Assembly (NCBI GenBank): GCA_012839295.1
Contig: DUNO01000066.1
Span: forward strand, 1-64,000
Direction: 5' to 3'
DNA from: Clostridiales bacterium
Lineage (GTDB): Bacteria > Bacillota > Clostridia > Lachnospirales > Lachnospiraceae
DNA length: 64,000 nt
This document shows positions 1-64,000 of the stretch, piece after piece. Each line of letters opens with the position of its first letter. Position 1 is the stretch's first letter. The notes beneath the pieces are model-generated. The model saw only the letters and a program-made list of their open reading frames with translations, had not been told where the DNA came from and searched no databases. Position numbers and translations under genes: made by a program.

Positions 1-47
1 CCCGTGCCTTTCACTTTTTGATGACCTATTCAAAAAGTGAATAGGCC
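1..47 (-). repeat. Hairpin leader repeat, copy A (family R2)
   Basis: Read on the minus strand this ends in GAAAGGCACGGG at the window edge, so the start codon it should precede lies outside the window. A perfect 10-bp stem pairs CACTTTTTGA (12-21) with TCAAAAAGTG (30-39); an alternative stem pairs CCTATTC (25-31) with GAATAGG (38-44), and the two exclude each other. The other copies are at 14206-14253 and 28658-28706. Confidence 0.75.
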
Positions 48-57
48 TTAATAAATA

Positions 58-82
58 GTTTGAAAGTGACTTTCTTTCAAAC
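58..82 (-). terminator. Intrinsic terminator-like hairpin
   Basis: GTTTGAAAG (58-66) pairs with CTTTCAAAC (74-82). On the minus strand it is followed by an AT-rich TATTTATT. It could end a transcript through the small ORF at 143-364 before the leader repeat at 1-47. Confidence 0.5.
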
Positions 83-142
83 TTATTCCAATCCTTCCGC
101 TCCTTCGGCTTAAGAACGAGCGGTGGATAGAATACTTTACTG

Positions 143-364
143 CTATTCTACTACATCCTGCATGTAATTCACAACTAAAATATTTATCAGCTTTTCATTA
201 TCCATGTCCTTAACCTCCAGGATATGGCTCCCTCCGCCGGGATGTTTGCCCACCGCATTCCGCACCGGTAATATCTGAGGAAGTATTTCGCATATAATAT
301 AGTGTGGCAGCCAAGGGATCGATTCCAGTTTCAAGTCCGGTATACCGGAAAGAACCTTGCTCAT
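143..364 (-). CDS. Small hypothetical protein (73 aa), uncertain
   Basis: An open frame of 73 codons starting MSKVLSGIPDLKL and ending NYMQDVVE. The composition looks protein-like, with a hydrophobic stretch IPWLPHYIICEILPQILPV and a Gly-rich HPGGGSH, but I do not recognise the family. No good ribosome-binding site precedes the ATG; the nearest AAGG is about 20 nt upstream. A terminator-like hairpin follows at 58-82, which mildly supports it as a gene or as a remnant of a longer one. It is divergent from mntP. It may not be translated. Confidence 0.3.
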   Translation of the reverse strand: MSKVLSGIPDLKLESIPWLPHYIICEILPQILPVRNAVGKHPGGGSHILEVKDMDNEKLINILVVNYMQDVVE

Positions 365-399
365 GCAGGGCTGCTAATAACCTTATATAAGCCTTTTAC

Positions 400-467
400 T
401 ACACTAACGAACATTTGGCCGTCAGGTCACTCAATGCCGGATGGGAAATGATCTTCTTTTCACACTA
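400..467 (+). repeat. 68-nt dispersed repeat, copy a (family R3)
   Basis: By eye alignment this matches the reverse complement of 62140-62207 at 60 of 68 positions, including CATTTGGCCGTCAGG and TCAATGCCGGATG. It ends about 30 nt before the mntP start at 498 and points the same way as that gene, as the second copy does before the subtilase gene. Confidence 0.75.
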
Positions 468-497
468 CCTCATACCTCAGAAAGGATCTCTTGGAAC

Positions 498-1070
498 ATG
501 GGAATTATAACTGTCATTCTTCTGGCCTTGGGCCTGTCTACCGATGCATTTGCCGTCGCACTTTCAAATGGTATCTATGGCAAAAACATCACAAGGAAGG
601 ATGCTGTCCGCACAGCCCTTACCTTCGGACTATTTCAGGGCCTTATGCCCGTACTTGGCTTTGCCTTAGGTACAACCTTCCACGAATTAGTCTCGCGCTT
701 CCAGCATTGGATTGCCCTGCTCCTCCTGGGTGCCATCGGCGTCAACATGCTGGTGGATGCCTTGAAGGAGCTCCACGCCGTGGAGGAAAACAGCTGCCCT
801 GTTAATGTGTTTACTACTAAGAATTTGGTGATGCAGGGCATTGCGACCAGCATTGATGCCCTGGCTGCCGGAATCAGCTTTGCTGTGCTAGAGCTCAACA
901 TAGGGCTCTCCGCCCCCCTCATCGGCATCATCACCTTCTTCTGCTGTCTTCTCGGCGTTGAAATAGGTAAAAAATGTGGCTCCCTGCTGGGAACAAGGGC
1001 CCGGTTAATCGGGGGCTGCATCCTGATCTTTATTGGCGTAAAAATCTTTTTTGAAAACCAGTTCCTATAA
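498..1070 (+). CDS. mntP: Manganese efflux pump MntP
   Basis: A small inner-membrane exporter of the MntP (DUF204) family, which expels excess Mn2+. The two signature repeats are visible: GLSTDAFAVALSNG near residue 12 with an acidic Asp in the first helix, and ATSIDALAAGISF near residue 115 in the matching helix of the second half. Six hydrophobic segments are present and the 190-aa length is usual for the family. An upstream ATG at 441 exists but lies inside the R3 repeat without a ribosome-binding site; AAAGGA at 480-485 favours the start at 498. No manganese riboswitch was recognised upstream. It stands alone on the plus strand. Confidence 0.93.
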   Translation: MGIITVILLALGLSTDAFAVALSNGIYGKNITRKDAVRTALTFGLFQGLMPVLGFALGTTFHELVSRFQHWIALLLLGAIGVNMLVDALKELHAVEENSCPVNVFTTKNLVMQGIATSIDALAAGISFAVLELNIGLSAPLIGIITFFCCLLGVEIGKKCGSLLGTRARLIGGCILIFIGVKIFFENQFL

Positions 1071-1175
1071 ATTCAAAGGAAATGTTGATAATTTCCCTCC
1101 AATGTAAGATAATAGAGCTATCCTGTTGGATCATTGACAGTCGATTGTGAAGCAAAAAAGGAAAGGAGCAAAGGG

Positions 1176-1823
1176 ATGGATTACGACGCATTTTTTAACG
1201 AACTGCCAACTCTTGAAACAAAACGGATGATACTCCGCCAGATTACCCCGAGCGCCGCCGACGGGAAGGACAGCCTGGAATTTATTAATGATTACAGCGT
1301 CTACCGTTATTGGGGGGTATATGATGAAGCAAATGATACGAATGGGAAAAGAAGACCCAAGAAAAAGATAAAGCTGGATTACCATTATAACGCAACCATG
1401 AAGGAATATAAGGCGAAGCGTGAGCTTACCTGGCTGATGGAGCTAAAGGATACCCATAAGGTCATCGGGGAAATTGTCATGTACGATTTTTGCCTGAGAA
1501 AGCAGGCCGATATCGGCTACCGGATCAGTAAAAACTACTGGGGCCAGGGATATGCACCGGAAGCAGGACAAGCCATGGTGAAGGCCGCCTTTGAAGCCAT
1601 GGGGCTGACCCGCCTCCAGATCCGCTGCTTTACCAATAACCAGGGCTCCGTTAAGGTTGCCAGGAAGCTTGGCTTCCGTGAGGAAGGCCTCATCAGGCAG
1701 GGAGCCATCGTAAATGTCATGACCGACTATTATATTTTTGGCATGCTAAGCAGTGAATATGAAAAAGCCCCCTATGATGACAGCGTTGTAAAAATCCTGC
1801 CACAAAGATCGGAGACCCTATGA
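1176..1823 (+). CDS. GNAT family N-acetyltransferase (RimJ/RimL type)
   Basis: An acetyl-CoA-dependent acetyltransferase of the RimJ/RimL-like GNAT group; the substrate is unknown. It begins with the group's typical ETKRMILRQITP strand, and has GYRISKNYWGQGYAPEA around residue 115, where the Q/RxxGxG/A acetyl-CoA loop normally lies, followed by RLQIRCFTNNQGSVKVARKLGF, the usual C-terminal block. The start at 1176 is chosen because AAAGGAG stands 7 nt upstream; the frame is open back to 1134. Its stop overlaps the ATG of the next gene (ATGA), so the two are probably translationally coupled. An insertion of charged residues (GKRRPKKKIKLD) near residue 55 is less usual. Confidence 0.88.
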   Translation: MDYDAFFNELPTLETKRMILRQITPSAADGKDSLEFINDYSVYRYWGVYDEANDTNGKRRPKKKIKLDYHYNATMKEYKAKRELTWLMELKDTHKVIGEIVMYDFCLRKQADIGYRISKNYWGQGYAPEAGQAMVKAAFEAMGLTRLQIRCFTNNQGSVKVARKLGFREEGLIRQGAIVNVMTDYYIFGMLSSEYEKAPYDDSVVKILPQRSETL

Positions 1824-2644
1824 AAGCATTATATATTTCTGATTTGGACGGTACCCTGCTCCAGCCGGATGTCACGCTTTCCAGATATACCGTAGATACA
1901 CTGAATGAGCTAATGGCGGGAGGGATGGAGTTTACGGTAGCTACCGCCCGCACCATCGCATCCGTGAAGCATATATTAAAGGATTTAAACCTGGCCCACC
2001 CCATCATATTGATGAACGGGGTCTGTATCTATGACCTGCAGAAGCAGGAGTACGTCAAGGTTGAAACCCTGTCCCAGGGCAGTATCAGGGAGTTAATGAA
2101 GGTAATTGAAAAAAACAGCCTGAAGGGATTTGTTTATACCATTAAGGACTCAGTTCTTGCAACCTATTATGAGGATCTGAATACTGAGGCTCTCCGGGAC
2201 TTTTACCAGGAGCGTGTCGACTTGTACGGGAAGCGCTTCACCCAGGTTGACAGATTTTCCGATTTATCCGGGGAGCCCATCATCTATTTTTCCTTACTTG
2301 ACCACAGGGAAAAGCTGGAGCCAATCTATCATCAGATCCAGTCCATACCGGACTTAGCCTGCACCTTCTACCGGGATAATTATGCTCCTGATTTCTGGTT
2401 TTTGGAGACCTTTAGCAGTTCTGCTTCCAAATACCATGCCACCAGGTATCTGCGGGCTTCCTTGGGAGCTGAGAGGGTTATCTGCTTCGGTGATAACCGG
2501 AATGACCTCCCCCTGTTTGAAGCCTCCGACCAAAAAATCGCCGTAGGAAATGCGGTGGATGAATTAAAGGAAAAGGCAGACCAGATAGCCTCCCCCAATA
2601 CGGAAGACGGCGTTGCCAACTGGTTACGGCAAAACTATAAATAA
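1820..2644 (+). CDS. Cof-type HAD superfamily phosphatase
   Basis: A cytoplasmic HAD-IIB (Cof/YbiV-type) phosphatase of about 274 aa, acting on sugar phosphates or other small phosphoesters. Motif I is SDLDGTLL at residues 7-14 (nucleophile and acid/base Asp), motif II is the Thr in FTVATART near residue 40, and motif III/IV is VICFGDNRNDLPLF near residue 215 with a conserved Lys before it in SSASKYHA. The start overlaps the acetyltransferase stop by 4 nt. It converges with the HAD gene on the other strand, the 3' ends overlapping by 10 nt. Confidence 0.92.
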   Translation: MKALYISDLDGTLLQPDVTLSRYTVDTLNELMAGGMEFTVATARTIASVKHILKDLNLAHPIILMNGVCIYDLQKQEYVKVETLSQGSIRELMKVIEKNSLKGFVYTIKDSVLATYYEDLNTEALRDFYQERVDLYGKRFTQVDRFSDLSGEPIIYFSLLDHREKLEPIYHQIQSIPDLACTFYRDNYAPDFWFLETFSSSASKYHATRYLRASLGAERVICFGDNRNDLPLFEASDQKIAVGNAVDELKEKADQIASPNTEDGVANWLRQNYK

Positions 2645-3306
2645 CCCAGGATATCTTTCAGCCTCTTTACCCTTATGCCCCGGTATTCGGGGTGCTCCTC
2701 AGGGCTCTCAGTGATCCAGATGGGCTTTAGCCCTGCACTGAGGGCTCCCACAACATCATTGGGATAATAATCCCCTACATACACCGCCTCTTCCGGCTTT
2801 ACCCCCAGGTTTGCACAGGATTTTAAGAAAATTCTTGGATCCGGTTTGATCCACTCTTCTTCCCCCGATACAATAATATCTTCAAAATAATGTCCGATCC
2901 GGACCTTTTGGACCTTATTCCTCTGGACCGAGGAATATCCGTTTGTGATCATGCCCAGTTTATAGCTGCCCTTCAGGGCTTCCAGCACCTCCAGCGTCTC
3001 CGGATATAGTACGGTGAGGTCACCAAAGATTTTATTTCTTTCCTCAATGAAATCCTCGACGGAATGGGGAAGCTTCCATACCTTCTCCAGCCTTGGTATC
3101 ATGTTATGCAGGCCGCCATAGCCATCCGCGTCAATCTCAACCATATACCGGATAAGCTCCTCCCTTGTTCCTTCATAGGGATATTCCTCCCCGTAGGTTT
3201 TAATCAAGTAATCGCATAGCTTAAGGAAGGCTTCCCTCCGGTTTATCAGAGTATTATCCAAATCAAATATAACTGCTTTGATATTTTTATCCATTGAATT
3301 ACCCAC
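2635..3306 (-). CDS. HAD family hydrolase (YjjG/HAD-IA type)
   Basis: A HAD-IA phosphatase of about 220 aa resembling YjjG-type nucleotidases. Visible motifs are IFDLDNTLINR (motif I, residues 13-23), MITNGYSSVQRNKV (motif II Thr, near 118), the Lys in WIKPDPRIF (motif III, near 153) and YVGDYYPNDVVGA (motif IV, near 172). The first possible codon is a GTG at 3306; an ATG four codons later (3294) is an equally good start. The substrate cannot be told from sequence. It is convergent with the Cof-type phosphatase gene and lies downstream of a histidine phosphatase gene on the same strand. Confidence 0.9.
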   Translation of the reverse strand: MGNSMDKNIKAVIFDLDNTLINRREAFLKLCDYLIKTYGEEYPYEGTREELIRYMVEIDADGYGGLHNMIPRLEKVWKLPHSVEDFIEERNKIFGDLTVLYPETLEVLEALKGSYKLGMITNGYSSVQRNKVQKVRIGHYFEDIIVSGEEEWIKPDPRIFLKSCANLGVKPEEAVYVGDYYPNDVVGALSAGLKPIWITESPEEHPEYRGIRVKRLKDILGYL

Positions 3307-3378
3307 TTTCTAAGATAGCTCCCCAGGAATGCAAGCTGAACGTCCACCCGTCAACCGGTAAGACCCGCAGGAAAAAGA

Positions 3379-4008
3379 CTAAAAGCCCCTGCGGCGAAGC
3401 TCCGGGTTTCCCTCCAGATGGGCACAGTCGTTAAAGCGCTCCAGATAAAAGCGGTCATTTTCCAGGTCATACCTCAGCTGGGTGATGCTGGCATTCTCCA
3501 GGGAGGTCGCAAAAAGAAAACGTCTGGCCTGGTTCCTGCCAAACAACGCTGCAAGTATGGATCTGATTACACCGCCGTGGGTCACGATCAGGATATCCTT
3601 CTTTCCGCTCCTGGCAAGCTCCTGAAGCACCGGCATAGCCCTCTCATATACGGAGGTGCCGTTCTCCCCTCCGGGATAGGGAATATCCTCTATTAACCTG
3701 CTCTGTTCCTCGTAAAATTCCCTGAAGTGCTCATCATTATATTCATCCGTCTTACCTTCCATCAAGCCAAAGGAAATCTCCCGGAACTCTGCCCGGATCC
3801 CATGGGGCAGCCCAAAGGCTTCGTTAATTATCTCAGCCGTCTGCCGTGCCCGGAGCATGTCACTGGAGTAAATGGCATCCAGCCTATACTTCGTAAGCCG
3901 CTCCCTGAGCAGCTCACACTGGGCGATTCCTTCCTGGGAAAGAGGAACATCCGTATTGCACAATGTGCTATTCTGCCTTCCATGCCTTATGAGATATAAA
4001 TTTACCAT
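3379..4008 (-). CDS. Histidine phosphatase family protein
   Basis: A phosphoglycerate-mutase-like phosphatase of 209 aa. The phospho-acceptor motif is LIRHGRQNS at residues 6-14, followed by IYSSDMLRARQTAEI near 46 and the second catalytic His in IVTHGGVIRSIL near 150; a glutamate in FREISFGLMEGK near 80 fits the acid/base position. These are the hallmarks of branch 1 of the superfamily (alpha-ribazole phosphatase CobC, GpmB and related enzymes). There are no cobalamin genes next to it, so a specific role is not assigned. Confidence 0.9.
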   Translation of the reverse strand: MVNLYLIRHGRQNSTLCNTDVPLSQEGIAQCELLRERLTKYRLDAIYSSDMLRARQTAEIINEAFGLPHGIRAEFREISFGLMEGKTDEYNDEHFREFYEEQSRLIEDIPYPGGENGTSVYERAMPVLQELARSGKKDILIVTHGGVIRSILAALFGRNQARRFLFATSLENASITQLRYDLENDRFYLERFNDCAHLEGNPELRRRGF

Positions 4009-4057
4009 ACAGCCACCGCCTTATCCTTTTTACCCCTTTTTCGCCAACCAACCATCA

Positions 4058-4375
4058 TCATTGCTGCTGTTTCTTCAATTCATAGATATCATTGTACACC
4101 AGCATCATTATCTGGAATGCCTCATCACTGATGATGGACAGCTGATGGGCATACTCTACCATGTAGCAGGAAAATGCTACAAACTTAAAGTGTCCGAACA
4201 ACAAATCAAACCTCTCCGTGTCATAATAGTTTTTAATGACATTCCAGTAATATCCGCTTAATTCACGGATAACCTCCTGGGACTGCTCCTGTAAGATCCG
4301 GTTCATCTCATCAAATTTATTTTCCACAAACAGACCCTTCAGGTCCGCATCCAATTGTGCTAATTCTTCGTTCAT
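4058..4375 (-). CDS. Hypothetical protein, helical (about 105 aa)
   Basis: A small, probably all-helical soluble protein that I do not recognise. It begins MNEELAQLDADLKGLF and ends YNDIYELKKQQQ, is rich in Glu, Tyr and Phe, and has no membrane segment or metal motif. The start at 4375 is preceded by GGAGGG at a good distance; the longer frame to 4429 would run into an intergenic repeat and is rejected. It lies upstream of the histidine phosphatase gene on the same strand with about 50 nt between, so the two may be cotranscribed. Confidence 0.7.
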   Translation of the reverse strand: MNEELAQLDADLKGLFVENKFDEMNRILQEQSQEVIRELSGYYWNVIKNYYDTERFDLLFGHFKFVAFSCYMVEYAHQLSIISDEAFQIMMLVYNDIYELKKQQQ

Positions 4376-4403
4376 TTCAACCCTCCAATTGCTTAAATAC
4401 CTT

Positions 4404-4511
4404 CTTATTCTATCATGTACAAACCACATGATATGGCACTCGTGCCAGGGATGCGCACTCCGCTCTGCTCCGGCGCCATGATAGAATGTCTAACGACATT
4501 CTATCATGGCG
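4404..4511 (+). repeat. Multi-hairpin intergenic repeat, copy a (family R1)
   Basis: The shared core runs ATGATATGGCACTCGTGCC then ATGCGCACTCCGC. It has three parts: a 5' palindrome around TATCATG/CATGATA, a short GGCAC/GTGCC hairpin, and a perfect 13-bp hairpin (4478-4490 with 4495-4507). The 5' segment ATTCTATCATG repeats the 3' arm, so both can pair with the middle arm. Other copies: 23472, 52505, 62731. Confidence 0.8.
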
Positions 4512-4602
4512 CGAATTATCAGGCAAGCTTTACTTTTGGCGATAAAAGCTGCATTCTTTGGCAGATTCGCAAAGCAAAACCCACAGCAACGCAATTTAAA
4601 GA

Positions 4603-4630
4603 GCACCCTGCCAATTCCTTGACAGGGTGC
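4603..4630 (-). terminator. Probable terminator after the lipoprotein gene
   Basis: GCACCCTG (4603-4610) pairs with CAGGGTGC (4623-4630). On the minus strand it is followed by TCTTTAAATT, a moderate U-run, and it lies about 65 nt past the lipoprotein stop codon. Confidence 0.5.
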
Positions 4631-4693
4631 CCAAGAGATATTTCTTATTGATATTCATAATGCGCTATAACCGGCGCTAATGCGGATATCAGG

Positions 4694-5347
4694 TTATTTT
4701 ACGCTCTGCTTTCCAATTACCTTGCTGGAATCATCCATTTTGAAGGAGTCCTGATACTCCTTTTTCGTAAAATACACATCCCCATCTATGATTGCGTCAA
4801 CCAGCTCAAAATCAGCTACATCGACGTAGAGGTCGCCCTTAAAGGTTCCATGCTGGATGCTAGCCTTGGGGCTGGTAACTGTCATTTTCGGTGCGGTTAA
4901 AACGTATTTCCCTGTGATTGTCCTGTTCTCATCCTGTGAATACAGTGCGAGCTTTCTCTGGATAACCTCCTTGCCGGCGTCATCCTTTTTACCGTTTTTG
5001 AATTCTCCCTCCATGACAAGGTCTTTATCGACAGTCATATCCTTTGTAAGACAGATGATCCAGGTTCCGCTCTTACCGATGGCTTTTAAGAAAGCCTCCT
5101 CCGTATCAACAATGGATGCAGTAGTTGTTACGTCCGTTCCGGCGCCCTTCGTGGCTTCCGGTGTCGTAGCGCCATTGGTAGCTGCCGGAGAGGTTGCGGC
5201 GGGGGCAGTAGCTTCCGGAGAAACTGCAGTACCCTGTGTCGGGTTAGGAGTAGTTGTTGTATTATTGTTATTTGGTGTTTTATTTCCACATCCGCTTAAC
5301 AATAATGTAACCATTACTAAGGTTAATAATATTGCTTTTAATTTCAT
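4694..5347 (-). CDS. Predicted lipoprotein of unknown function
   Basis: An exported lipoprotein: the start MKLKAILLTLVMVTLLLSGC has a lysine-rich N-end, a hydrophobic core and a lipobox LLSGC with the acylated Cys at residue 20. A long low-complexity linker of Thr, Pro, Ala and Asn (TTTTPNPTQGTAVSPEA...) follows up to about residue 75, then a compact domain of about 140 aa with alternating strands (DKDLVMEGEF, TGKYVLTAPKMTVTSPKA, HGTFKGDLYVDVADF) that looks like a small beta-helix. The start at 5347 has AAGGAGG 7 nt upstream; the longer frame to 5392 is rejected. Function is unknown; it lies alone with a terminator-like hairpin downstream. Confidence 0.82.
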   Translation of the reverse strand: MKLKAILLTLVMVTLLLSGCGNKTPNNNNTTTTPNPTQGTAVSPEATAPAATSPAATNGATTPEATKGAGTDVTTTASIVDTEEAFLKAIGKSGTWIICLTKDMTVDKDLVMEGEFKNGKKDDAGKEVIQRKLALYSQDENRTITGKYVLTAPKMTVTSPKASIQHGTFKGDLYVDVADFELVDAIIDGDVYFTKKEYQDSFKMDDSSKVIGKQSVK

Positions 5348-5497
5348 AAAATGTCCTCCTTCATACATAATAACAATAAATAATCTTTGCATAATTTGGG
5401 AAAATCCAATATCCCTTTAATATACAATTTTACTTACTATCATTATCTCCAAAAAAAATAAAACAATACCAATCCTATTATTTTAAGATAAAGCCAG

Positions 5498-5577
5498 GGA
5501 AGAAGGCGGGCACCATAAAATCAGGAAGAAGGCGGACATTATAAAATCAGGAAAAAAGCGGACATTATAGAAAATCA
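5498..5577. repeat. Three tandem ~26-bp repeats
   Basis: Units 5498-5523, 5524-5549 and 5550-5577 share GGAAGAAGGCGGACATTATA; the third is degenerate and 2 nt longer. They lie between the lipoprotein gene and the terminator of the sugar transporter operon. Confidence 0.8.
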
Positions 5578-5597
5578 GGGGCTGCGAGCAGCCCCTG
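5576..5597 (-). terminator. Intrinsic terminator of the mmsAB operon
   Basis: CAGGGGCTGC (5576-5585) pairs perfectly with GCAGCCCCTG (5588-5597). On the minus strand it is followed by ATTTTC. It lies about 50 nt past the permease stop codon. Confidence 0.75.
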
Positions 5598-5649
5598 GGT
5601 CAATTTGTTACCATCCTTATAATAATTACTATTGTATCATTTTCCGCTA

Positions 5650-6852
5650 CTATTTCCTCTTGTTCCGTGTAATAATATCAAAGGCCACCGCCAGGATGAA
5701 AATCACACCCTTTACGATATACTGGTAAGAAATATCGATACCCATCAGGTTCATACCGTTGGTCAGGGACATGATGACAAAAGCACCGACAATCGTATTA
5801 GTAACCCTACCGATACCGCCATTTACGGATACACCCCCGATATAGGAGGAAGCAATTGCATCCAGCTCAAAGCCGGTACCAGCGGTAGGTGTCGCAGATG
5901 CCAGTCTTGAGGAATAAAGGATTCCACCAAGGGCGGAGAGCATGCTGACGGAGCAGAAGGCAAACATGGTAATCTTTTGGACATTGACACCGGAAAGCTC
6001 TGCTGCCTCCGCATTGCCTCCGATACCGTAGACATACCTGCCTAAACGGGTTTTATTTAAGATAAAGTTATAAATCAGGAGCACGATTGCCACGATGACG
6101 GCTGTCCAGGGAATTCCCTTATAGCCTGCCAGAGTCCACATGATATACATGATGATTACGGACAGGAAGACAATCTTGCCAATCATGATCGGCATAGAGC
6201 TTACTTCAAAGTTGTATTTACGCAGATTATTCCTTGCCTTGACCTGGGAATAGATTAAAAGCAAGATTGCCAGGATCCCTATGATCAGGGTCAGGGTATG
6301 GATATTTCCTGCAAGGGGAAGAAGATCCGGTATAAAATCATTGGAAATTGCTTTATAGCCCTTATCCTTAATGATAATCGTCCCGGTGCCTGCCGTCGTT
6401 AAGGAGAGCAGCCCGCGGAAGATGAACATACCCGCCAGGGTCACTACAAAGGCCGGAACCCCTACCTTTGCAACCAGCGTTCCCTGATAAATACCAACCA
6501 GGATACCGCATACCAATACAATCGGGATTGCTCCCCAGGACGGAACGCCGTTCTTCATAAGAATTGCTGCCACAGCCCCTAGAAACCCTGCCACATAACC
6601 AACAGAAAGGTCAATGTGCTTAATGATCAGGATGACCGTCATACCAATAGCAATGACTGCAACATATCCTGCCTGGTTAACCAAGTCACTTAGGTTTCTT
6701 GGCGACAGGAACAGCCCATTGGTAGTAAAACCAAAGATTACAAAGATTACTACTAACGCAATATACATAACATAGTCGCGGATATTTGATTTCAATAATC
6801 CTATCAATTCCCCGCCTAAACCGACTTTTGCTGTTTCTTTTGACTCGCTCAT
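5650..6852 (-). CDS. mmsB: Monosaccharide ABC transporter permease (MmsB/GguB type)
   Basis: The membrane subunit of a CUT2-type sugar importer, about 400 aa with roughly ten hydrophobic segments. The signature AIGMTVILIIKHIDLSVGYV near residue 72 is the conserved loop of ribose/xylose/arabinose permeases (IDLSVG). The C-terminal TNGMNLMGIDISYQYIVKG is also typical. Its ATG overlaps the stop of the ATPase gene by one nucleotide (TAATG), so the two are translationally coupled. With the ATPase and the ChvE-like binding protein it forms a complete importer. The substrate is a pentose or hexose; xylose, arabinose, glucose or galactose are all possible from family membership. Confidence 0.93.
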   Translation of the reverse strand: MSESKETAKVGLGGELIGLLKSNIRDYVMYIALVVIFVIFGFTTNGLFLSPRNLSDLVNQAGYVAVIAIGMTVILIIKHIDLSVGYVAGFLGAVAAILMKNGVPSWGAIPIVLVCGILVGIYQGTLVAKVGVPAFVVTLAGMFIFRGLLSLTTAGTGTIIIKDKGYKAISNDFIPDLLPLAGNIHTLTLIIGILAILLLIYSQVKARNNLRKYNFEVSSMPIMIGKIVFLSVIIMYIMWTLAGYKGIPWTAVIVAIVLLIYNFILNKTRLGRYVYGIGGNAEAAELSGVNVQKITMFAFCSVSMLSALGGILYSSRLASATPTAGTGFELDAIASSYIGGVSVNGGIGRVTNTIVGAFVIMSLTNGMNLMGIDISYQYIVKGVIFILAVAFDIITRNKRK

Positions 6853-8390
6853 TATACTTCCTCCTCTACTCTTGTAGCCATAGCCATTACATTCTGCTCC
6901 GTAGCCTCTTCTGCGGATAAGCAGCCGGTAATCGTACCCTCAGACATGACGTATACACGGTCACTCATACCAAGTACTTCCAATAGCTCGGAGGAGATCA
7001 TTATGATGCTCATGCCCTGCTCCACCAGCTTGTTCATCAGGGAATATATCTCGAATTTTGCACCGACATCGATACCCCTTGTCGGTTCATCCAGGATTAG
7101 TACCCTGGGGCCGACAAAAAGACATTTGGCCAGGGATACCTTCTGCTGGTTTCCACCGCTTAAATTACCCACCAGCTGCCGGATCGAGGGAGCCTTAATA
7201 TTAATGGAGCTCTGATACTCCTTTGCTATGGTTATTTCCTTATTCTCATTCAAGGAGATACCTTCCGTTAACTGCTGCAGGTTTGCTATTGTTATATTAT
7301 ATTTAATGTCCTGAATTAGAATTAAACCGTTTCCCTTCCTGTCCTCCGATACATAGGCAATACCGGCGTCCAGGGCCTCCTTCGGGTGCCTGAAACGCTT
7401 TGGCATGCCATCCACAAATAGCTCACCGCTGGTGATGCTATATTTCGGGGTATTCCCAAATACGCTAAGTGCCAGCTCCGTCCGTCCTGCACCCATCAGG
7501 CCTGCGATGCCAATGATCTCACCACGGCGCACGTTTAAGTTAACATTATGCAATATTTCACGGTCTAAAGCAGGATTACGAACTGTCCAATTTTTAATTT
7601 CAAAGCAGACCTCCCCGATGGTTTTCTTTTCCCGTTTCGGATAGATATTGTCGATTTCTCTGCCTACCATATATTTAATAATTTCATGCTCGGAAATCCT
7701 GCGCTCCCGGGCATCCAGGGAGCATACGGTGCTACCGTCACGGATTACCGTTATTGTATCCGCAATTGATACAACCTCCTTTAATTTGTGGGAGATCATG
7801 ATGGAGGTTACTCCCTGGTCTTTCAGCTGTCTAAGTAAATCCAACAAATTCGCACTGTCATCCTCATTCAAAGCAGCTGTTGGTTCATCCAGTACCAGCA
7901 GCTTAACATTCTTACTCAAGGCCTTCGCTATTTCTACCAGCTGCCTTTTACCAACGGATAAATCCCTGATCTTTACGGAAGGGTTCACATCCAGCTTAAC
8001 CTTTTTTAACATCTCCTGGGCATTGACGATGGTCCTGTTCCAATTAATTACCCCGCCTTCCATTAATTCATGCCCGAAATAAATATTTTCATAGACACTT
8101 AATTCAGGAATCAGTGCCAGCTCCTGATAAATAATTGCAATACCTTCCTGCTCACTGTCAGCAATGGATTTAAATTGTTTTTCATTTCCGTTATAGATAA
8201 TGTTCCCGCTATAGGTACCATAAGGATAAACGCCGGAAAGCACCTTCATCAGGGTGGATTTTCCTGCTCCGTTTTCTCCTACCAGGCAATGGATTTCTCC
8301 CCGTTTTACCTTAAAATCCACGTCGTTCAGAGCCTTTACACCGGGGAACTCTTTTACTATGTTTTGCATTTCAAGAATGTAATCGCCCAT
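6852..8390 (-). CDS. mmsA: Monosaccharide ABC transporter ATP-binding protein (MmsA/GguA type)
   Basis: The tandem ATPase of a CUT2 sugar importer, 512 aa, with two nucleotide-binding domains. The first has Walker A GENGAGKST near residue 38, signature LSVGKRQLVEIAKAL near 144 and Walker B LLVLDEPTAAL near 163. The second has the degenerate Walker A GLMGAGRTEL near 297 usual for this family, signature LSGGNQQKVSLAK near 412 and Walker B VLILDEPTRGID near 432. A hairpin at 8413-8456 separates it from the binding-protein gene upstream, and the permease gene follows with a 1-nt overlap. It energises uptake by the permease dimer. Confidence 0.95.
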   Translation of the reverse strand: MGDYILEMQNIVKEFPGVKALNDVDFKVKRGEIHCLVGENGAGKSTLMKVLSGVYPYGTYSGNIIYNGNEKQFKSIADSEQEGIAIIYQELALIPELSVYENIYFGHELMEGGVINWNRTIVNAQEMLKKVKLDVNPSVKIRDLSVGKRQLVEIAKALSKNVKLLVLDEPTAALNEDDSANLLDLLRQLKDQGVTSIMISHKLKEVVSIADTITVIRDGSTVCSLDARERRISEHEIIKYMVGREIDNIYPKREKKTIGEVCFEIKNWTVRNPALDREILHNVNLNVRRGEIIGIAGLMGAGRTELALSVFGNTPKYSITSGELFVDGMPKRFRHPKEALDAGIAYVSEDRKGNGLILIQDIKYNITIANLQQLTEGISLNENKEITIAKEYQSSINIKAPSIRQLVGNLSGGNQQKVSLAKCLFVGPRVLILDEPTRGIDVGAKFEIYSLMNKLVEQGMSIIMISSELLEVLGMSDRVYVMSEGTITGCLSAEEATEQNVMAMATRVEEEV

Positions 8391-8412
8391 TACTTATCCT
8401 TCCTTCAATAGG

Positions 8413-8456
8413 GGGACCGGCCTAAAAATATCGCTTGGTATTCTTAAACCGGTCCC
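8413..8456 (-). promoter_or_regulatory. Intercistronic hairpin between chvE and mmsA
   Basis: GGGACCGG (8413-8420) pairs with CCGGTCCC (8449-8456) and no U-run follows. Hairpins at this place in sugar ABC operons usually protect the binding-protein part of the mRNA, giving more binding protein than ATPase and permease; that role here is an inference. Confidence 0.55.
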
Positions 8457-8489
8457 ATTCTATGACTTAAACTATTAATTTAGTCCTTG

Positions 8490-9659
8490 TTATTTTAAAC
8501 CAGTAAATTCAGAAGCATCATAGTAACCGGAATCGATCAGGGCCGATTTTACATTGTCCTTGGTTACTACAACAGTCGCTGTCTGCTTGGAAGGAACATC
8601 CTTTACCAGGTTGTTGTAAGTCGCATCAGTAGCCGGTGTCTTGCCTTCGATTACTTCAATTGCCATGTTCATGGCATCAGCAGCTAAGGTACGTGTATCC
8701 TTAAATACTGTCATTGACTGCTTTCCATCAATGATGTATTGGACGGAAGCAACCTCTGCATCCTGGCCTGTGATGAAGTATTCTGTAACATCAGCATCAG
8801 CTGCGAATACGTCAGCGATAGAACGCGACGTACCATCATTAGGAGCTAATATATAGCATTTACCCTTATCTGCTGCCTTCGCGGAGGTCAAATGAGCCTC
8901 TGCCTTTGATTTTGCTTCATTGAAATCCCAGTTCGTTGTAACCTGCCCGATAATAGCTGACTGCTCATCACGTGTCAAAGTAGCCTTATCCTGGGCAGCA
9001 ATTGCTTCTGAAGAGTTCTTGATTACAAAGGTTCCATCTGCAATCTTTGGCTGCAGGATATTCCAGGCACCTTCAAAGAATAAGAACGCATTGTTATCCG
9101 TTGCTGCACCGGCATATAAATATAAAGGATTGCCGGTACCTGTAGCGTTGTCCACTAAATATTTACCCATTGCTTCACCAACTGCTACGCTGTCAAAGGT
9201 TACATAGTAGTCAATCGCATCCGTGTCCGTAATCAGACGGTCATAGGAAATAACCACTACGCCGGCATCCTTGGCTTCCTCTACTGCAGCTGCAGCAGCT
9301 GCTGCATCCTGTGCACAGATGATGAGGACTTTGATGCCCTTTGCAATTAAGGTTTCCACATTTGTCTTCTCATTTGCGGAGGAGCCCTGGCTGAATAATA
9401 CTTCTACCGTATAATCCGTAGAGGAAATAACATCTTCAAATCTTGCCTGGTCCTGTAACCATCTTGGCTCATCCTTTGTAGGAAGAACAATACCTACATC
9501 CACGCCGCCTTTGTCCTTGGCCGGTGCCTTTGTAGCCTCCGCACCTGTAGTAGCCCCATTGTTTGCTGTGTTGCCGTCTGAACCTGTGTCCTTCTTTCCG
9601 CATGCCGCTAATGAAAACACGAGGCATAAACAAAGTAACATTGCAATAATTTTTTTCAT
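8490..9659 (-). CDS. chvE: Monosaccharide-binding lipoprotein (ChvE type)
   Basis: The extracytoplasmic sugar receptor of the importer. The signal LLCLCLVFSLAACG has a lipobox with Cys 20; a linker of Gly, Asn, Thr and Ala follows to about residue 50. The periplasmic-binding fold has strong ChvE features: VGIVLPTKDEPRW, LFSQGSSANEKTNVETLIAKG, VVISYDRLITDTDAIDYYVTFD, TDNNAFLFFEGAWNILQP, ITGQDAEVASVQYIIDGKQ and MTVFKDTRTLA. The promoter at 9733-9761 drives it, with the ATPase and permease genes downstream. A GAGGG and an AAGGA precede the ATG. It differs from the XylF-like protein encoded just upstream, which has the YKPIKKL and IKDTVIKDGFH features instead. Confidence 0.94.
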   Translation of the reverse strand: MKKIIAMLLCLCLVFSLAACGKKDTGSDGNTANNGATTGAEATKAPAKDKGGVDVGIVLPTKDEPRWLQDQARFEDVISSTDYTVEVLFSQGSSANEKTNVETLIAKGIKVLIICAQDAAAAAAAVEEAKDAGVVVISYDRLITDTDAIDYYVTFDSVAVGEAMGKYLVDNATGTGNPLYLYAGAATDNNAFLFFEGAWNILQPKIADGTFVIKNSSEAIAAQDKATLTRDEQSAIIGQVTTNWDFNEAKSKAEAHLTSAKAADKGKCYILAPNDGTSRSIADVFAADADVTEYFITGQDAEVASVQYIIDGKQSMTVFKDTRTLAADAMNMAIEVIEGKTPATDATYNNLVKDVPSKQTATVVVTKDNVKSALIDSGYYDASEFTGLK

Positions 9660-9732
9660 ACCCTCATTCCATCCTTTTTATAAGATTTTTTTGTTCCTCG
9701 AGCTATTTATCTTAGCTCTTTGTTACATTTTT

Positions 9733-9761
9733 ATAGTACATCCTACAATTATTTTTATCAA
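9733..9761 (-). promoter_or_regulatory. Sigma-A type promoter of the chvE-mmsAB operon
   Basis: On the minus strand TTGATA (9756-9761), a 17-nt spacer and TACTAT (9733-9738). A GAGCTA/TAGCTC hairpin (9700-9718) lies in the leader. Just upstream of the -35 is a direct repeat of ATATAG spaced about 10 nt (near 9786-9803), a plausible but untested binding place for the YesN-type regulator. Confidence 0.55.
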
Positions 9762-9817
9762 TGGAGCCATTTGTTATGCATTATGACTATATTGCCCTAT
9801 ATTTTTCTCAAAAAGAA

Positions 9818-9873
9818 AGAACTGTAAAATATTGCCCAGCCCAGGCTGCAAAAGCGCAAAATTTCACAGTTCT
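9818..9873 (-). terminator. Terminator after the XylF-like gene
   Basis: A long stem, AGAACTGTAAAATATT (9818-9833) with the matching AATTTCACAGTTCT end (to 9873), with two internal mismatches. On the minus strand it runs into TTCTTTTTGAG. It separates the sensor/regulator operon from the transporter operon. Confidence 0.65.
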
Positions 9874-9905
9874 AAAAAAAATGTACTGACATATTGATAT
9901 GAGGG

Positions 9906-10967
9906 TTATTTCTTTGCTGTCTGATAGACATCTTCATAGAGATGGAAGCCATCCTTGATCACAGTGTCCTTTATATTATCCTTGGTCACTGCTTTAACCT
10001 CAATGAAAATATAGGGTACTTTATAGGTTCCGTCATCGATGGTGCCCTGGCTGTCAACTTTTTCACCGTTTACCAGCTTCTGGCATTCTTCAACGGCCAT
10101 CTGGACCAGCTTCTTAATAGGCTTATACACGGTCAGTGCCTGTTTCCCATTTACAACGCGCTGGCAGGCCACCAGGTCCGCATCCTGGCCTACGACCTTT
10201 ACCTGCTCCGCAATCTGCGCTTCCGACAAAGCATCAATGACGCCCCAGGCCATGGAATCATTGCCGCAAAGGATGGCCTTTACCTCCTGGCGTCGCCCTT
10301 TCAGCTCCTCAGCCACAAAATTGTAGGCATTCTCCCTCTTCCAGCCATCCACATTGGTCTGGGCAAGTATCTGTATCTTGCCGCTGTCAATGTAAGGGCG
10401 CAATACGCTCATGGCTCCGTCATAGATCATATTGGAATTGGTATCCGTAGCGCTCCCGTTGACGATCATGTAGCCGCCTTCCGGAACCTGCTCCACCAGA
10501 TAGGAGGCCATCAGTACCCCTACCTGTGTGTGGTCGAAGGAAATGTAAGCATCCACATCCGCGTTACTTACCAGCCGGTCATAGGATATGACCGGCACAT
10601 TCTTATCCTTTGCGGCCTTGACGCACCTGGCTTCACTGTAACAATCATTTGGCGCTATGATCAGCACATCGATGTCCTGCTTCAGCATCTCCTTTACCTG
10701 CTCATATTGGAGATCCGAGTTATTGTTTGCATTATTGACAATTACCTTAATTCCCTTTTGCTCCGCTTCCGCTATAAAGATCTCCCTGTCCCTGATCCAC
10801 CTGTCCTCCAGCAGGGTTCCCATGGAAAAACCTACAATGATCTCCTTATCCTGCTGCGTCTTATCCGGCTCCTCTGTTTCCGCCCTGCAGCCTGCCAAGA
10901 ACAGGCTGCTAAGAACCAGGACTGCAGTCATCCTCCTCATTCGTTTAAGTAAAGGCCTTCTCCCCAT
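9906..10967 (-). CDS. xylF: XylF-like sugar-binding lipoprotein
   Basis: A second sugar-binding lipoprotein, about 353 aa. The lipobox is LFLAGC (Cys near residue 27). XylF hallmarks are MGTLLEDRWIRDREIF, VNNANNNSDLQYEQVKEML, VPVISYDRLVSNADVDAYIS, VVGQDADLVACQRVVNGKQ, LTVYKPIKKLV and DNIKDTVIKDGFH. The start at 10967 follows GGAGGAGGATT; the longer frame to 10988 is rejected. It is the last gene of the operon that encodes the membrane sensor, the LytS-type kinase and the YesN-type regulator, and a terminator follows, so it may feed either the sensor or the MmsAB importer. It suggests D-xylose as a ligand. Confidence 0.9.
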   Translation of the reverse strand: MGRRPLLKRMRRMTAVLVLSSLFLAGCRAETEEPDKTQQDKEIIVGFSMGTLLEDRWIRDREIFIAEAEQKGIKVIVNNANNNSDLQYEQVKEMLKQDIDVLIIAPNDCYSEARCVKAAKDKNVPVISYDRLVSNADVDAYISFDHTQVGVLMASYLVEQVPEGGYMIVNGSATDTNSNMIYDGAMSVLRPYIDSGKIQILAQTNVDGWKRENAYNFVAEELKGRRQEVKAILCGNDSMAWGVIDALSEAQIAEQVKVVGQDADLVACQRVVNGKQALTVYKPIKKLVQMAVEECQKLVNGEKVDSQGTIDDGTYKVPYIFIEVKAVTKDNIKDTVIKDGFHLYEDVYQTAKK

Positions 10968-11086
10968 AATCCTCCTCCATTCTGCCATAAATACAGCATC
11001 ATAAATTATTCAAGTGCGACAATTACCTTTTACTTACCATTTACTTTCTATGCCCTTCTATTCCATAAGCAGGCTTTAACCCGGTT

Positions 11087-12694
11087 TTATTTCAACCTTT
11101 TATACTCACTTGCATTAAAGCCTGTTATTTTTTTAAATATTTTTGAAAAATAATTCGGATCCCCGTATCCTACCATATAGGATACATCCTTTACCGACAA
11201 ATCCTCCTGCCGTAAAAGCTCCTTCGCCTTTTCCATCCGCAGCATCACCATCTTATCGGTGAAGTTGATGCCGGTTGCATTTTTATAGAACCGGCTGAAA
11301 TAATAGGAGCTTAGGTTGACATGCCGGGCAATTTCGTCCAGGGAGATATCCTCATTGTAATGCTCCGATATATATTTATCAGCCTTTTCAATAATGGAAT
11401 TCGCCTTATTCTGCCTGCCTTCCAGGATCTGATGGACCGCTTCATCGATATAGCGTTTTCCGATATCATAGAGGGCTCCCTCCTCCCTCGCCTCCATAAT
11501 TTCATTAAGGACCTTATAGTAATGATTGCCCCGTACCTTATCCCGCCGTTTTTCAAAGCCTATCACCATACTGATCATCCACTTCTTAACCGTGTCAAAA
11601 TCAACACCTGGATCCGCGCTCATCCTCTCATACAATTGTGCGAAGGACAGCTGGATGGACGCCGGGTCGGAGCCTGAGATCCTCGCAAATATTTCGGATT
11701 CCAGCAGCTCCTCATAATCATTCTCCTGCTCCCCGCTTTTCTCCAGGATATCATCCTCATGCAGGATATGGCTCTGGGGATTGTCATTTAAGCTGTCACT
11801 GGAGGCAAGGGTCCGGAGCGCATGCAGCGCCTCCTGGTAGGATTTCCTTGCACAGCTGATGTCCTTATGGTAGTTGCCGATCCCGATAAAAATATCCGGG
11901 TAGATACGGGCGGCACGTTCCATAATGCGCTGCGCCGCTTTCACAGCCCTGGCCTTCTGCTCATAATCCCCTTCCTCCCCCGAATCAAATACATAGATGA
12001 TAATCCGGTTCAGCATCATCGGGCTTACAATACAGTCGAAGGAGGATTTAATGATATTCCTATATTCCTCGTACATCCTTTCCCCATGGATGCCCGCCCC
12101 AATCTTATTTTCAATCTGGTCCTTGGACTTCTGCCCAAATTCAATCACCATGACATAGCCGCTGCTATCGGAATAGCCAAAAAGCTCACAATAATTGGTC
12201 AGCTGAGCCGTATCCTGCCCGTACATACACAGGGAATTCATGAATCCAGTCTCCAGGACCGGGAGAATCATCTCCATCCGCTCCTGCTGCTCTAAAATCT
12301 GCCTGCGCCTTGCATAATTTTGCTCCACACGCCCTATTACCTTTTGGAAGGTCTCTATAAATTTCGCTTCCTTCACCGGCTTAAGCAAATATTCCTCCAC
12401 CCCCAGGGCGACGGCCTCCACAGCATAATCAAAATAATCAAAGGCAGATATCACGATAAAGCTGACGGTCTCGTTGGCTTCCCTGATCTGCTTCATGGCC
12501 TCCAGGCCATTAATCCCCGGCATATTAATGTCCATGATAACAATGTCAGGGTGGAACCCATAGGCCTTCTCTATGGCATCCTTGCCGGACCTGGCTTTCT
12601 CAATCTGCTTTATGGAATCAAAATTCTTGGTAATCATAAATCCGATTGACTCCACCGCAATCGGCTCATCATCCACTATCAGTACCTTATACAT
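11087..12694 (-). CDS. YesN-type response regulator (receiver plus AraC helix-turn-helix)
   Basis: A DNA-binding response regulator of 535 aa. The receiver has IVDDEP (Asp 8 and 9), the phospho-acceptor Asp 55 in IVIMDINMPG and the Lys in EEYLLKPVKE near 104. A long linker with predicted helices spans about 130-425. The C-terminal AraC domain has ISLDEIARHVNLSSYYFSRFYKNATG and VSYMVGYGDPNYFSKIFKKITG. The start at 12694 is chosen over 12712 because of GGAAGGA upstream. It overlaps the kinase gene by 8 nt. In Clostridium beijerinckii the equivalent regulator, with LytS and XylFII, activates the xylose ABC genes. Confidence 0.92.
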   Translation of the reverse strand: MYKVLIVDDEPIAVESIGFMITKNFDSIKQIEKARSGKDAIEKAYGFHPDIVIMDINMPGINGLEAMKQIREANETVSFIVISAFDYFDYAVEAVALGVEEYLLKPVKEAKFIETFQKVIGRVEQNYARRRQILEQQERMEMILPVLETGFMNSLCMYGQDTAQLTNYCELFGYSDSSGYVMVIEFGQKSKDQIENKIGAGIHGERMYEEYRNIIKSSFDCIVSPMMLNRIIIYVFDSGEEGDYEQKARAVKAAQRIMERAARIYPDIFIGIGNYHKDISCARKSYQEALHALRTLASSDSLNDNPQSHILHEDDILEKSGEQENDYEELLESEIFARISGSDPASIQLSFAQLYERMSADPGVDFDTVKKWMISMVIGFEKRRDKVRGNHYYKVLNEIMEAREEGALYDIGKRYIDEAVHQILEGRQNKANSIIEKADKYISEHYNEDISLDEIARHVNLSSYYFSRFYKNATGINFTDKMVMLRMEKAKELLRQEDLSVKDVSYMVGYGDPNYFSKIFKKITGFNASEYKRLK

Positions 12695-14198
12695 GCTCTT
12701 TATCCTTCCCATTTTTATTTTTCAACGGAAGCTTCAGTATGACGTTTGTCCGCCCTTCACTATAAGTAATATCCATTACATCCTCCTTCTTATAGAAAAG
12801 CCTCAGGCGGTTCAATACATTGTCCATACCGATTCCTGTCGTGTGTCCCTGTTTCTCCTTTGCCTTTTCCTTTTTATACCTTCTGCTCAGGATTAACTGC
12901 ACCTTTTCCGGTGGGATCTCATCCCCCGTATTGGAGACCGTGATAAATAAGGTATTCGCTTCCTTCCTTACCTTCACCTCAATGACACCTCCCTGCTCAA
13001 ATTTACTGATCCCATGGATATAGGCATTCTCAAGCAAGGGCTGCAGTGTCATTCTCGGCAGTATGAAGTTATTCACGCCCTCATCCTCCGGAACCTCCAG
13101 CCGGAAATCAATCACATCCCCGAACCTGGTAACCAGCAGGTTCATATATGCCTCCACATTCGACAGCTCTTCCCTTAAGGAGGCATCATAGCCCAGCCCC
13201 TTCAGATTATAGCGGAACACTTCAGCAAAATTCTCCAGATACTCGCAGGTCACATTATCCCCCTGCAGCATGGCAACCTTTGCACCTATATTAATTGAAT
13301 TGAAAATGAAATGGGGATTCACCTGGGATTGCAGCGCCATTAATTCCGCTTCATGCAAAGCACTTTTCATTTTCAGGTTATTTAGCTTCTCCTCACTCAG
13401 CTTACGCTCCAGCCTCTGCTTTTCCTCCAGCTCATTGACATACCTGCGGATGCTTGCCGTCATGCTGCCAAAGGCCTGGTATAAAATGCCGATCTCCCTG
13501 CTCGCCTTCTGTTCCCTGATTTTAACGTCAAAGTTACCCATGGACACTTCCTTTGCATAGGCGGCCAGCTTCGAGATGGGCTTTGTAAGCTCCAGGCTGA
13601 ATATAATGATGATAATAGAAATTAATACCACCGATATGGCAAACATGGCATAGCTCAAAGCCGTGCTCTGGTCCACCTCCCTCTGGATCTCTATATACTG
13701 CCTGGCGCTGTTGCTCAGGTCATTACTCATCATTTCTTCAATGTAGTTCCCAATATAGGCATGCTCCTTCATCGCCTCCTGGTAGCCTTCCCTGTATTCA
13801 TTTACCTTACTTTTTCGTTTTGCAATAATGGCCTGGTCTACAATGTCCAAATAGTGGCTTATCATCCCAGTTATGTTCTTTAACCGGATGCCCCTCTCCG
13901 TATAATCCACCTCCTGCTGCAGCCGCCGGTTGAGACTCATGATGGTGTTGCTGTGGTTATAATAAGCCTGCAGGCTGTCCGTGCTGCGCGTTGACAGATA
14001 ATCCTCAAAGGTCAGCTGGATCTGGTCCAATTCATTGTAGATTGTCGTAATCTCCTGGGTCTGGTTCAAAAGACGTGTCATGTCCCTCATGAGAACCTGG
14101 GAGGACTTGTAATTATACAGTCCGACAATGGCGGTAAAGGATACCGCCAGGAAGAAAAAACCCAAAAGCTTTGTGCGAAACGTCATTGTATTTTTCAT
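12687..14198 (-). CDS. LytS/YesM-type sensor histidine kinase
   Basis: A membrane kinase of about 503 aa. It has an N-terminal membrane helix (LLGFFFLAVSFTAIVGLY), an extracytoplasmic helical region of about 145 residues, a second helix (AMFAISVVLISIIIIIFSL), a HAMP linker (LTKPISKLAAYAKEVSMGN), a coiled coil, the His_kinase motif QSQVNPHFIFNSINIGAK with the phospho-acceptor His, and an ATPase domain ending in TTGIGMDNVLNRLRLFY. The start at 14198 lies 7 nt after the R2 leader repeat; the frame is open to 14333 but that would run through the repeat and into the upstream gene. It should phosphorylate the YesN-type regulator encoded next. Confidence 0.92.
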   Translation of the reverse strand: MKNTMTFRTKLLGFFFLAVSFTAIVGLYNYKSSQVLMRDMTRLLNQTQEITTIYNELDQIQLTFEDYLSTRSTDSLQAYYNHSNTIMSLNRRLQQEVDYTERGIRLKNITGMISHYLDIVDQAIIAKRKSKVNEYREGYQEAMKEHAYIGNYIEEMMSNDLSNSARQYIEIQREVDQSTALSYAMFAISVVLISIIIIIFSLELTKPISKLAAYAKEVSMGNFDVKIREQKASREIGILYQAFGSMTASIRRYVNELEEKQRLERKLSEEKLNNLKMKSALHEAELMALQSQVNPHFIFNSINIGAKVAMLQGDNVTCEYLENFAEVFRYNLKGLGYDASLREELSNVEAYMNLLVTRFGDVIDFRLEVPEDEGVNNFILPRMTLQPLLENAYIHGISKFEQGGVIEVKVRKEANTLFITVSNTGDEIPPEKVQLILSRRYKKEKAKEKQGHTTGIGMDNVLNRLRLFYKKEDVMDITYSEGRTNVILKLPLKNKNGKDKEHV

Positions 14199-14205
14199 TT
14201 TTACA

Positions 14206-14253
14206 CCCGTGCCTTTCAATTTTTTTGATGACCTTTCAAAGAAATTGAATAGG
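14206..14253 (-). repeat. Hairpin leader repeat, copy B (family R2)
   Basis: This fills the whole gap between the sensor-protein stop codon (14254-14256) and the spacer before the kinase ATG. On the minus strand it reads CCTATTCAATTTCTTTGA, a loop, TCAAAAAAATTG and AAAGGCACGGG, then 7 nt to the ATG. The stem matches at 11 of 12 positions and its base pairs differ from copies A and C in a compensating way. Confidence 0.8.
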
Positions 14254-15252
14254 CTAGTCCATATCCCATTTTTCCATAAATTCTCTGACATTGTTCCGGT
14301 CAATGGTATATAGTCCCGTACTGACCGTATCACTGATCGGCTCCCCGTCCAGGGACTGTACCAGCTGCTTTACGGTATCATAGCCGATCTCATTTGCATC
14401 GGGACAGACGATACCATAGATTACACCATGGTCAATATAGTCCAGGGTCTGCTTTGTCACCCCGTACCCTACCATCTTAATATCACCTACCAGGTTATTA
14501 TCTACAAGAATCTGGGTAATACCCGGTGTACATTTTTCATCCATGCAGATGATCATATCCGGCTTGTTCGGATTATTGATAATTTGGGAGGCGATTTCCT
14601 CCGCCTCAAACATATCCGTATCCACCGTGTAAATACTGTCCTCCGGTATATTCATCATACCGTAGGAATCAAAGGAGTCCAGGATGCCCTGTATAATATT
14701 GTTCTTGTACTCTTCCTCTCCGTCATTGCCCTCATTGTTAATCACAACAGCAACATTTGCCTTGCCCCCGGTTGCCTCTACTGCCATATTGGCAGCATAA
14801 TATCCTAAATTATAGCTATTGGTGCCGACCATCGGTGTCTCCAGCACGGGATAATTATTATTCTCATAGGTAATAACAGCAATGCCCTGCTTCTTGGCAT
14901 CCTCAATAATCTGGCGCGTCTGGCTGACATCCGCCGCCTGGAGGGCAATTCCGTCAACGCCCGCATTCACCCCCATCTCCACGGCTTCCTTTAAGTTATC
15001 TACATTCAATTGCTTCAGGGTCACGATCTCAACATAGACCCCATATTCTTCCCCCGCCTTTTTTGCACCTTCCCGGAAGGTGGACAAAAAATTCTCATTC
15101 GTGCTCTGAACAACCAGTTGCAGGTGGTACCTGGGATTTTCCACCTTAATCTGCCGCTCCACGCCTGGATCCTTTCTTACAAAAAGGCTGGCATACATAG
15201 CTACCATAATCAGCAGCATCCCAATTAACACACCATAGATTCCCTTTAGCAT
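14254..15252 (-). CDS. Membrane-anchored sugar-binding sensor protein (XylFII type)
   Basis: A periplasmic-binding-fold protein (332 aa) held by one N-terminal helix, YGVLIGMLLIMVAMYASLFV; no lipobox Cys is present. The binding domain includes LQLVVQSTNENFLSTFREG, ALQAADVSQTRQIIEDAKKQG, VITYENNN, VATGGKANVAVVINNEG and VGYGVTKQTLDYIDHGVIYG. It heads the minus-strand operon sensor, kinase, regulator, XylF-like protein. In Clostridium beijerinckii XylFII is a membrane-associated xylose sensor that works through LytS and YesN; gene order and architecture match, so I infer the same role. The actual sugar is not proven. Only the R2 repeat separates it from the kinase gene. Confidence 0.85.
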   Translation of the reverse strand: MLKGIYGVLIGMLLIMVAMYASLFVRKDPGVERQIKVENPRYHLQLVVQSTNENFLSTFREGAKKAGEEYGVYVEIVTLKQLNVDNLKEAVEMGVNAGVDGIALQAADVSQTRQIIEDAKKQGIAVITYENNNYPVLETPMVGTNSYNLGYYAANMAVEATGGKANVAVVINNEGNDGEEEYKNNIIQGILDSFDSYGMMNIPEDSIYTVDTDMFEAEEIASQIINNPNKPDMIICMDEKCTPGITQILVDNNLVGDIKMVGYGVTKQTLDYIDHGVIYGIVCPDANEIGYDTVKQLVQSLDGEPISDTVSTGLYTIDRNNVREFMEKWDMD

Positions 15253-15499
15253 GATTCTCCGTCCTTTGTTATACTATAAATTTTATTTCCAGGTTACATT
15301 TCAGATGCATTGTATTAACATTGGCCATATGTTAAATTTTAACACACTTTGCCGTAAAATTGTATCCATTTTTCTCCTTCGTCAGGTTTTTTTATTATTT
15401 TGTTCCAGCCCCTGCCCGATAAAATACTTCCCCAACCTGTAACCGCTTTGACGGGAAGGAATATTATAGTAATAGTAAAATATAAAAGGAAGTGTTTCT

Positions 15500-16069
15500 T
15501 TGGCTATTAAAATTTTTATAGATCAAGGCCATAACCCAGTCGGATCCCACAATGCAGGTGCCGTCGGAAACGGACTTTATGAGAGTAATATCACTTACGA
15601 GGTTGGAGTATACCTGGCAGACCTATTAAACGCCGATCCGAGGTTCGAGGCACGTCTGTCACGTCCGACACCGACAACGGTGCTTGGGACTTCAAATGCG
15701 TCCAGCCTTGCGGAACGGGTACGCCTGGCAAATGAATGGCCTGCCGATTATTTCATCAGCATCCACTGCAACGCCAATAACAACCCGGCTATTAACGGAA
15801 CGGAAATATACATCTTCCAATTCAATACCCAGGCCCAGTGGTTAGCCCAGCAAATCATGGAGGGTATTACGCAGAATGTCGGTACAAGGAATAACGGTAT
15901 CCGTGAAAGGCCCTCCCTATATGTGCTGCGCAGAACCAACATGACCTCCCTGCTGATTGAGTTAGGCTATCTGACAAACTGGTCCGATGCCCAGAAGCTC
16001 CGGGATAACCCATATGGCTTTGCCTACGGGATCTATCTCGGGATTATGAGATATTTCGGCTTTGCATAG
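15500..16069 (+). CDS. N-acetylmuramoyl-L-alanine amidase (Amidase_3)
   Basis: A zinc amidase that cuts the bond between muramic acid and the peptide stem, 189 aa, consisting of the catalytic domain only. Visible features are FIDQGHNP (first zinc His, near residue 9), the Glu in NGLYESNITYEVG (near 28), FISIHCNANN (second His, near 86) and the catalytic Glu in SLLIELGYLTN (near 152). The start is a TTG at 15500 behind AAAGGAAG. There is no signal peptide or wall-binding domain, so it may act in the spore mother cell or leave by lysis. It stands alone, divergent from the sugar sensor gene, with no phage genes nearby. Confidence 0.9.
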   Translation: MAIKIFIDQGHNPVGSHNAGAVGNGLYESNITYEVGVYLADLLNADPRFEARLSRPTPTTVLGTSNASSLAERVRLANEWPADYFISIHCNANNNPAINGTEIYIFQFNTQAQWLAQQIMEGITQNVGTRNNGIRERPSLYVLRRTNMTSLLIELGYLTNWSDAQKLRDNPYGFAYGIYLGIMRYFGFA

Positions 16070-16269
16070 GTCCTAAGCACATCTGAGCATATTCAAGCAC
16101 ATAATTTATTTTGTAAGCCTGGTCCATATACCTGCAGGTCTGTTCCAGGCTTACAACCATGTCCACAAAACCTGCTTATAAAACAACTACAAAAAGATTT
16201 ATAAAATCAGTTTGCCAAAAAAGCTCAAAAAAGATTTACAAAATTTCTTAAAAATAACAAAAGAGGTGT

Positions 16270-16298
16270 TTACAAATTGACCTTGATATGTTAGAATA
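16270..16298 (+). promoter_or_regulatory. Promoter of the cold-shock gene
   Basis: TTTACA (16270-16275), a 17-nt spacer and TAGAAT (16293-16298). The predicted leader is about 130 nt long, as is common for cold-shock mRNAs, and holds the large hairpin at 16330-16380. Confidence 0.6.
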
Positions 16299-16329
16299 TC
16301 TTTAGTATTTTAATTGTCATGTATGAACT

Positions 16330-16380
16330 CACATATTTTTGTAAGTCATTAATGCATTTAATGATTTACGAAAATATGTG
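16330..16380 (+). promoter_or_regulatory. 23-bp leader hairpin with U-run (candidate attenuator) before the cold-shock gene
   Basis: Arms 16330-16352 and 16358-16380 pair over 23 positions with two G-U wobbles and a 5-nt loop, and ATTTTTTTA follows directly. Lying between promoter and gene, it has the form of an intrinsic terminator inside the leader, or of a strong structured 5' region. Confidence 0.65.
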
Positions 16381-16435
16381 ATTTTTTTATAAGTAATAAA
16401 ATACACAATATTAATTTTTTTTAGGAGGTAGTTTC

Positions 16436-16639
16436 ATGAACAACGGTACAGTTAAGTGGTTTAACGCACAGAAGGGATTCGGTTTCATTACTAACGATAA
16501 TGGCGGTGAGGATGTATTCGTACATTTCTCCGGTATCGCATCATCCGGATTCAAGACTTTAGAGGAAGGCCAGAAGGTTTCTTTCGATTTAGAGAAAGGC
16601 CAGAGAGGCATGCAGGCTGTTAACGTAACAGTTGCTTAA
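16436..16639 (+). CDS. csp: Cold-shock protein (CspA family)
   Basis: A 67-aa single-stranded nucleic-acid-binding protein, one cold-shock domain. RNP1 is KGFGFITN at residues 14-21 and RNP2 is VFVHFSGI near 28-35; the opening [10 protein letters not shown] and the ending QAVNVTVA are typical. The family melts RNA secondary structure and can prevent termination. GGAGGT stands 7 nt before the ATG. The gene is monocistronic, with a long structured leader upstream and a strong terminator at 16699-16725 downstream. Confidence 0.97.
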
Positions 16640-16698
16640 TTGTGGCAGTTGCTTGATTGCAACAATCACTTGGTTAATTGAAGTATATGCAGACCATA

Positions 16699-16725
16699 AG
16701 AGCTGATGCTGTGTGCATCAGCTCT
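16699..16725. terminator. Terminator after the cold-shock gene
   Basis: AGAGCTGATGC pairs perfectly with GCATCAGCTCT around TGTGT, followed by TTTTATG on the plus strand. The rlmH gene converges 8 nt beyond, and the opposite strand offers little U-run. Confidence 0.85.
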
Positions 16726-16733
16726 TTTTATGT

Positions 16734-17213
16734 CTATTTATGGTAGGGCTGGTTATGGTTAATGCGGTATGCCCGGTAAATCTGCTCCAATAATATCATT
16801 CTCATCAATTGGTGGGGGAATGTCATTTTAGAAAAGCTGAGCTGAAAGTCCGCCCGCTTTAGGACCTCGGCCGATAATCCAAGGGAACCCCCTATGATAA
16901 AGCTGACATGGCTGTTTCCTGAGACCCCAAGAGAATCCAGCTTTCCGGCCAACTCCTCCGAGGACAGCTGCCTTCCGTCTATGGCAAGGGCAACACAATA
17001 GGAATCCTCCTTCAAGGCCTTCAGTATCCGCTCCCCCTCTTTCCTCTTAATGATGTCCTCCGTTGCCGCAGAGGCATGATCAGGAGTTTTCTCATCCGCC
17101 AATTCAATCAGCTCCAGAGTGCAGTACCTTCCCAGGCGCTTTGCATATTCCTCCACGCCCTGGGAAAGATATCTTTCCTTTAGCTTACCCACACAAATCA
17201 GCGTTATTCTCAT
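16734..17213 (-). CDS. rlmH: 23S rRNA (pseudouridine-1915 N3) methyltransferase RlmH
   Basis: An SPOUT-class methyltransferase of 159 aa that methylates pseudouridine 1915 in helix 69 of 23S rRNA. It begins [16 protein letters not shown] and has the family's [25 protein letters not shown] (the knot loop that binds S-adenosylmethionine, near residue 105) and the C-terminal [20 protein letters not shown] and GQPYHK-like NHNQPYHK. The length is standard. Its start overlaps the end of the histidine phosphatase gene by 29 nt, so the two are probably one transcript. Confidence 0.97.
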
Positions 17214-17769
17214 TAGCTAATACATCCTTCTGCTCTTCTCTGATATATTCATATAATACGCCGTTCTTCACTATCTTTACCTTCTCACCTTCAAACCCCC
17301 GCCTGCGCAGCTCCTTCTGGAAGTTATAAAGCATAAAACCATGGAACACGATCAGTACATTTTCCTGTGACCAGTCAATCCGGTCCAGGAACTCATTAAT
17401 CCTCTGCCTGGTCTGCTTGATATTCTCCGGCTGGCTTTTTGACCTAAAGTACCAGGCAAGCCTTCCGCAGACATGCCATACCTCAAAGGGAAGCTTGATT
17501 CTTTCCGTATGAATAAAGGGAGCGTTATCTACTTCCCGGAGTAATTTATCAATGATAAGGTTCCCACTGTACACCTCTTTTGCCGTAGTTATGGCTCTCG
17601 GCAGATCACTGGCATAGCAAATGTCCCATTCGATCCCATACATTTCAACCTTATTTTTTATCACCTTTGATACCTCATATTTTTCCGACCATTCGCGGAA
17701 CTCCTTTGAGGTCATCATTTTCTTATGAGGGCAACTCACTTTAAAATGCCGTAATAATCCTATGCGCAT
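17185..17769 (-). CDS. Histidine phosphatase family protein
   Basis: A phosphoglycerate-mutase-fold protein of about 194 aa. It starts [11 protein letters not shown], so the usual RHG motif reads RHF, a substitution of the Gly. The other elements are [16 protein letters not shown] near residue 55, a possible second catalytic His in [16 protein letters not shown] near 140 and LREVDNAPF near 80. The start at 17769 is behind GGGAGAAAG; the longer frame to 17799 lacks a site. The substrate is unknown. It overlaps rlmH by 29 nt. Confidence 0.85.
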
Positions 17770-17799
17770 AGCTTTCTCCCGTTGGTATGTCATAAACAT

Positions 17800-18427
17800 G
17801 TACCCCTTCTGACATTAATCCTTGGGATACATCTCTTACCTACTATTCTACATACTTTTGCGAAGGATTTCAAGTAAAAGGTACCGTTGATTCAATTGTA
17901 AATATTTGTTTATTATTCTGTCTTAATCTTATTTTTTTCCGATTTGAGCGATAATGTTCACAAAAAATATTTAATTTATCCATAATTTACTCATATCTGC
18001 CCTTTATACTATATGAAGGATGAAACAGTAAGCTGCTTTATCCTTCATGCAGCCGATTTTCTTACGCAGGACGGATCCAGGCTGATCCGCTTGCCATAGA
18101 TAGGAAGCCCGGCTGTCATGAACCAAAAAAGTGAGATGAATATATTCACTCTCCTCCTCCCTACAATATAAATGATATCGAACCGGAGAAATTCGTGCTA
18201 CGGATTTCTCCGGTTCGCGTTTTGCCGGCTTTCTTATATTTTCAAAATAATTTATAGCTTATTTTATGCTTTTTATTTTCTTTTTATAATATCTTCACAA
18301 TATATACACATTTCCCATGTATCCTTTATACATAGACAGTGATAAAACACTTTCTACTCCCACCCTATTATACGCTATGGTTATACAGCTCCCCTGCTGT
18401 ATAACAAAAAAGCGCATAGCAGCCTCT
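17800..18427. other. 628-nt gene-free region with several hairpins
   Basis: No convincing ORF. It holds a nested set of stems from 18014 to 18120 (listed separately), a perfect 14-bp hairpin at 18179-18217, and the tandem terminator hairpins of the YibE/F gene at 18381-18449. Confidence 0.6.
18014..18222 (+). ncRNA. Candidate structured RNA
   Basis: TGAAGGAT (18014-18021) pairs with ATCCTTCA (18040-18047). Then CATGCAGCCG (18046-18055) pairs with CGGCTGTCATG (18110-18120), enclosing CGGATC/GATCCG (18072-18077 with 18084-18089). A perfect 14-bp hairpin (18179-18192 with 18204-18217) followed by CGTTTTG could end it. A TATACT lies just upstream at 18005. Strand and transcription are inferred. 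Confidence 0.35.
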
Positions 18428-18449
18428 TTAAAGAGACAAGCTGCTATGC
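18381..18449 (-). terminator. Tandem terminator hairpins of the YibE/F gene
   Basis: GCATAGCAGC (18414-18423) pairs with GCTGCTATGC (18440-18449) and is followed on the minus strand by GCTTTTTTG; a second hairpin TTATACAGC/GCTGTATAA lies at 18381-18404. The stop codon of the gene (18428-18430) lies in the loop of the first hairpin. Confidence 0.8.
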
Positions 18450-19585
18450 ACTTTTTTTATTCCCCTGGTAAATAATAGGCCACAGACCAGAGCCGTAAAG
18501 GGTGCGACGGTAACCAGCCCAATGCTGCCTATCAAGGTCTCCAGGATCTCGGAGGCTATGTATTTGTAATTAAGGATATTGTAAATCGGTGTTCCCTGAG
18601 CCATAAACACCATCAGCAGGGATATATATCCCCCTGAATATGCCAATAATAGGGTCGTTGTCTGTGTCCCTATTGCGGCACGTCCCACATTGATGCCGGA
18701 ACGGGCCGCCTCCTTCCAGGTTATTTCCGGTTTATGCTCCACGACCTCCCAGACAGAGGAAGTGATATCTACGGCCAAATCCATAACCGCACCGGAGGAT
18801 CCGATAAAAATACTCGCCATAAAGATGCTGGTCAGGTTCAGATGGGAGAAGCCGCTATAGAGCAGGCTTTCCGAATAAGGCATTACCGCACCATGGATAT
18901 TGTACATTCCGGTAAATAAAATTCCAAGCAGCGCCGTCATGCCTATCCCCAATAAGGAGCCAAGGCTGGCCGCCAGCGCTTTCTCATGCACCCCGTATAC
19001 AAGGACTGCTATCACGACAGTTAATACAAGACATATCATCAGACCCAGAAGTACCGGGTTGAAGCCCTTCAGACAGCTGGGCACCAATACCTTCCATATC
19101 ATCAGGATGGTAATCGCAAAGGAAAGAACCGCCCTGATACCGCTAGTCCCGGCAAACAATACTAAAAGCACAACGAAAATGCCCGCCAGGATAAGCTCCT
19201 TATCCAACCGGTAATGGTCGATCATACTAATCGAGTAAATGGCATCTCCCTCATAGCTGATTAGCACCTGTGCCCGGTCACCACTGCCAAATATCTTATC
19301 CTGCTCTAAGGAACCGTTCAGCATATTCACTGCCGTAACGATTTCCCCTTTAAATTTACCCCCAAGAAGCTTTACCCTGCATCTTTGCTCCCCTGTTTGT
19401 ATTAAGCCCGTACTGACTAACATGCTATTGTCGGTTGAGATAATTTCCCCAATAGTACGGTCAGCCCCCTGGTAGATTACCGCATCTTCATATCCTGTGG
19501 GTAAAAGAACCAGAAGTATCAGAATAAAGAGACTGGCTACAATCGTTACGACGGACATCATTCTTTCCTTACTGAATTTAATCAT
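18428..19585 (-). CDS. YibE/F family membrane protein
   Basis: A multi-spanning membrane protein of 385 aa of the YibE/F family, whose function is not established. After an N-terminal helix (VVTIVASLFILILLVLLP) there is an extracytoplasmic region of about 100 residues with GGKFKGEIVTAVNMLNG, typical of the family. About seven hydrophobic segments follow, with SSGAVMDLAVDITSSVWEV near residue 265 and GTQTTTLLLAYSGGYISLLM near 308, the best conserved blocks. Its last codons are part of the terminator stem. It lies downstream of the alkaline phosphatase gene on the same strand, with 168 nt and a large hairpin between, so it may be in its operon. Confidence 0.88.
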   Translation of the reverse strand: MIKFSKERMMSVVTIVASLFILILLVLLPTGYEDAVIYQGADRTIGEIISTDNSMLVSTGLIQTGEQRCRVKLLGGKFKGEIVTAVNMLNGSLEQDKIFGSGDRAQVLISYEGDAIYSISMIDHYRLDKELILAGIFVVLLVLFAGTSGIRAVLSFAITILMIWKVLVPSCLKGFNPVLLGLMICLVLTVVIAVLVYGVHEKALAASLGSLLGIGMTALLGILFTGMYNIHGAVMPYSESLLYSGFSHLNLTSIFMASIFIGSSGAVMDLAVDITSSVWEVVEHKPEITWKEAARSGINVGRAAIGTQTTTLLLAYSGGYISLLMVFMAQGTPIYNILNYKYIASEILETLIGSIGLVTVAPFTALVCGLLFTRGIKKVHSSLSL

Positions 19586-19650
19586 ACTGCTATGCCGCTC
19601 CTTAATAAATCATTGCTTTTATGATACTGTATTCCCATAATACATTCCCA

Positions 19651-19706
19651 TCGGGCTGCCAGGCGCAGGCATTCCTTTGGCTTTGCCTGCAGTTGGCAGC
19701 CCGACG
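19651..19706 (-). promoter_or_regulatory. Large nested hairpin between phoA and the YibE/F gene
   Basis: The outer stem TCGGGCTGCCA pairs with TGGCAGCCCGA, and an inner stem GCAGGCA pairs with TGCCTGC. No U-run follows on either strand, so an mRNA-processing or stabilising role is likelier than termination. Confidence 0.5.
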
Positions 19707-19753
19707 GGTCTGCCGCTTCCGCTGAATAAGCACCATACCTCCTACGGCTGGGG

Positions 19754-21280
19754 TTATTTTACCTTTGTAAGCTTTGCTACGCTATCATAAATATCCGTAT
19801 TATCGTAATAGCCTTCAAATAACTCGGCTCCATTTCCTATAGCAAAGACCGGAACCGGCAGTCCCGTATGGGAATAGGAGGTAAAATCGATGCCTGATTT
19901 GTTATTCAGGATATGCGTAATTGTTACGGTTAACGGTTCATAGGTACCATATAATACATACTCTTCCTGATCCAGCTTTTCGGGTTTATTCATCGTCATA
20001 TCATAAGCCTCAGATAAGCGGTTATACTCATAATCTGTCAGGATCAGTTTGGCGTTTGCAGCCGCAGTAGCCTTGCTCTTTGGCACCAGCCCGAAATACT
20101 TCTGGATATCCTCCAATACAGCGGTGAATTTCGTGTTATTCTTCTTGTAGCCTGCCACAAAATCCGAATCATACTTTGCATAAGAGATCTTTTGGTTTTC
20201 CAGGTTCGTTAAGTAGGTATCATAGTCCGTACCGGCAAAGCCGATTGTTAACCCGCCTGTCTCATGGTCTCCCGTAACTAAGATCAAGGTATCTTCCGGG
20301 TGCTTATTGTAAAAGTCAATTGCCACATCAACTGCATTGCCAAGAGCCACTGTATCATGGATTGTAGAAGTAGCGTCATTCGCATGACATGCCCAGTCAA
20401 TCTTGCCGCCTTCCACCATCATGAAAAAGCCCTTTTCGTTATCCAGCATTTCGATTCCTTTTTCTACATAGTCCGCAAGATGCCATTCGTTGCTTGTCGC
20501 ATCAAGTTCATAGGGCATAGCGCCCCCATCAGCGATTTTCTCGGAGATTATAATGGATTTCCCATACCCTTTTCTCAGGCCTTCCGCAGCAGCCTTGGTC
20601 CTAACCACCCTGTAGCCGGCCTTTTTAGCCAGATCATAGATGCTTTCCTTACTATTATCGCTGCCTGCCGGCTTTAAGAGCTCCCCACCGGCGAAATAAT
20701 CAAATCCGCTTGCTATCATTTCCTGGCCAATCTCGTAATAGTTATTTCTGGAAGCCTGATGGGCATAGAAGGCGGCAGGAGTCGCATGGTTAAGGTTTAC
20801 AGAGCTGATGATACCAATTTTATAGTCCATCTGCTTTTTCAGCTTTTCCGCAATCGTCTCATAGGACACCTTAAAGGAAGTATCCATATTGATTGTTCCG
20901 CTGTAGGTCTTATGCCCGGTGGAAATAGAAGTCGCCGTAGATGCCGAATCCGGGCAGAAGGAGGTGCTGTCAAAGGTCTGTGCTGAACCGGCTACCGGAA
21001 AATTCATGAAGCTCAGAGCCTGTGTTTTCACTCCTCCCTTTGATGCTGTTGTTCCCAAATAATAGGAAGTCGCCTGGATCTGGGGATAGCTCATACCATC
21101 ACCAATAAACAGGAAAATGTACTTGGGGACAGTGGCCCCCGTTTCTTTAATAACCTTGCTGATACTCGTCTTACTGGCAGACGCATTTACATTATTGTTG
21201 TAATTAGGGATGATAATTGTCGCTGCGATTAGTAATACCATCAATAATGCACTTAGAATTCTCTTTGACTTACCTTTCAT
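19754..21280 (-). CDS. phoA: Alkaline phosphatase (PhoA family)
   Basis: An exported phosphomonoesterase of 508 aa that frees phosphate from organic esters. The signal peptide is KRILSALLMVLLIAATIIIP, with cleavage probably near ASA at residue 34. The metal site FLFIGDGMSYPQ lies near residue 58, the catalytic Ser is in CPDSASTATSISTGHKT near 110, and the zinc ligands appear in GKIDWACHANDA near 295 and VTGDHETGGLTIGF near 338. The C-terminal GLPVPVFAIGNGAELFEG block is also typical. A Pho-box-like direct repeat lies about 80-95 nt upstream of the start. Confidence 0.94.
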   Translation of the reverse strand: MKGKSKRILSALLMVLLIAATIIIPNYNNNVNASASKTSISKVIKETGATVPKYIFLFIGDGMSYPQIQATSYYLGTTASKGGVKTQALSFMNFPVAGSAQTFDSTSFCPDSASTATSISTGHKTYSGTINMDTSFKVSYETIAEKLKKQMDYKIGIISSVNLNHATPAAFYAHQASRNNYYEIGQEMIASGFDYFAGGELLKPAGSDNSKESIYDLAKKAGYRVVRTKAAAEGLRKGYGKSIIISEKIADGGAMPYELDATSNEWHLADYVEKGIEMLDNEKGFFMMVEGGKIDWACHANDATSTIHDTVALGNAVDVAIDFYNKHPEDTLILVTGDHETGGLTIGFAGTDYDTYLTNLENQKISYAKYDSDFVAGYKKNNTKFTAVLEDIQKYFGLVPKSKATAAANAKLILTDYEYNRLSEAYDMTMNKPEKLDQEEYVLYGTYEPLTVTITHILNNKSGIDFTSYSHTGLPVPVFAIGNGAELFEGYYDNTDIYDSVAKLTKVK

Positions 21281-21358
21281 ACTCCATCTCCTTTAAAGCA
21301 TATTTATAATTACATTTTAACTATACCAAAGGGTCTGTAAAATCTTCCAGCATTTCAC

Positions 21359-21375
21359 TGTTAATATTAGGTTAA
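21359..21375 (-). promoter_or_regulatory. Candidate PhoP box upstream of phoA
   Basis: On the minus strand TTAACC, 5 nt, TTAACA, the 11-nt period of Firmicute PhoP boxes. A TATAGT that could be the -10 lies at 21322-21327, placing the box at about -40 to -60. Confidence 0.4.
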
Positions 21376-21390
21376 GATCATGTAATATAA

Positions 21391-21422
21391 GTTATCAGAA
21401 GTTGTATTCCAAACTTCTGATA
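21391..21422 (-). promoter_or_regulatory. Palindrome upstream of phoA
   Basis: TTATCAGAAGTT pairs perfectly with AACTTCTGATAA across an 8-nt loop. It lies between the CNNM gene and phoA. It could be an operator or the terminator of the CNNM gene; the U-run is weak. Confidence 0.45.
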
Positions 21423-21568
21423 AAAAGCGCTGTTTTTGTGCCGTGCATCCCGATTATCGGAACATATACTTGGTTCCGATATATGCCCACACAGAAAAAG
21501 AGCATATAAACCGGCAGCTCTGCCCTATTTACATGCTCTCTTTACGGATCTATACGATTTTATTTATT

Positions 21569-22921
21569 TCATACTTCTTCGTCTACGTTTTTCACGGTGT
21601 CCGCATCTGCTGGAAGCTTCATGATCCTTACCTGCTCCGTCATCTTATTCCTGGTCTCCAGGACATCAAACTGGTACCCCTGATAAACCAGGGTCGCCTG
21701 TTCACCATCTCCGGGAATCCTGTCCATTAAGGAAATCAATAATCCGTTCAGGGTATCAAAATCTTCATTCTGAAGACTGATCCCCAGCTCATCCTCCAAC
21801 TCCTCGAGGCTGATTGCTCCTTTTACCGTGATACTTTCATCGTCGGAGGAGATCACCATGGCCTCTTCCTCATCATATTCATCCTGGATATTTCCAACAA
21901 TCTCTTCAAGCAGGTCTTCCAATGCTACCAAGCCTGCCGTTTGCCCATACTCATCTATCACGATAGCCATATGGATGTTCTTGGACTGCATATCGTGAAG
22001 CAGGATACTGATATTCTGTGTATCTGGTACAAAATAAGGTTCTCTGGCGATTTCTTCAATCGGCTTATTTTTCAGCTCTTCCGATATGTAAGCACATATG
22101 ACGTCCTTCATGTGCAGGATGCCGATAATATTATCCCGGTTCCCTTCATAGAGCGGATACCTGGAATAATTCTCCGACAGCATATAACGCAGCGCTTCTT
22201 CCAATGACATTTCCGTGTTAACTGCCACGATTTTCTTCTTCGGTGTCATAATATCCTGGGCTTCCTTGTCACCAAGCTCTATGATGTTAGAAATCATTTC
22301 TACCTTATCAGCGTCCAGGACACCTTGCTCCTGGCCTTCATTCACCATGGAAATAATCTCTTCCTCGGTTACATTATCCGTCAAGTCAAAGGGCTTGATG
22401 CCGAAGAGCCGCAGCAGGAGGTTTAATATGGCCTCCAACAGCCAGGCAATCGGATAAAACACAAAGCCAAAGAAACGGATAATCCCAACCAGCCGATATG
22501 CAATTACTTCCGCATATTTGGTGGCAAACCGCCTTGGGATAATCAGGCCAAACAGTACTGCAACATATACCAAAAGTACAGTAAACAGGATATAGTAGAT
22601 CGGCCTGATGATTGCAAGGTCAACCACTAATCCGCTATTTACCGTAGCTTTTTCAATTGTCGGCAGAAAGTATGCCAGAAAGACCATGCCTGTCACTACG
22701 CCAATAAAGCTTTGTAATAGCTCCAGCACGTTAACATATCTGCTCGGCTTTTCAATAATCCTAAGAAGCCTCCTTGCACTTTTCTGGCCGCTGTCAGCCT
22801 TCCTTTTTACATTATTCTCGCTTACATTACTAATTGCATTTTTTGCGCAAACAATTAATGCATTAAATAGAATCAGCAATAAGATAATTATCATTCCCGA
22901 TATGGGATTGCCATCGTCCAT
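21569..22921 (-). CDS. CNNM/CorC-type membrane protein with CBS domains
   Basis: A hemolysin-III/CorC family protein of 450 aa, probably handling divalent cations such as Mg2+. The N-terminal DUF21 part has four hydrophobic segments (SGMIIILLLILFNALIVC, FIGVVTGMVFLAYFLP, IYYILFTVLLVYVAVLFGL, FFGFVFYPIAWLLEAIL). Then NVTEEEIISMVNEGQEQGVL leads to two CBS domains (DIMTPKKKIVAVNTEMSLEEAL and VPDTQNISILLHDMQSKNIHMAIVIDE), and a C-terminal transporter-associated domain follows. The usual ALSAAETA at the first helix is replaced by ALIVCAKNAIS. It may be cotranscribed with phoA. Confidence 0.9.
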   Translation of the reverse strand: MDDGNPISGMIIILLLILFNALIVCAKNAISNVSENNVKRKADSGQKSARRLLRIIEKPSRYVNVLELLQSFIGVVTGMVFLAYFLPTIEKATVNSGLVVDLAIIRPIYYILFTVLLVYVAVLFGLIIPRRFATKYAEVIAYRLVGIIRFFGFVFYPIAWLLEAILNLLLRLFGIKPFDLTDNVTEEEIISMVNEGQEQGVLDADKVEMISNIIELGDKEAQDIMTPKKKIVAVNTEMSLEEALRYMLSENYSRYPLYEGNRDNIIGILHMKDVICAYISEELKNKPIEEIAREPYFVPDTQNISILLHDMQSKNIHMAIVIDEYGQTAGLVALEDLLEEIVGNIQDEYDEEEAMVISSDDESITVKGAISLEELEDELGISLQNEDFDTLNGLLISLMDRIPGDGEQATLVYQGYQFDVLETRNKMTEQVRIMKLPADADTVKNVDEEV

Positions 22922-23065
22922 TGTATGATTATGTCCATGCCTATCATTTCAGGCATTGCCCTTACACCGCACAGCTCGCCTTGAAAGTGCTGGCATGGAC
23001 CCGGTCCCCCCTTCTTTCATTAGTTTCATTTTTTTTAACCTTTATTCTCCTTTTTCCTTTGGTAT

Positions 23066-23431
23066 TTATTTATAATATGTATCTAAAGAAAAACTGATGA
23101 TTAATGCCCTATCAATTTTCTTTAATACATCCCTGTCCAGATGACACACTTTTTCTTTCAGCCGCGATTTGTCAATGGTACGGACCTGCTCTAACAATAT
23201 TACAGAATCCTTGACAATGCCGTATTTATCAGCATCCAGTTCAACATGGGTCGGCAGCTTTGCCTTATTCATCTTAGATGTTATCGCTGCGCAAATTACT
23301 GTTGGACTATGCTTATTACCTGTATCATTCTGAACAATCAAAACCGGTCTGACACCGCCCTGTTCGGATCCGACTACCGGCCTTAAATCCGCATAGAAGA
23401 TATCTCCTCTTTTAATGACCACTTTATTCAC
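23066..23431 (-). CDS. ndoA: MazF/NdoA-type endoribonuclease toxin
   Basis: An mRNA interferase of the PemK/MazF family, 121 aa, with the family opening [29 protein letters not shown] (residues 8-36, including the catalytic Arg and loop) followed by [22 protein letters not shown] and [16 protein letters not shown], closely like Bacillus NdoA. In Bacillus the antitoxin gene sits between alr and ndoA; here the 271 nt between alr and this gene contain no open frame but hold an R1 repeat copy. The antitoxin must be elsewhere or missing. A GTG/ATG upstream choice is not needed: the ATG at 23431 fits the family. Confidence 0.93.
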
Positions 23432-23471
23432 ACTCCAATATTAGGCTTAACCTTATTATTGCCATTTTTTT

Positions 23472-23580
23472 CGTGTGTATACCATGTTAATAAACTTCCA
23501 TGGTATGTGGCACTCCGTGCCAAGATGTGCACTCGCCCTGCCAGATGGCAGTAAAGTGAATACAGTCTAATATCAAATAT
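23472..23580 (+). repeat. Multi-hairpin intergenic repeat, copy b (family R1)
   Basis: It carries TACCATG/CCATGGTA arms, GGCACTCCGTGCC, AAGATGTGCACTCGCC and TCTAATATC. The 3' hairpin is degenerate compared with copies a and d. It lies where the antitoxin gene of the alr-ndoA region would normally be. Confidence 0.75.
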
Positions 23581-23702
23581 GTGATCTTAGGAATAGTCAG
23601 AATATAAAATGAACCGGAACTAATAGTTTAACTATTCCTTATCATAAACTTCATATTTTACAAAGGTATATTCTGCGGCAAGGCCCCAAGCTTTACGTCT
23701 AT

Positions 23703-24926
23703 CTAAAATGATACTGTTCCTCGGCTGTCATGCTCCAGTTCAATGTATACCCTGGGAATCCTCTTCCCCACGGTACAGATAAGTTCATAGGCAAAGGAAT
23801 GGGACCACTGGGCTAATTCCTCTGCAGAAATATAAGCTTCACCGTCTCTTCCGAGCAAAGTGACGGTATCACCCTGCTTTACCTCCGGCAGGTCCGTGAC
23901 ATCCACCATGAACTGATCCATGCAGATCCGTCCGACAATCGGTGCATACTGTCCATGGATAATTACCTTTCCATGGTTTGAGAGGTTCCTGGAATATCCG
24001 TCCGCATATCCGACGGGAATTGTCGCTATCCTTCTTGGCTGGTCGGTGACATAGGTCGCACCATAGCTGATGCCCACTCCGGCCTCCACGTCCTTTACAT
24101 AGATCACATGGGTTTTTAATTCCATGGCCGGGATCAGCTTAACTTCCTCTTGGTCAACCGTATCGGAGGGATATATGCCATAGGTGGCAATTCCACACCG
24201 GACCATATTAAAATATGCCTGAGGGAACTCGAGTATACCAGCACTATTTGCAATATGCTTCACCGGTATGAAAATCTGCTCCTTTTCCAGCCGGGCAACA
24301 AAGCTTGTGTACCGTTCCAATTGGCTCAGGGTACATGCCTTATCCGTTTCATCCGCCCTTGCAAAATGGGAAAACAGGCCTTCAATTTCAAGGTTCGGCA
24401 ATGCGGCGATCCTCTTGATTTCCTCCACGCTGTCCGGCGTATCTGAAAATCCGATACGGCTCATTCCTGTATCCAGCTTGATATGGATCTTCGCCGTCTT
24501 TCCCTGCCGCACAGCCTCCTTGGACAAAGCCTCTGCCATCTCATATTGAAAAACCGTCTGCGCCACATCATAAGAAACTACCTGGTCATATTGCTCCTTC
24601 GGCGTATACCCCAGGATTAACATTGGTGTATCAATACCAGCCTCCCGCAATTCAATGGCCTCTTCAATAATCGCAACACCGTAGGCGTCAATTTTTCCGC
24701 TTTCCCCCATTGCCTTGGCAAGGGGTACCGCACCATGCCCATAGGCATCTGCCTTGATGATGACCATCAGCTTCGTATTACTCCCCAGCTTATTTCTCAC
24801 TGCTAAAAGGTTATGCCTGATTGCATTTAAATCCACCCTTGCCTGCACTCTATAGTAACGTTTATCCATCCGTGCACATTCTACTTTCATAATATTATCG
24901 CTAGCCTTTCCCTGTGTCTGATCCAT
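23703..24926 (-). CDS. alr: Alanine racemase
   Basis: A PLP enzyme interconverting L- and D-alanine for peptidoglycan. The PLP-binding Lys is in MVIIKADAYGHGAVPLA near residue 58, the second-base Tyr in GVGISYGATYVT near 290, with IHIKLDTGMSRIGF near 145 and VGRICMDQFMVDVTDLP near 335. The core MDKRYYRVQARVDLNAIRHN begins at residue 20, so the family-typical start may be 24869; an ATG at 24890 has GGAAAGG upstream. The longest frame is reported because no site is decisive. It lies after nnrDE on the same strand with 44 nt between. Confidence 0.94.
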   Translation of the reverse strand: MDQTQGKASDNIMKVECARMDKRYYRVQARVDLNAIRHNLLAVRNKLGSNTKLMVIIKADAYGHGAVPLAKAMGESGKIDAYGVAIIEEAIELREAGIDTPMLILGYTPKEQYDQVVSYDVAQTVFQYEMAEALSKEAVRQGKTAKIHIKLDTGMSRIGFSDTPDSVEEIKRIAALPNLEIEGLFSHFARADETDKACTLSQLERYTSFVARLEKEQIFIPVKHIANSAGILEFPQAYFNMVRCGIATYGIYPSDTVDQEEVKLIPAMELKTHVIYVKDVEAGVGISYGATYVTDQPRRIATIPVGYADGYSRNLSNHGKVIIHGQYAPIVGRICMDQFMVDVTDLPEVKQGDTVTLLGRDGEAYISAEELAQWSHSFAYELICTVGKRIPRVYIELEHDSRGTVSF

Positions 24927-24970
24927 GCCACAAATTTCATGGAATACTCTTTAGCCATCCATCTGTAATT

Positions 24971-26533
24971 TTATAGTGTACCCTCCAATGCTCCGCTTGC
25001 CTTCTTAAGTACATCCCCCAGTGAATCTATAATATCACTTGCCATCAAGGAGTATACTCCCTTCTCCCTCGCTGCTGCATCACCTGCCAGGCCATGGATA
25101 TATACTCCCAGGCAGGCTGCCTCATATTCCACCATTCCCTGGGCCATGAGTGCCGCAATGATTCCTGTAAGCACATCCCCGCTGCCGCCGGTAGCCATGC
25201 CGTTATTGCCGGATACATTGAGATACCGTTTCATTTCCTGTACCACGAAAGTTCTGGCATCCTTTATGGCGTATATCAACTTATTATTATAAGAACATTG
25301 ATTCGCAGTGTCAACCAAATTATTGGAAATCTCTGCAACGGAAACCCCCATCAACCTGGCCAGCTCCAGTAAGTGCGGTGTCAGAATTGTATTTTCCTTT
25401 AACAGCGATGCCAGCTTCCTCCATCTGTCCCGGATCCCTGCCTCCTGATTATGGTCAAGCATTCCCGCAAGCAGGTTGATGGCATCCGCGTCAATAATTA
25501 CCGGCACTGTTGCCTTATTGATTACTGTTTCCACCAGCTCCTTTGCCGTTGCCGTCAAGCCCAGCCCCGGCCCCACTACAACGGCGGATGCCCATTCCAG
25601 TTCCCTCAGGAGCTTATGCTGCCTTTCCTCACTATCTGCGCCTTCCCCGTCGTAGGAGGAGAATAAAGCCTCCGGCAGCAGGGTTTGGAGAATCAGACGG
25701 TTCGCCTCCGAGGTCATTAGCTTTACAAGCCCTGCACCCGTCCGGTAAGCTGCCTTGCCGGACAGGTAAGCCGCACCGCCCATACCCTTGCTGCCTGCTA
25801 TGATTAGTACCTTACCAAAGCTTCCCTTATGTCCATCCCTTCTTCTCCCTGGAAGCCTTTCCAGATCCACGGGCTCATAATACCGAACCCCAGGTTCTAC
25901 CTGATCTGTGGCAGCCTGTGGAAATCCGATATCAGCCACCGTCAGCTTTCCCGCATATTCTGCTCCCGGATAAAGAACCAGACCCAGCTTATTATGCCCG
26001 AAGGTAACCGTTTCATCTGCCTTCACCGCCAGCTTCATCACCTGTCCATTATCCGCAGAAATCCCGGAGGGAAGATCCACCGAATAGACATAATGCCGTC
26101 CCTGGTTGATCCTCTTTATAATTTCCTCATACTCACCTGATACAGGCCTTGATAACCCTACTCCAAAGAGGGCATCAATTATTATATTATATTCAGGCAG
26201 CCTGTCTCTGTTTTCCATCGGAATCCCAATTCTTTTCGCCATTTCAAGCTGGAGCTTCATGGAATCAGAGGCCTTATTTTCCTCTCCAATAAAAAGAATA
26301 GCAACATGATAGCCCTGTAAATACAGAAGCCTACCTGCTGCAACCCCATCTCCTCCATTATTCCCGGCACCGCAAACCGCTAAGATGCGATCCGGCTGGT
26401 CGATCCTTTTCTTCATTACACGGACGACCTCCATCGCTGCCCGTTCCATTAACTCTAACGCCGGAATCCCGGCTGTCCGTATGGTATAATCATCTATCTT
26501 CTTCATTTCTTCAGAATTCACAGCATATCTCAT
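24971..26533 (-). CDS. nnr: Bifunctional NAD(P)H-hydrate epimerase/ADP-dependent dehydratase
   Basis: A repair enzyme for hydrated NADH and NADPH, 520 aa. The N-terminal epimerase half has MRYAVNSEEMKKIDDYTI, VCGAGNNGGDGVAAGRLL near residue 55 and VYSVDLPSGISADNGQ near 140. The C-terminal dehydratase half has KGSFGKVLIIAGSKGMGGAAYLS near 240, VVGPGLGL near 325, ILTPHLLELARLMG near 390 and NNGMATGGSGDVLTGIIAALMAQG near 450. The start at 26533 follows GGAGGATTGGGT; the open frame runs on to 26632 only because the acpS tail repeat is also open in this frame. It is 17 nt past acpS. Confidence 0.95.
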   Translation of the reverse strand: MRYAVNSEEMKKIDDYTIRTAGIPALELMERAAMEVVRVMKKRIDQPDRILAVCGAGNNGGDGVAAGRLLYLQGYHVAILFIGEENKASDSMKLQLEMAKRIGIPMENRDRLPEYNIIIDALFGVGLSRPVSGEYEEIIKRINQGRHYVYSVDLPSGISADNGQVMKLAVKADETVTFGHNKLGLVLYPGAEYAGKLTVADIGFPQAATDQVEPGVRYYEPVDLERLPGRRRDGHKGSFGKVLIIAGSKGMGGAAYLSGKAAYRTGAGLVKLMTSEANRLILQTLLPEALFSSYDGEGADSEERQHKLLRELEWASAVVVGPGLGLTATAKELVETVINKATVPVIIDADAINLLAGMLDHNQEAGIRDRWRKLASLLKENTILTPHLLELARLMGVSVAEISNNLVDTANQCSYNNKLIYAIKDARTFVVQEMKRYLNVSGNNGMATGGSGDVLTGIIAALMAQGMVEYEAACLGVYIHGLAGDAAAREKGVYSLMASDIIDSLGDVLKKASGALEGTL

Positions 26534-26541
26534 ACCCAATC

Positions 26542-26700
26542 CTCCATTTTTTAGGAGGATTTGTCCTCCATTTTTTCGGAGGATTTGTCCTCCAGCTTTT
26601 CGGAGCAGTTGTCCTCCAGCTTTTTGGAGCATTTGTCCTCCAGCTTTTCAGAGGCTTCATCCTCCACCCTTTCATAGGATTTAGCCTCCATCCTTTCGGA
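26542..26700. repeat. 24-bp tandem repeat array (acpS tail)
   Basis: About six to seven units of 24 bp; the cleanest are 26554-26577 and 26578-26601. GGAGGATTTGTCCTCC occurs at 26554-26569 and 26578-26593, and each copy is a 6-bp stem with a 4-nt loop. The distal units are more diverged. The array runs across the acpS stop codon to the nnr ribosome-binding site. Confidence 0.85.
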
Positions 26701-27063
26701 AGCTTCGGCCTCTCCTACCGCAAATGCATTGGCAAACTCCTTTGTGTTTGAAATTGAAATATGGATCGCAGTGATTCCCTGGGCCTTTGCCAGCTCCTGT
26801 GCCCTGCCGTAAAGCTTAACAAAGGGTTTTCCCTGGCCGTCACGCAACACCTCGATATCCTTTGGCCCAAAGCCGCGGAAGCCCGTTCCAAGCACCTTTG
26901 CTACCGCTTCCTTCACTGCGAAATTATCAGCGGCCTTTTTCTTGTCCGCATGAACCAGCTCAAGCTCCGCTTCCGTAAAACACCGCAGCACGAAGGCTTC
27001 CTTTTCGCAGGCCCTCACAACACGGTCTATTTCCACTAAATCCACTCCAATTCCGGTAATCAC
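26551..27063 (-). CDS. acpS: Holo-[acyl-carrier-protein] synthase with an octapeptide-repeat tail
   Basis: AcpS transfers phosphopantetheine from CoA to apo-acyl carrier protein. The start is a GTG at 27063 behind TTGGAGGCTTGAT. The core shows ITGIGVDLVEIDRV (magnesium Asp) and FAVKEAVAKVLGTGF near residue 55 and HISISNTKEFANAFAV near 105, where the family normally ends (about 120-125 aa). About 50 residues follow, built from an 8-residue unit of the type SEKLEDKC, six copies of decreasing perfection. The DNA unit is 24 bp and contains GGAGGA; the last, partial unit supplies the ribosome-binding site of the next gene. The tail is probably recent and dispensable. Confidence 0.92.
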   Translation of the reverse strand: MITGIGVDLVEIDRVVRACEKEAFVLRCFTEAELELVHADKKKAADNFAVKEAVAKVLGTGFRGFGPKDIEVLRDGQGKPFVKLYGRAQELAKAQGITAIHISISNTKEFANAFAVGEAEASERMEAKSYERVEDEASEKLEDKCSKKLEDNCSEKLEDKSSEKMEDKSS

Positions 27064-27079
27064 ATCAAGCCTCCAACAG

Positions 27080-27694
27080 CTACTTTTTAATATGGTACTC
27101 CTTATCAAAGAGCTCCATCAGCTCCGCTCCAAGCACATCATGCATATATGAATAAATCTGTGTATTGTTTACCTCCAGATCCTGCTTGAGCAGTATCTTA
27201 TGTTTGAGCTCCTCCCGGATGCTATTGATCCAGTCGGCAACCTGGCTTAATTCCTCTTTGTTCTTTTCCAGGCGTTCATAAAACAGGGCAACACTTTCCG
27301 ACATCAGGGCTTCATTTGCCTCCTTAATCTGGTAAGGCAGATCCCCTAATTCATCCATTGCCAGCTCTATCTTTTCATTCAATTCCGTAATGAACTGCTT
27401 ATTCCTGCCCAGCTTTTTATCCTTCTCCTTGCCGGCATTATCCCTGCCGATGTCCATGTTATCCATGATTTCCTGCATCAGGCCGTTCTTCAGCTTCTTC
27501 ATATCCTTAATATCATTGACCAGCTTCCCCTGTTTTTTCAAAAGGTCATTTACCTGCTGTTCTAATTCCTTTATTGCAGATGTCTTCCGGTCCTCAGTAA
27601 ATATTTCATGCCAGCGTCCGTCAAGTGTCAGGATCGGCAGTTTTTTGTCTTTTACCAATTTATGAAATTCACTTTTTTTCTCTTTTCTAGCCAT
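27080..27694 (-). CDS. Coiled-coil protein of unknown function
   Basis: A charged, almost wholly helical protein of 204 aa. It begins MARKEKKSEFHKLVKDKKLPILTLDG, and two long coiled-coil stretches are visible (AIKELEQQVNDLLKKQGKLVNDI near residue 40 and LNEKIELAMDELGDLPYQIKEANEAL near 105). There is no membrane segment, metal site or nucleotide motif. It sits 17 nt before the acpS start and about 90 nt after rex, in what looks like one minus-strand run of genes. I do not recognise it beyond a likely clostridial conserved protein. Confidence 0.75.
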   Translation of the reverse strand: MARKEKKSEFHKLVKDKKLPILTLDGRWHEIFTEDRKTSAIKELEQQVNDLLKKQGKLVNDIKDMKKLKNGLMQEIMDNMDIGRDNAGKEKDKKLGRNKQFITELNEKIELAMDELGDLPYQIKEANEALMSESVALFYERLEKNKEELSQVADWINSIREELKHKILLKQDLEVNNTQIYSYMHDVLGAELMELFDKEYHIKK

Positions 27695-27783
27695 AGGCAG
27701 ACATTCCGACCCTTTCCATCCAATCAGCGAACTATATTTTCTAAGTGAAGTTTATTTTAAATGAATTATATTTTTAATGAAAT

Positions 27784-28425
27784 TTATTTCATTTCTTCCC
27801 TTTTCCCGGACAAGCGATAGGAAAGCTTCATCAAGCTATCCGCCAGGTGGACATTTTCCACGGTAACATCCTTCGGTAAATTAAGGTCCGTCGGGGCGAA
27901 GTTCCAGATCCCCTTGACCCCCCACTTCACTAATTCATTGGCAACCCCGGGAGCCTTTGTCTTTGGAACCGTAATTGCGGCAATATCCACCTTATTATTT
28001 CGGATATATTCCTCCAGCTCCTCATTCGCCCTTACGGTAATTCCCCGTATCTCCGTGCCGATCAATGCCGGGCTGATATCAAAGATGCTTCTGACGTAAA
28101 AGCCCCTTCTTTCGAAGTCCGTGTAGTTAGCCAGAGCCTGTCCCAAATTACCGGCTCCAATAATAATAACATTATATTTTGTATCCAATCCAAGGATTTT
28201 GCCGATCTCTGAATGAAGATATTCCACGTTATAACCGTATCCCTGCTGCCCAAAGCCTCCAAAATTATTTAAATCCTGCCTGATCTGGGATGCAGTCACC
28301 CTCATTTTCTCGCTTAATTCCTTGGAAGAGATCCGTACAACATCCTTCTCCAACAAATCCCCCAGATAGCGGTAATATCTTGGTAATCTATTAATGACTG
28401 CTTTCGAAATTTCTTTTTTATACAA
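27784..28425 (-). CDS. rex: Redox-sensing transcriptional repressor Rex
   Basis: An NADH/NAD+-sensing repressor of fermentation genes, 213 aa. The winged helix at residues 1-80 has ISKAVINRLPRYYRYLGDL, RISSKELSEKMRVTASQIRQDLNNFGGFGQQGYGYNV, very close to family consensus. The Rossmann domain has the NADH-binding VIIIGAGNLGQALANY near residue 87, FDISPALIGTEIRG and AAITVPKTKAPGVANELVKWGVKGIWNFAP. The gene is divergent from the ABC-F gene across 289 nt. Rex would repress genes for NADH-consuming fermentation pathways when NADH is low. Confidence 0.96.
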   Translation of the reverse strand: MYKKEISKAVINRLPRYYRYLGDLLEKDVVRISSKELSEKMRVTASQIRQDLNNFGGFGQQGYGYNVEYLHSEIGKILGLDTKYNVIIIGAGNLGQALANYTDFERRGFYVRSIFDISPALIGTEIRGITVRANEELEEYIRNNKVDIAAITVPKTKAPGVANELVKWGVKGIWNFAPTDLNLPKDVTVENVHLADSLMKLSYRLSGKREEMK

Positions 28426-28657
28426 TGGTTCTCCTCCTGTTCCAAAGTTCCCCCTATCTTTTGCGGGACTTTTTTAACTATAACAATAATTATATGCAAT
28501 CGTTAAGAATAAGTCAATGTATTGCAGCATGATATCTCTCCATAACAGGTACTAATTAACTAATTTTAACACAATAACAGGCAGGGCAAAAGTATTCCGG
28601 TGATCCTGGCTTTACTTGAAGGAATTCCTATGTTAAAATTAACAACGGAATAAATGT

Positions 28658-28706
28658 GGCTTGTTCCATTTTTTTGAATAGGCCATAAGAAAATGAAAGG
28701 CACGGG
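28658..28706 (+). repeat. Hairpin leader repeat, copy C (family R2)
   Basis: GTTCCATTTTTTTGAATAGG then CCATAAGAAAATG and AAAGGCACGGG, ending 8 nt before the ATG of the ABC-F gene. CATTTTTTT pairs with the AAGAAAATG arm. This places GAAAGGCACGGG at the same distance from a start codon as copy B. Confidence 0.75.
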
Positions 28707-28714
28707 TATTATCA

Positions 28715-30694
28715 ATGATTCTCGCATGTAATAGCATAAGCAAGGCTTTCGGTACCAACCAGATCCTAACGGAGGTATCCTTCCATGTAAATGAGAAGGA
28801 GAAGGTCGCGGTTGTCGGAATTAACGGTGCCGGAAAGTCTACCTTATTAAAAATAATTATGAAAGAACTTCCGGCGGACCAGGGTGAAGTAATCCTCTCA
28901 AAGGGGAACACCATAGGCTACCTTGCACAGCATCAGAACCTGTCCTCGGACAGTACTATATATGAAGAAATGTTAACCGTAAAACAGGATGTCATTGACC
29001 TGGATGCAAGCATCAGGTCCCTGGAGCTTGAGATGAAGCATGCCTCTGGGGATAAATTAAACCAGATGCTGAACACCTATACCAGGCTGACCCATGAATT
29101 CGAGCTTAAAAACGGCTATGCCTACCAAAGTGAAGTGACCGGCATTTTAAAGGGGCTGGGCTTCCTGGAGGAGGATTTTGACAAGAAGGTGGACACCCTG
29201 TCCGGCGGTCAAAAAACCCGGATTGCCCTGGGAAAGCTCCTGCTCTCGAAGCCGGACATCATCCTGCTGGATGAGCCCACCAACCACCTGGATTTACTGT
29301 CCATCGCCTGGCTGGAGACCTTTTTATTAAATTATAACGGGGCTGTTGTCCTGGTTGCCCATGACCGTTATTTCCTGGACAGGGTGGTTTCAAAGGTCAT
29401 TGAGCTGGATTTCGCCAAATGCCAGACCTTTGAGGGAAATTACTCCGCCTATGCCCAGAAAAAAGCAATGCTCCAGACTGCCCAGTTAAAGCAATATTTA
29501 AACCAGCAGCAGGAAATCAAGCATCAGGAGGAGGTAATTGCCAAGCTCCGCTCCTTTAACCGGGAAAAATCCATCAAGCGGGCGGAAAGCCGTGAGAAAA
29601 TGCTCGAAAAAATAGAGCGCGTCGATCGTCCCATGGACCATACGGAAATGCATTTCCAGCTTGAGCCCCGGGTGATGAGCGGAAATGATGTATTATCCGT
29701 AACCGGCTTGTCAAAGTCCTACGGCTCCCTGACCCTGTTTAAGGATTTGAATTTTGAAATCAAGCGGGGCGAGAAGGTTGCCATCATAGGAAATAACGGA
29801 ACCGGAAAGACCACCATTTTAAAGATCATCAATGGACAGGTGGATGCTGATGGAGGGCAGGTCAGGCTGGGCTCCAAGGTCCATGTGGGCTACTATGACC
29901 AGGAGCATCAGGTGCTTGATCCTGACAAGACCTTGTTTGATGAATTACAGGACACCTACCCGAACCTGGATAATACCACCATCCGCAACATACTTGCCGC
30001 TTTCCTCTTTACGGAGGATGATGTATTTAAGCGCATCAAGGATATCAGCGGCGGGGAACGGGGACGGGTATCCCTTGCCAAGCTGATGCTCTCCGAGGCC
30101 AACCTTTTAATCCTGGATGAGCCGACGAACCATTTGGACATCACCTCCAAGGAAATCCTGGAGAATGCCCTAAACCATTATAGCGGAACGGTGCTGTATG
30201 TATCCCATGACCGTTATTTCATCAATAAAACTGCCACCCGGATCCTGGATTTAACGCAGCAAACCCTCCTTAACTACATAGGAAACTATGATTATTACCT
30301 GGAGAAAAAACCTGAGATGGAAGCTGCCGTCCTGGGCAAGGCGGCGCAAGCCGCCCAGACCGCCTCAGGCAGGCCGGGAGCCTTTCCGGCAGCCGCTTTT
30401 CCCCCTTCTGCTTCCCAGGCCGTCCAAGAAGCTGAAAGCGAAAATAAGCAGAGCTGGCAGCAGCAAAAGGAGGAACAGGCGAGGCTTAGGAAAAGAAAGA
30501 ATGACTTAAAAAAGACGGAGGATGAGATCCATCAACTGGAGCAGAGGAATGATGAAATCGATGAGCTGCTGACCAGGGAAGAGATTTTTACGAATGTACA
30601 AAGGCTGCTTGAATTAAACGAGGAAAAGAAGGCAATTGAAGAGCGCCTTCTTGAGCTTTTAGAGCTGTGGGAGGAACTGGCAGCGGAGGAATAA
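28715..30694 (+). CDS. ABC-F family ATPase (YdiF/Uup type)
   Basis: A soluble tandem ATPase of 659 aa that acts on the ribosome rather than a transporter. Domain 1 has Walker A GINGAGKST near residue 37, signature LSGGQKTRIALGKLLL near 157 and Walker B IILLDEPTNHLDL near 180. The P-site linker follows (KQYLNQQQEIKHQEEVIAKLRSFNREKSIKRAESREK). Domain 2 has GNNGTGKTT near 362, ISGGERGRVSLAKLML near 450 and LLILDEPTNHLDI near 471. A Pro/Ala linker leads to a C-terminal coiled coil of about 80 residues. No AGGAGG precedes the ATG; the R2 leader repeat does. Confidence 0.94.
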   Translation: MILACNSISKAFGTNQILTEVSFHVNEKEKVAVVGINGAGKSTLLKIIMKELPADQGEVILSKGNTIGYLAQHQNLSSDSTIYEEMLTVKQDVIDLDASIRSLELEMKHASGDKLNQMLNTYTRLTHEFELKNGYAYQSEVTGILKGLGFLEEDFDKKVDTLSGGQKTRIALGKLLLSKPDIILLDEPTNHLDLLSIAWLETFLLNYNGAVVLVAHDRYFLDRVVSKVIELDFAKCQTFEGNYSAYAQKKAMLQTAQLKQYLNQQQEIKHQEEVIAKLRSFNREKSIKRAESREKMLEKIERVDRPMDHTEMHFQLEPRVMSGNDVLSVTGLSKSYGSLTLFKDLNFEIKRGEKVAIIGNNGTGKTTILKIINGQVDADGGQVRLGSKVHVGYYDQEHQVLDPDKTLFDELQDTYPNLDNTTIRNILAAFLFTEDDVFKRIKDISGGERGRVSLAKLMLSEANLLILDEPTNHLDITSKEILENALNHYSGTVLYVSHDRYFINKTATRILDLTQQTLLNYIGNYDYYLEKKPEMEAAVLGKAAQAAQTASGRPGAFPAAAFPPSASQAVQEAESENKQSWQQQKEEQARLRKRKNDLKKTEDEIHQLEQRNDEIDELLTREEIFTNVQRLLELNEEKKAIEERLLELLELWEELAAEE

Positions 30695-30775
30695 CTGCTC
30701 CAGTTTTTCTGCATAAGAATAACTCCTTTGGGAATAATATCTTCATATAGTATAATACCCAAAGGAGATGCAACA

Positions 30776-31132
30776 TTGAAACATATATCTGCACTAGTTG
30801 TCAAATTTTTAATGACCGCCTTCATTCTCGAAATCGCTTTACTGCTCCTTAGCAATCTGTCATTCGGGCGGATTCTTTTCCTGTCATTGATCACTACCAT
30901 CATTTCATATATGATCGGTGACATGGCACTGCTTCCTGCTACCAACAATACTGTTGCTACGATTGCCGACATGGTTCTAAACACCATTATCATTTATCTG
31001 TTTAATTTCGTATGGAATATTAATGATATCGCCTTTATCACCGCCCTGGTTACAGGGATTGTCCTCGGTGTGGGTGAATATTTCTTCCACAAAATCATTG
31101 ACCGGAGTGCCGACGAGGACCTGTTTGATTAA
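30776..31132 (+). CDS. DUF2512 (YndM) family membrane protein
   Basis: A small four-helix membrane protein of about 118 aa of the DUF2512 family, of unknown function. Hydrophobic segments are LVVKFLMTAFILEIALLLL, ILFLSLITTIISYMIGDMALL, VATIADMVLNTIIIYLFNFVW and IAFITALVTGIVLGVGEYFF, with the short acidic tail RSADEDLFD. The start is a TTG at 30776 with AAAGGAGAT 6 nt upstream; the frame is open to 30728 but without a site. A strong terminator follows at 31173-31206. It is 82 nt downstream of the ABC-F gene and may have its own promoter. Confidence 0.85.
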   Translation: MKHISALVVKFLMTAFILEIALLLLSNLSFGRILFLSLITTIISYMIGDMALLPATNNTVATIADMVLNTIIIYLFNFVWNINDIAFITALVTGIVLGVGEYFFHKIIDRSADEDLFD

Positions 31133-31172
31133 CCTGGAGCCAGGATGTGCCTTCCAACACGCCCATACAATA

Positions 31173-31206
31173 CGGCGGCTTTGCTTCAATATCTGCAAAG
31201 CCGCCG
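31173..31206 (+). terminator. Strong terminator after the DUF2512 gene
   Basis: CGGCGGCTTTGC pairs perfectly with GCAAAGCCGCCG, followed by TTTGTTTTTCTTTT. Confidence 0.92.
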
Positions 31207-31267
31207 TTTGTTTTTCTTTTCAGTGATATTTCCTTCAAATACCGATGGATCCGGGCTTGTATTTGCT

Positions 31268-31936
31268 TTATAAGCCACGGTCCATAATATTCTTCATTGA
31301 TTTCACAATATGCTCATGGGCCAGCGCTTCTGCCAGATCCCCATCCCGTTTACGGATCGCATCCAGGATCGCCGCATGCTCCTGGCTTGATTTTGCCGCC
31401 CTCTCCGGGACAGCCAGGGTAAGCTTGCGCACCCTTTCCACATAATGGTGGAAATCCGTAAGGACATGGTTTAAGATCTTGCTCCCGGAAGCCTTATAGA
31501 TCTGTTCATGGAATTTATTATCCAAATCCACCAGCTGCTCATAATGGCTTCGTCTGGCATGGAAGTCAGACAGGTATAAAATCTCATCCAAGGCTTCAAT
31601 CTGGGCCTCCGTTATATTTTCACAGGCCCATCTGGCACATAGCCCCTCCAGATAAGAACGGATCATATAGATATCATGGATATCCTTAGAGGTGATACCG
31701 GTAACATAGGCTCCCTTGTTCGGGATCATGGTTATGAGACCCTCCAGCTCAAGCTGCCTTAGGGCCTCCCGCACCGGAGTACGGCTTACCCCAAGCTCCA
31801 GGGCTATTGTATTTTCCTTTAATTCCTCATTCTCCTGGTAAAGGCCTGATAGGATATCTTCCCTGAGCTTTGTAAATACCCTGCCCCTTAATGAATATTT
31901 ATCCGACACTTCCTTTTGAAGATTATAATCTTCCAA
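31268..31936 (-). CDS. GntR family regulator (FadR/FCD subfamily)
   Basis: A metabolite-responsive DNA-binding protein, 222 aa. The winged helix has REDILSGLYQENEELKENTIALELGVSRTPVREALRQLELEGLITMIPNKGAYV at residues 24-77. The FCD effector domain follows, with the metal-binding pattern in YEQLVDLDNKFHEQIYKAS (Asp and His, near 145) and HAAILDAIRKRDGDLAEALAHEHI (two His, near 190-215). It is the last gene of a likely operon with Re-citrate synthase and isocitrate dehydrogenase, and the palindrome ATTGTATACAAT in the operon's promoter is a fitting operator, so I infer it controls these genes. Confidence 0.92.
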   Translation of the reverse strand: MEDYNLQKEVSDKYSLRGRVFTKLREDILSGLYQENEELKENTIALELGVSRTPVREALRQLELEGLITMIPNKGAYVTGITSKDIHDIYMIRSYLEGLCARWACENITEAQIEALDEILYLSDFHARRSHYEQLVDLDNKFHEQIYKASGSKILNHVLTDFHHYVERVRKLTLAVPERAAKSSQEHAAILDAIRKRDGDLAEALAHEHIVKSMKNIMDRGL

Positions 31937-31996
31937 AGAATTCCCTCCTTAGGTACCGTAACATGGTTCTATATGTAGGTGCCGCAGCACCATTCG

Positions 31997-33166
31997 TTAA
32001 TCCATCTTCTCAATGGTCTCCATCAGATAGCCGGCAAATTCTGCGCCTGTCGCGCCTGTCGCCCTGCCGGTGGTGAAAACCTTCCGTTCAGTCACGGTAC
32101 AGATGTCAAGGGCACGGTAAATCTTATCCGCTTCCTTGTTATAACCGATATGGGCAAGCAGCATGGCCCCTGCACGTATCATGCTGCAGGGATCGGCATA
32201 GATGTCCCTGCCCTCATCCACCATACGGGGTGCTGAACCGTGGATTGCTTCAAACATGGCGTACTTCTTGCCGATATTGGCACTTCCGGCCGTTCCGACA
32301 CCGCCCTGGAATTCCGCTGCTTCATCAGTAATGATGTCGCCGTAAAGATTAGGAAGCACAACTACCTGGAAATCCTTCCTTCTCTTTTCGTCAACCAGCT
32401 TCGCCGTCATAATATCAATATACCAGTCATCGGCAGTAATCTCCGGATAATCCTTCGCGATTTCCCGGAAGATATCCAGGAACTTACCGTCCGTAGTCTT
32501 AATAATATTTGCCTTCGTAACTGCCGTAACCCTTGTCTTGCCATTTGCTTTGGCAAATTCAAAGGCAGCCCGGATAATCCTCTCCGTACCCTGGGTAGTT
32601 GCAATTGTAAAATCCACCCCAAGGTCTTCCGTTACATGGACACCCTTGCTTCCTACGGCATATGCACCCTCCGTATTCTCACGGTAGAAGGTCCAGTCAA
32701 TGCCCTGCTCGGGAATACGAACCGGCCTCACATTTGCAAAGAGGTCCAGTTCCTTTCTCATTGCAACATTGGCGCTCTCTACATTCGGCCATGGATCGCC
32801 TTTCCTGGGCGTTGTTGTAGGTCCCTTCAGTACAACATGGCATTTTTTAATCTCTTCCAGAACTGCGGGAGGAATCGCTGCATTTTCAGCGGCCCTGCGC
32901 TCGATTGTCAAGCCATCGATTACACGGAATTCAACCTTTCCTGCTGCAATATCATCCTTCAATAAATACTCCAAAACCCTCTGGGCCTGGCCTGTAATAG
33001 CCGGACCAATTCCGTCGCCGCCGCATACACCAACAATAATCTTATCCAGGGTCTTATAATTCACGAAATCACCCTGGGCTTTCATATTCTCTACTCTCTG
33101 TAGCTGTTCTTTCAGCAGCTGTCCGAAACGCTCCTTTGCTGCCTCAATTCTTTCTGTAGATACCAT
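31997..33166 (-). CDS. Isocitrate/isopropylmalate dehydrogenase family enzyme, probably isocitrate dehydrogenase (NAD)
   Basis: A beta-decarboxylating dehydrogenase of 389 aa. Seen: VGVCGGDGIGPAITGQ near residue 45, LKGPTTTPRKG near 113, ANVRPVRIPEQGIDWTFYRENTEGAY near 144-170, TAVTKANIIKTTDGKFLDIF near 213, the metal Asp in VVLPNLYGDIITDEAAEF near 275, and EAIHGSAPRMV near 308. The REN/TEGAY pattern and the unusual 35-residue N-terminal extension fit bacterial isocitrate dehydrogenases. Located directly after the Re-citrate synthase gene, it should make 2-oxoglutarate for glutamate synthesis. Isopropylmalate dehydrogenase is the alternative but no leu genes are near. Confidence 0.88.
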   Translation of the reverse strand: MVSTERIEAAKERFGQLLKEQLQRVENMKAQGDFVNYKTLDKIIVGVCGGDGIGPAITGQAQRVLEYLLKDDIAAGKVEFRVIDGLTIERRAAENAAIPPAVLEEIKKCHVVLKGPTTTPRKGDPWPNVESANVAMRKELDLFANVRPVRIPEQGIDWTFYRENTEGAYAVGSKGVHVTEDLGVDFTIATTQGTERIIRAAFEFAKANGKTRVTAVTKANIIKTTDGKFLDIFREIAKDYPEITADDWYIDIMTAKLVDEKRRKDFQVVVLPNLYGDIITDEAAEFQGGVGTAGSANIGKKYAMFEAIHGSAPRMVDEGRDIYADPCSMIRAGAMLLAHIGYNKEADKIYRALDICTVTERKVFTTGRATGATGAEFAGYLMETIEKMD

Positions 33167-33453
33167 AATGATCCTCCAACATTTTTATTTAGAATTTTCA
33201 TCCTAAATTCTATCCGCCTTAGGGCATTCCTGCTCCGGGACACCCCCTAGCTTTTCATGTACGTCGTTACCATCTATCATTTTATTAGTTAAGGCCTATC
33301 TTGTCAACCTCCCCGGCGTTGTTTGCAGGTTCCTTTGCCGGCTCTGTCCCTCCCGGCAGTTTTTTCAGGCTTATTTTCCTGATCTGTTTTGCCAGACCTG
33401 TTTCGTTCGGCCTATGTTGCCAGGCCTGTATTACCGGATTCGTTCTGCCAGTC
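33167..33453 (-). other. 287-nt intercistronic region with degenerate repeats
   Basis: Between the citrate synthase and isocitrate dehydrogenase genes. Imperfect copies of a GGCCTGGCAA/GGTCTGGCAA type motif recur within the first 120 nt past the stop codon. A frame of 60 codons across it (33285-33467) shows no recognisable protein character. Confidence 0.5.
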
Positions 33454-34857
33454 CTACCGGTCAACATTTACCAGGCTGATTCCCAGCTCATCCTGTGTTT
33501 TTTCAATAATATCAATTAACTCCTCATCCGTAATGACAGTAACACGGCCAGTCTCATATTCTTCATCTACCCATTCTTTAATCTTCTGGACAACCGGATG
33601 GGACTTATCCACTGCCTTCTCCCCTTTTAATTTAAAGAAGGTATTGATCCAGTGGGCAATGCCGGCAAGCCCTGAGGTATTGGATACGGCAACAAGGACC
33701 GGGCGGTTTAAGAATTTCTCCGTGTCGAAGATGTTATAGATCTCTTCATTCTTAAGCAGTCCATCCGCATGGATACCTGCACGGGTAACATTAAAGTTCT
33801 TTCCTACAAATGGTGTCCTGGAAGGAACCCGGTAGCCGATTTCCTTCTCATAGTACTCTGCCAGCTCCGTAATAACCGTAGTATCCATTCCATCCAGGGT
33901 TCCCTTAAGCTGGGCATATTCAAATACCATTGCCTCCAGCGGCGTATTACCCGTTCTTTCACCGATCCCAAATAAGGAGCAGTTGACCGCACTGGCACCA
34001 TATAGCCAGGCTGTGGTGGAATTGCTGACCGCCTTATAGAAATCATTGTGTCCATGCCATTCCAGCCATTTGGAAGGAACACCCGCATGGGTCATAATAC
34101 CATAGATAATTCCCTGGACTGACCTTGGAATAACCGCACCGGCAAAATTCACGCCATAGCCCATGGTATCGCAGGCCCTGATCTTCACCGGAAGATTATA
34201 CGCCTCGCTCAGCTTCATCAGCTCATGGCAGAAAGGTATCACAAATCCATGGATATCGGAGCGGGTAATATCCTCCAAATGACATCTCGCGGCAACACCG
34301 GTCTCAAGACATTCCCTTACCACACTAAGATAATGCTCCATGGCTTCCCTTCTGGTCATCTTCATCTTATAGAAGATATGGTAGTCAGAGCAGCTTACCA
34401 GGATACCGGTTTCCTTCATCCCCAGATCCTTAACCAGCTGGAAATCAGATTTACTTGCCCTGATCCAGGAAGTAACCTCGGGGAATTGATAGCCCCTTTC
34501 CATACATTTGTATACGGCGTCACGGTCTTTTTTGCTATATAGGAAGAATTCACTTTGACGGATTAAGCCCTTTGGGCCGCCCAGCTTGTGGAAATAATCA
34601 AACATGGTAACAATCTGCTCGGTGGTATAAGGTGCCCTTGACTGCTGTCCGTCACGGAAGGTAGTGTCTGTGATAAAAATCTCATCGGGGAGATTATGGG
34701 GTACAATTCTGTCATTGAAGGCAATCTTTGGAACCTCATCATAGGGGAACAGGTTGCGGAAGGTATTAGGCTCCTTCACGTCATTTAACTGGTAGATTGG
34801 CTCCTCCAGCTGCAGCAGGTTATTGTGTGGGTTTATGTACACTTTTCTCTCATCCAT
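33454..34857 (-). CDS. Re-citrate synthase-like enzyme (isopropylmalate/homocitrate synthase family)
   Basis: A 467-aa acyltransferase of the HMGL-like family. It has EIFITDTTFRDGQQSRAPYT near residue 58 (the metal-binding RDGQQ motif), ITRSDIHGFVIPF near 200, VKIRACDTMGYGVNFAGA near 223, EWHGHNDFYKAVSNSTTAWLYGAS near 264 (metal His pair) and CSLFGIGERTGNTPLEAMV near 291. The family includes the oxygen-sensitive Re-citrate synthase of Clostridium kluyveri. It is followed by isocitrate dehydrogenase and a GntR regulator, which fits citrate rather than leucine synthesis. GGAGAG precedes the ATG. No aconitase gene is in the window. Confidence 0.85.
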   Translation of the reverse strand: MDERKVYINPHNNLLQLEEPIYQLNDVKEPNTFRNLFPYDEVPKIAFNDRIVPHNLPDEIFITDTTFRDGQQSRAPYTTEQIVTMFDYFHKLGGPKGLIRQSEFFLYSKKDRDAVYKCMERGYQFPEVTSWIRASKSDFQLVKDLGMKETGILVSCSDYHIFYKMKMTRREAMEHYLSVVRECLETGVAARCHLEDITRSDIHGFVIPFCHELMKLSEAYNLPVKIRACDTMGYGVNFAGAVIPRSVQGIIYGIMTHAGVPSKWLEWHGHNDFYKAVSNSTTAWLYGASAVNCSLFGIGERTGNTPLEAMVFEYAQLKGTLDGMDTTVITELAEYYEKEIGYRVPSRTPFVGKNFNVTRAGIHADGLLKNEEIYNIFDTEKFLNRPVLVAVSNTSGLAGIAHWINTFFKLKGEKAVDKSHPVVQKIKEWVDEEYETGRVTVITDEELIDIIEKTQDELGISLVNVDR

Positions 34858-34916
34858 AATTTGCTCTCCTATCCTAATAATTATAAATTTAATACTTGAA
34901 TTTATGCATTTGTTTT

Positions 34917-34945
34917 ATTGTATACAATTATACTTGTATTGTCAA
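34917..34945 (-). promoter_or_regulatory. Promoter and GntR operator of the citrate synthase operon
   Basis: On the minus strand TTGACA (34940-34945), a 17-nt spacer and TACAAT (34917-34922). The perfect palindrome ATTGTATACAAT (34917-34928) covers the -10, matching the GTATAC-centred operators of FadR-type GntR regulators. Confidence 0.65.
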
Positions 34946-35072
34946 CTGCAATTTCTATTTTATATTTTAACCTTTTATATTTTAACCATTCTGAATCTTT
35001 ATCTGCCTATTTAAAAAAAGGGGATCCTTCCCCGTGGCTTTACCTTCATGACGCGAAGAGGATCTTCTGGTT

Positions 35073-35216
35073 ATGGACTACTTTTTGAATGAAGATGAAT
35101 TTGATGATGACGAGAATGGTAAGAAGGATTTTACATCCTTTGATTTAATGTCGTCTATGAAGGAGGATGTTGCAAAAAGAAAATTCCATACCATATATTG
35201 CAGGATTATCCTCTGA
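35073..35216 (+). CDS. Small ORF of 47 aa, possibly a remnant
   Basis: Starts MDYFLNEDEFDDDENGKKDF, very acidic at the front, and continues SFDLMSSMKEDVAKRKFHTIY. An AAGAGGAT lies about 8 nt before the ATG. The last third is repeated in inverted orientation on the other strand, where a frame starts MKEDIAKWKKNTIYGRYQ; the two peptides agree at most positions. The coding-like substitutions suggest that both come from one real gene. I cannot name the family, and this copy may be truncated. Confidence 0.35.
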   Translation: MDYFLNEDEFDDDENGKKDFTSFDLMSSMKEDVAKRKFHTIYCRIIL

Positions 35217-35266
35217 TATCTGCCATATATGGTATTCTTTTTCCATTTTGCAATATCCTCCTTCAT
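35157..35266. repeat. Inverted duplication, two ~50-bp arms
   Basis: Arm 35157-35206 matches the reverse complement of 35217-35266 at about 39 of 50 positions, starting with 12 identical bases (ATGAAGGAGGAT). Only about 10 nt separate the arms. Confidence 0.8.
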
Positions 35267-35293
35267 ATGGGCTTACTCCTAATCAGAAATTAA

Positions 35294-35328
35294 GGCCGTA
35301 CCCCCGCATGTTGATGGGAGGTACGGCC
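35294..35328. terminator. Bidirectional terminator
   Basis: GGCCGTACC (35294-35302) pairs with GGTACGGCC (35320-35328). TTTT follows on the plus strand and TTAATTTC on the minus strand, where it would end the PTS operon. Confidence 0.7.
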
Positions 35329-35452
35329 TTTTCCACTATTTTGGTTCCAGCTCCTCGGGCAGCAGACTATTTATCAATGCCAATTGTTGCCTCTGGCAAT
35401 ATTGATAGTCTGACTCCAAAGAGCCCTTTCTGTAGCTTCTGCTAAATATCCA

Positions 35453-35737
35453 TTATTTAAACGCTTTTAATAAATCATCCAATACTTTTTTCCCGTTCAT
35501 CATTCCAAAATCCTGCGGTGCGATTGCTATTACAGGAATATCTTTTGCTGTTTTCTTTATATCATCTAATGCAAACCTAATTTGAGGTCCTAATAAAATT
35601 GCACTTGTTCCCTCTAAATGATCATTTAATTCAACCATAGGAATTGCATCAATTGTTAAATCAATGTTTCTGTTATTGGCTTCTTCCTGAATTTTCATTT
35701 TCATGATACCAGTACTCAAACCATCCCTTAATATCAA
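35453..35737 (-). pseudogene. PTS system IIB component fragment (lactose/cellobiose type), 5' truncated
   Basis: The C-terminal 90 residues match lactose/cellobiose-type IIB proteins: STGIMKMKIQEEANNRNI, SAILLGPQIRFALDDIKK and IAPQDFGMMNGKKVLDDLLKAF. The N-terminal strand and the phospho-Cys that should stand in the C-x-x-G-x-S-T loop are missing: the frame reads LRDGLSTG, with Leu where the Cys belongs. The region upstream is GH1 coding sequence in another frame, so a deletion has joined the two genes. It cannot carry phosphate. Confidence 0.8.
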
Positions 35738-36188
35738 TGGTTCCTTGATTAGTTGAATTCCCCGTATTATTTACATTAATTTCACTATCATTACTATCAC
35801 TTGGTTTAGCTAAAACTCTTTCATAAGTATTCACTCCGAGATAATCAACAGTTCCTTCCTTAAACACTTTTTCATCTTCTTCTAACATATAGGAAAGGTC
35901 GTATCCTTCAGATTTAAGCTTATCTACATAACCCTCTGGATATTTCCCCTTAACACATACATCATTTACCGCAGTATTATAAAAAATATCTGCCATTTTA
36001 GCTGCATATTTCACTGCGTACATTACAATCTGGAATTGCGGCTTCGGATAGTGAACTAAAGGGGGACTTTCTTCACAGGATTTAGTAAAAGATAAATTTG
36101 AAAATTCTTCTTGTGATTTTCCAGCTTTACCATGATATATAATCAGCAACTTAAGTCTCAGAAACAGTGAATCATTCCAACTAATCAT
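35673..36188 (-). pseudogene. Fragment of a GH1 6-phospho-beta-glucosidase
   Basis: An internal piece of about 170 residues of a glycoside hydrolase family 1 enzyme: KYAAKMADIFYNTAVNDVCVKG, GKYPEGYVDKLKSEG and EGTVDYLGVNTYERV are GH1 blocks from the middle of the protein. Both catalytic Glu regions (TFNE/NEP and ENG) are missing and both ends are replaced. The 5' edge runs out of the chemoreceptor gene end, and the 3' edge crosses into the PTS IIB fragment. Before deletion the operon probably encoded a complete phospho-beta-glucoside pathway. Confidence 0.75.
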
Positions 36189-36933
36189 GAATTACAGACT
36201 GGGTAACGGTAAATATCTCTTCGATAGAAGCGGAGAGATTCATCACCTGATTCGAGACATCTTCAATATTACCGACTATGCCGTTAAAAGTTTTCCCCGC
36301 CTCCGTAATAACTGTCTCACCCAATTCCACTTCCCGGTTTACCGCCTGGATTATTCCTTCCGTCTGGTTAATTTCCGTCTGTATTGAGTAGATCAATTCC
36401 CCGATATTTTTTGCGGCACCTGAGGATTGCTCCGCCAATTTCCTGACTTCACTTGCCACTACGGTAAAACCTTTTCCCTGCTCGCCTGCCCTTGCAGCTT
36501 CTATGGCCGCATTCAGCGCTAACAGGTTGGTTTGTTTAGCAATCTTTGTAATCATTTCAACAATATTCATGATTTCCTTCGATTTTTTTTCCAGATTGTT
36601 AATCGCCTGTATCACCGACGTAAAATTTTCACGTATGGTTGCCATCTGGTTGATCCCTTTATTAATGACCTGATTTCCTTTTTCCGCTTTGGAAGAGGCT
36701 TCCACAAAGGATTCGACTACGTCCTGGAGATCCATATCCACTTCCGACATTACCGAATAGATACGATCCGCCATATTTTTTTTGTAAAAATTTGCTTTAG
36801 CCATTGTGGTTCCAGCAGCTTCCGGTTCAATGAAACTCATTTCATCCAATTCTGGTTCCAGCACATTAATTGGTTCCGGTTCAGATATTTCCTCTGATAC
36901 TGACCTGTTATATTCAAAACTTTCTTGATTCAT
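36181..36933 (-). CDS. Soluble methyl-accepting chemotaxis signalling domain, probably 3' truncated
   Basis: A cytoplasmic chemoreceptor-like protein of 250 aa without membrane helices. It starts with an acidic stretch ([19 protein letters not shown]), then MCP coiled coil with the near-invariant hairpin tip [46 protein letters not shown] (residues 123-170). The descending helix stops at [14 protein letters not shown], some 40-60 residues earlier than usual, just where GH1 debris begins, so the 3' end is probably lost. It follows enzyme I by 27 nt and may have linked PTS flux to the chemotaxis kinase. Confidence 0.8.
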
Positions 36934-36960
36934 AAAGGTATCCTCCCATTACTCACCAGT

Positions 36961-38667
36961 TCATTTGTAATTTTTCAAGGTTTCTTCTACTTCTTTTGCT
37001 GTTTTTAATGTAAATGTTTTTTCAACTAATTCCTCGCAGTCCGATTTCGCAAGTCCCTGAATCTGTCTTTTTATCCGGAGTATGGAACCGGGGGACATAC
37101 TGAGTTCATCCAGCCCTAAACCAACCCATAGGGGAAGTAAGGCTTTATCCGCGGCAGCTTCTCCGCAGATGCCTGCCCAGATACCATTTTCATGGGCACT
37201 GTCCACGACTTTTTTAATAAAACGGAGTACCGCCGGATCGTATTGGGAATACAGATGGGCAACCTTCCCATTCATACGGTCAACCGCCATAGTGTACTGG
37301 ATCAAGTCATTGGTTCCGATACTAAAGAAGTCAACCTCTTTTGCAAAGATGTCCGCCATAAGAGCTGCCGCAGGTGTTTCCATCATCATCCCGACAGGTA
37401 TATTTTCATTGAAAGCAATTTCTTTACTTCGTAATTCCGCTTTTACTTCCTCTAAAATCTCTTTCGCCTGTCTTAGTTCCTCCATGGATACGATCATGGG
37501 AAACATAATATGGATATTGCCATATACGCTTGCCCGGAGCAGAGCCCTTAACTGGACTTTCCAGAACGGTACACGATCCAGACAGAGACGGATGGCACGG
37601 TATCCCAAAAACGGGTTTTCTTCTTTTGATATCTTAAGATAATCCACTTCCTTATCCCCTCCGATATCCAAAGTCCGTATCACCACCGGATTCCCCTGCA
37701 TTTTTTCCGCAACCTTTTTATATGCGGCAAACTGTTCCTCCTCGCCAGGGGAACCGTCCCGGTTCATATATAAAAATTCTGTCCGGAACAGACCGATACT
37801 ATGCCCATCCTGCTGTAAAACCCTATCCGCATCCTCCGGCGCACCAATATTGCCTGCCAGTAAAATCTCATGGCCGTCCACAGTAATGGATTTTGTGCCC
37901 CTTAATTGTTCCAGCTGGAGCATCCTTTTGCAATAATCCGCCTGTTTCCTGCCGTAATCCCGAAGGACTTCTTTCGTAACTTCCAGTTCTATGGTGCCTT
38001 CCTCCCCGTCAAAAGCCAGCTGCTGCCCGTTTTTTACAAGGGATGTAATCTGGGGACAGATTACAAAGGGAATACCAAGCATCCTTGCGATAATGGCCGC
38101 ATGGGAGGTCGGCCCGCCGGTTTCATTGATGATTCCTAAAACAAGCCCTGGTTCCATCTGTGCTGTAGCGGAAGGTGTCAGGTCATCTGATATTATAATA
38201 ACCGGCTCCGTAAGTACAAAAGAATCCTCATTGCCGGTTCCTTTCAATATCCTGATCACCCTGCCGCTGATGTCTTTGATGTCCATTGCCCTTTCCCTCA
38301 TGTAGTCATGATCCATGGATTCAAAAATTTCAACAAAGTTATCCCTTACCGTTTTAACCGCCCATTCCGATGTGCAGCCTGACTCCTCCAGGACATACTC
38401 TACTCCGTTAATAAATTCCATGTCGTTTAACATTTCGATATGGGCTAAAAATATAGAAGCTTCCTGTTCACCCTTTGAACGAAGCATTTCATTATAAATC
38501 TCTTCTATCTGTTTTATTGCCAAAGCTCTGGAATCCTGGAATCTTTTCTTCTCTTCTTCTGCATTATCTGTCTGGATAAAGGATATTTCCTCAGAAACCA
38601 ATTTTTTTAAATGCACTTTGCCGATTGCTATCCCAGGTGAAATGGGTGTTCCCTTAATGGTGTTCAT
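36961..38667 (-). CDS. ptsI: Phosphoenolpyruvate-protein phosphotransferase (PTS enzyme I)
   Basis: Enzyme I takes phosphate from phosphoenolpyruvate and passes it to HPr. Length (568 aa) and blocks are standard: GTPISPGIAIGKVH at the start, the HPr-binding helical part, the phospho-His in ETGGPTSHAAIIARMLGIPF near residue 187, LFRTEFLYMNR near 296, IRTLDIGGDKEVDYL near 330, IMFPMIVSMEELRQ near 378 and the catalytic Cys in GIWAGICGEAAAD near 505. It follows the HPr gene by 10 nt. All residues look intact although the end of the operon is decayed. Confidence 0.96.
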   Translation of the reverse strand: MNTIKGTPISPGIAIGKVHLKKLVSEEISFIQTDNAEEEKKRFQDSRALAIKQIEEIYNEMLRSKGEQEASIFLAHIEMLNDMEFINGVEYVLEESGCTSEWAVKTVRDNFVEIFESMDHDYMRERAMDIKDISGRVIRILKGTGNEDSFVLTEPVIIISDDLTPSATAQMEPGLVLGIINETGGPTSHAAIIARMLGIPFVICPQITSLVKNGQQLAFDGEEGTIELEVTKEVLRDYGRKQADYCKRMLQLEQLRGTKSITVDGHEILLAGNIGAPEDADRVLQQDGHSIGLFRTEFLYMNRDGSPGEEEQFAAYKKVAEKMQGNPVVIRTLDIGGDKEVDYLKISKEENPFLGYRAIRLCLDRVPFWKVQLRALLRASVYGNIHIMFPMIVSMEELRQAKEILEEVKAELRSKEIAFNENIPVGMMMETPAAALMADIFAKEVDFFSIGTNDLIQYTMAVDRMNGKVAHLYSQYDPAVLRFIKKVVDSAHENGIWAGICGEAAADKALLPLWVGLGLDELSMSPGSILRIKRQIQGLAKSDCEELVEKTFTLKTAKEVEETLKNYK

Positions 38668-38677
38668 ACCTGATCTC

Positions 38678-38950
38678 CTATTCCCCGCAACCGCCCTTTA
38701 CAAATTCTTCGATTGCCTTTATTGCTTCTTTTTCGTCTTTTCCGTTTGCCTCAAAGGTTAATTCGTCACCCTTTACTGCACCCAAAGCCATTACGGATAA
38801 AATGCTTTTCGGTTGGTGTTTCTTGGTATCATCACCATTTTTATAAAATTCAATATCACATTCGTATCCTTTTACCAGTTTGGTAAGCAGGCTCGCCGGC
38901 CTTGCATGTAACCCTACCGGGTTTATTACGGTTACTGTTACTTTTTCCAT
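38678..38950 (-). CDS. ptsH: PTS phosphocarrier protein HPr
   Basis: A 90-aa phosphocarrier. The active His 15 is in INPVGLHARPAS and the regulatory Ser equivalent to Ser46 is at residue 49 in QPKSILSVMALG, so HPr kinase could act on it. The start at 38950 has AAGGAGA 7 nt upstream; the frame open to 39043 is rejected. It lies between the BglG-type regulator and enzyme I, and a terminator at 39101-39140 separates it from the regulator, so it must have its own promoter in 38951-39100. Confidence 0.95.
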   Translation of the reverse strand: MEKVTVTVINPVGLHARPASLLTKLVKGYECDIEFYKNGDDTKKHQPKSILSVMALGAVKGDELTFEANGKDEKEAIKAIEEFVKGGCGE

Positions 38951-39100
38951 ATTAATCTTCTCCTTTTTCCTGTTTATGCTTATTAAACAAAACAATACGG
39001 TAACATTCGGTCTGTCCATAAAAGAACGTAAAAAAAACCACACATCAAGTTACTCTAAGAAAAGTATAAAAAAATTTAAAATTTATGTAAAGAAAAAGAA

Positions 39101-39140
39101 AATGAGTTATGTCCGTTGAGTATATGACATAACTCATTTA
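39101..39140 (-). terminator. Terminator of the BglG-type regulator gene
   Basis: AAATGAGTTATGT pairs perfectly with ACATAACTCATTT (13 bp), followed on the minus strand by TCTTTTTCTTT. The stem begins at the stop codon. Confidence 0.85.
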
Positions 39141-41248
39141 ATATTAGTATCCCGTACTTTACTTTGGATAAAGTTATCTAAAATTGTATTCATTTCAATC
39201 CGGATTTCTTCTTTACCACATTGCTTTAAGGTCATGGCAAAATCGCTGCTTATGATTTTTCTGGTGATTTCATTTAATACTTCCAATGCATAACTATCGG
39301 TATCATAAGGCATCGACAATACAATAAACATATCCGCTTTTTCCATATGACCGTTTTTTTCCCGGCTGAAAATGGAGTCTTTCACTCTCAAGGCTGTCAT
39401 ACCAAGTTCCTTTACCGCCTCTGACCGAAGGTGATATAAGACCATCCCTTTCTGGCTTAGAATAGCAGCGCCTTTATTTTCATTGTTTTCCATGCCTCTT
39501 TCAATCAGAACCCTGTCCTCGCCTGTTTTTGCCAGGGACCGGCTAATGAAATGATTCAATTCCTCCATATTTTCAGCTGCAACCTGCTCCACAAACAGAA
39601 AATTATGCATAATCTGCAAAATATAGCTGCTGTACTGTTTCAGTTTATTCAGCTTTTCTTCCAGCTGCGCTGTTCTTATCCTGCTGTAATTCATATTTTC
39701 CGGTAAAAAGTCCTCCAGTACCTCCCGGATATGTTTTTTATCCGTCTCGTTAAGGATTGGGTTTACCAATATGGACGGAAGTTTTGTCATCTGCAGTTCT
39801 ACCGTTGTAATGATTAGATCGATATGCTTTTGTGTTAACTGGACAATATCCATATCCATTACGGAAATAATGGAGGATATCCGTATATTGGGAAATACCC
39901 GTTCTATTTCAGCTACCAGCAGCTGGGCTGCCCCGATGTCATTCGTGCAGACAACCACCGCCCTGTAAATCTGCAGGGTATTGTTTTTTTCTTCCTTTAC
40001 TGCCGCGCCGATATGGGTGGCCAAATATGCGATTTCATCTTCCGGTATGGCAATCCCTTCTTTTTCCTCAATAAACGCCGCGCACTTTCCTGCTGTCTGA
40101 AATAGATCGGGATACATATCCTTAATATCCTCCAATAAGGGATTCATAATATCCAGATGCATTTTTATCCGGTATATAGCCATTTTAAGATGCCCTGCCA
40201 GGCCTCTCAGTAATTTTTCATTATCTTCAAGATAAATACCCGTTTCTCTTTCTGCAATATAGATGATTTCCTTCGTCAGTTCCATGATTTTCAGATCCTG
40301 TATATCATGCCCCGAATCCTGCCCATACCTTTCCTGTATCTCGGCACCCTTGATATGGATCACTATATACCTAATTTCTTCTTCCGGAATTATAAAAGAG
40401 GGCGGGGTTTCGTGGGAGTTAAACCACTCTTTCACCAGGCGGTATAATTTATCTCCCGGCACATCTTTTTCCAGATCACCAATATCCTTGATAAACATAC
40501 CCATAAAACACCGGTGGAGTGTCACGCTGATCCTTATCACCAGGCCGATATAAGAATTATCCGCAAACTGGTAATTCATCTGCTTCTCCACATTTCGGAG
40601 AAGTTGTTCAGTAAGCCCCAGATAATGAATATCCATAATATCAAGAATTCCCTGGTTTATTCTTGTTTTAATCAGATCCAGATTCAGGGCTTCATTATCC
40701 CTGTTGAAAATGATATTAATTAATTCCGCTTCATGAAACTGTTCATATATCAGGGAAATAATTGCACTCCTGATGGAAATTTCATTCCCTTCCACATACA
40801 CCCCAAGCCCCGGCTTTTTATTAATCTTTAACCGGAATTTGTCCATCCAGGTATCAAGCTTGTCCAGATCCGCACTGATTGTTCCTTCCGTAACCTCCAG
40901 TAACCTGGTTAACGTATACAGTTTGGTGATACCGGAGTTTTTTAAAAGTTCCGCCTTTAGTAAAGTAATCCTTTGTTCCGGGGAATAAACCAGATCCGCT
41001 TTCTCGCTCTGTATATCTTTTTTTAAAGCTTCCCTTTCTTTTTCCCGTAAACAGAGCTGGATTCCGCTGCCTTTTTTCTTCTCCAAAACAATCCCTTTGG
41101 TGTTTAGCCAGTGCTCTATATTCATCAATTCCCGGAGAACTGTCCTGGAACTGACATTTACCTTCTCGGCAATATACCGTACCGTCCTGTAATTATCCTC
41201 TTCCAGAAGAAGTAATATCATCTTTTTAGTCCGCTCTGTTAATTTCAT
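39134..41248 (-). CDS. BglG family transcriptional regulator with PRD and PTS domains (LicR/MtlR type)
   Basis: A 704-aa PTS-controlled regulator. The N-terminus has a helix-turn-helix (RTVRYIAEKVNVSSRTVLRELMNIEHWL) and a second one (SGITKLYTLTRLLEVTEGTISADLDKLD); two PRDs follow with His in VTLHRCFMG and YIVIHIKG near residues 250-295 and LRGLAGHLKMAIYRIK and YLATHIGAAV near 345-405. A IIB-like domain (RAVVVCTNDIGAAQLLVAEI) lies near 430 and a IIA-like domain fills the C-terminus (SQKGMVLYHLRSEAV). It probably activates the HPr/enzyme I operon or the lost phospho-glucoside genes. Confidence 0.9.
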   Translation of the reverse strand: MKLTERTKKMILLLLEEDNYRTVRYIAEKVNVSSRTVLRELMNIEHWLNTKGIVLEKKKGSGIQLCLREKEREALKKDIQSEKADLVYSPEQRITLLKAELLKNSGITKLYTLTRLLEVTEGTISADLDKLDTWMDKFRLKINKKPGLGVYVEGNEISIRSAIISLIYEQFHEAELINIIFNRDNEALNLDLIKTRINQGILDIMDIHYLGLTEQLLRNVEKQMNYQFADNSYIGLVIRISVTLHRCFMGMFIKDIGDLEKDVPGDKLYRLVKEWFNSHETPPSFIIPEEEIRYIVIHIKGAEIQERYGQDSGHDIQDLKIMELTKEIIYIAERETGIYLEDNEKLLRGLAGHLKMAIYRIKMHLDIMNPLLEDIKDMYPDLFQTAGKCAAFIEEKEGIAIPEDEIAYLATHIGAAVKEEKNNTLQIYRAVVVCTNDIGAAQLLVAEIERVFPNIRISSIISVMDMDIVQLTQKHIDLIITTVELQMTKLPSILVNPILNETDKKHIREVLEDFLPENMNYSRIRTAQLEEKLNKLKQYSSYILQIMHNFLFVEQVAAENMEELNHFISRSLAKTGEDRVLIERGMENNENKGAAILSQKGMVLYHLRSEAVKELGMTALRVKDSIFSREKNGHMEKADMFIVLSMPYDTDSYALEVLNEITRKIISSDFAMTLKQCGKEEIRIEMNTILDNFIQSKVRDTNIK

Positions 41249-41431
41249 GAATAATCCCCCTCTTGTCTTTTTTAAGTTGGTTCAAATATTTCCTATGGAT
41301 CCCATGGGCATCAGTAAGCTGCCCTCCCCCCGCAAATTTTAATTTATTAAAGAATACCATAAGTAAGGGCAAAAATATAGTATTGATTATTTATATGCTT
41401 CTTTTAATAATCAGCTTTGTCTACAGTCTGA

Positions 41432-41455
41432 GGGCTTGCACAAAAGTGCAAGCCC
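41432..41455 (+). terminator. Plus-strand terminator with no gene before it
   Basis: GGGCTTGCAC pairs perfectly with GTGCAAGCCC over AAAA, followed by CTTTTTC. No plus-strand gene is recognised upstream. Confidence 0.7.
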
Positions 41456-41535
41456 CTTTTTCTGCATGTCCCCCGGAATCTGGATATTCTCCTTGCCTCA
41501 TAAATATTGATCGACAGGACATTTTCGTTTCCTGA

Positions 41536-41847
41536 TTTTTTAAACGGCGAATTGGCTCATAGATTCCTCCAATTTCTCCACTCCCGCTTTTAGCCGCCCG
41601 GCCTCTTCTGTTAATAATGCTGTTCTGATTTTTTTTGTTTTACCTTCTTTTCTTGCTTTCCCTTTTCTTTTTCTATCGTCTTTTTTTCCTGTATCAATAC
41701 TCCTTTATCTTTTGCATAGCCGATACCTCCACAATTATATAGCTACACCCCAATTTACCTTCCATTTTTACAAAACCTATTTTATTACACGGTTCCTGAT
41801 ATTCATGCATCCAGACACGCATCTGGTTTAAACCGCGGTTTCCTGCA
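41536..41847 (-). pseudogene. Coding-like debris of unknown origin
   Basis: After the GH31 stop codon the minus strand continues in a frame reading NRGLNQMRVWMHEYQEPCNK and ending VSAMQKIKEY, then overlapping TTG/ATG starts with GGAGGT and AAAGGAG sites, a Lys-rich peptide and, one frame away across an A8 run, a piece reading EEAGRLKAGVEKLEESMSQ. This looks like the ends of two small coupled genes broken by a frameshift. I do not recognise them. Confidence 0.35.
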
Positions 41848-43824
41848 TTAGCATCTTTCAAACACCGGCATTGATTCAATGGATAGCTTTATTTTGATGA
41901 ACTCTCCTCCCGGATATATGGAACCGCTCTCAAGCTCTTTCCACAGGGCTCCCGTTGGCAGGTACACACTGCGCTCTTCCATGCCTGCATAAAGTACCGG
42001 TGCTACCAGATACCGGTCGCCATACATATATTCATCCGTAATGTCCCAGCAGTTTCCATCCTCTGGAAAATGATAAAATAAGGTTCTCATTACAGGAGTT
42101 CCCTTTTCATGTGCTTCCTTCATAAGCTCCCTTGTATAATCACGCATTTTTTCCCTGATATTAATGTATTTGACACAAATATCATAAACCTTTTCCCCAT
42201 AGCTCCATATCTCATTCGGAGCTCCTGAACAGCAGGTGGCGCCTCCGCCGGTACCCAACTGCGGCTGCCTCGGCTCCCTGTCACCATGGAGACGCATAAC
42301 CGGGCAAAAGGCCGCCCATTGGAACCACCGGATAAATAATTCCCTAAAGCCTTCATCCTCAGGATTACCGCCATGAAAGCCTCCAATGTCAGTTGTCCAC
42401 CAGGGAATACCGGCAATTCCCATATTGAGCCCTGCAACCAATTGATTGCGCAGGCTTTCAAAGCTTGATGCAATATCCCCCGACCACACAAGCGCTCCGT
42501 ATCTTTGGCTTCCTGCCCAGGCACACCTGAGTAAATTCACGATATTTTCCTGCCCTTCCCTTTTCATTCCTTCAAAGAAGGTCTGGGCATACATTCTAGG
42601 ATATAAATTACCAATCCGCAAATTACTTCCTGCATAATACCTGTAATTATCAAAGTCATATACTGTATACTCCGGCTCTGCTTCGTCCAGCCAAAAAACC
42701 TTGATGCCCAGGTCATAATAATTCTGCTTCACTTTATTCCAGACATACTCCCTTGCCTTCGGATTTGTCGTATCAAAGTGAATTGTGGCTCCCTGAAAAT
42801 CAAGGCCTGCCCTGAAGCCCCGTTCGGTCCTGATCAGATATCCATTTTCCAGCATTTCCTCATAATTTTCACAGGTCTTATCCACTGTCGGCCATATGGA
42901 TACCATCAGCTCAATCCCCAATGCTTTTAGCTCCTTCACCATAGCTGCGGGATCCGGCCAATAAACAGGATCAAACTTCCATTCCCCCTGCTTTGGCCAA
43001 TGGAAGAAATCTATCACAATGACATCAAGGGGCACTCCCCGTCTTTTATACTCACGGGCTACCTCTAACAGTTCCTCCTGGGTCTGATACCTGAGCTTGC
43101 ACTGCCAAAAGCCCAAACCATATTCAGGCATCATCGGTACAGTGCCTGTAACCCCGGCATAGCCTTCTACAATTTCGGCGGGCGTATCTCCGGCCACGAT
43201 CCAGCAGTCCAGCCCCCGGGTAGAATATGCCTCAAAGCTCATGATATTCTTGCCAAACACGGCTCTTCCCACTCCAGGATTATTCCACAAAAGTCCATAG
43301 CCCTTGGAAGATAACGCAAAGGGCACACTGGCCTGGGAATTCCTATGTGCTAATTCAAGATCCATTCCTTTTAAATCCAGATAGGGCTGCTGGTACTGGC
43401 CCATTCCATATATTCTTTCATTACTATGTATGGATTCCAACCTCCAGGTCAGATGATAATCCCCTCCTACAATCGGCTTAAATTCCCTTGCTTCGACCTC
43501 AATGGCACTGCATTTCCTATCCAGGACATCTCTCCGGTTTCTACTGTATTCCTCAATCAAAAGCTCACCCTTTTGATTAAAAATCATTATTTTCCCGAAC
43601 CTGGAAATTACCGCTTTAATTTTTCCATTTTGTATGGATGCCCCATCTTCCTTTACTTCAATTCTTACATCCGTTTCCGGGCCGTCGAGTAACGCCCAGT
43701 TTTCCTCAGGAATACTATCATTTTTAGATGCCCTGATTCGAAGAGCATTTTTGCCCCAGGGTTCAATCCATAATTCTTCTGCATCATAATGAAAAATCAG
43801 TTTTTTATTGTCTGTTTTTAACAT
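41848..43824 (-). CDS. Glycoside hydrolase family 31 (alpha-xylosidase or alpha-glucosidase)
   Basis: A cytoplasmic GH31 enzyme of 658 aa without signal peptide. The barrel shows MPEYGLGFWQCKLRYQTQEEL near residue 231, LDVIVIDFFHWP near 260, the catalytic nucleophile Asp in KVFWLDEAEPEY near 375, the acid/base Asp in ALVWSGDIASSFESL near 452 and GIPWWTTDIGGFHGG near 478. These residues fit alpha-xylosidases and alpha-glucosidases. Following the permease gene by 17 nt, it should cleave oligosaccharides brought in by the CUT1 importer. Confidence 0.92.
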   Translation of the reverse strand: MLKTDNKKLIFHYDAEELWIEPWGKNALRIRASKNDSIPEENWALLDGPETDVRIEVKEDGASIQNGKIKAVISRFGKIMIFNQKGELLIEEYSRNRRDVLDRKCSAIEVEAREFKPIVGGDYHLTWRLESIHSNERIYGMGQYQQPYLDLKGMDLELAHRNSQASVPFALSSKGYGLLWNNPGVGRAVFGKNIMSFEAYSTRGLDCWIVAGDTPAEIVEGYAGVTGTVPMMPEYGLGFWQCKLRYQTQEELLEVAREYKRRGVPLDVIVIDFFHWPKQGEWKFDPVYWPDPAAMVKELKALGIELMVSIWPTVDKTCENYEEMLENGYLIRTERGFRAGLDFQGATIHFDTTNPKAREYVWNKVKQNYYDLGIKVFWLDEAEPEYTVYDFDNYRYYAGSNLRIGNLYPRMYAQTFFEGMKREGQENIVNLLRCAWAGSQRYGALVWSGDIASSFESLRNQLVAGLNMGIAGIPWWTTDIGGFHGGNPEDEGFRELFIRWFQWAAFCPVMRLHGDREPRQPQLGTGGGATCCSGAPNEIWSYGEKVYDICVKYINIREKMRDYTRELMKEAHEKGTPVMRTLFYHFPEDGNCWDITDEYMYGDRYLVAPVLYAGMEERSVYLPTGALWKELESGSIYPGGEFIKIKLSIESMPVFERC

Positions 43825-43841
43825 ACGCGCCCTCCGCTCTC

Positions 43842-44693
43842 TTATCCCTTGACCGCACCGCTAGTCATACCACTTATGATGTATTTTTGCATTAAAATAA
43901 AGATCAATGCTACAGGAATAATGGTTACAACTGCAAATGCCGTCAGATAGCTCCACTTCGTTCCATATTGTCCGATAAAATTAAAAATACCAGCCGTGAT
44001 CGGTCTCTTTTCCTGGTCAAGAATAAAGGTCATTCCATAAGCCAAATCCCCCCAGCCATATAAGAAGGAAAATATCCCGCAGACAACAACACCCGGCTTC
44101 GCAATCGGTATTAACACTTTTATAAACCCTGTAAACTTATTGCAGCCATCGATATATGCCGCCTCTTCTATTTCCTTCGGTATCGTAGCAAAAAAGTTCT
44201 TCAGGATCAAAACTGAAAAAGGGATGCCAATAGTTGCGTCAGATAGTATGGTAGACCACCAGGTGTTATATAAATTCATCTTCTGGAAGGTAATAAACAG
44301 AGGGGTCAATAAAACAGAGACCGGAAGCATCTGAGTTACCAAAAAGCCAAGAATAACTGCTCTTTTCCCTTTAAAATGATACTTGGCAATTCCATAGGAG
44401 GCCGGTACTGCCAAAACAATTGAAATCAGCATGGCCCCGACCGAAATCACCATACTGTTGCCAAAAGAGCGGAACATATTAAAATCACCGCTTTTTACCT
44501 GTGCCAAATACGATTTTGTATTCAGCACCTCCGGCCAAAAGGTAGGTGGTATTTGAAATATTTCTTTTTCCGTCTTTAATGAGGTTACAAATATCCAGTA
44601 GAGCGGGAATAAAAGCACACACAACAAAACAATGGATATCACGCAATATACTGTATTTTTCGTCTTTGATAATTTCAAATCACTATCCATCAC
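43842..44693 (-). CDS. Carbohydrate ABC transporter permease (CUT1, MalG type)
   Basis: A six-helix permease of 283 aa. The first helix is VYCVISIVLLCVLLFPLYWIFVTSLK, followed by a periplasmic loop and the EAA motif EEAAYIDGCNKFTGFIKVLIPIAKPG near residue 190 that docks the ATPase. It overlaps the partner permease gene by 4 nt (ATGA). No ATPase gene is in this cluster, so the importer must use a shared MsmK/UgpC-type ATPase encoded elsewhere, a common clostridial arrangement. Confidence 0.93.
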   Translation of the reverse strand: MMDSDLKLSKTKNTVYCVISIVLLCVLLFPLYWIFVTSLKTEKEIFQIPPTFWPEVLNTKSYLAQVKSGDFNMFRSFGNSMVISVGAMLISIVLAVPASYGIAKYHFKGKRAVILGFLVTQMLPVSVLLTPLFITFQKMNLYNTWWSTILSDATIGIPFSVLILKNFFATIPKEIEEAAYIDGCNKFTGFIKVLIPIAKPGVVVCGIFSFLYGWGDLAYGMTFILDQEKRPITAGIFNFIGQYGTKWSYLTAFAVVTIIPVALIFILMQKYIISGMTSGAVKG

Positions 44694-45592
44694 TCTTCCC
44701 CCTCTGTATAAATAAATTTCAGATAGATTGAACTGACGATAAACAAAATCACAAACAGGACATTGGCAACCGCCGCTCCTTCGCTATATTTAAACATTTC
44801 AAAGGACAATTTATAGGAATAGGTGGATAACAGCTGCGTCGAATTAACCGGCCCTCCGCTGGTCATTACATAAACCAGATCATACACCTTGAAGGTGTAG
44901 ATAAAGCCCAGAATCAATACGGACTCCATCGTCGGCTTTAGTAACGGCACCGTTATTTTCCGGAAAGTCTGGAATTTACCGGCCCCGTCAATCGCCGCGC
45001 TTTCATATAGCTCCTTCGGTATTGTAGTAAGTCCCGTCGCGATTAAGATCATGTTAAAGGGAATACCGATCCAGAAATTCGCAAAAATAACTGCAAACAT
45101 GGCCGTCGTCGGATTCGTAAGCCAGTCGATATTTTTATGTATGATTCCAAGGCTGCGCAAAAAAAAGTTAATAATACCGACATCCGTACTGAACATGAAC
45201 TTAAACATGAGACCGGTAATTGTCATAGGGATCATCCAGGGAATCAGCAGAAGCCCCCTCACCGGTTTGGCAAATTTAAAATTCTTATTAAAGAAGACTG
45301 CAAGGGCAAAGCCGACAACAAACTGGAACAGGATACATACCACAGTAAAAAATAAAGTATTCCAAAGAGATGTCATTAAAATATTATCCTGTTTAAAAAG
45401 ATTAATATAATTATCCAGGCCCACGAACTCTTTCACGTTGCTCCGTAAGGTCCTGACTGTTACATCCTGGAAGCTCAAAACAAAATTATATATAATCGGA
45501 TATCCCACAAAAACCAGCATATAGATTAAGGCCGGCAATACAAATAATATGCCAACATTATCATATTTGAAATATTTTTTAATACCTTTCAT
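44690..45592 (-). CDS. Carbohydrate ABC transporter permease (CUT1, MalF/UgpA type)
   Basis: A six-helix permease of 300 aa. It begins with a short cytoplasmic stretch, then ILFVLPALIYMLVFVGYPIIYNFVLSF; the helix LLLIPWMIPMTITGLMFKFMF near residue 115 and the EAA motif YESAAIDGAGKFQTFRKITVPLLKPT near 196 are typical of UgpA/MalF-like subunits. With the MalG-type partner it forms the membrane channel for the oligosaccharide bound by the lipoprotein encoded upstream. Confidence 0.93.
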   Translation of the reverse strand: MKGIKKYFKYDNVGILFVLPALIYMLVFVGYPIIYNFVLSFQDVTVRTLRSNVKEFVGLDNYINLFKQDNILMTSLWNTLFFTVVCILFQFVVGFALAVFFNKNFKFAKPVRGLLLIPWMIPMTITGLMFKFMFSTDVGIINFFLRSLGIIHKNIDWLTNPTTAMFAVIFANFWIGIPFNMILIATGLTTIPKELYESAAIDGAGKFQTFRKITVPLLKPTMESVLILGFIYTFKVYDLVYVMTSGGPVNSTQLLSTYSYKLSFEMFKYSEGAAVANVLFVILFIVSSIYLKFIYTEGEE

Positions 45593-45675
45593 GTCATTCC
45601 TCCACTTTTAGGGGTAAGAAAAGAGCAGGTATTGCACATCGAGTGTATTTCCTGCCCTTTCTAACCACCTATGTA

Positions 45676-46971
45676 CTACTTGTTTATCACTGCGTCAATC
45701 GTTGTTTGTGCTTTTGCCGCGGCTGCTTCAGGTGCACTTGCACCGGTCATTACTTCATTAAAGGCCAGGGAAATAGCATCTGAGACCTCAGGCCACTCAG
45801 CCAGCGGACCTCTTGCATTTGCATACTGCATTTCTTCTACAAAGGCTTCATAAACCTCATCTCCGGCAAACTGGTCTTTTGCTATGGTAGAATCCGCCGA
45901 AATATATCCCATTGTCTTCATCATGAATAAGCATTGCTCCTTCTGGGTAGCAAATTTCAGGAATTCAATGGCTGCTGCTTCATTCCCGCCAGCAATTACG
46001 GAATAATTCTCACCGCCCAGGCCCGATGCCTGCTGCTTATCCATCGGAATCGGTGCTACTCCCCAGTTTAAGTCAGGCACTTCCTGGCGCATGGTAGGTA
46101 CCTGCCAGGTGCCGTTAAGCATCATTGCAAGGTTCCCGGATATAAATTGGTTCATCGTGTCACCCTGCGTCCAGTTAATTGCTTCTTTCGGCATAGCTCC
46201 CGAATCAACAAGATCCTTCACCATGGTCAAGGCCTTAATGCCGCCTTCCGAATTAAGCTCATAAGCCGTAGCACCTGTAGACCATACCCAGGTAAGGAAG
46301 TTAAAGGTTCCTTCTTCGTTCTGTACACTGCTGTGTGCAAAACCGGATACCTTATCCGTGGTGCATTTCTTTGCCGTTTCCAATAATTCCTCCCAGGTGG
46401 TAGGCACCTGGCAGCCTGCCTGATCAAGCATATCCTTATTGTAATAGAGAAGTAAATCGTTGCTGCCAAAAGGAACACCATATAATTTGCCATCCAAGGT
46501 ACAGGAATTAACAGGACCCGGATAGTAATTGCTTACATCAAACTTACCCGTAAGATCCGCGAAAATCCCCATTTGTGCATAGGCAGCCGTGTCCGGGTTG
46601 TCTTGGATAACGATATCCGGCAATTCATTTGCAGATGCACCGATGGAAAGCTGCTTCTTAAAATCTGCAAAAGGGACATATTTTGCTTCCACCTTGATAT
46701 TACCCTGTGAATCATTAAATTCCTGTACTAATTGGTTCAAGGCTTTTTGATGGCCTTCTGTTTCCCAATAATACCAGATTGTTACATCTCCTGAGGCATT
46801 GTCCGACGCATCAGCGGTATCATCCGTTGTGCCGGCGTTCTTGTCTGCCGCCTGCGTTACCCCTGTCCCATTATCACTGCTTGTCTGCGATCCATCCTTC
46901 TTGGAAGCACATCCAACCATCATTGTTGTCAGCATTGCTAATACCATAAGCATAGAAAGTAGCTTTTTCAT
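45676..46971 (-). CDS. Carbohydrate-binding lipoprotein (CUT1 solute-binding protein)
   Basis: An extracytoplasmic receptor of 431 aa. The signal MKKLLSMLMVLAMLTTMMVGC ends in a lipobox with Cys 21. After a Ser/Thr/Asp linker the mature fold has VTIWYYWETEGHQKALNQLVQEFN (the usual first strand and helix), PDIVIQDNPDTAAYAQMGIFADLT, LYGVPFGSNDLLLYYNKDMLDQAG near residue 165, and GNLAMMLNGTWQVP near 275. It heads the importer gene group and lies just downstream of the YesN/YesM genes. The ligand is probably a xylo- or gluco-oligosaccharide, inferred from the GH31 neighbour. Confidence 0.94.
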   Translation of the reverse strand: MKKLLSMLMVLAMLTTMMVGCASKKDGSQTSSDNGTGVTQAADKNAGTTDDTADASDNASGDVTIWYYWETEGHQKALNQLVQEFNDSQGNIKVEAKYVPFADFKKQLSIGASANELPDIVIQDNPDTAAYAQMGIFADLTGKFDVSNYYPGPVNSCTLDGKLYGVPFGSNDLLLYYNKDMLDQAGCQVPTTWEELLETAKKCTTDKVSGFAHSSVQNEEGTFNFLTWVWSTGATAYELNSEGGIKALTMVKDLVDSGAMPKEAINWTQGDTMNQFISGNLAMMLNGTWQVPTMRQEVPDLNWGVAPIPMDKQQASGLGGENYSVIAGGNEAAAIEFLKFATQKEQCLFMMKTMGYISADSTIAKDQFAGDEVYEAFVEEMQYANARGPLAEWPEVSDAISLAFNEVMTGASAPEAAAAKAQTTIDAVINK

Positions 46972-47067
46972 ATATTTCCTCCTCTTTTTTATTTGGTAGC
47001 CTTATTATATAAAATTACCCCCTGGAAAAACACTCTAGAAAACTTTAAAAGGAGGAATATCCTAATA

Positions 47068-48606
47068 TCATTTATTTGTTTTTCTATACTCTGCCGGCAA
47101 CTGCCCGGTACATTCACGGAACACCTTACTAAAATATTTAGAATCAGAATATCCAACCTTTTCGGCCACCTCGCAGACCTTCATCTTGCTGCCGATCAGT
47201 AATTCCTTCGCCTTCATGATCCGGAAGTCCCTGATAAAGGTGCTGAACTTAACACCCTTCTCCTGGTGAAACTGCATACCAAGGTATTCCGGCGTCAAAT
47301 TAAGCTTGTCCGCTATTTCTTCTAATGTGATACCTGTCTTATAATATTCAAGTATCATATTTTCCGCCCTCTTAACGTTTAAGCTGAGGTCATTTTTTTC
47401 TTCATACTGGTCATCCTTGATACACAGGTAGATTTCTTCCATTACATCCCTAAGCTCTTCTTTATTTATGGAGCTCATGATTTTCTGAAGTATTTTTTTC
47501 TGCTCCAGCTGTTCATGGTTCAATATGCTGATTTCTTTCCCGACATTTATCATAGCCCATATAAACCTGACATAGCACTCTTTTATATTTTTAGGCTCAT
47601 AGACATTACCTTTTTCAAAATATTGGGTGAACTGCTCCATGCATTGATAGACCTTACTGCGATGAAAGGAGCATAACGCTGCCTTAACACGGTTTTCAAT
47701 ATCAATTGGATAAACGCAGAGGGTTGTCGAAACATTCAATACCTTTGGATATGAAATCATAACATTGCTTCCGAATGCTACATTCCAGTCCATATGCTGC
47801 AGCAATATATGATAATTTACCCTTAATTCCTTCATTCCAGCCGCATTAATCCAACCATAATTACTTTCCGCAGCATTCCTATTACGGTTCTGGGAGACTA
47901 TACCGATTTGGAACCACCGTTCAATTTCCTGCTGATCCTCATATCCATATAAGACTGCCAGCAATATCCTGTCCTTGGGTATTTCCAGAAGAGAATAATT
48001 TAGGCCCTCCCTCCTGGTGAAAAAATTCTCCAAATTACGTTTTGCAGCCTCCAGCTCTTCCTCATACCTCTTTCCCAAATATACCTGTACTTCGCCAAAC
48101 ATCGTATCATTCCTGATACCATATTTACTTTCCACAAAATTCTCCAGGTTTTCATCGATTACCATCCCGCCAAAAATAATACCCAGCAGAATATTATCAA
48201 GCCGGTCAAAGGCCACCGGATTTTGTTTTTCAGCTTCCTCCAGCTGTATTTCCATATTCTTTATTGCCTGCACAAAATCATTGACAACCAGCGGTTTTAC
48301 CAGATATTCGCTCACTCCCCAGCGTATCGCCTGCTGGGCATAGGAAAATTCCGCGTAAGCGCTCAAAACAATGGCCTTATATTTTATTTTCCTGTCATAA
48401 AGGATGGAAAGCATTGTGAGTCCGTCCATGACCGGCATCTTCACATCTGTAATAACTAAATCCGGCTTCTCCGCCAAAATCAGTTCCAAGCCTTCCTCTC
48501 CATTGACTGCATCCCCTACTACGGTATGCTGGGGAAACATTTTCCCCAACAAATTACATATCCCTTCCCTGATTCTTATTTCATCCTCAATAACTACAAT
48601 ACGCAT
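47068..48606 (-). CDS. YesN-type response regulator (receiver plus AraC helix-turn-helix)
   Basis: A response regulator of 512 aa. The receiver has VVIEDE (acidic pair), the phospho-acceptor Asp 54 in LVITDVKMPVMDGL and the Lys in SEYLVKPLVV near 104. The C-terminal AraC domain has ITLEEIADKLNLTPEYLGMQFHQEKG and VCEVAEKVGYSDSKYFSKVFRECTG. It pairs with the YesM-type kinase 2 nt upstream and lies before the CUT1 binding-protein gene, which it probably activates when the kinase is stimulated by the sugar or its binding protein. Confidence 0.93.
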   Translation of the reverse strand: MRIVVIEDEIRIREGICNLLGKMFPQHTVVGDAVNGEEGLELILAEKPDLVITDVKMPVMDGLTMLSILYDRKIKYKAIVLSAYAEFSYAQQAIRWGVSEYLVKPLVVNDFVQAIKNMEIQLEEAEKQNPVAFDRLDNILLGIIFGGMVIDENLENFVESKYGIRNDTMFGEVQVYLGKRYEEELEAAKRNLENFFTRREGLNYSLLEIPKDRILLAVLYGYEDQQEIERWFQIGIVSQNRNRNAAESNYGWINAAGMKELRVNYHILLQHMDWNVAFGSNVMISYPKVLNVSTTLCVYPIDIENRVKAALCSFHRSKVYQCMEQFTQYFEKGNVYEPKNIKECYVRFIWAMINVGKEISILNHEQLEQKKILQKIMSSINKEELRDVMEEIYLCIKDDQYEEKNDLSLNVKRAENMILEYYKTGITLEEIADKLNLTPEYLGMQFHQEKGVKFSTFIRDFRIMKAKELLIGSKMKVCEVAEKVGYSDSKYFSKVFRECTGQLPAEYRKTNK

Positions 48607-48608
48607 GC

Positions 48609-50426
48609 CTAAATCCTCCGTGGAATTAGAATAATTACTTCTGTCCCTTCCCCTAATACACTGTTCACTTGTACGCCTGCTTCTTCCCCATAATACATAT
48701 ATAATCTGGAAATAACATTTTCCATACCGATATGGCTTCCTCTGTCAGAGCTGCGGAAAACCCTGCTGTTTATTTCATCAACCCGTACAGCCTCTATCCC
48801 CTTGCCGTTATCCTTGATTATAATCCGGATAAATTCATTTTGCGGCTCCAGCTTAATGCCCAAAATATGTTCCCTGGTTAATCCTTCAAACCCATGGATA
48901 ATGGAATTCTCGACAAAGGGCTGAAGAATAAGCTTATGTATTTTACAGTTCAGGATTTCAGGATCTGCATCCAATTCATAGCGAAAGGTGTTTTTCAACC
49001 TTATTTGCTGCAGATAGATATAATTTTTTAACCATTCCAGCTCTTGGCGGACCTCTACCATGGCATTACTATTCGTAATCGCATATCTTAAAATCGTGGC
49101 AAGGGAGTTGATCGCATTACTTATATCATAATTCTCCTTATCAATCGCCATCCAGTTAATCGTATCCAGGGTATTATATAAAAAATGGGGATTAATCTGT
49201 GCCTCTAATGCTTTTATTTCCGCTTCAAGCTGGCGTTCTCCTGCCTCTTTTTCTTTCTTCATGGCTCCATCCAGCTTAATAAGCATATCGTTAAATTGTA
49301 ATGCAATAAATTCTATCTCTATCGGCATTTTCTTTTCAATAACGACCTTTGCCTCCAGATTGCCCGTGCTTACCGCATACATTGCGGCAACAACCTTCTT
49401 TACAGAGGATACCAGCCGCCTGGATAACCACACCGTCAGACTGATTGCAACTAATAAAGAGGTCATACTTACAAGTATAACAATTTCTTGTTGTAAGCTT
49501 AGCTTTCTGATGGCAGCCCACTGGTTAGTGACATTTACAATATCCCAGGACAGTTCTTCATTCCGATAAACATAAACAGAAAGATATTCTTTTTTTATTT
49601 TTGCTTCTTTTGAAATAAAGTCTAAATAAGCTTCCTGCCTTTCTTGTAAGGGAGCCTCCGCATCCGTCACCTTATCCCCCAGCCTTTCCTGGTCGCTGTA
49701 AGAAATCACCTTCCCATTCTCATCAACAATAAAATTAATCCCGGAATGGTTTTTATAGGATATCTCCTTTTCGATACATACTTTACTTAATAGCTTTTCA
49801 TCAATGCTTACTATAACAATCCCGTTTTCCTTGTTCAGGTCTTTATAATCGATGATGCGGTGAGCTATGTGGAACAGATAATAATCCTTATTTGCGAAGC
49901 TTACGCCGTATTCGGTAGGAAAAATATGAGTTGAATTGTCGCCGGCTACCTTGCTGTACAATTCATTTTGGGACAGGCTGAAATGTGGCGTCCAGGATTT
50001 ATCATTTGAAACAGCGGTCAATTGGTCATAGGCTATCATCATTCCCTCTGATGTAATCACTGTAATTGACCGGATATAATCCTTGGTATATAAGATACCC
50101 CTTAAAAATCTCCTTAGCTGATTTTTAGATACAGCCACATCTTCCCCTTGGTTAAGCTTATCAACCAGAGTGACAACATTATCATCCGTATATATCTGAT
50201 AAAGTATATCCTCATATGATTCCAGCCAGATATTGAGGCTGTTGCTGGCCTGTTCCAGGTTATTGATCGTCAGCTCTTCCGTATTCTTTTTTAATGTATT
50301 TGAAATGTTATAATAGGAGAAAAAACTGATAAAAAGAATTGGGATTGCAGAAGTCATTAAAAACAGACGTATCAGTTTTGTTTGCAGACTGACTTTATTG
50401 GCATGATGCATGTTTATTTTATCCAT
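48609..50426 (-). CDS. YesM-type sensor histidine kinase
   Basis: A membrane kinase of 605 aa. The first helix is LIRLFLMTSAIPILFISFFSYY, followed by an extracytoplasmic sensor (dCache-like) of about 270 residues, a second helix IVILVSMTSLLVAISLTVWL, a HAMP region, a coiled coil, the phospho-acceptor motif EAQINPHFLYNTLDTINWMA near residue 410 and an ATPase domain with the N box FVENSIIHGFEG and GSHIGMENVISRLYMYYG. It starts the minus-strand group kinase, regulator, importer, GH31 and is divergent from the mutarotase-like gene. Confidence 0.93.
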   Translation of the reverse strand: MDKINMHHANKVSLQTKLIRLFLMTSAIPILFISFFSYYNISNTLKKNTEELTINNLEQASNSLNIWLESYEDILYQIYTDDNVVTLVDKLNQGEDVAVSKNQLRRFLRGILYTKDYIRSITVITSEGMMIAYDQLTAVSNDKSWTPHFSLSQNELYSKVAGDNSTHIFPTEYGVSFANKDYYLFHIAHRIIDYKDLNKENGIVIVSIDEKLLSKVCIEKEISYKNHSGINFIVDENGKVISYSDQERLGDKVTDAEAPLQERQEAYLDFISKEAKIKKEYLSVYVYRNEELSWDIVNVTNQWAAIRKLSLQQEIVILVSMTSLLVAISLTVWLSRRLVSSVKKVVAAMYAVSTGNLEAKVVIEKKMPIEIEFIALQFNDMLIKLDGAMKKEKEAGERQLEAEIKALEAQINPHFLYNTLDTINWMAIDKENYDISNAINSLATILRYAITNSNAMVEVRQELEWLKNYIYLQQIRLKNTFRYELDADPEILNCKIHKLILQPFVENSIIHGFEGLTREHILGIKLEPQNEFIRIIIKDNGKGIEAVRVDEINSRVFRSSDRGSHIGMENVISRLYMYYGEEAGVQVNSVLGEGTEVIILIPRRI

Positions 50427-50716
50427 ATCGATTTCCTTTCACAATTTACTCAAAAACAATCCTGGAGGATATGACTTGTTGTAATAGTGCCCACAATCGA
50501 TTCCACGTTCTCCTATCATTATACTAGCCAGAGATAAAACAGACAATGGCATATCTTTTAAAAAATAACCTTATATTCAGGTAATGCGTACCCAGGTTCC
50601 ATCACTAACCTGCTATCCTAATAGAATTAATTGACATTCAGATATAATAAGAATAAACTTAAGCTACCACAATTAAGCAAACCAGAAAGCACATCAAATA
50701 ATAAAGTCGGGGGAAA

Positions 50717-51604
50717 ATGCATATGAACTACACATTAGAGAATGAATATTTACAGCTTCGCTTCCGTTCCATAGGCGGAGAAATTACATCGATCCAGAGC
50801 AAGGATGGACTTGAATACCTTTGGCAGGGTGATCCCGCCTATTGGTCAGGTCAGGCACCTGTATTATTTCCCATTTGCGGAAGCCTGAGAAATAACACGG
50901 CATCCATCGGGAATAAGGGCACCTGCCACATGCCGCGTCACGGGATCGCACGGAAACGTGAATTTCAGCTTGATTCAATTACAAGCAATTCCATTACCTT
51001 TTCCCTTCATTCGGATGATATCTCCAAAGAATCCTATCCCTATGATTTTTTGCTGCGGATCACTTATACTTTAGATAAAAACAGTGTTACCACCAGCTAT
51101 CACATCCAGAATGACAGCGGTACTCCCATGCCGTTTTTTATCGGCGGGCATCCCGCTTTCCATTGTCCTCTGTCTCCAAAGGAGAGCTTTGAGGATTATG
51201 TGATTGAATTTGAGCACGAAGAAAATGCTTCCTGCCCAAGTCCTGATATGGCGACCGGTCTTATTGATTCATCAATCCGGACCCGTTATTTAGAAAATGA
51301 AAGAATACTGCCTTTAAAACATGACCTATTTTATAGGGATTCTCTTGTTTTTGATGAATTGAAATCACGCCAGGTTCGGTTAAAAAGTTTAAAATCCGAG
51401 CATGGCATCGAACTGGCATTCCCGGATTTTGACTATTTTGTCCTTTGGTCAAGCTATAATGACGGTCCCTTTGTCGCCCTTGAGCCTTGGACCGGTCTGT
51501 CAACCTGTAGTGATGAGGATGATATTTTTGAGCACAAGCGGGGGGTCCGCATATTAAATAGCCAAGAGGAAGCCACTCTTCAGTATAAAATAACTGCGTT
51601 TTAA
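50717..51604 (+). CDS. Aldose 1-epimerase family protein (LacX-like)
   Basis: A galactose-mutarotase-fold protein of 295 aa of the LacX/YeaD-like group, probably converting anomers of a sugar or sugar phosphate. Features are FRSIGGEITSIQSKDGLEYLWQGDPAYW, VLFPICGSLRN, MPRHGIARKREFQ (likely catalytic His, near residue 76), PFFIGGHPAFHCPL (second His, near 145) and YFVLWSSYNDGPFVALEPWTGL (catalytic Glu, near 255). Two ATGs six nucleotides apart (50717, 50723) follow GGGGGAAA; either may be used. It is divergent from the YesM gene, which suggests a link with the sugar importer. Confidence 0.9.
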   Translation: MHMNYTLENEYLQLRFRSIGGEITSIQSKDGLEYLWQGDPAYWSGQAPVLFPICGSLRNNTASIGNKGTCHMPRHGIARKREFQLDSITSNSITFSLHSDDISKESYPYDFLLRITYTLDKNSVTTSYHIQNDSGTPMPFFIGGHPAFHCPLSPKESFEDYVIEFEHEENASCPSPDMATGLIDSSIRTRYLENERILPLKHDLFYRDSLVFDELKSRQVRLKSLKSEHGIELAFPDFDYFVLWSSYNDGPFVALEPWTGLSTCSDEDDIFEHKRGVRILNSQEEATLQYKITAF

Positions 51605-51631
51605 GATTATAAAATGACTGCGTTTTAAAAT
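51584..51631 (+). repeat. 24-bp tandem duplication across a stop codon
   Basis: Units 51584-51607 and 51608-51631 differ at two positions. The first encodes the last codons and stop of the mutarotase-like gene; the second repeats them past the stop. Confidence 0.85.
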
Positions 51632-51635
51632 TATA

Positions 51636-51683
51636 CCGTTTGAGAGTTCTAGTGCAGTTCTAGTGCCTAGTTCTCCCAAACGG
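51636..51683 (+). terminator. Terminator-like hairpin after the mutarotase-like gene
   Basis: CCGTTTGAGAG pairs with CTCCCAAACGG at 10 of 11 positions; the loop holds a doubled TTCTAGTGC. ATCTCCTTTAATCTTTT follows. Confidence 0.55.
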
Positions 51684-51741
51684 ATCTCCTTTAATCTTTT
51701 CGATCCGGCCCCACCTCTTTGGCAATCCTTTCAAGCTGCCA

Positions 51742-52473
51742 CTAAAACAGCTTCATCACCAATTCATACACCACCGGAACCAGCACTGCCGGTAACAGGT
51801 TACCGCATTTAATCTTCTTCCCAAAGATCATATTGACACCGATCCCAAAGATTAAGACAGAACCAATGCATGAAATATTGGAAATCATCTGGTCGCTTAA
51901 ATATGGCTCGATATACTTTGCTGACAGTGTAATGGCTCCCTGGTATAATCCTAAGGGGATAACGGAGAAAAACACACCGATTCCCAGGGTTGATGCAAAA
52001 AAGATGGAGCAGGTTCCGTCAATAAAACCCTTCGCATAGAGCATGGAGCCATCCCCTGACAGCCCGTCCTGCAAGGATCCGATAATTGCCATTGCACCGA
52101 CACAAAACAACAGTGAGCTGTTTACAAAGCCCTCCACGAAGTTCCGGCCGGACTCTCCCTTCACCTTGAGGGCTTTTTTAATTTTTTCACCGATTCTTTC
52201 CAGCCTTGCCTCAATATCAATCAGCTCCCCAAAGAAGGCTCCAACTGCAAGGGATACGATCATCAGCATAACATTTGCAGTGCCAAGGGTTCTACCCTCC
52301 ACCGTGAATAAGCCCTGGAGCGCCCCGCTGATGCCGATGAACATAACTGCCAGACCGAGGGCATTCATAATCGTATCCTGGAACCTCTGCTTTAAGCCTC
52401 CCTTAATTAGGATTCCCACTACGGCACCGAATAAAATAAATGCCATATTTGCTATTGTACCTAAACCTACCAT
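51742..52473 (-). CDS. DUF554 family membrane protein
   Basis: A membrane protein of 243 aa of the DUF554 (YdfK/YqgA-like) family, of unknown function. It has about seven hydrophobic segments, starting GTIANMAFILFGAVVGILI, with the family blocks LGLAVMFIGISGALQG near residue 38, GAFFGELIDIEARLERIG near 78, FCVGAMAIIGSLQDGLSGD near 122 and GIGVFFSVIPLGLYQGAIT near 165. It lies downstream of the HD-domain gene, with an R1 repeat in the gap. Confidence 0.88.
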   Translation of the reverse strand: MVGLGTIANMAFILFGAVVGILIKGGLKQRFQDTIMNALGLAVMFIGISGALQGLFTVEGRTLGTANVMLMIVSLAVGAFFGELIDIEARLERIGEKIKKALKVKGESGRNFVEGFVNSSLLFCVGAMAIIGSLQDGLSGDGSMLYAKGFIDGTCSIFFASTLGIGVFFSVIPLGLYQGAITLSAKYIEPYLSDQMISNISCIGSVLIFGIGVNMIFGKKIKCGNLLPAVLVPVVYELVMKLF

Positions 52474-52504
52474 TGTTTTCTCCTGTTCGTATTATGCCAT
52501 TCCG

Positions 52505-52635
52505 CAGGCGGATATTACATAATGCATGTAGATCTGTACCATGAAAAATCACCATGGTATGGACTTCATGCCAAGATACGCACTTCCGCCGGACTGCGCC
52601 AATGTCTGGAAGCAGACATGTATAATATCTGCCGG
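52505..52635 (+). repeat. Multi-hairpin intergenic repeat, copy c (family R1)
   Basis: Core ACCATGGTATGGACTTCATGCC, then AAGATACGCACTTCCGCC. In this copy the outer arms are GGCGGATATTA (from 52507) and TAATATCTGCC (to 52634), an 11-bp stem with one G-T pair. The third segment seen in copies a and d is absent. The 3' end touches the stop codon of the HD-domain gene. Confidence 0.7.
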
Positions 52636-52637
52636 CA

Positions 52638-53210
52638 TTACACCAGACCCGTTGTCTGTTCTACCTCTCTTAATGCCAGGATTGTCCTCTGCAGCAGCTC
52701 GTCTAATTCCCATCCGAGGAGCTCGGCGCCCCTGCTGATTACTTCCCTGGAGCAGCCTGCGGCAAACTTGGGTGTCTTATATTTCTTCTTCACTGAGCTA
52801 AGCTCCAAGTCCAAAGTACTTTTTGACGGCCTCATGATGGCTGCCGCTCCGATTAGGCCTGTTAATTCATCCACCGCATAAAGTACCTTCTCCATCTCAT
52901 GCTCCGGCTTAATGTCGACGGTAATACCATATCCATGGCTGGCCGTAGCCCTGATGATCCTCTCATCAATCCCCCGGTCGCTCATGATTTCCTGGCTTTT
53001 TATACAATGTTCCTCCGGATACATTCCAAAGTCAAGGTCATGTAATAAGCCTACGATGCCCCAGAACTCCTCTTCCTCGCCATAGCCTAATTCCTTTGCA
53101 AAGTACTTCATGGCACCTTCCACGATCTGGGCATGCTTTAAATGGAATTCATCCTTATTATATTCCTTCAATAATTCCCAGGCTTCTTCTCTTGTTGCTA
53201 CTGTTCCCAT
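52638..53210 (-). CDS. HD domain protein (predicted phosphohydrolase)
   Basis: A metal-dependent HD phosphohydrolase of 190 aa. The motif is visible: HAQIVEGAMKYFAKELGYGE (first His, residue 26), GIVGLLHDLDFGMYPEEH (the HD pair near 57) and a downstream His/Asp in ATASHGYGITVDIKPEHE and VLYAVDELTGLI near 90-125. The nucleotide or phosphoester substrate is unknown. The leader has AAGGAAGGAGAA before the ATG and, further upstream, a GGAGGACAAATCCTCC hairpin identical to units of the acpS repeat. Confidence 0.88.
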   Translation of the reverse strand: MGTVATREEAWELLKEYNKDEFHLKHAQIVEGAMKYFAKELGYGEEEEFWGIVGLLHDLDFGMYPEEHCIKSQEIMSDRGIDERIIRATASHGYGITVDIKPEHEMEKVLYAVDELTGLIGAAAIMRPSKSTLDLELSSVKKKYKTPKFAAGCSREVISRGAELLGWELDELLQRTILALREVEQTTGLV

Positions 53211-53232
53211 ATATCAATTCTCCTTCCTTTTT

Positions 53233-53248
53233 GGAGGATTTGTCCTCC
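53233..53248. repeat. GGAGGA/TCCTCC palindrome upstream of the HD gene
   Basis: The 16-nt sequence GGAGGATTTGTCCTCC is identical to units of the acpS tail array at 26554 and 26578. A 6-bp stem with a 4-nt loop, it contains a perfect Shine-Dalgarno sequence on either strand. Confidence 0.7.
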
Positions 53249-53384
53249 TTTTTAGAATATTTAGCCTTCTAATAATTTTAGAATACGCTTTTCATATACA
53301 GTCTTTCTTTACAAATAACCTTTACCTATGCTCTTTTCTTAGGCCATTGGTTATTCATATGCTTACGTCCATCCATATGTTAAA

Positions 53385-54143
53385 CTACTTAACGCCACTA
53401 ATATCCTTAATCACCTCACCGGCAAGAATCAGCCCGGCTACAGATGGGACAAAGGAATTGCTTCCCGGAATCTGGCGTCTTGCGGTGCATTTCCTTTCGG
53501 CTCCAGGAGGGCAGATACAGCCGGTCTTGCAGCTGGCAGCCATATCCTCCAAGGGCTTTTTCGGAAGCTCCCTGGAATATACCACCTTTAATTTCTGGAT
53601 CCCCCTAACCTTCAGTTCTCTTCGCATCACCTTAGCCAAGGGGCAGACGGAGGTCTTGTAAATATCCGTCACTTCAAATTTAGTCGGGTCTAATTTATTG
53701 CCCGCGCCCATGCAGCTGATGATCGGCACATTCTTTTCCTTTGCCCTTAATACCATTTCAATTTTACCGGACACCGTGTCGATGGCATCCACGATATAAT
53801 CATACCTGGAGAAATCAAACTGATCCGAGGTCTCCGGGGTATAGAAGCACTGGTAAGTGGTTACCTCTGCCTTTGGATTGATTTCCAGTATCCTCTCCTT
53901 CATCACGTCCACCTTATATTTTCCCACTGTTTTTCTTGTGGCGATCAGCTGACGGTTTATATTGGTAAGGCATACCTTGTCATCATCAATGATATCCAGC
54001 CTGCCAATCCCCGCCCTCGCAAGGGCTTCCACCGTATATCCGCCCACACCGCCGATTCCGAATACCGCTACCCTGGCATTCTGTAATTTCTCCATCCCTT
54101 CTTTCCCGAACATCATCTCGGTTCTTGAAAACTGGTTTAACAT
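53385..54143 (-). CDS. tcdA: tRNA threonylcarbamoyladenosine dehydratase TcdA
   Basis: An E1-like ATP-dependent enzyme that cyclises t6A37 of tRNAs to ct6A, 252 aa. It shows the adenylating fold: VAVFGIGGVGGYTVEALARAGIGRLDIIDDD at residues 28-58, NINRQLIATRKTVGKYKV near 64, DYIVDAIDTVSGKIEMV near 113 and SCMGAGNKLDPTKFEV near 145. Four Cys near the C-terminus, in AASCKTGCICPPGAERKC, may hold a metal. It overlaps the TtcA-like gene by 7 nt. The Escherichia coli enzyme works with a cysteine desulfurase (CsdA/CsdE); here a desulfurase gene lies about 1 kb upstream. Confidence 0.93.
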   Translation of the reverse strand: MLNQFSRTEMMFGKEGMEKLQNARVAVFGIGGVGGYTVEALARAGIGRLDIIDDDKVCLTNINRQLIATRKTVGKYKVDVMKERILEINPKAEVTTYQCFYTPETSDQFDFSRYDYIVDAIDTVSGKIEMVLRAKEKNVPIISCMGAGNKLDPTKFEVTDIYKTSVCPLAKVMRRELKVRGIQKLKVVYSRELPKKPLEDMAASCKTGCICPPGAERKCTARRQIPGSNSFVPSVAGLILAGEVIKDISGVK

Positions 54144-54985
54144 AGGTCAGCTCCCTTACTATCATAATCATCTAAAAAATTATACTGCATCGTTTTATCA
54201 TGGTATCCAATAATCGTAGTCAGGTTCACATCGTGGACGCTGCGGAAAATATTCATATCGATGCTGGGATTCGTCTGCCTGAACTTCTTAATCAGTACCT
54301 TCATCTCCTGGCGCTTGGAGCCGCCGCCCCCATTGTCACAGAGTGTACAGTTCTCTGTCAGGCGGCAGGCGCATTGGATAAACTGCAGCTCGTGATGGTT
54401 CTTCCAGGCAATGATATCCGCCTCCTTCACCAGGTACATAGGCCGTATCAGCTGCATTCCCGGATGGTTGGTGCTGTGGAGCTTTGGCATCATTGTCTGT
54501 ATCTGCCCGCCGTAAAGCATCCCCAGGAGGATTGTCTCAATCACATCATCAAAATGATGCCCCAGGGCAATCTTATTGCAGCCCAGGGCCTGGGCCCTCT
54601 TATAGAGGTATCCCCTTCTCATCCTTGCGCATAAATAACAGGGTGATGCTTCCACACCTGCCACAATATCATAAATCTTTGTCTCAAAGATCGTAATCGG
54701 GATGTTTAGCAGCTTTGCATTATTAATAATCGTCTGCCGGTTAATCTCATTATAGCCCGGATCCATGACCAAAAACACCAGCTCAAACTGCATCTTACCA
54801 TGCCTTTGCACCTCCTGCATCAGCTTCGCCAGCAGCATGGAATCCTTGCCGCCTGAGATACAGACAGCAATCTTATCCCCTTCCGAGATCAATTTATAAT
54901 CATTAACCCCATTAATAAATTTCTTCCATAGGGGCTTACGGTATTTTGTTATAATGCTTCTTTCTATTTCTTCGTAACGTTCCAT
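54137..54985 (-). CDS. TtcA-like tRNA thiolation enzyme (PP-loop ATPase)
   Basis: A PP-loop enzyme of the TtcA/TtuA group, about 282 aa, that adenylates a tRNA base and places sulfur on it. The PP-loop is AVCISGGKDSMLLAKLM near residue 35; CysXXCys pairs follow in ASPCYLCARMRRGYLY near 110 and in CACRLTENCTLCDNGG near 205, enough ligands for an iron-sulfur cluster; ALGHHFDDVIETILLGMLYGG near 135 is typical. The start at 54985 follows the family's length; a site before it is weak. It is coupled to tcdA, and a cysteine desulfurase gene is 190 nt upstream. Confidence 0.88.
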   Translation of the reverse strand: MERYEEIERSIITKYRKPLWKKFINGVNDYKLISEGDKIAVCISGGKDSMLLAKLMQEVQRHGKMQFELVFLVMDPGYNEINRQTIINNAKLLNIPITIFETKIYDIVAGVEASPCYLCARMRRGYLYKRAQALGCNKIALGHHFDDVIETILLGMLYGGQIQTMMPKLHSTNHPGMQLIRPMYLVKEADIIAWKNHHELQFIQCACRLTENCTLCDNGGGGSKRQEMKVLIKKFRQTNPSIDMNIFRSVHDVNLTTIIGYHDKTMQYNFLDDYDSKGADLC

Positions 54986-55177
54986 CTCATTATACCACTT
55001 TCTTTTCTTTGTCGATTGCAAACTGCCCATTTTATAAATCAATGGGTCGCCTGCTTCCAATATCTTAATTATTCAAATTATAATCCAAATATTATAGAAC
55101 TTAGCCCTATACTGCCGGATAGGGCTGTGTATCCATGGATCCATTTCAACATATGGATCCGGCTTACGTCAGATGAA

Positions 55178-56299
55178 TTAACCGGCCAGCCTCTTATAAC
55201 ACCGGCCAAAGGCTTCTAAAAAGCAATCCAGCTCCTCCTGTGAGGTCAGATGGCTCAGGCTGATCCGCCAGGAACACAGGGCATTTTTCTTATCCCTGGA
55301 AACAGCATAGACCGGCCTGGAAGGGGAATTCGGCACGGAGCAGGCAGACTTTACCGATACGCAGATTTCTTCTTCCTCCAGGGCTTCCTGGAATAACCCG
55401 CCCTTGACCCCCTGGACACTGATATTTAAAATATGGGGAACGGAATACTCCGTACTATTCATTCTAACCTTCTTGTACTGCAAAAGCTTCTCTTTCAAAT
55501 ATTCATTACTCTTCTTTACCTTTGCAAGCCTTTCCTCCATATCCCCATAGGAAAGCTCCAGGGCTTTTAAGACCGCTGCCGCCAGACCAATCACCGGCGT
55601 GCCACTGCGGTAAATCGTCGTACTTGTCCCGCCATGGATCAGTGGCTGCAAGACCACCTGCTCTTTTTTAACCAGGATCCCGCTGCCGTTCATTCCGTAA
55701 AATTTATGGGGCGTAAAGGTAATGCAGTCTGCTACCTCAAAGGGCACCGGTATTTTCCCTACCGCCTGTGTGGCATCCGTATGGAAATAGCAGTTCGGAT
55801 AATCCTTCAAGATACTGCTGATCTCCTCCACCGGCTGCCTGACCCCCAGTTCACTGTCAACCATGCAGACAGATACCAGCACCGTATCCTGGCGCAGCAA
55901 TTCCTTAAAGTGCTCCAGGTCAATGGTTCCGTCCTTTGTGACGTCAACCAAATCTATTTCATAGCCCTGGGACTGCAGATAGGTCAAGGCTCCGCTGACA
56001 GAAGGGTGCTCCAGGCAGGTTGATATGATATGCCTGCCGTTCTGCCTATAGGCCTGCACAATCCCTTTGATGGCAAGGTTATTTGCCTCGCTTGCACCGG
56101 AGGTATAGATAATTTCTGAAGCCTTCACCTTTAACAGTGAAGCTATGTTCTCTGTAAATTCATCTATTTTTAACTTTGCCTGCCTTCCAAGCAGATGCAA
56201 AGAATTCGGATTCGCCATATAACGCTTTGTTATATCCGCAAAGCAGTCAAGCACTTCGCAGTCCACCGGCGTATTTGCCGCATAATCTAAGTATAACAT
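55178..56299 (-). CDS. Cysteine desulfurase (NifS/IscS family)
   Basis: A PLP enzyme of 373 aa that removes sulfur from cysteine as a persulfide. Features: LDYAANTPVD at the start, YTSGASEANNLAIKG near residue 70, CLEHPSVSG near 98, HTDATQAVGKIPV near 178, the PLP Lys in TFTPHKFYGMNGSGILV near 200, and the persulfide Cys in SVKSACSVPNSPSRP near 324. The start at 56299 has GAGGTGG upstream; the longer frame to 56416 is rejected. With no IscU/SufU gene nearby, and TtcA and TcdA genes downstream, it probably supplies sulfur for tRNA modification. Confidence 0.93.
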   Translation of the reverse strand: MLYLDYAANTPVDCEVLDCFADITKRYMANPNSLHLLGRQAKLKIDEFTENIASLLKVKASEIIYTSGASEANNLAIKGIVQAYRQNGRHIISTCLEHPSVSGALTYLQSQGYEIDLVDVTKDGTIDLEHFKELLRQDTVLVSVCMVDSELGVRQPVEEISSILKDYPNCYFHTDATQAVGKIPVPFEVADCITFTPHKFYGMNGSGILVKKEQVVLQPLIHGGTSTTIYRSGTPVIGLAAAVLKALELSYGDMEERLAKVKKSNEYLKEKLLQYKKVRMNSTEYSVPHILNISVQGVKGGLFQEALEEEEICVSVKSACSVPNSPSRPVYAVSRDKKNALCSWRISLSHLTSQEELDCFLEAFGRCYKRLAG

Positions 56300-56474
56300 G
56301 TAACCACCTCTTATCTTGAAGAGTGCTTTTAAGGGCTCTCTTTTAGCAACAGTACTATAATAAGTTTTATTCCCTGGTATGTCAATGTATTTTATCTGGA
56401 CTGGACATAAAAACACCCCATCTCTTTCCTATCTATTTATAGGCATTTGACGAGGCATTTTTTTAATATTTCAA

Positions 56475-56636
56475 TTATTTTACTTCTTCAAAACTATCCT
56501 TACCTACACCACAAACCGGGCAAACCCAATCCTCCGGAACATCTTCCCACTTTGTTCCCGGTGCAATGCCGCCATCTGGATCGCCTAAAGCTTCATCATA
56601 AATATAACCGCAAGCAGTACATTCGAACTTCTTCAT
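56475..56636 (-). CDS. Rubredoxin
   Basis: A 53-aa one-iron electron carrier. The iron is held by CTACGY (Cys 5 and 8) and CPVCGV (Cys 38 and 41); [20 protein letters not shown] is the classic middle loop. The start at 56636 has GGAGG upstream; the open frame to 56690 is rejected. In anaerobes rubredoxin often serves oxygen or peroxide reduction. It is divergent from the ferredoxin-ferritin pair. Confidence 0.97.
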
Positions 56637-56771
56637 ATAACAACCTCCATATCGTAAATTAAGTATTGTTCCAAGTGTAGTTAATTTCACACCTGAATTA
56701 AGTATTTGTCGTTACAATAATATGTATAACATAAAATGAAAGAAATCTCAACAAGAAAAACAAATATATCC

Positions 56772-56800
56772 ATTACAATTTCCAGATTATATGATATAAT
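56772..56800 (+). promoter_or_regulatory. Promoter of the ferredoxin-ferritin pair
   Basis: ATTACA (56772-56777), a 17-nt spacer and TATAAT (56795-56800), followed by a leader of about 105 nt that contains two hairpins. Confidence 0.55.
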
Positions 56801-56807
56801 ATTTCTA

Positions 56808-56864
56808 TGGCAGGCCTGTCCGCCTGCCAAAATGAACACGCATGGACAAGCTCCGCGTGTTTTA
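56808..56864 (+). promoter_or_regulatory. Two-hairpin leader of the ferredoxin-ferritin pair
   Basis: Hairpin 1: TGGCAGGC with GCCTGCCA around CTGTCC (56808-56829). Hairpin 2: AACACGC with GCGTGTT (56835-56861) followed by TTAT. TGTCC of loop 1 is complementary to GGACA (56844-56848) of loop 2. It could be an attenuator. Confidence 0.4.
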
Positions 56865-56910
56865 TCTGTATAGCAAAATATTTTTATATTTTGAATGGAG
56901 GTATTTCATT

Positions 56911-57102
56911 ATGAGAGCAACAATTGATCGTGATGGCTGTATCGGATGCGGGCTTTGCTCAGACACCTGCCCCGCAGTATTTCGCATGGATGACGAAGGA
57001 TTGGCCGAGGTATATACTGATCCGGTTCCCTCGGGCGAGGAGGATGCTGCCCAGGAAGCCGCTGATGGATGTCCCGTTGCCGTAATCACTGTTGAAGAGT
57101 AG
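56911..57102 (+). CDS. Ferredoxin, single [4Fe-4S] cluster
   Basis: A 63-aa ferredoxin. The cluster ligands are C-x2-C-x2-C in CIGCGLCSDTCP near residues 11-20 (with a fourth Cys in the CP of TCP) and the distal Cys in DGCPVAVI near 55; with four ligands only, one 4Fe-4S cluster is expected, as in Thermotoga- and Desulfovibrio-type ferredoxins. A 3Fe form is unlikely because the second Cys is present. The start at 56911 follows TGGAGG; the frame open to 56842 is rejected. The ferritin gene starts 32 nt downstream. Confidence 0.94.
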   Translation: MRATIDRDGCIGCGLCSDTCPAVFRMDDEGLAEVYTDPVPSGEEDAAQEAADGCPVAVITVEE

Positions 57103-57133
57103 TTTATGACCTAAAAAGAAAGGATGATGCACC

Positions 57134-57649
57134 ATGTTGAACCCAGAAGTAACCAAGCTTTTAAATGAACAAATTACAAAGGAATTATACTCCGCATATT
57201 TGTACCTGGATATGGCAAACTATTATTCAGACCAAAGCCTTAATGGCTTTGAGAATTGGTTCTTTATCCAGATGCAGGAGGAACGTGACCATGCCTTACT
57301 GTTCCGTCAATACCTCCTTAATAATGGTGAAGTAGTAAAGCTCGCTGCTGTTGACGCTCCTGATAAGGTATATGAGAGCTTCCGCGATCCCCTTACCATG
57401 GCCTATGAGCATGAACAGCTGGTAACTGCTTCTATTAATAATATCTATGAGGCTGCTTATAAGGTAAAGGATTTCCGTACCATGCAGTTCCTTGACTGGT
57501 TTATCAAGGAACAGGGCGAGGAAGAGAAAAACGCTGATGATAACGTGAAGAAATACGATTTGTTCGCAGGAGATCCAAAGGGCTTATATATGCTGGATAA
57601 TGAGATGAAGTCCAGAGTATATGCCGCACCATCTTTGGTTCTTGAATAA
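57134..57649 (+). CDS. ftnA: Ferritin
   Basis: A non-heme iron-storage protein of 171 aa. The ferroxidase ligands are visible: Glu in TKELYSAYLYLDMANYY (near 17), Glu and His in QMQEERDHALLFRQYL (near 50), and the later Glu in TAYEHEQLV-like AYEHEQLVTAS (near 95) and IKEQGEEEKNADD (near 127). It forms 24-mer cages in the family. It stores iron and removes peroxide-reactive Fe2+; the ferredoxin gene upstream in the same operon may help release iron by reduction. A terminator follows at 57661-57708. Confidence 0.96.
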   Translation: MLNPEVTKLLNEQITKELYSAYLYLDMANYYSDQSLNGFENWFFIQMQEERDHALLFRQYLLNNGEVVKLAAVDAPDKVYESFRDPLTMAYEHEQLVTASINNIYEAAYKVKDFRTMQFLDWFIKEQGEEEKNADDNVKKYDLFAGDPKGLYMLDNEMKSRVYAAPSLVLE

Positions 57650-57660
57650 AATGTAATGAG

Positions 57661-57708
57661 AGAGGCTGCTTAAAGTCCGGGATTAGGAATCTGGACAGGG
57701 CAGCCTCT
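57661..57708 (+). terminator. Terminator after ferritin
   Basis: AGAGGCTGC (57661-57669) pairs with GCAGCCTCT (57700-57708), with an inner GTCC/GGAC stem, followed by TTCATTTTG. Confidence 0.8.
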
Positions 57709-57906
57709 TTCATTTTGACGGGGATAAAAAGGACATGCAGCACAATGTCGTATTGTTTTCGAAAGTACTTCTTTATAATACCATGATGTAATGTTATAAT
57801 AAGTAATATAAAAGCCTTGGGTTTTAAAAGGATGGGTATGGATAAATCCATCTTTTTTATATACGCTGTAGTATAATGAGAATGCTTGACGAAAGGAGGG
57901 GATTCA

Positions 57907-58884
57907 GTGCCTGCTGGATATAAACCACCATTTACGATGACAGAAGATATCACCAATTTAGTGATCGAGATAGGTGAACTGACCGGCATAATAACCTTAA
58001 AAGAAAATATGCCGGCAAATCCAATTCTACGAAGGGAAAACCGTATACGCTCAATTCACTCTTCCTTATCCATTGAGCAGAATACCTTAACAGTGGAGCA
58101 GGTCAGTAATGTCATTAACGGAAAAAGAGTTTTGGGACCTCCACAAGATATACGCGAAGTACAAAACGCCTACGAAGCATATGAACTGTTGACACGGCTT
58201 AATCCATATTCCATTAAGGACTTATTAAAAGCACATAAAATCATGATGGGCGATCTGGTGAAAGAAGCTGGGCTTTTTAGAAGCAAGGGCGTTGGCGTAT
58301 ATGCAGGAGATGACCTGATACATGCGGGAACACCTCCCCAATATGTTCCGGAACTAATATCTGAATTATTTGCATGGTTAAAGGAATCCTCACTGCATCC
58401 ATTAATAAGGTCATGTATCTTTCACTATGAATTTGAGTTTATCCATCCGTTTTCAGATGGTAATGGCAGGATTGGAAGACTATGGCACACGTTGATTTTG
58501 TCAAAATGGAAAGTTTTCTTCCTATGGCTCCCCATTGAAACATTGATGAAAGAACGCCAGGAACATTACTATATAGCGTTGAATGCAGCTAATACAAGTG
58601 GCGAATCTACTGTCTTTGTGCATTTTATGCTTTGTGTTATCCGCGATACATTGAAGGAGTTAGTGACCCCCCCTACAGAAAGTTCCCAGAAAGATGACTA
58701 TGAAACAAATGAGGAAAAAGTGGTTCTCTTATTATCACAGAACGGAAAATTGTCAGCAAAAAGTCTGGCTAATGAAATAGGTATATCGGAGCGGCAGGTT
58801 GAGCGGATCGTAAAGAATTTAAAGGCCTCAGGAAGGATACAACGAATTGGTGCCAACCGGAGTGGCTATTGGAAAGTTATATAG
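57907..58884 (+). CDS. Fic family protein with C-terminal winged helix
   Basis: A Fic-domain enzyme (325 aa), a class that usually transfers AMP to protein side chains. The catalytic loop HPFSDGNGRIGRLW near residue 186 is complete. The N-terminal inhibitory helix RSIHSSLSIEQNTLT near 50 matches the class II motif (S/T)xxxE(G/N) except that Gln follows the Glu. The C-terminal 60 residues are a winged helix (KLSAKSLANEIGISERQVERIVKNLKASG). The start is a GTG at 57907 with AAAGGAGGGG 5 nt upstream; the frame open to 57886 would lie on that site. A TATAAT lies near 57872. It stands alone, with a terminator downstream. Confidence 0.93.
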   Translation: MPAGYKPPFTMTEDITNLVIEIGELTGIITLKENMPANPILRRENRIRSIHSSLSIEQNTLTVEQVSNVINGKRVLGPPQDIREVQNAYEAYELLTRLNPYSIKDLLKAHKIMMGDLVKEAGLFRSKGVGVYAGDDLIHAGTPPQYVPELISELFAWLKESSLHPLIRSCIFHYEFEFIHPFSDGNGRIGRLWHTLILSKWKVFFLWLPIETLMKERQEHYYIALNAANTSGESTVFVHFMLCVIRDTLKELVTPPTESSQKDDYETNEEKVVLLLSQNGKLSAKSLANEIGISERQVERIVKNLKASGRIQRIGANRSGYWKVI

Positions 58885-58894
58885 AGTGGAAATT

Positions 58895-58960
58895 TCGGGA
58901 TATTTGCCGGGATAACGTCGGGATGATGTCGGAATAATGTCGGGATAATGTCGGGATAAA
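58895..58960. repeat. Six tandem 11-bp repeats
   Basis: Units of GTCGGGATAAT type from 58895 (TTCGGGATATT) to 58960; the last four are almost identical. They lie just after the Fic gene stop codon, before its terminator. Confidence 0.9.
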
Positions 58961-58989
58961 AATTGATATTTACTCTGCATAGAACAGAA

Positions 58990-59035
58990 CTGTTGCAAAC
59001 CAATGCCTTAGTTAAATGACATTGCTTTACAACAG
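58990..59035 (+). terminator. Terminator after the Fic gene
   Basis: CTGTTGCAAACCAATG pairs with CATTGCTTTACAACAG at 14 of 16 positions, followed by CTCTTTTTA. Confidence 0.8.
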
Positions 59036-59134
59036 CTCTTTTTATCCCTGATCCATGAAAGCTTATAACGCGCTGGCTCTTCATTGACCGGAGTCATTCT
59101 TATATAAATTTAATTCCAAGTAATACATAAAAGC

Positions 59135-60451
59135 CTATTTTGTCTCAAGGATGTATTGATTCAATATGCTTTCCAACATTTCCTGTCTGCCGGACTTGTT
59201 CGGAGTAGTTCCATTCTTTAACGCGTAAGCTTCCAACTCCTTGAAGCCTACCTTTCCATCCACGATATCCTTACCAATGCCCGTCGTATAGCTTGCGTAA
59301 CGCTCAGCCTTAAAGTCTTCAAATACACGGTCCTCAAGCAGCTTTGCAGCTACCTTTAAGCCCTTGGCAAAGGCATCCATGCCTGCGATATAGGCATAGA
59401 ATAAATCATCATCCTGGAAAGATGCACGGCGGACCTTGGAATCAAAGTTCAAACCACCCTTTGTTAAGCCGCCATCAAGAAGAATTTCATACATAGCCAG
59501 GGTCGTATCGTATACATTCGTAGGGAATTGATCAGTATCCCAGCCAAGCAGCGGATCACCGGTATTCGCATCCACACTGCCGAGCATTCCGTTGATCCTG
59601 CTCATATTTAATTCATGCTGGAAGGTATGCTGAGCCAGGGTTGCATGGTTTGCTTCAATATTAAGCTTAAAGTGATCCTGTAAATTATACTTTCTAAGGA
59701 AGGAGATAACAGTTGCCGCATCAAAATCATACTGATGCTTTGTAGGCTCCTTCGGCTTAGGCTCAATTAACAGCTGGCCTGTAAAGCCGATTTCCTTCGC
59801 ATAATCAACTGCCATCTGCAGCAATCTGGCAAGGTTATCCAGCTCCAGCCCGGTGTCTGTATTCAGCAGGGTCTCATAGCCCTCACGGCCGCCCCAGAAT
59901 ACATAGTTAACGCCGCCCAAGTCCTTGGTAATCTCCATTGCTTTCTTAATCTGGGCTGCGGAATAAGCAAATACCGTAGCATTGCAGGAGGTAGAAGCTC
60001 CGTGTACGAACCTGTCATCACCAAATGCATTGGTAGTGCCCCATAAGCATTTGATTCCGGTACGTGCCATCTCCTCTTTGATTACAGCAACAATTTCATC
60101 CAATCTCTTATTGGTTTCTTCTAAAGTAGCTGCTCTTGGAGCTATGTCCTGGTCATGGAAGCAGAAGAAGGGAATCTGCATTTTCTCCATAAATTCGAAG
60201 GCTGCATGTACTCTATCCTTCGCTTTTTTCATAGCATCCTCCGTATTATCCCAGTCACGGTGCATGGTTGCTGTGCCAAATGGATCATTACCCATGTAGG
60301 TCAGGGTATGCCAATAGGACATGGCGAAACGGCACTGCTCCTTCATTGTCTTTCCCATAACGACTTCCTCTGGATTGTAATACTTGAAAGAAAGCGGATT
60401 CTTGCTCTGGGGTCCTTCATATTGGATTTTACCAATGTTAAAATATGACAT
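59135..60451 (-). CDS. xylA: Xylose isomerase
   Basis: Interconverts D-xylose and D-xylulose (also glucose and fructose), 438 aa, the longer class II form. Active-site blocks are [11 protein letters not shown] near residue 98 (catalytic His, Asp), [19 protein letters not shown] near 135, [17 protein letters not shown] near 183, [18 protein letters not shown] near 228 (metal Glu, Lys), [19 protein letters not shown] near 263 and [20 protein letters not shown] near 291. It closely resembles clostridial enzymes. No xylulokinase gene follows within the window. The leader carries hairpins and operator-like palindromes. Confidence 0.97.
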
Positions 60452-60515
60452 GTGTGACTCCTCCTTAATATTTTTTTAGGGGCTGACCCTTGGTGAAAAG
60501 CCTTGGTTAGTTATA

Positions 60516-60645
60516 TTACAGGAAGTAAAATCAGTTTCCTGTAATCGTTGCATCCATCGGGCGCGCTTTGTACGGCGCAAGTACAGCGCCTTTTATTCAG
60601 AAGTTAAAAAGCGACCTCTGGTAACTTATACCATAGACAGAGGCC
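60516..60645 (-). promoter_or_regulatory. Structured leader of xylA
   Basis: On the minus strand in order: a GGCCTCTG/CAGAGGTC hairpin (60613-60645) followed by GCTTTTT, a GC-rich hairpin (60560-60590) and TTACAGGAA/TTCCTGTAA (60516-60544). The first has the form of a terminator inside the leader. Confidence 0.45.
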
Positions 60646-60683
60646 AAAACGGGGGGTATATAACCTCTTTCTACAATATAATT

Positions 60684-60768
60684 TAGTTACTAAACTACAT
60701 CTATTATTATAAAACAGGATCAAAAATAATGCAATACGAATTTGTATATTTAATAAACTAATTTGTTT
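60684..60768 (-). promoter_or_regulatory. Operator-like palindromes upstream of xylA
   Basis: TAGTTACTAAACTA (60684-60697), ATACGAATTTGTAT (60734-60747) and AAACTAATTTGTTT (60755-60768). The TAGTT/AACTA arms recall Firmicute XylR sites. No XylR gene is in the window and the promoter elements are not clear. Confidence 0.35.
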
Positions 60769-60814
60769 CCAAATAAAAAAAGGAACAAAAAGAGATAAAA
60801 ATCACCTTAAGAAA

Positions 60815-60833
60815 GGGAGGCCGGAAGCCTCTC
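60815..60833 (-). terminator. Terminator after the subtilase gene
   Basis: GGGAGGC (60815-60821) pairs with GCCTCTC (60827-60833); on the minus strand TTTCTT follows. Confidence 0.6.
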
Positions 60834-60903
60834 TTCCATCAAGCAATTTCATCTATTTTGTTCCTTATTCCTTAATTATAACTATAGCTGTTACAGGCCT
60901 GGA

Positions 60904-62076
60904 TCAAATTCCGTCCTCCAGGAGCCTCCTGACATTTAGCAGCCCCCAGCCCTGGCGCTCCCAGTGCTGCCCCAGATCGACTGCGCTGCTGCGAAGCCTA
61001 AGCTTCACTTCCCGGTTTGTCATATCCGGATTTTTTGACAATAGTAATGCGATTGCACCGGAAACTACCGGTGTTGCCATTGAAGTACCGCTTTTTACCG
61101 TGTACATCATAGGGGAATTGGCATAGGTCAGCCGTACCTCCCCACTTCCTGACTTTGCTGTATGACGGCTGATATTGCAGGATATGATGTTGGAGCCAGG
61201 GGCAACAATATCAGGCTTTTTGATGCAAAAGGGTGTGGGTCCCCTTCCTGAGTAGTCCTTTGAGCGGCCGCCCCCAAATACTTCAACTGCCATACTGTCA
61301 TCAGAGGAGCCGACGGTAATCACCTTCCTGCTAATCCCCGGAGTAGATATGGACATTGGTCCCGGGCCGTTATTCCCGGCAGCCACCACCACCACAATTC
61401 CACTGTCCCACACCGCATTCACCCCCTGGACCAGCAGTGAATTTTCATCCAACACCTCCTTCGCCGAGGTGCCTACGGATATATTCACAATCCTGATATT
61501 ATAGCGTTTGCGGTTATCCATGACCCACTGCAGCCCTGCCAGCACATCTGATATATTCCCGTCACCGCGGTGGTCCAGCACCTTTACCCCTATGAGGTTG
61601 CACCGGGGTGCCACCCCGGTATATTTTCCCCTGGAGGAATACCCGTTTCCGCCGATGATCCCGGCCACATGGGTTCCATGTCCATTGTCATCATAGGGTT
61701 CTGTTTTTTGGTTTACAAAATCAGCAAAGGCAACCACCCGATTGCTATCCTCGGTAAAATCCTTATGCAGCGCAATTCCTGTATCTACGATGGCCACGCC
61801 AATACCCTGGCCGTATATTCCCCGCCCATGGGCCCATTTAGCTTCAATAAGCTCATTTACATGATTCATCTGAGCCGTAATATGTGTATCTTGCTCCAAA
61901 TCAAGTACACCTTCCATAGTCCGGATTGTCTCAAGCTGCCCTTCCTCTACCTCAAGCACATAGGCATCGATCATCGGAAGCCTGTATTTAATGTATCCTA
62001 CGCCTTCAAAAGCCTTCTGTCGCTTCTCATATTCACTAAAACTAACAATAACCTGGACTTTATGTTTCTTGACCAC
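60904..62076 (-). CDS. Subtilisin-like serine protease (S8), no signal peptide
   Basis: A subtilase of 390 aa. The catalytic triad is complete: Asp in GVAIVDTGIALH near residue 97, His in DDNGHGTHVAGIIGGNG near 132 and Ser in VKSGTSMATPVVSG near 332, with the oxyanion Asn in VVVAAGNNGPGP near 228. About 80 residues precede the domain and resemble an inhibitor-like propeptide (KHKVQVIVSFSEYEKRQ), but there is no signal peptide, so it may act inside the cell or sporangium like intracellular subtilisins. A GGAG lies before the ATG at about 12 nt. An R3 repeat copy lies 63 nt upstream, and TATAAT between them. Confidence 0.92.
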   Translation of the reverse strand: MVKKHKVQVIVSFSEYEKRQKAFEGVGYIKYRLPMIDAYVLEVEEGQLETIRTMEGVLDLEQDTHITAQMNHVNELIEAKWAHGRGIYGQGIGVAIVDTGIALHKDFTEDSNRVVAFADFVNQKTEPYDDNGHGTHVAGIIGGNGYSSRGKYTGVAPRCNLIGVKVLDHRGDGNISDVLAGLQWVMDNRKRYNIRIVNISVGTSAKEVLDENSLLVQGVNAVWDSGIVVVVAAGNNGPGPMSISTPGISRKVITVGSSDDSMAVEVFGGGRSKDYSGRGPTPFCIKKPDIVAPGSNIISCNISRHTAKSGSGEVRLTYANSPMMYTVKSGTSMATPVVSGAIALLLSKNPDMTNREVKLRLRSSAVDLGQHWERQGWGLLNVRRLLEDGI

Positions 62077-62139
62077 AGAAAGACTCCAATATCTTTTTTA
62101 CCATACTATTCCGGAGGCTTTTCTATTATACACCATTCT

Positions 62140-62207
62140 TAGTGTGAAATGAAGATCACTTCACATCCGGCATTGAATGGCCTGACGGCCAAATGATCGT
62201 TGGTGTG
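62140..62207 (-). repeat. 68-nt dispersed repeat, copy b (family R3)
   Basis: On the minus strand CATTTGGCCGTCAGGCC, ATTCAATGCCGGATG, then a TGTGAAGTG/CATTTCACA hairpin. It is followed 9 nt later by GTGTATAATAG, a good extended -10, so the element covers the -35 region of the subtilase promoter. Confidence 0.75.
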
Positions 62208-62334
62208 AAACATGCATTCCAGGTTATCCCGATTTTTATTGCGGATCCGTACATTATCTTATATATCATCCCGGGCAATATGCATGCCTGACATATCACC
62301 TTGCCGCATCAAGCCCTGCACATCACCTGGCACA

Positions 62335-62673
62335 TTAGAAAACTACTGTCAGGAGCATTTTAAATTGTTCCTCGCCATAGACAGCGTGGGGTACCTGATT
62401 AGGCATGATTAAAGTCTCTCCCTTGCTCAGGATGAAAACCTCATCGCCTACGGTAAACCTTCCTGTTCCGTCAAGTACAGTTACCATTGCATCCCCATCA
62501 GAGGAATGGGAACTGATTTCCTCCCCTTTGTCAAAGGAGAACAGGGTCATGCTGACATTCTTATTCTGGACCAGGGTCTTACTAACCACCTGTCCTTTTT
62601 GATAGGTCAATTCCTCCTCCAATTTCAATACCTTTGCAATTTCAATGTTCTTTAATTTATATTGCTGCTCCAT
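62335..62673 (-). CDS. Cupin domain protein
   Basis: A small single-domain cupin of 112 aa. Motif 1 is GEEISSHSSDGDAMVTVLDGTGRFTVG near residue 50, with one His where two are usual, and motif 2 is GETLIMPNQVPHAVYG near 84 with the last His. With fewer metal ligands than standard, it may bind a metal weakly or none. Such proteins are common in anaerobes and their ligands are unknown. The gene stands alone, with an R1 repeat copy upstream. Confidence 0.9.
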   Translation of the reverse strand: MEQQYKLKNIEIAKVLKLEEELTYQKGQVVSKTLVQNKNVSMTLFSFDKGEEISSHSSDGDAMVTVLDGTGRFTVGDEVFILSKGETLIMPNQVPHAVYGEEQFKMLLTVVF

Positions 62674-63007
62674 ATCTGTTTCTCCTCCCTTGAAATAAAT
62701 CTGCCACCCGCAGGATTGGCCTTTCTAAAGATTATTATACCATGGAAAAACCACCATGGTATGGCACTGCGTGCCAAGATGCGCACTCCCGCTGGTCGGC
62801 GCTGGTATAATATCTAATGATATTATACCACGATTATCCAGCCCACATGTAGCTATAGCTACATTTTTATATTATGAATCCACTGCCCTGTATTAATTTG
62901 TCGGAAAATCAACCTATTTTTCTAAAATAATTTCTTCCAAAAAGAGGAAATCAGTCAAGCCCTATAACATATGATAACATTGTAATTGATATTAGGAGGA
63001 ACATACA
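62674..63007. other. 334-nt gap between the cupin and HCB genes
   Basis: Contains the R1 repeat copy d (62731-62832). The rest, 62833-63007, is AT-rich leader of the plus-strand gene and shows no other feature. Confidence 0.6.
62731..62832 (+). repeat. Multi-hairpin intergenic repeat, copy d (family R1)
   Basis: The best preserved copy with copy a. ACCATGGTATGGCACTGCG, TGCCAAGATGCGCACTCCC and a perfect 11-bp hairpin GGTATAATATC/GATATTATACC (62804-62814 with 62819-62829). The first segment ATTATACC repeats the 3' arm. Confidence 0.8.
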
Positions 63008-63226
63008 ATGAGTGATTTACAAGCAACCCATTGCGATTCAGGAACAAGTAATGATTGCAGTTGGATTCTCATCCTCATACTTTTACTATGCTGCTGTGGT
63101 AACGGCAATAGTGGCTTTGGTGGAGGTGGCTGTTTCGGAGGAAGCGGCGACGGCGGCTGTGGCAATATTATTTGGATTATCATTCTTCTTTGCTGCTGCT
63201 GCGGTGGCGGAAATGGCTTCTTCTAA
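63008..63226 (+). CDS. Small Cys/Gly-rich membrane-like peptide (chorion-class high-cysteine type)
   Basis: A 72-aa protein with two hydrophobic segments each ending in a Cys run: DCSWILILILLLCCCGN and NIIWIIILLCCCCGGG. Between them is a Gly-rich stretch with Cys (GFGGGGCFGGSGDGGC). The layout matches small clostridial proteins annotated as chorion-class high-cysteine proteins, whose function is not established. TTAGGAGGA stands 8 nt before the ATG. A strong terminator follows at 63292-63314, so it is a single-gene transcript. A spore-coat or envelope role is a guess. Confidence 0.8.
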   Translation: MSDLQATHCDSGTSNDCSWILILILLLCCCGNGNSGFGGGGCFGGSGDGGCGNIIWIIILLCCCCGGGNGFF

Positions 63227-63291
63227 GAACTATCGAAAAGCTAAATCATCTCTATCCGCAGAATGTTCTCCCTAATGGGCGAACGAAAAGG

Positions 63292-63314
63292 AAGGCTGCC
63301 TCCCTGGCAGCCTT
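63292..63314 (+). terminator. Terminator after the Cys-rich peptide gene
   Basis: AAGGCTGCC pairs perfectly with GGCAGCCTT around TCCCT, followed by TTCTTTA. Confidence 0.9.
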
Positions 63315-63357
63315 TTCTTTATCTTCATATTGTGTGGCTCTATCAGGCATACAAGGA

Positions 63358-63393
63358 AATAAGGAGCCTCCTACACCGGAAAGCTCCTTATTT
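63358..63393 (-). terminator. Terminator-like hairpin after the small hypothetical gene
   Basis: AAATAAGGAGC pairs with GCTCCTTATTT, nearly perfectly, in a position to end the minus-strand gene at 63424. TTTCT follows on the plus strand, so it may work both ways. Confidence 0.6.
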
Positions 63394-63423
63394 CTCTATT
63401 TTTATTAATTTAGTTTTATTATC

Positions 63424-63618
63424 CTATCTGGATCTATTTGATTTATTCACGGCCTGCTTCCTCTTCTTTTGTCTCCTCATCCTTTCATAACATTCCCGGT
63501 CGATCTCATAGACCGTATTCTCTTCAATAATCAAATCTTCTTTTCCTTTGCCATCCTTTATGTCACCATGGCTCCGTGCCAACCCATTTATTTTGTCAAT
63601 TCTATCTCGGTCTCCCAT
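63424..63618 (-). CDS. Small basic hypothetical protein (64 aa)
   Basis: A highly charged soluble protein beginning MGDRDRIDKINGLARSHGDIKDGK, with LIIEENTVYEIDRECYERMR in the middle and a Lys/Arg-rich end (QKKRKQAVNKSNRSR). The start at 63618 has GAGG at a normal distance, better than the ATG at 63630. I do not recognise the family; the pattern TVYEID-ECYE suggests a short strand-helix unit. It is divergent from aroC and ends at a hairpin at 63358-63393. Confidence 0.6.
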   Translation of the reverse strand: MGDRDRIDKINGLARSHGDIKDGKGKEDLIIEENTVYEIDRECYERMRRQKKRKQAVNKSNRSR

Positions 63619-63803
63619 CGCATACCTCAAAATATTCTGTCAATCTAATATATGAACAATTTTTATAAATGTCTTCAAAATGATTGAATCTCATAACTAT
63701 TTCCGATATACTTATGATAACTTTTTTGAAAGAATTCTACCGGGGGAGAAAAACTCCCCTTAAAAGAAAAAAATTTTCCCAATGAAGAATTGAGGAGGTA
63801 TCT

Positions 63804-64000
63804 ATGTCAGGATCTACCTATGGAACTATATTTTCGATTACAACCTGGGGGGAATCCCACGGGAACGGCATCGGTACCGTCGTGGACGGCTGCCCTGCAG
63901 GTTTATTATTGGATGAACAATATATCCAGGATTACCTTAACCGTAGGAAGCCTGGACAGACACGCTATTCCACACCGCGTAAGGAGGAGGATAAGGTAAG
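63804..64000 (+). CDS. aroC: Chorismate synthase, N-terminal part (runs off the window)
   Basis: The last enzyme of the shikimate pathway, making chorismate from EPSP with reduced flavin. Visible are [20 protein letters not shown], in which GESHG carries the FMN-binding His, then [12 protein letters not shown] and the conserved [15 protein letters not shown]-type block, all at the expected spacing. AATTGAGGAGG stands 6 nt before the ATG. Only the first 65 codons are in the window. A GGGGAG/CTCCCC hairpin lies about 60 nt upstream. Confidence 0.96.

Follow-up and report, generated by a model that had tools for sequence, protein, structure and literature searches.

The hairpin sequences dispersed through the genome of this Clostridiales bacterium probably represent a short (~90 nt), non-coding and non-autonomous mobile element, which would insert before ATG codons, bring an RBS of its own and fold in two ways. 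Empty orthologous sites in sister species, together with a patchy distribution among genomes, lead to this reading, in which the small non-autonomous element takes the place of the translation-initiation region on moving in, and also support the mobility that a preliminary description of the window (the whole 64,000-nt stretch of DNA analysed here) had left open. As judged by comparison of sequences, insertion, its place and orientation, the native SD kept upstream, the patchiness and the covariation of the SD-masking stem are shown.

All three copies reported in the preliminary description are present (Table 1), and the dispersed hairpin element is real and more extensive than was stated there. 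Its consensus comprises, in order, hairpin 1, a spacer, hairpin 2 and GAAAGGCACGGGTRTA, with one hairpin near each end; the ends themselves, AGTTTGAAAG... and ...GGGTRTA, are not complementary, and the element, unlike MITEs, is thus without terminal inverted repeats. Copy A, placed earlier at positions 1–47, is indeed there, but it reaches from 84 down to 1 and includes hairpin 1, and no start codon is visible for it because the contig stops at the 3' end of the copy. Copy B adjoins the stop codon of the upstream gene, as had been noticed, with one base common to both, and the spacings to the start codon, 7 nt after copy B and 8 nt after copy C, were given correctly. The genome-wide search for copies that had been called for yielded, in 6.36 Mb of sequence (completeness 97.9%), 52 exact sites of the 12-mer GAAAGGCACGGG and none of the same pattern read backwards, which is more than chance would give. 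The model matched 73 places at E<=0.01, and the copies are nearly identical to one another.

Table 1. Copies of the element in the window and the features adjoining them
Feature	Position	Strand	Description
Copy A	1..84	-	full-length: hairpin 1, hairpin 2 and GAAAGGCACGGG; 3' end cut by contig edge
Copy B	14206..14254	-	hairpin 2 and GAAAGGCACGGG, without hairpin 1; occupies the whole intergenic gap
Docked ATG of copy B	14196..14198	-	opens the sensor histidine kinase gene, 7 nt from copy B
Gene downstream of copy B	12687..14198	-	histidine kinase; domains His_kinase, HATPase_c, HAMP
Gene upstream of copy B	14254..15252	-	Peripla_BP_4; stop codon touches the element
Copy C	28658..28706	+	hairpin 2 and GAAAGGCACGGG; SD-free fold predicted
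Gene downstream of copy C	28715..30694	+	ABC-F type, with ABC_tran twice and ABC_tran_Xtn; ATG at 28715

The distance to start codons, whose tabulation had likewise been proposed, is the same in most copies. Among the 50 readable exact motifs, a set that is independent of ATG (2 further motifs are cut by contig ends), an ATG stands at exactly 7 nt in 37 and at 6–8 nt in 42. A wider table of 80 places unites the 73 model matches, obtained with a model that includes the ATG, and 7 places found by the motif only; 6 of them are cut, and in the 74 that are readable the ATG lies at 7 nt in 55, at 8 nt in 4, at 6 nt in 3 and at other distances in 4, with no ATG in 8. At one place of the other-distance group, C21, a further ATG stands at 7 nt. 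Docking at gene starts holds for most copies but not exclusively, since of 63 docked ATGs, 16 are not followed by a reading frame of 75 codons. The downstream genes, named in part from their sequences, are of unrelated kinds, including pgk, era, leuD, fliG, argR, trmD, histidine kinases and ABC proteins. The proposal of the preliminary description that the element supplies the leader, with an SD-like sequence, 7–8 nt before start codons is supported.

At empty orthologous sites in sister species, a native SD lies beside the ATG, and at occupied sites the element stands between the two. Orthologs of occupied genes are empty in 4 of 4 cases shown for azlD, 2 of 2 for hslR, 7 of 7 for pgk, 6 of 6 for leuD and 1 of 1 for atpF, and in 4 of 5 for ecfT, where that of the related genome G012 is occupied. 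Six of the seven G012 orthologs of genes occupied in the own genome are empty, the seventh having a shortened copy, and the own-genome orthologs of G012-occupied genes are empty in all eight cases shown. The earlier statement that no AGGAGG is present needs qualification: an SD-like sequence is often there, but upstream of the whole element. Pairing at -8 kcal/mol or better with the anti-SD, taken to be the 16S tail usual in relatives, is found in the left flanks of 23 of 39 copies versus 19 of 117 stretches located 40–100 nt further upstream. Moreover, in 21 chosen occupied/empty pairs, the three bases before the ATG match the empty site at 40 of 63 positions, compared with 22.3 by permutation. 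The possibility that the element supplies the ATG was ruled out, because the ATG already exists in empty sites. These pairs would fit an insertion about 3 nt upstream of the ATG, mostly inside the spacer separating a gene's SD from its start codon. The 3' end of the element, GAAAGG-CAC-GGG-TRTA, would provide a ready-made RBS able to replace the displaced native SD, and since this carried RBS can stand in for it, insertion would be tolerated; the carried SD presumably drives translation.

Hairpin copies occur in 6 of 34 genomes of the genus (73 in the own genome and 31 in G012), and an RBS of that shape but without the hairpins is found in 33 of the 34 versus 4 of 27 other genomes. Relatives carry this hairpin-free pattern at argR, hisH, nadD and trmD, with a looser form at era, and given its near-universal presence in the genus, some of the places counted may hold native RBSs. 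It is also conceivable, albeit quite unlikely, that the GAAAGGYACNGGTRTA RBS is native to the genus and that recombination (gene conversion) between such RBS regions, not insertion of a mobile element, is the main way in which the hairpin version spreads. This reading predicts that the 3' end is constant among copies and the 5' end variable. It is favoured by the distribution and the relatives' sites just mentioned, and by several own-genome copies in which the 3' end is complete and the 5' part missing. However, the empty sites at azlD, hslR, atpF and leuD have a different SD and do not visibly resemble the element, and the own genome has there a full-length copy with the native SD kept upstream; at the G012 site L353, the absent 5' part and the end of the upstream gene were lost together, which a later deletion would explain. 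Within the genome collection, 17 of 21 matching stretches belong to records titled Herbinix, and the remaining four (Elusimicrobiota, Atribacteria, Pontibacter and Bacteroides) are without an ATG at 6–8 nt. The plasmid collection gave no match to the element, two patterns gave no exact match in IMG/VR, and no such element was found in the literature searched.

The leader of the mobile element is predicted to fold in two mutually exclusive ways, in which CCTATTCAC pairing with GTGAAAGG would mask the SD and CCTATTC pairing with GAATAGG would free it, the latter being favoured in some copies, and the two folds may tune translation. The covariation first seen at the stem ends of three copies holds over 49 hand-picked copies, double changes in the masking stem affecting 7 pairs and 22 cells, versus 2.7 and 8.4, respectively, in shuffles; that of the SD-free stem is not above shuffles. 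Two exclusive stems, with covariation in the masking one, would also be expected if the element were a regulatory RNA, such as a riboswitch-like structure or an RNA thermometer, that serves a regulon and has multiplied through the shared control of its genes, but such an origin is very improbable, as the downstream genes are unrelated, the element is absent at the same genes in sister species, the near-identity of copies points to recent spread, and the window is without an Rfam family at the gathering threshold, two copies having given far sub-threshold matches only. In RNA thermometers and other SD-masking leaders, the SD is part of the stem that closes a hairpin ahead of the start codon. 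The element resembles them in this, and differs in being mobile, in standing before unrelated genes, in a predicted stem too stable to melt and in its second exclusive stem. In the masked leaders folded, GAAAGG is predicted to be mostly paired up to 65 C; copy B is predicted to be masked, some subtypes, such as a G012 loop-insert copy, to be open or largely open, and copy C appears mostly open at all temperatures tried; the simple thermosensor suggested at the outset is disfavoured by these predictions.

The element would be moved by an enzyme acting in trans; searches for Y1 and Y2 transposases and reverse transcriptases yielded no such mobilising enzyme. A palindrome-associated transposable element (PATE) derived from IS200/IS605, moved by a Y1 transposase and with the ATG as complement of the target motif, is an unlikely but not negligible identity. 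PATEs of Haloquadratum are short, lack a transposase gene and terminal inverted repeats, have palindromes near both ends and make no target duplication (PMC3119063). The element is comparable, being short, without transposase gene or terminal inverted repeats, and with two near-terminal hairpins. A fixed motif, the ATG, stands 3 nt from one end rather than directly at it and may correspond to the short targeting oligonucleotide of PATEs. Target duplication, a trait of MITEs, is not evident in filled/empty pairs, in which the junctions can be placed only to within a few nt. Unlike PATEs, the element docks before start codons and carries a built-in SD. In addition, nothing in its sequence was found to connect it with an IS605-type transposon: Y1_Tnp was matched neither in the own genome, at 97.9% completeness, nor in G016 or G031, is present in G012, G029, G002 and genomes without the element, and 20 Y1 loci of relatives gave no significant element match (three at E 1–2.2, best E 1). 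Y2_Tnp has no match in the own genome, unlike what IS91-like (Y2) elements would imply, nor in G012, and one in G016. A single complete RVT_1 frame, by its sequence of group II intron type, and one fragment are present in the own genome; RVT_1 occurs in 14 of 34 genus genomes and in 4 of 6 element-bearing ones, and therefore no reverse transcriptase link is claimed. A cluster of three copies on C2 was rejected as source locus, its genes looking ordinary by eye, with no transposase among the listed frames.

Other small repeats offer partial parallels. The pneumococcal BOX, RUP and SPRITE repeats are reported to be overrepresented between convergent genes (PMC3049150); like them the element is small, folded, dispersed, probably parasitic and able to alter leaders, but it lies mostly right at start codons and in one orientation. 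REP sequences, which go with RAYT transposases, are extragenic hairpins that are likewise dispersed and regarded as non-autonomous, and have a GTAG/GTGG head at the hairpin foot (PMC2817692), which the element lacks beside its hairpin, just as its genome lacks a Y1-type gene.

A further suggestion, tentative and on balance doubtful, is that of a new kind of mobile element that targets translation-initiation sites (SD spacer plus ATG) and carries a two-state translation switch. Its target would be read perhaps via mRNA or the ribosome. If true, such an element would rewire initiation at each landing place. Small mobile repeats are mostly retained at spots of little consequence, but this one sits between the SD and the start codon, and its persistence at so sensitive a site seems to be owed to the substitute SD that it carries. 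The family also raises the question of what machinery recognises start codons in DNA. A gene that has the element in one genome and lacks it in another constitutes a natural matched pair, in which the effect of leader structure on translation may be measured.

In this genome (GCA_012839295.1; 6.36 Mb in 82 contigs, of which C77 begins with the 64-kb window), the 12-mer GAAAGGCACGGG occurs 52 times, as against none for a backward-read control. The element consensus runs AAGTTTGAAAGAAAGTCACTTTCAAAC (hairpin 1) TATTTATTAAGG CCTATTCACTTTTTGAATAGGTCATCAAAAAGTGAAAGG (hairpin 2) CACGGGTRTA, followed by three variable bases and ATG. A covariance model of 22 copies gave at least 79 matches (E up to 1); since it scored 150 of the 4393 first-look candidates, copies can escape, and the weakest matches are doubtful. 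Copies range from near-identical full-length ones through diverged ones (hairpin 1 as GGTTGAAA/TTTCAACC) to those without the 5' part. At locus L353 of the sister species G012 (contig C176), the element's 5' part is absent along with the end of the membrane-protein gene that lies upstream, and later deletion can thus yield copies with a short 5' end. Many contigs break off within copies, as would be expected from exact repeats in a short-read assembly.

Element copies and other features with coordinates
Feature	Contig or sequence	Position	Strand	Remark
Copy A	window	1-84	-	
Copy B	window	14206-14254	-	
Copy C	window	28658-28706	+	
Palindromic element version	C77	153737-153843		GGCACGGG ends facing both directions
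TGTTTGTRCTGCCTACGGCAGCAT hairpin directly before element	C30	~40560		common to these three copies
TGTTTGTRCTGCCTACGGCAGCAT hairpin directly before element	C37	~14350		
TGTTTGTRCTGCCTACGGCAGCAT hairpin directly before element	C63	~27160		
Another dispersed repeat, ~120 nt (GCATCGATATCCACCT...GTCTGCGCCCAG)	C56	~24030-24130		seems to hold an inserted leader element
The same ~120-nt repeat	C2	~16770-16890		without element at that place
24-nt tandem repeat array, TCCTCCANNTTTTNGGAGNATTTG type	window	26516-26731		within predicted frames

The preliminary description had placed the element 7-8 nt before start codons. The spacing held: among the 50 readable exact-motif copies (two more are truncated at contig ends), ATG lies exactly 7 nt downstream in 37 and at 6-8 nt in 42. 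The identity of these ATGs as start codons stood in part, as a frame of at least 75 codons begins at 47 of the 63 docked ATGs and at the other 16 none does. Among these 16 are a gene start that is probably frame-shifted (C75), copies that precede genes with their own SD (C67, C45, C40 and C21), one lying ahead of a tRNA gene (C57) and copies beside apparently convergent genes (C47, C51 and C66). In a table of 80 places, 74 of them readable, ATG follows at 7 nt in 55, 8 nt in 4, 6 nt in 3 and other distances in 4 (in one of these, C21, another ATG lies at 7 nt) and is missing in 8; the ATG is part of the model from which most places came, so these figures lean upward. In G012, the first ATG lies 7 nt away in 15 of the 22 distinct exact-motif copies listed and 6-8 nt away in 17. 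With genes called roughly, the enrichment of gene starts over the intergenic ATGs of the window is about 25-fold.

Comparison with sister species, in which orthologs of occupied genes have no element and an SD adjoining the ATG, points to insertion. For azlD, G012 reads GGAAAGGAGTCATGAAGC-ATG and this genome GGAAAGGAGCAATGA, the element, then AAC-ATG; hslR, atpF, ecfT, pgk and leuD follow the same pattern, and ecfT is occupied in both genomes, each with its own subtype. Among the orthologs listed, six of seven G012 counterparts of genes occupied here are empty and the seventh has a shortened copy, while all eight counterparts of G012-occupied genes are empty here. At the G012 copy L275, the ATG opens a frame of only 12 codons, and the stretch, ATG included, is present in this genome without that copy. 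Across 21 chosen filled and empty pairs, 40 of 63 positions in the three bases before ATG agree, versus 22.3 by permutation. Since the element's own end resembles native spacers, the position assigned to the junction rests mainly on where conservation among copies is lost, 3 nt before ATG. In 39 copies, pairing of the left flank with the anti-SD averages -8.4 kcal/mol, versus -5.0 for sequence 40-100 nt further up.

Hairpin copies (E up to 0.01) were found in six of 34 genus genomes, at least 73 here, 31 in G012, 9 in G029, 2 in G016 and 1 each in G031 and G002, and none in the other 28; scoring covered 125 candidates from each genome. A 19-base pattern had 21 exact matches in a collection of named genomes, and Herbinix is the record title for 17 of these. 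The same RBS shape also occurs with no hairpin, as GAAAGGYACNGG-N5-8-ATG, in 33 of 34 genus genomes versus 4 of 27 others (backward control, 5 of 61). This form could be the native RBS type that gave the element its end, or it may be a remnant of old insertions. In several genus genes (L139, which is leuD, L350, L343 and L212, the pgk of G004), an GAATGGAGG-type SD is immediately preceded by a small G+C-rich hairpin (GCCGN..CGGC type), which may represent a second class of dispersed pre-SD hairpin. Very long frames were also seen, one fusing an RVT_1-like part with an apparent membrane protein (L312, G016 C97) and a similarly long one with RVT_1 in G012 C157.

Folding of a full-length leader entered by hand gives z = -6.3. 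Across a hand-picked set of 49 distinct compact copies, the stem that masks GAAAGG is paired in 93.2% of its cells, and the covariation proposed earlier is borne out: 7 pairs with double changes versus 2.7 in shuffles (reached in 2 of 500) and 22 double-change cells versus 8.4 (reached in none of 500), a strong signal that is not a probability, as the copies are related. The maximum for slid versions is 6 pairs and 9 cells. In the exclusive stem GGCCUAUUC/GAAUAGGYC, which leaves the SD free, 93.5% of cells are paired versus 15-48% when slid; its covariation does not exceed shuffles, as is to be expected should both stems constrain its 5' arm. For the compact hairpin alone, the masked state is predicted to be favoured by about 5 kcal/mol, and the SD-free stem to win in a G012 loop-insert type and a G029 type (the misplaced forced fold of the latter type was left out). 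Predictions for whole leaders put GAAAGG in the masked state in copy A (with hand-added downstream bases), copy B and the leader L254; they leave it mostly open in copy C and partly so in the G012 type. Masked leaders stay mostly paired up to 65 C. As a split SD, GAAAGG-CAC-GGGTG can pair with what we take to be the 16S tail at -13.4 kcal/mol, versus -13.6 for the canonical SD.

No Rfam family reached the gathering threshold in the window, two copies gave only far sub-threshold matches, and a mobile hairpin leader docked at start codons did not turn up in the literature searched. The anatomy is like that of PATEs (PMC3119063), but their link to Y1 transposases, as tested, was not found for the element, which is therefore not classed among them; neither Y1 nor Y2 transposases had a match in this genome. 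Comparison shows insertion, position, patchiness and covariation. The best-supported reading is a mobile element that is non-autonomous, prefers translation starts and carries a substitute SD. An enzyme would act on it in trans, its SD would work in translation, and the two folds would tune translation of the genes that it precedes.
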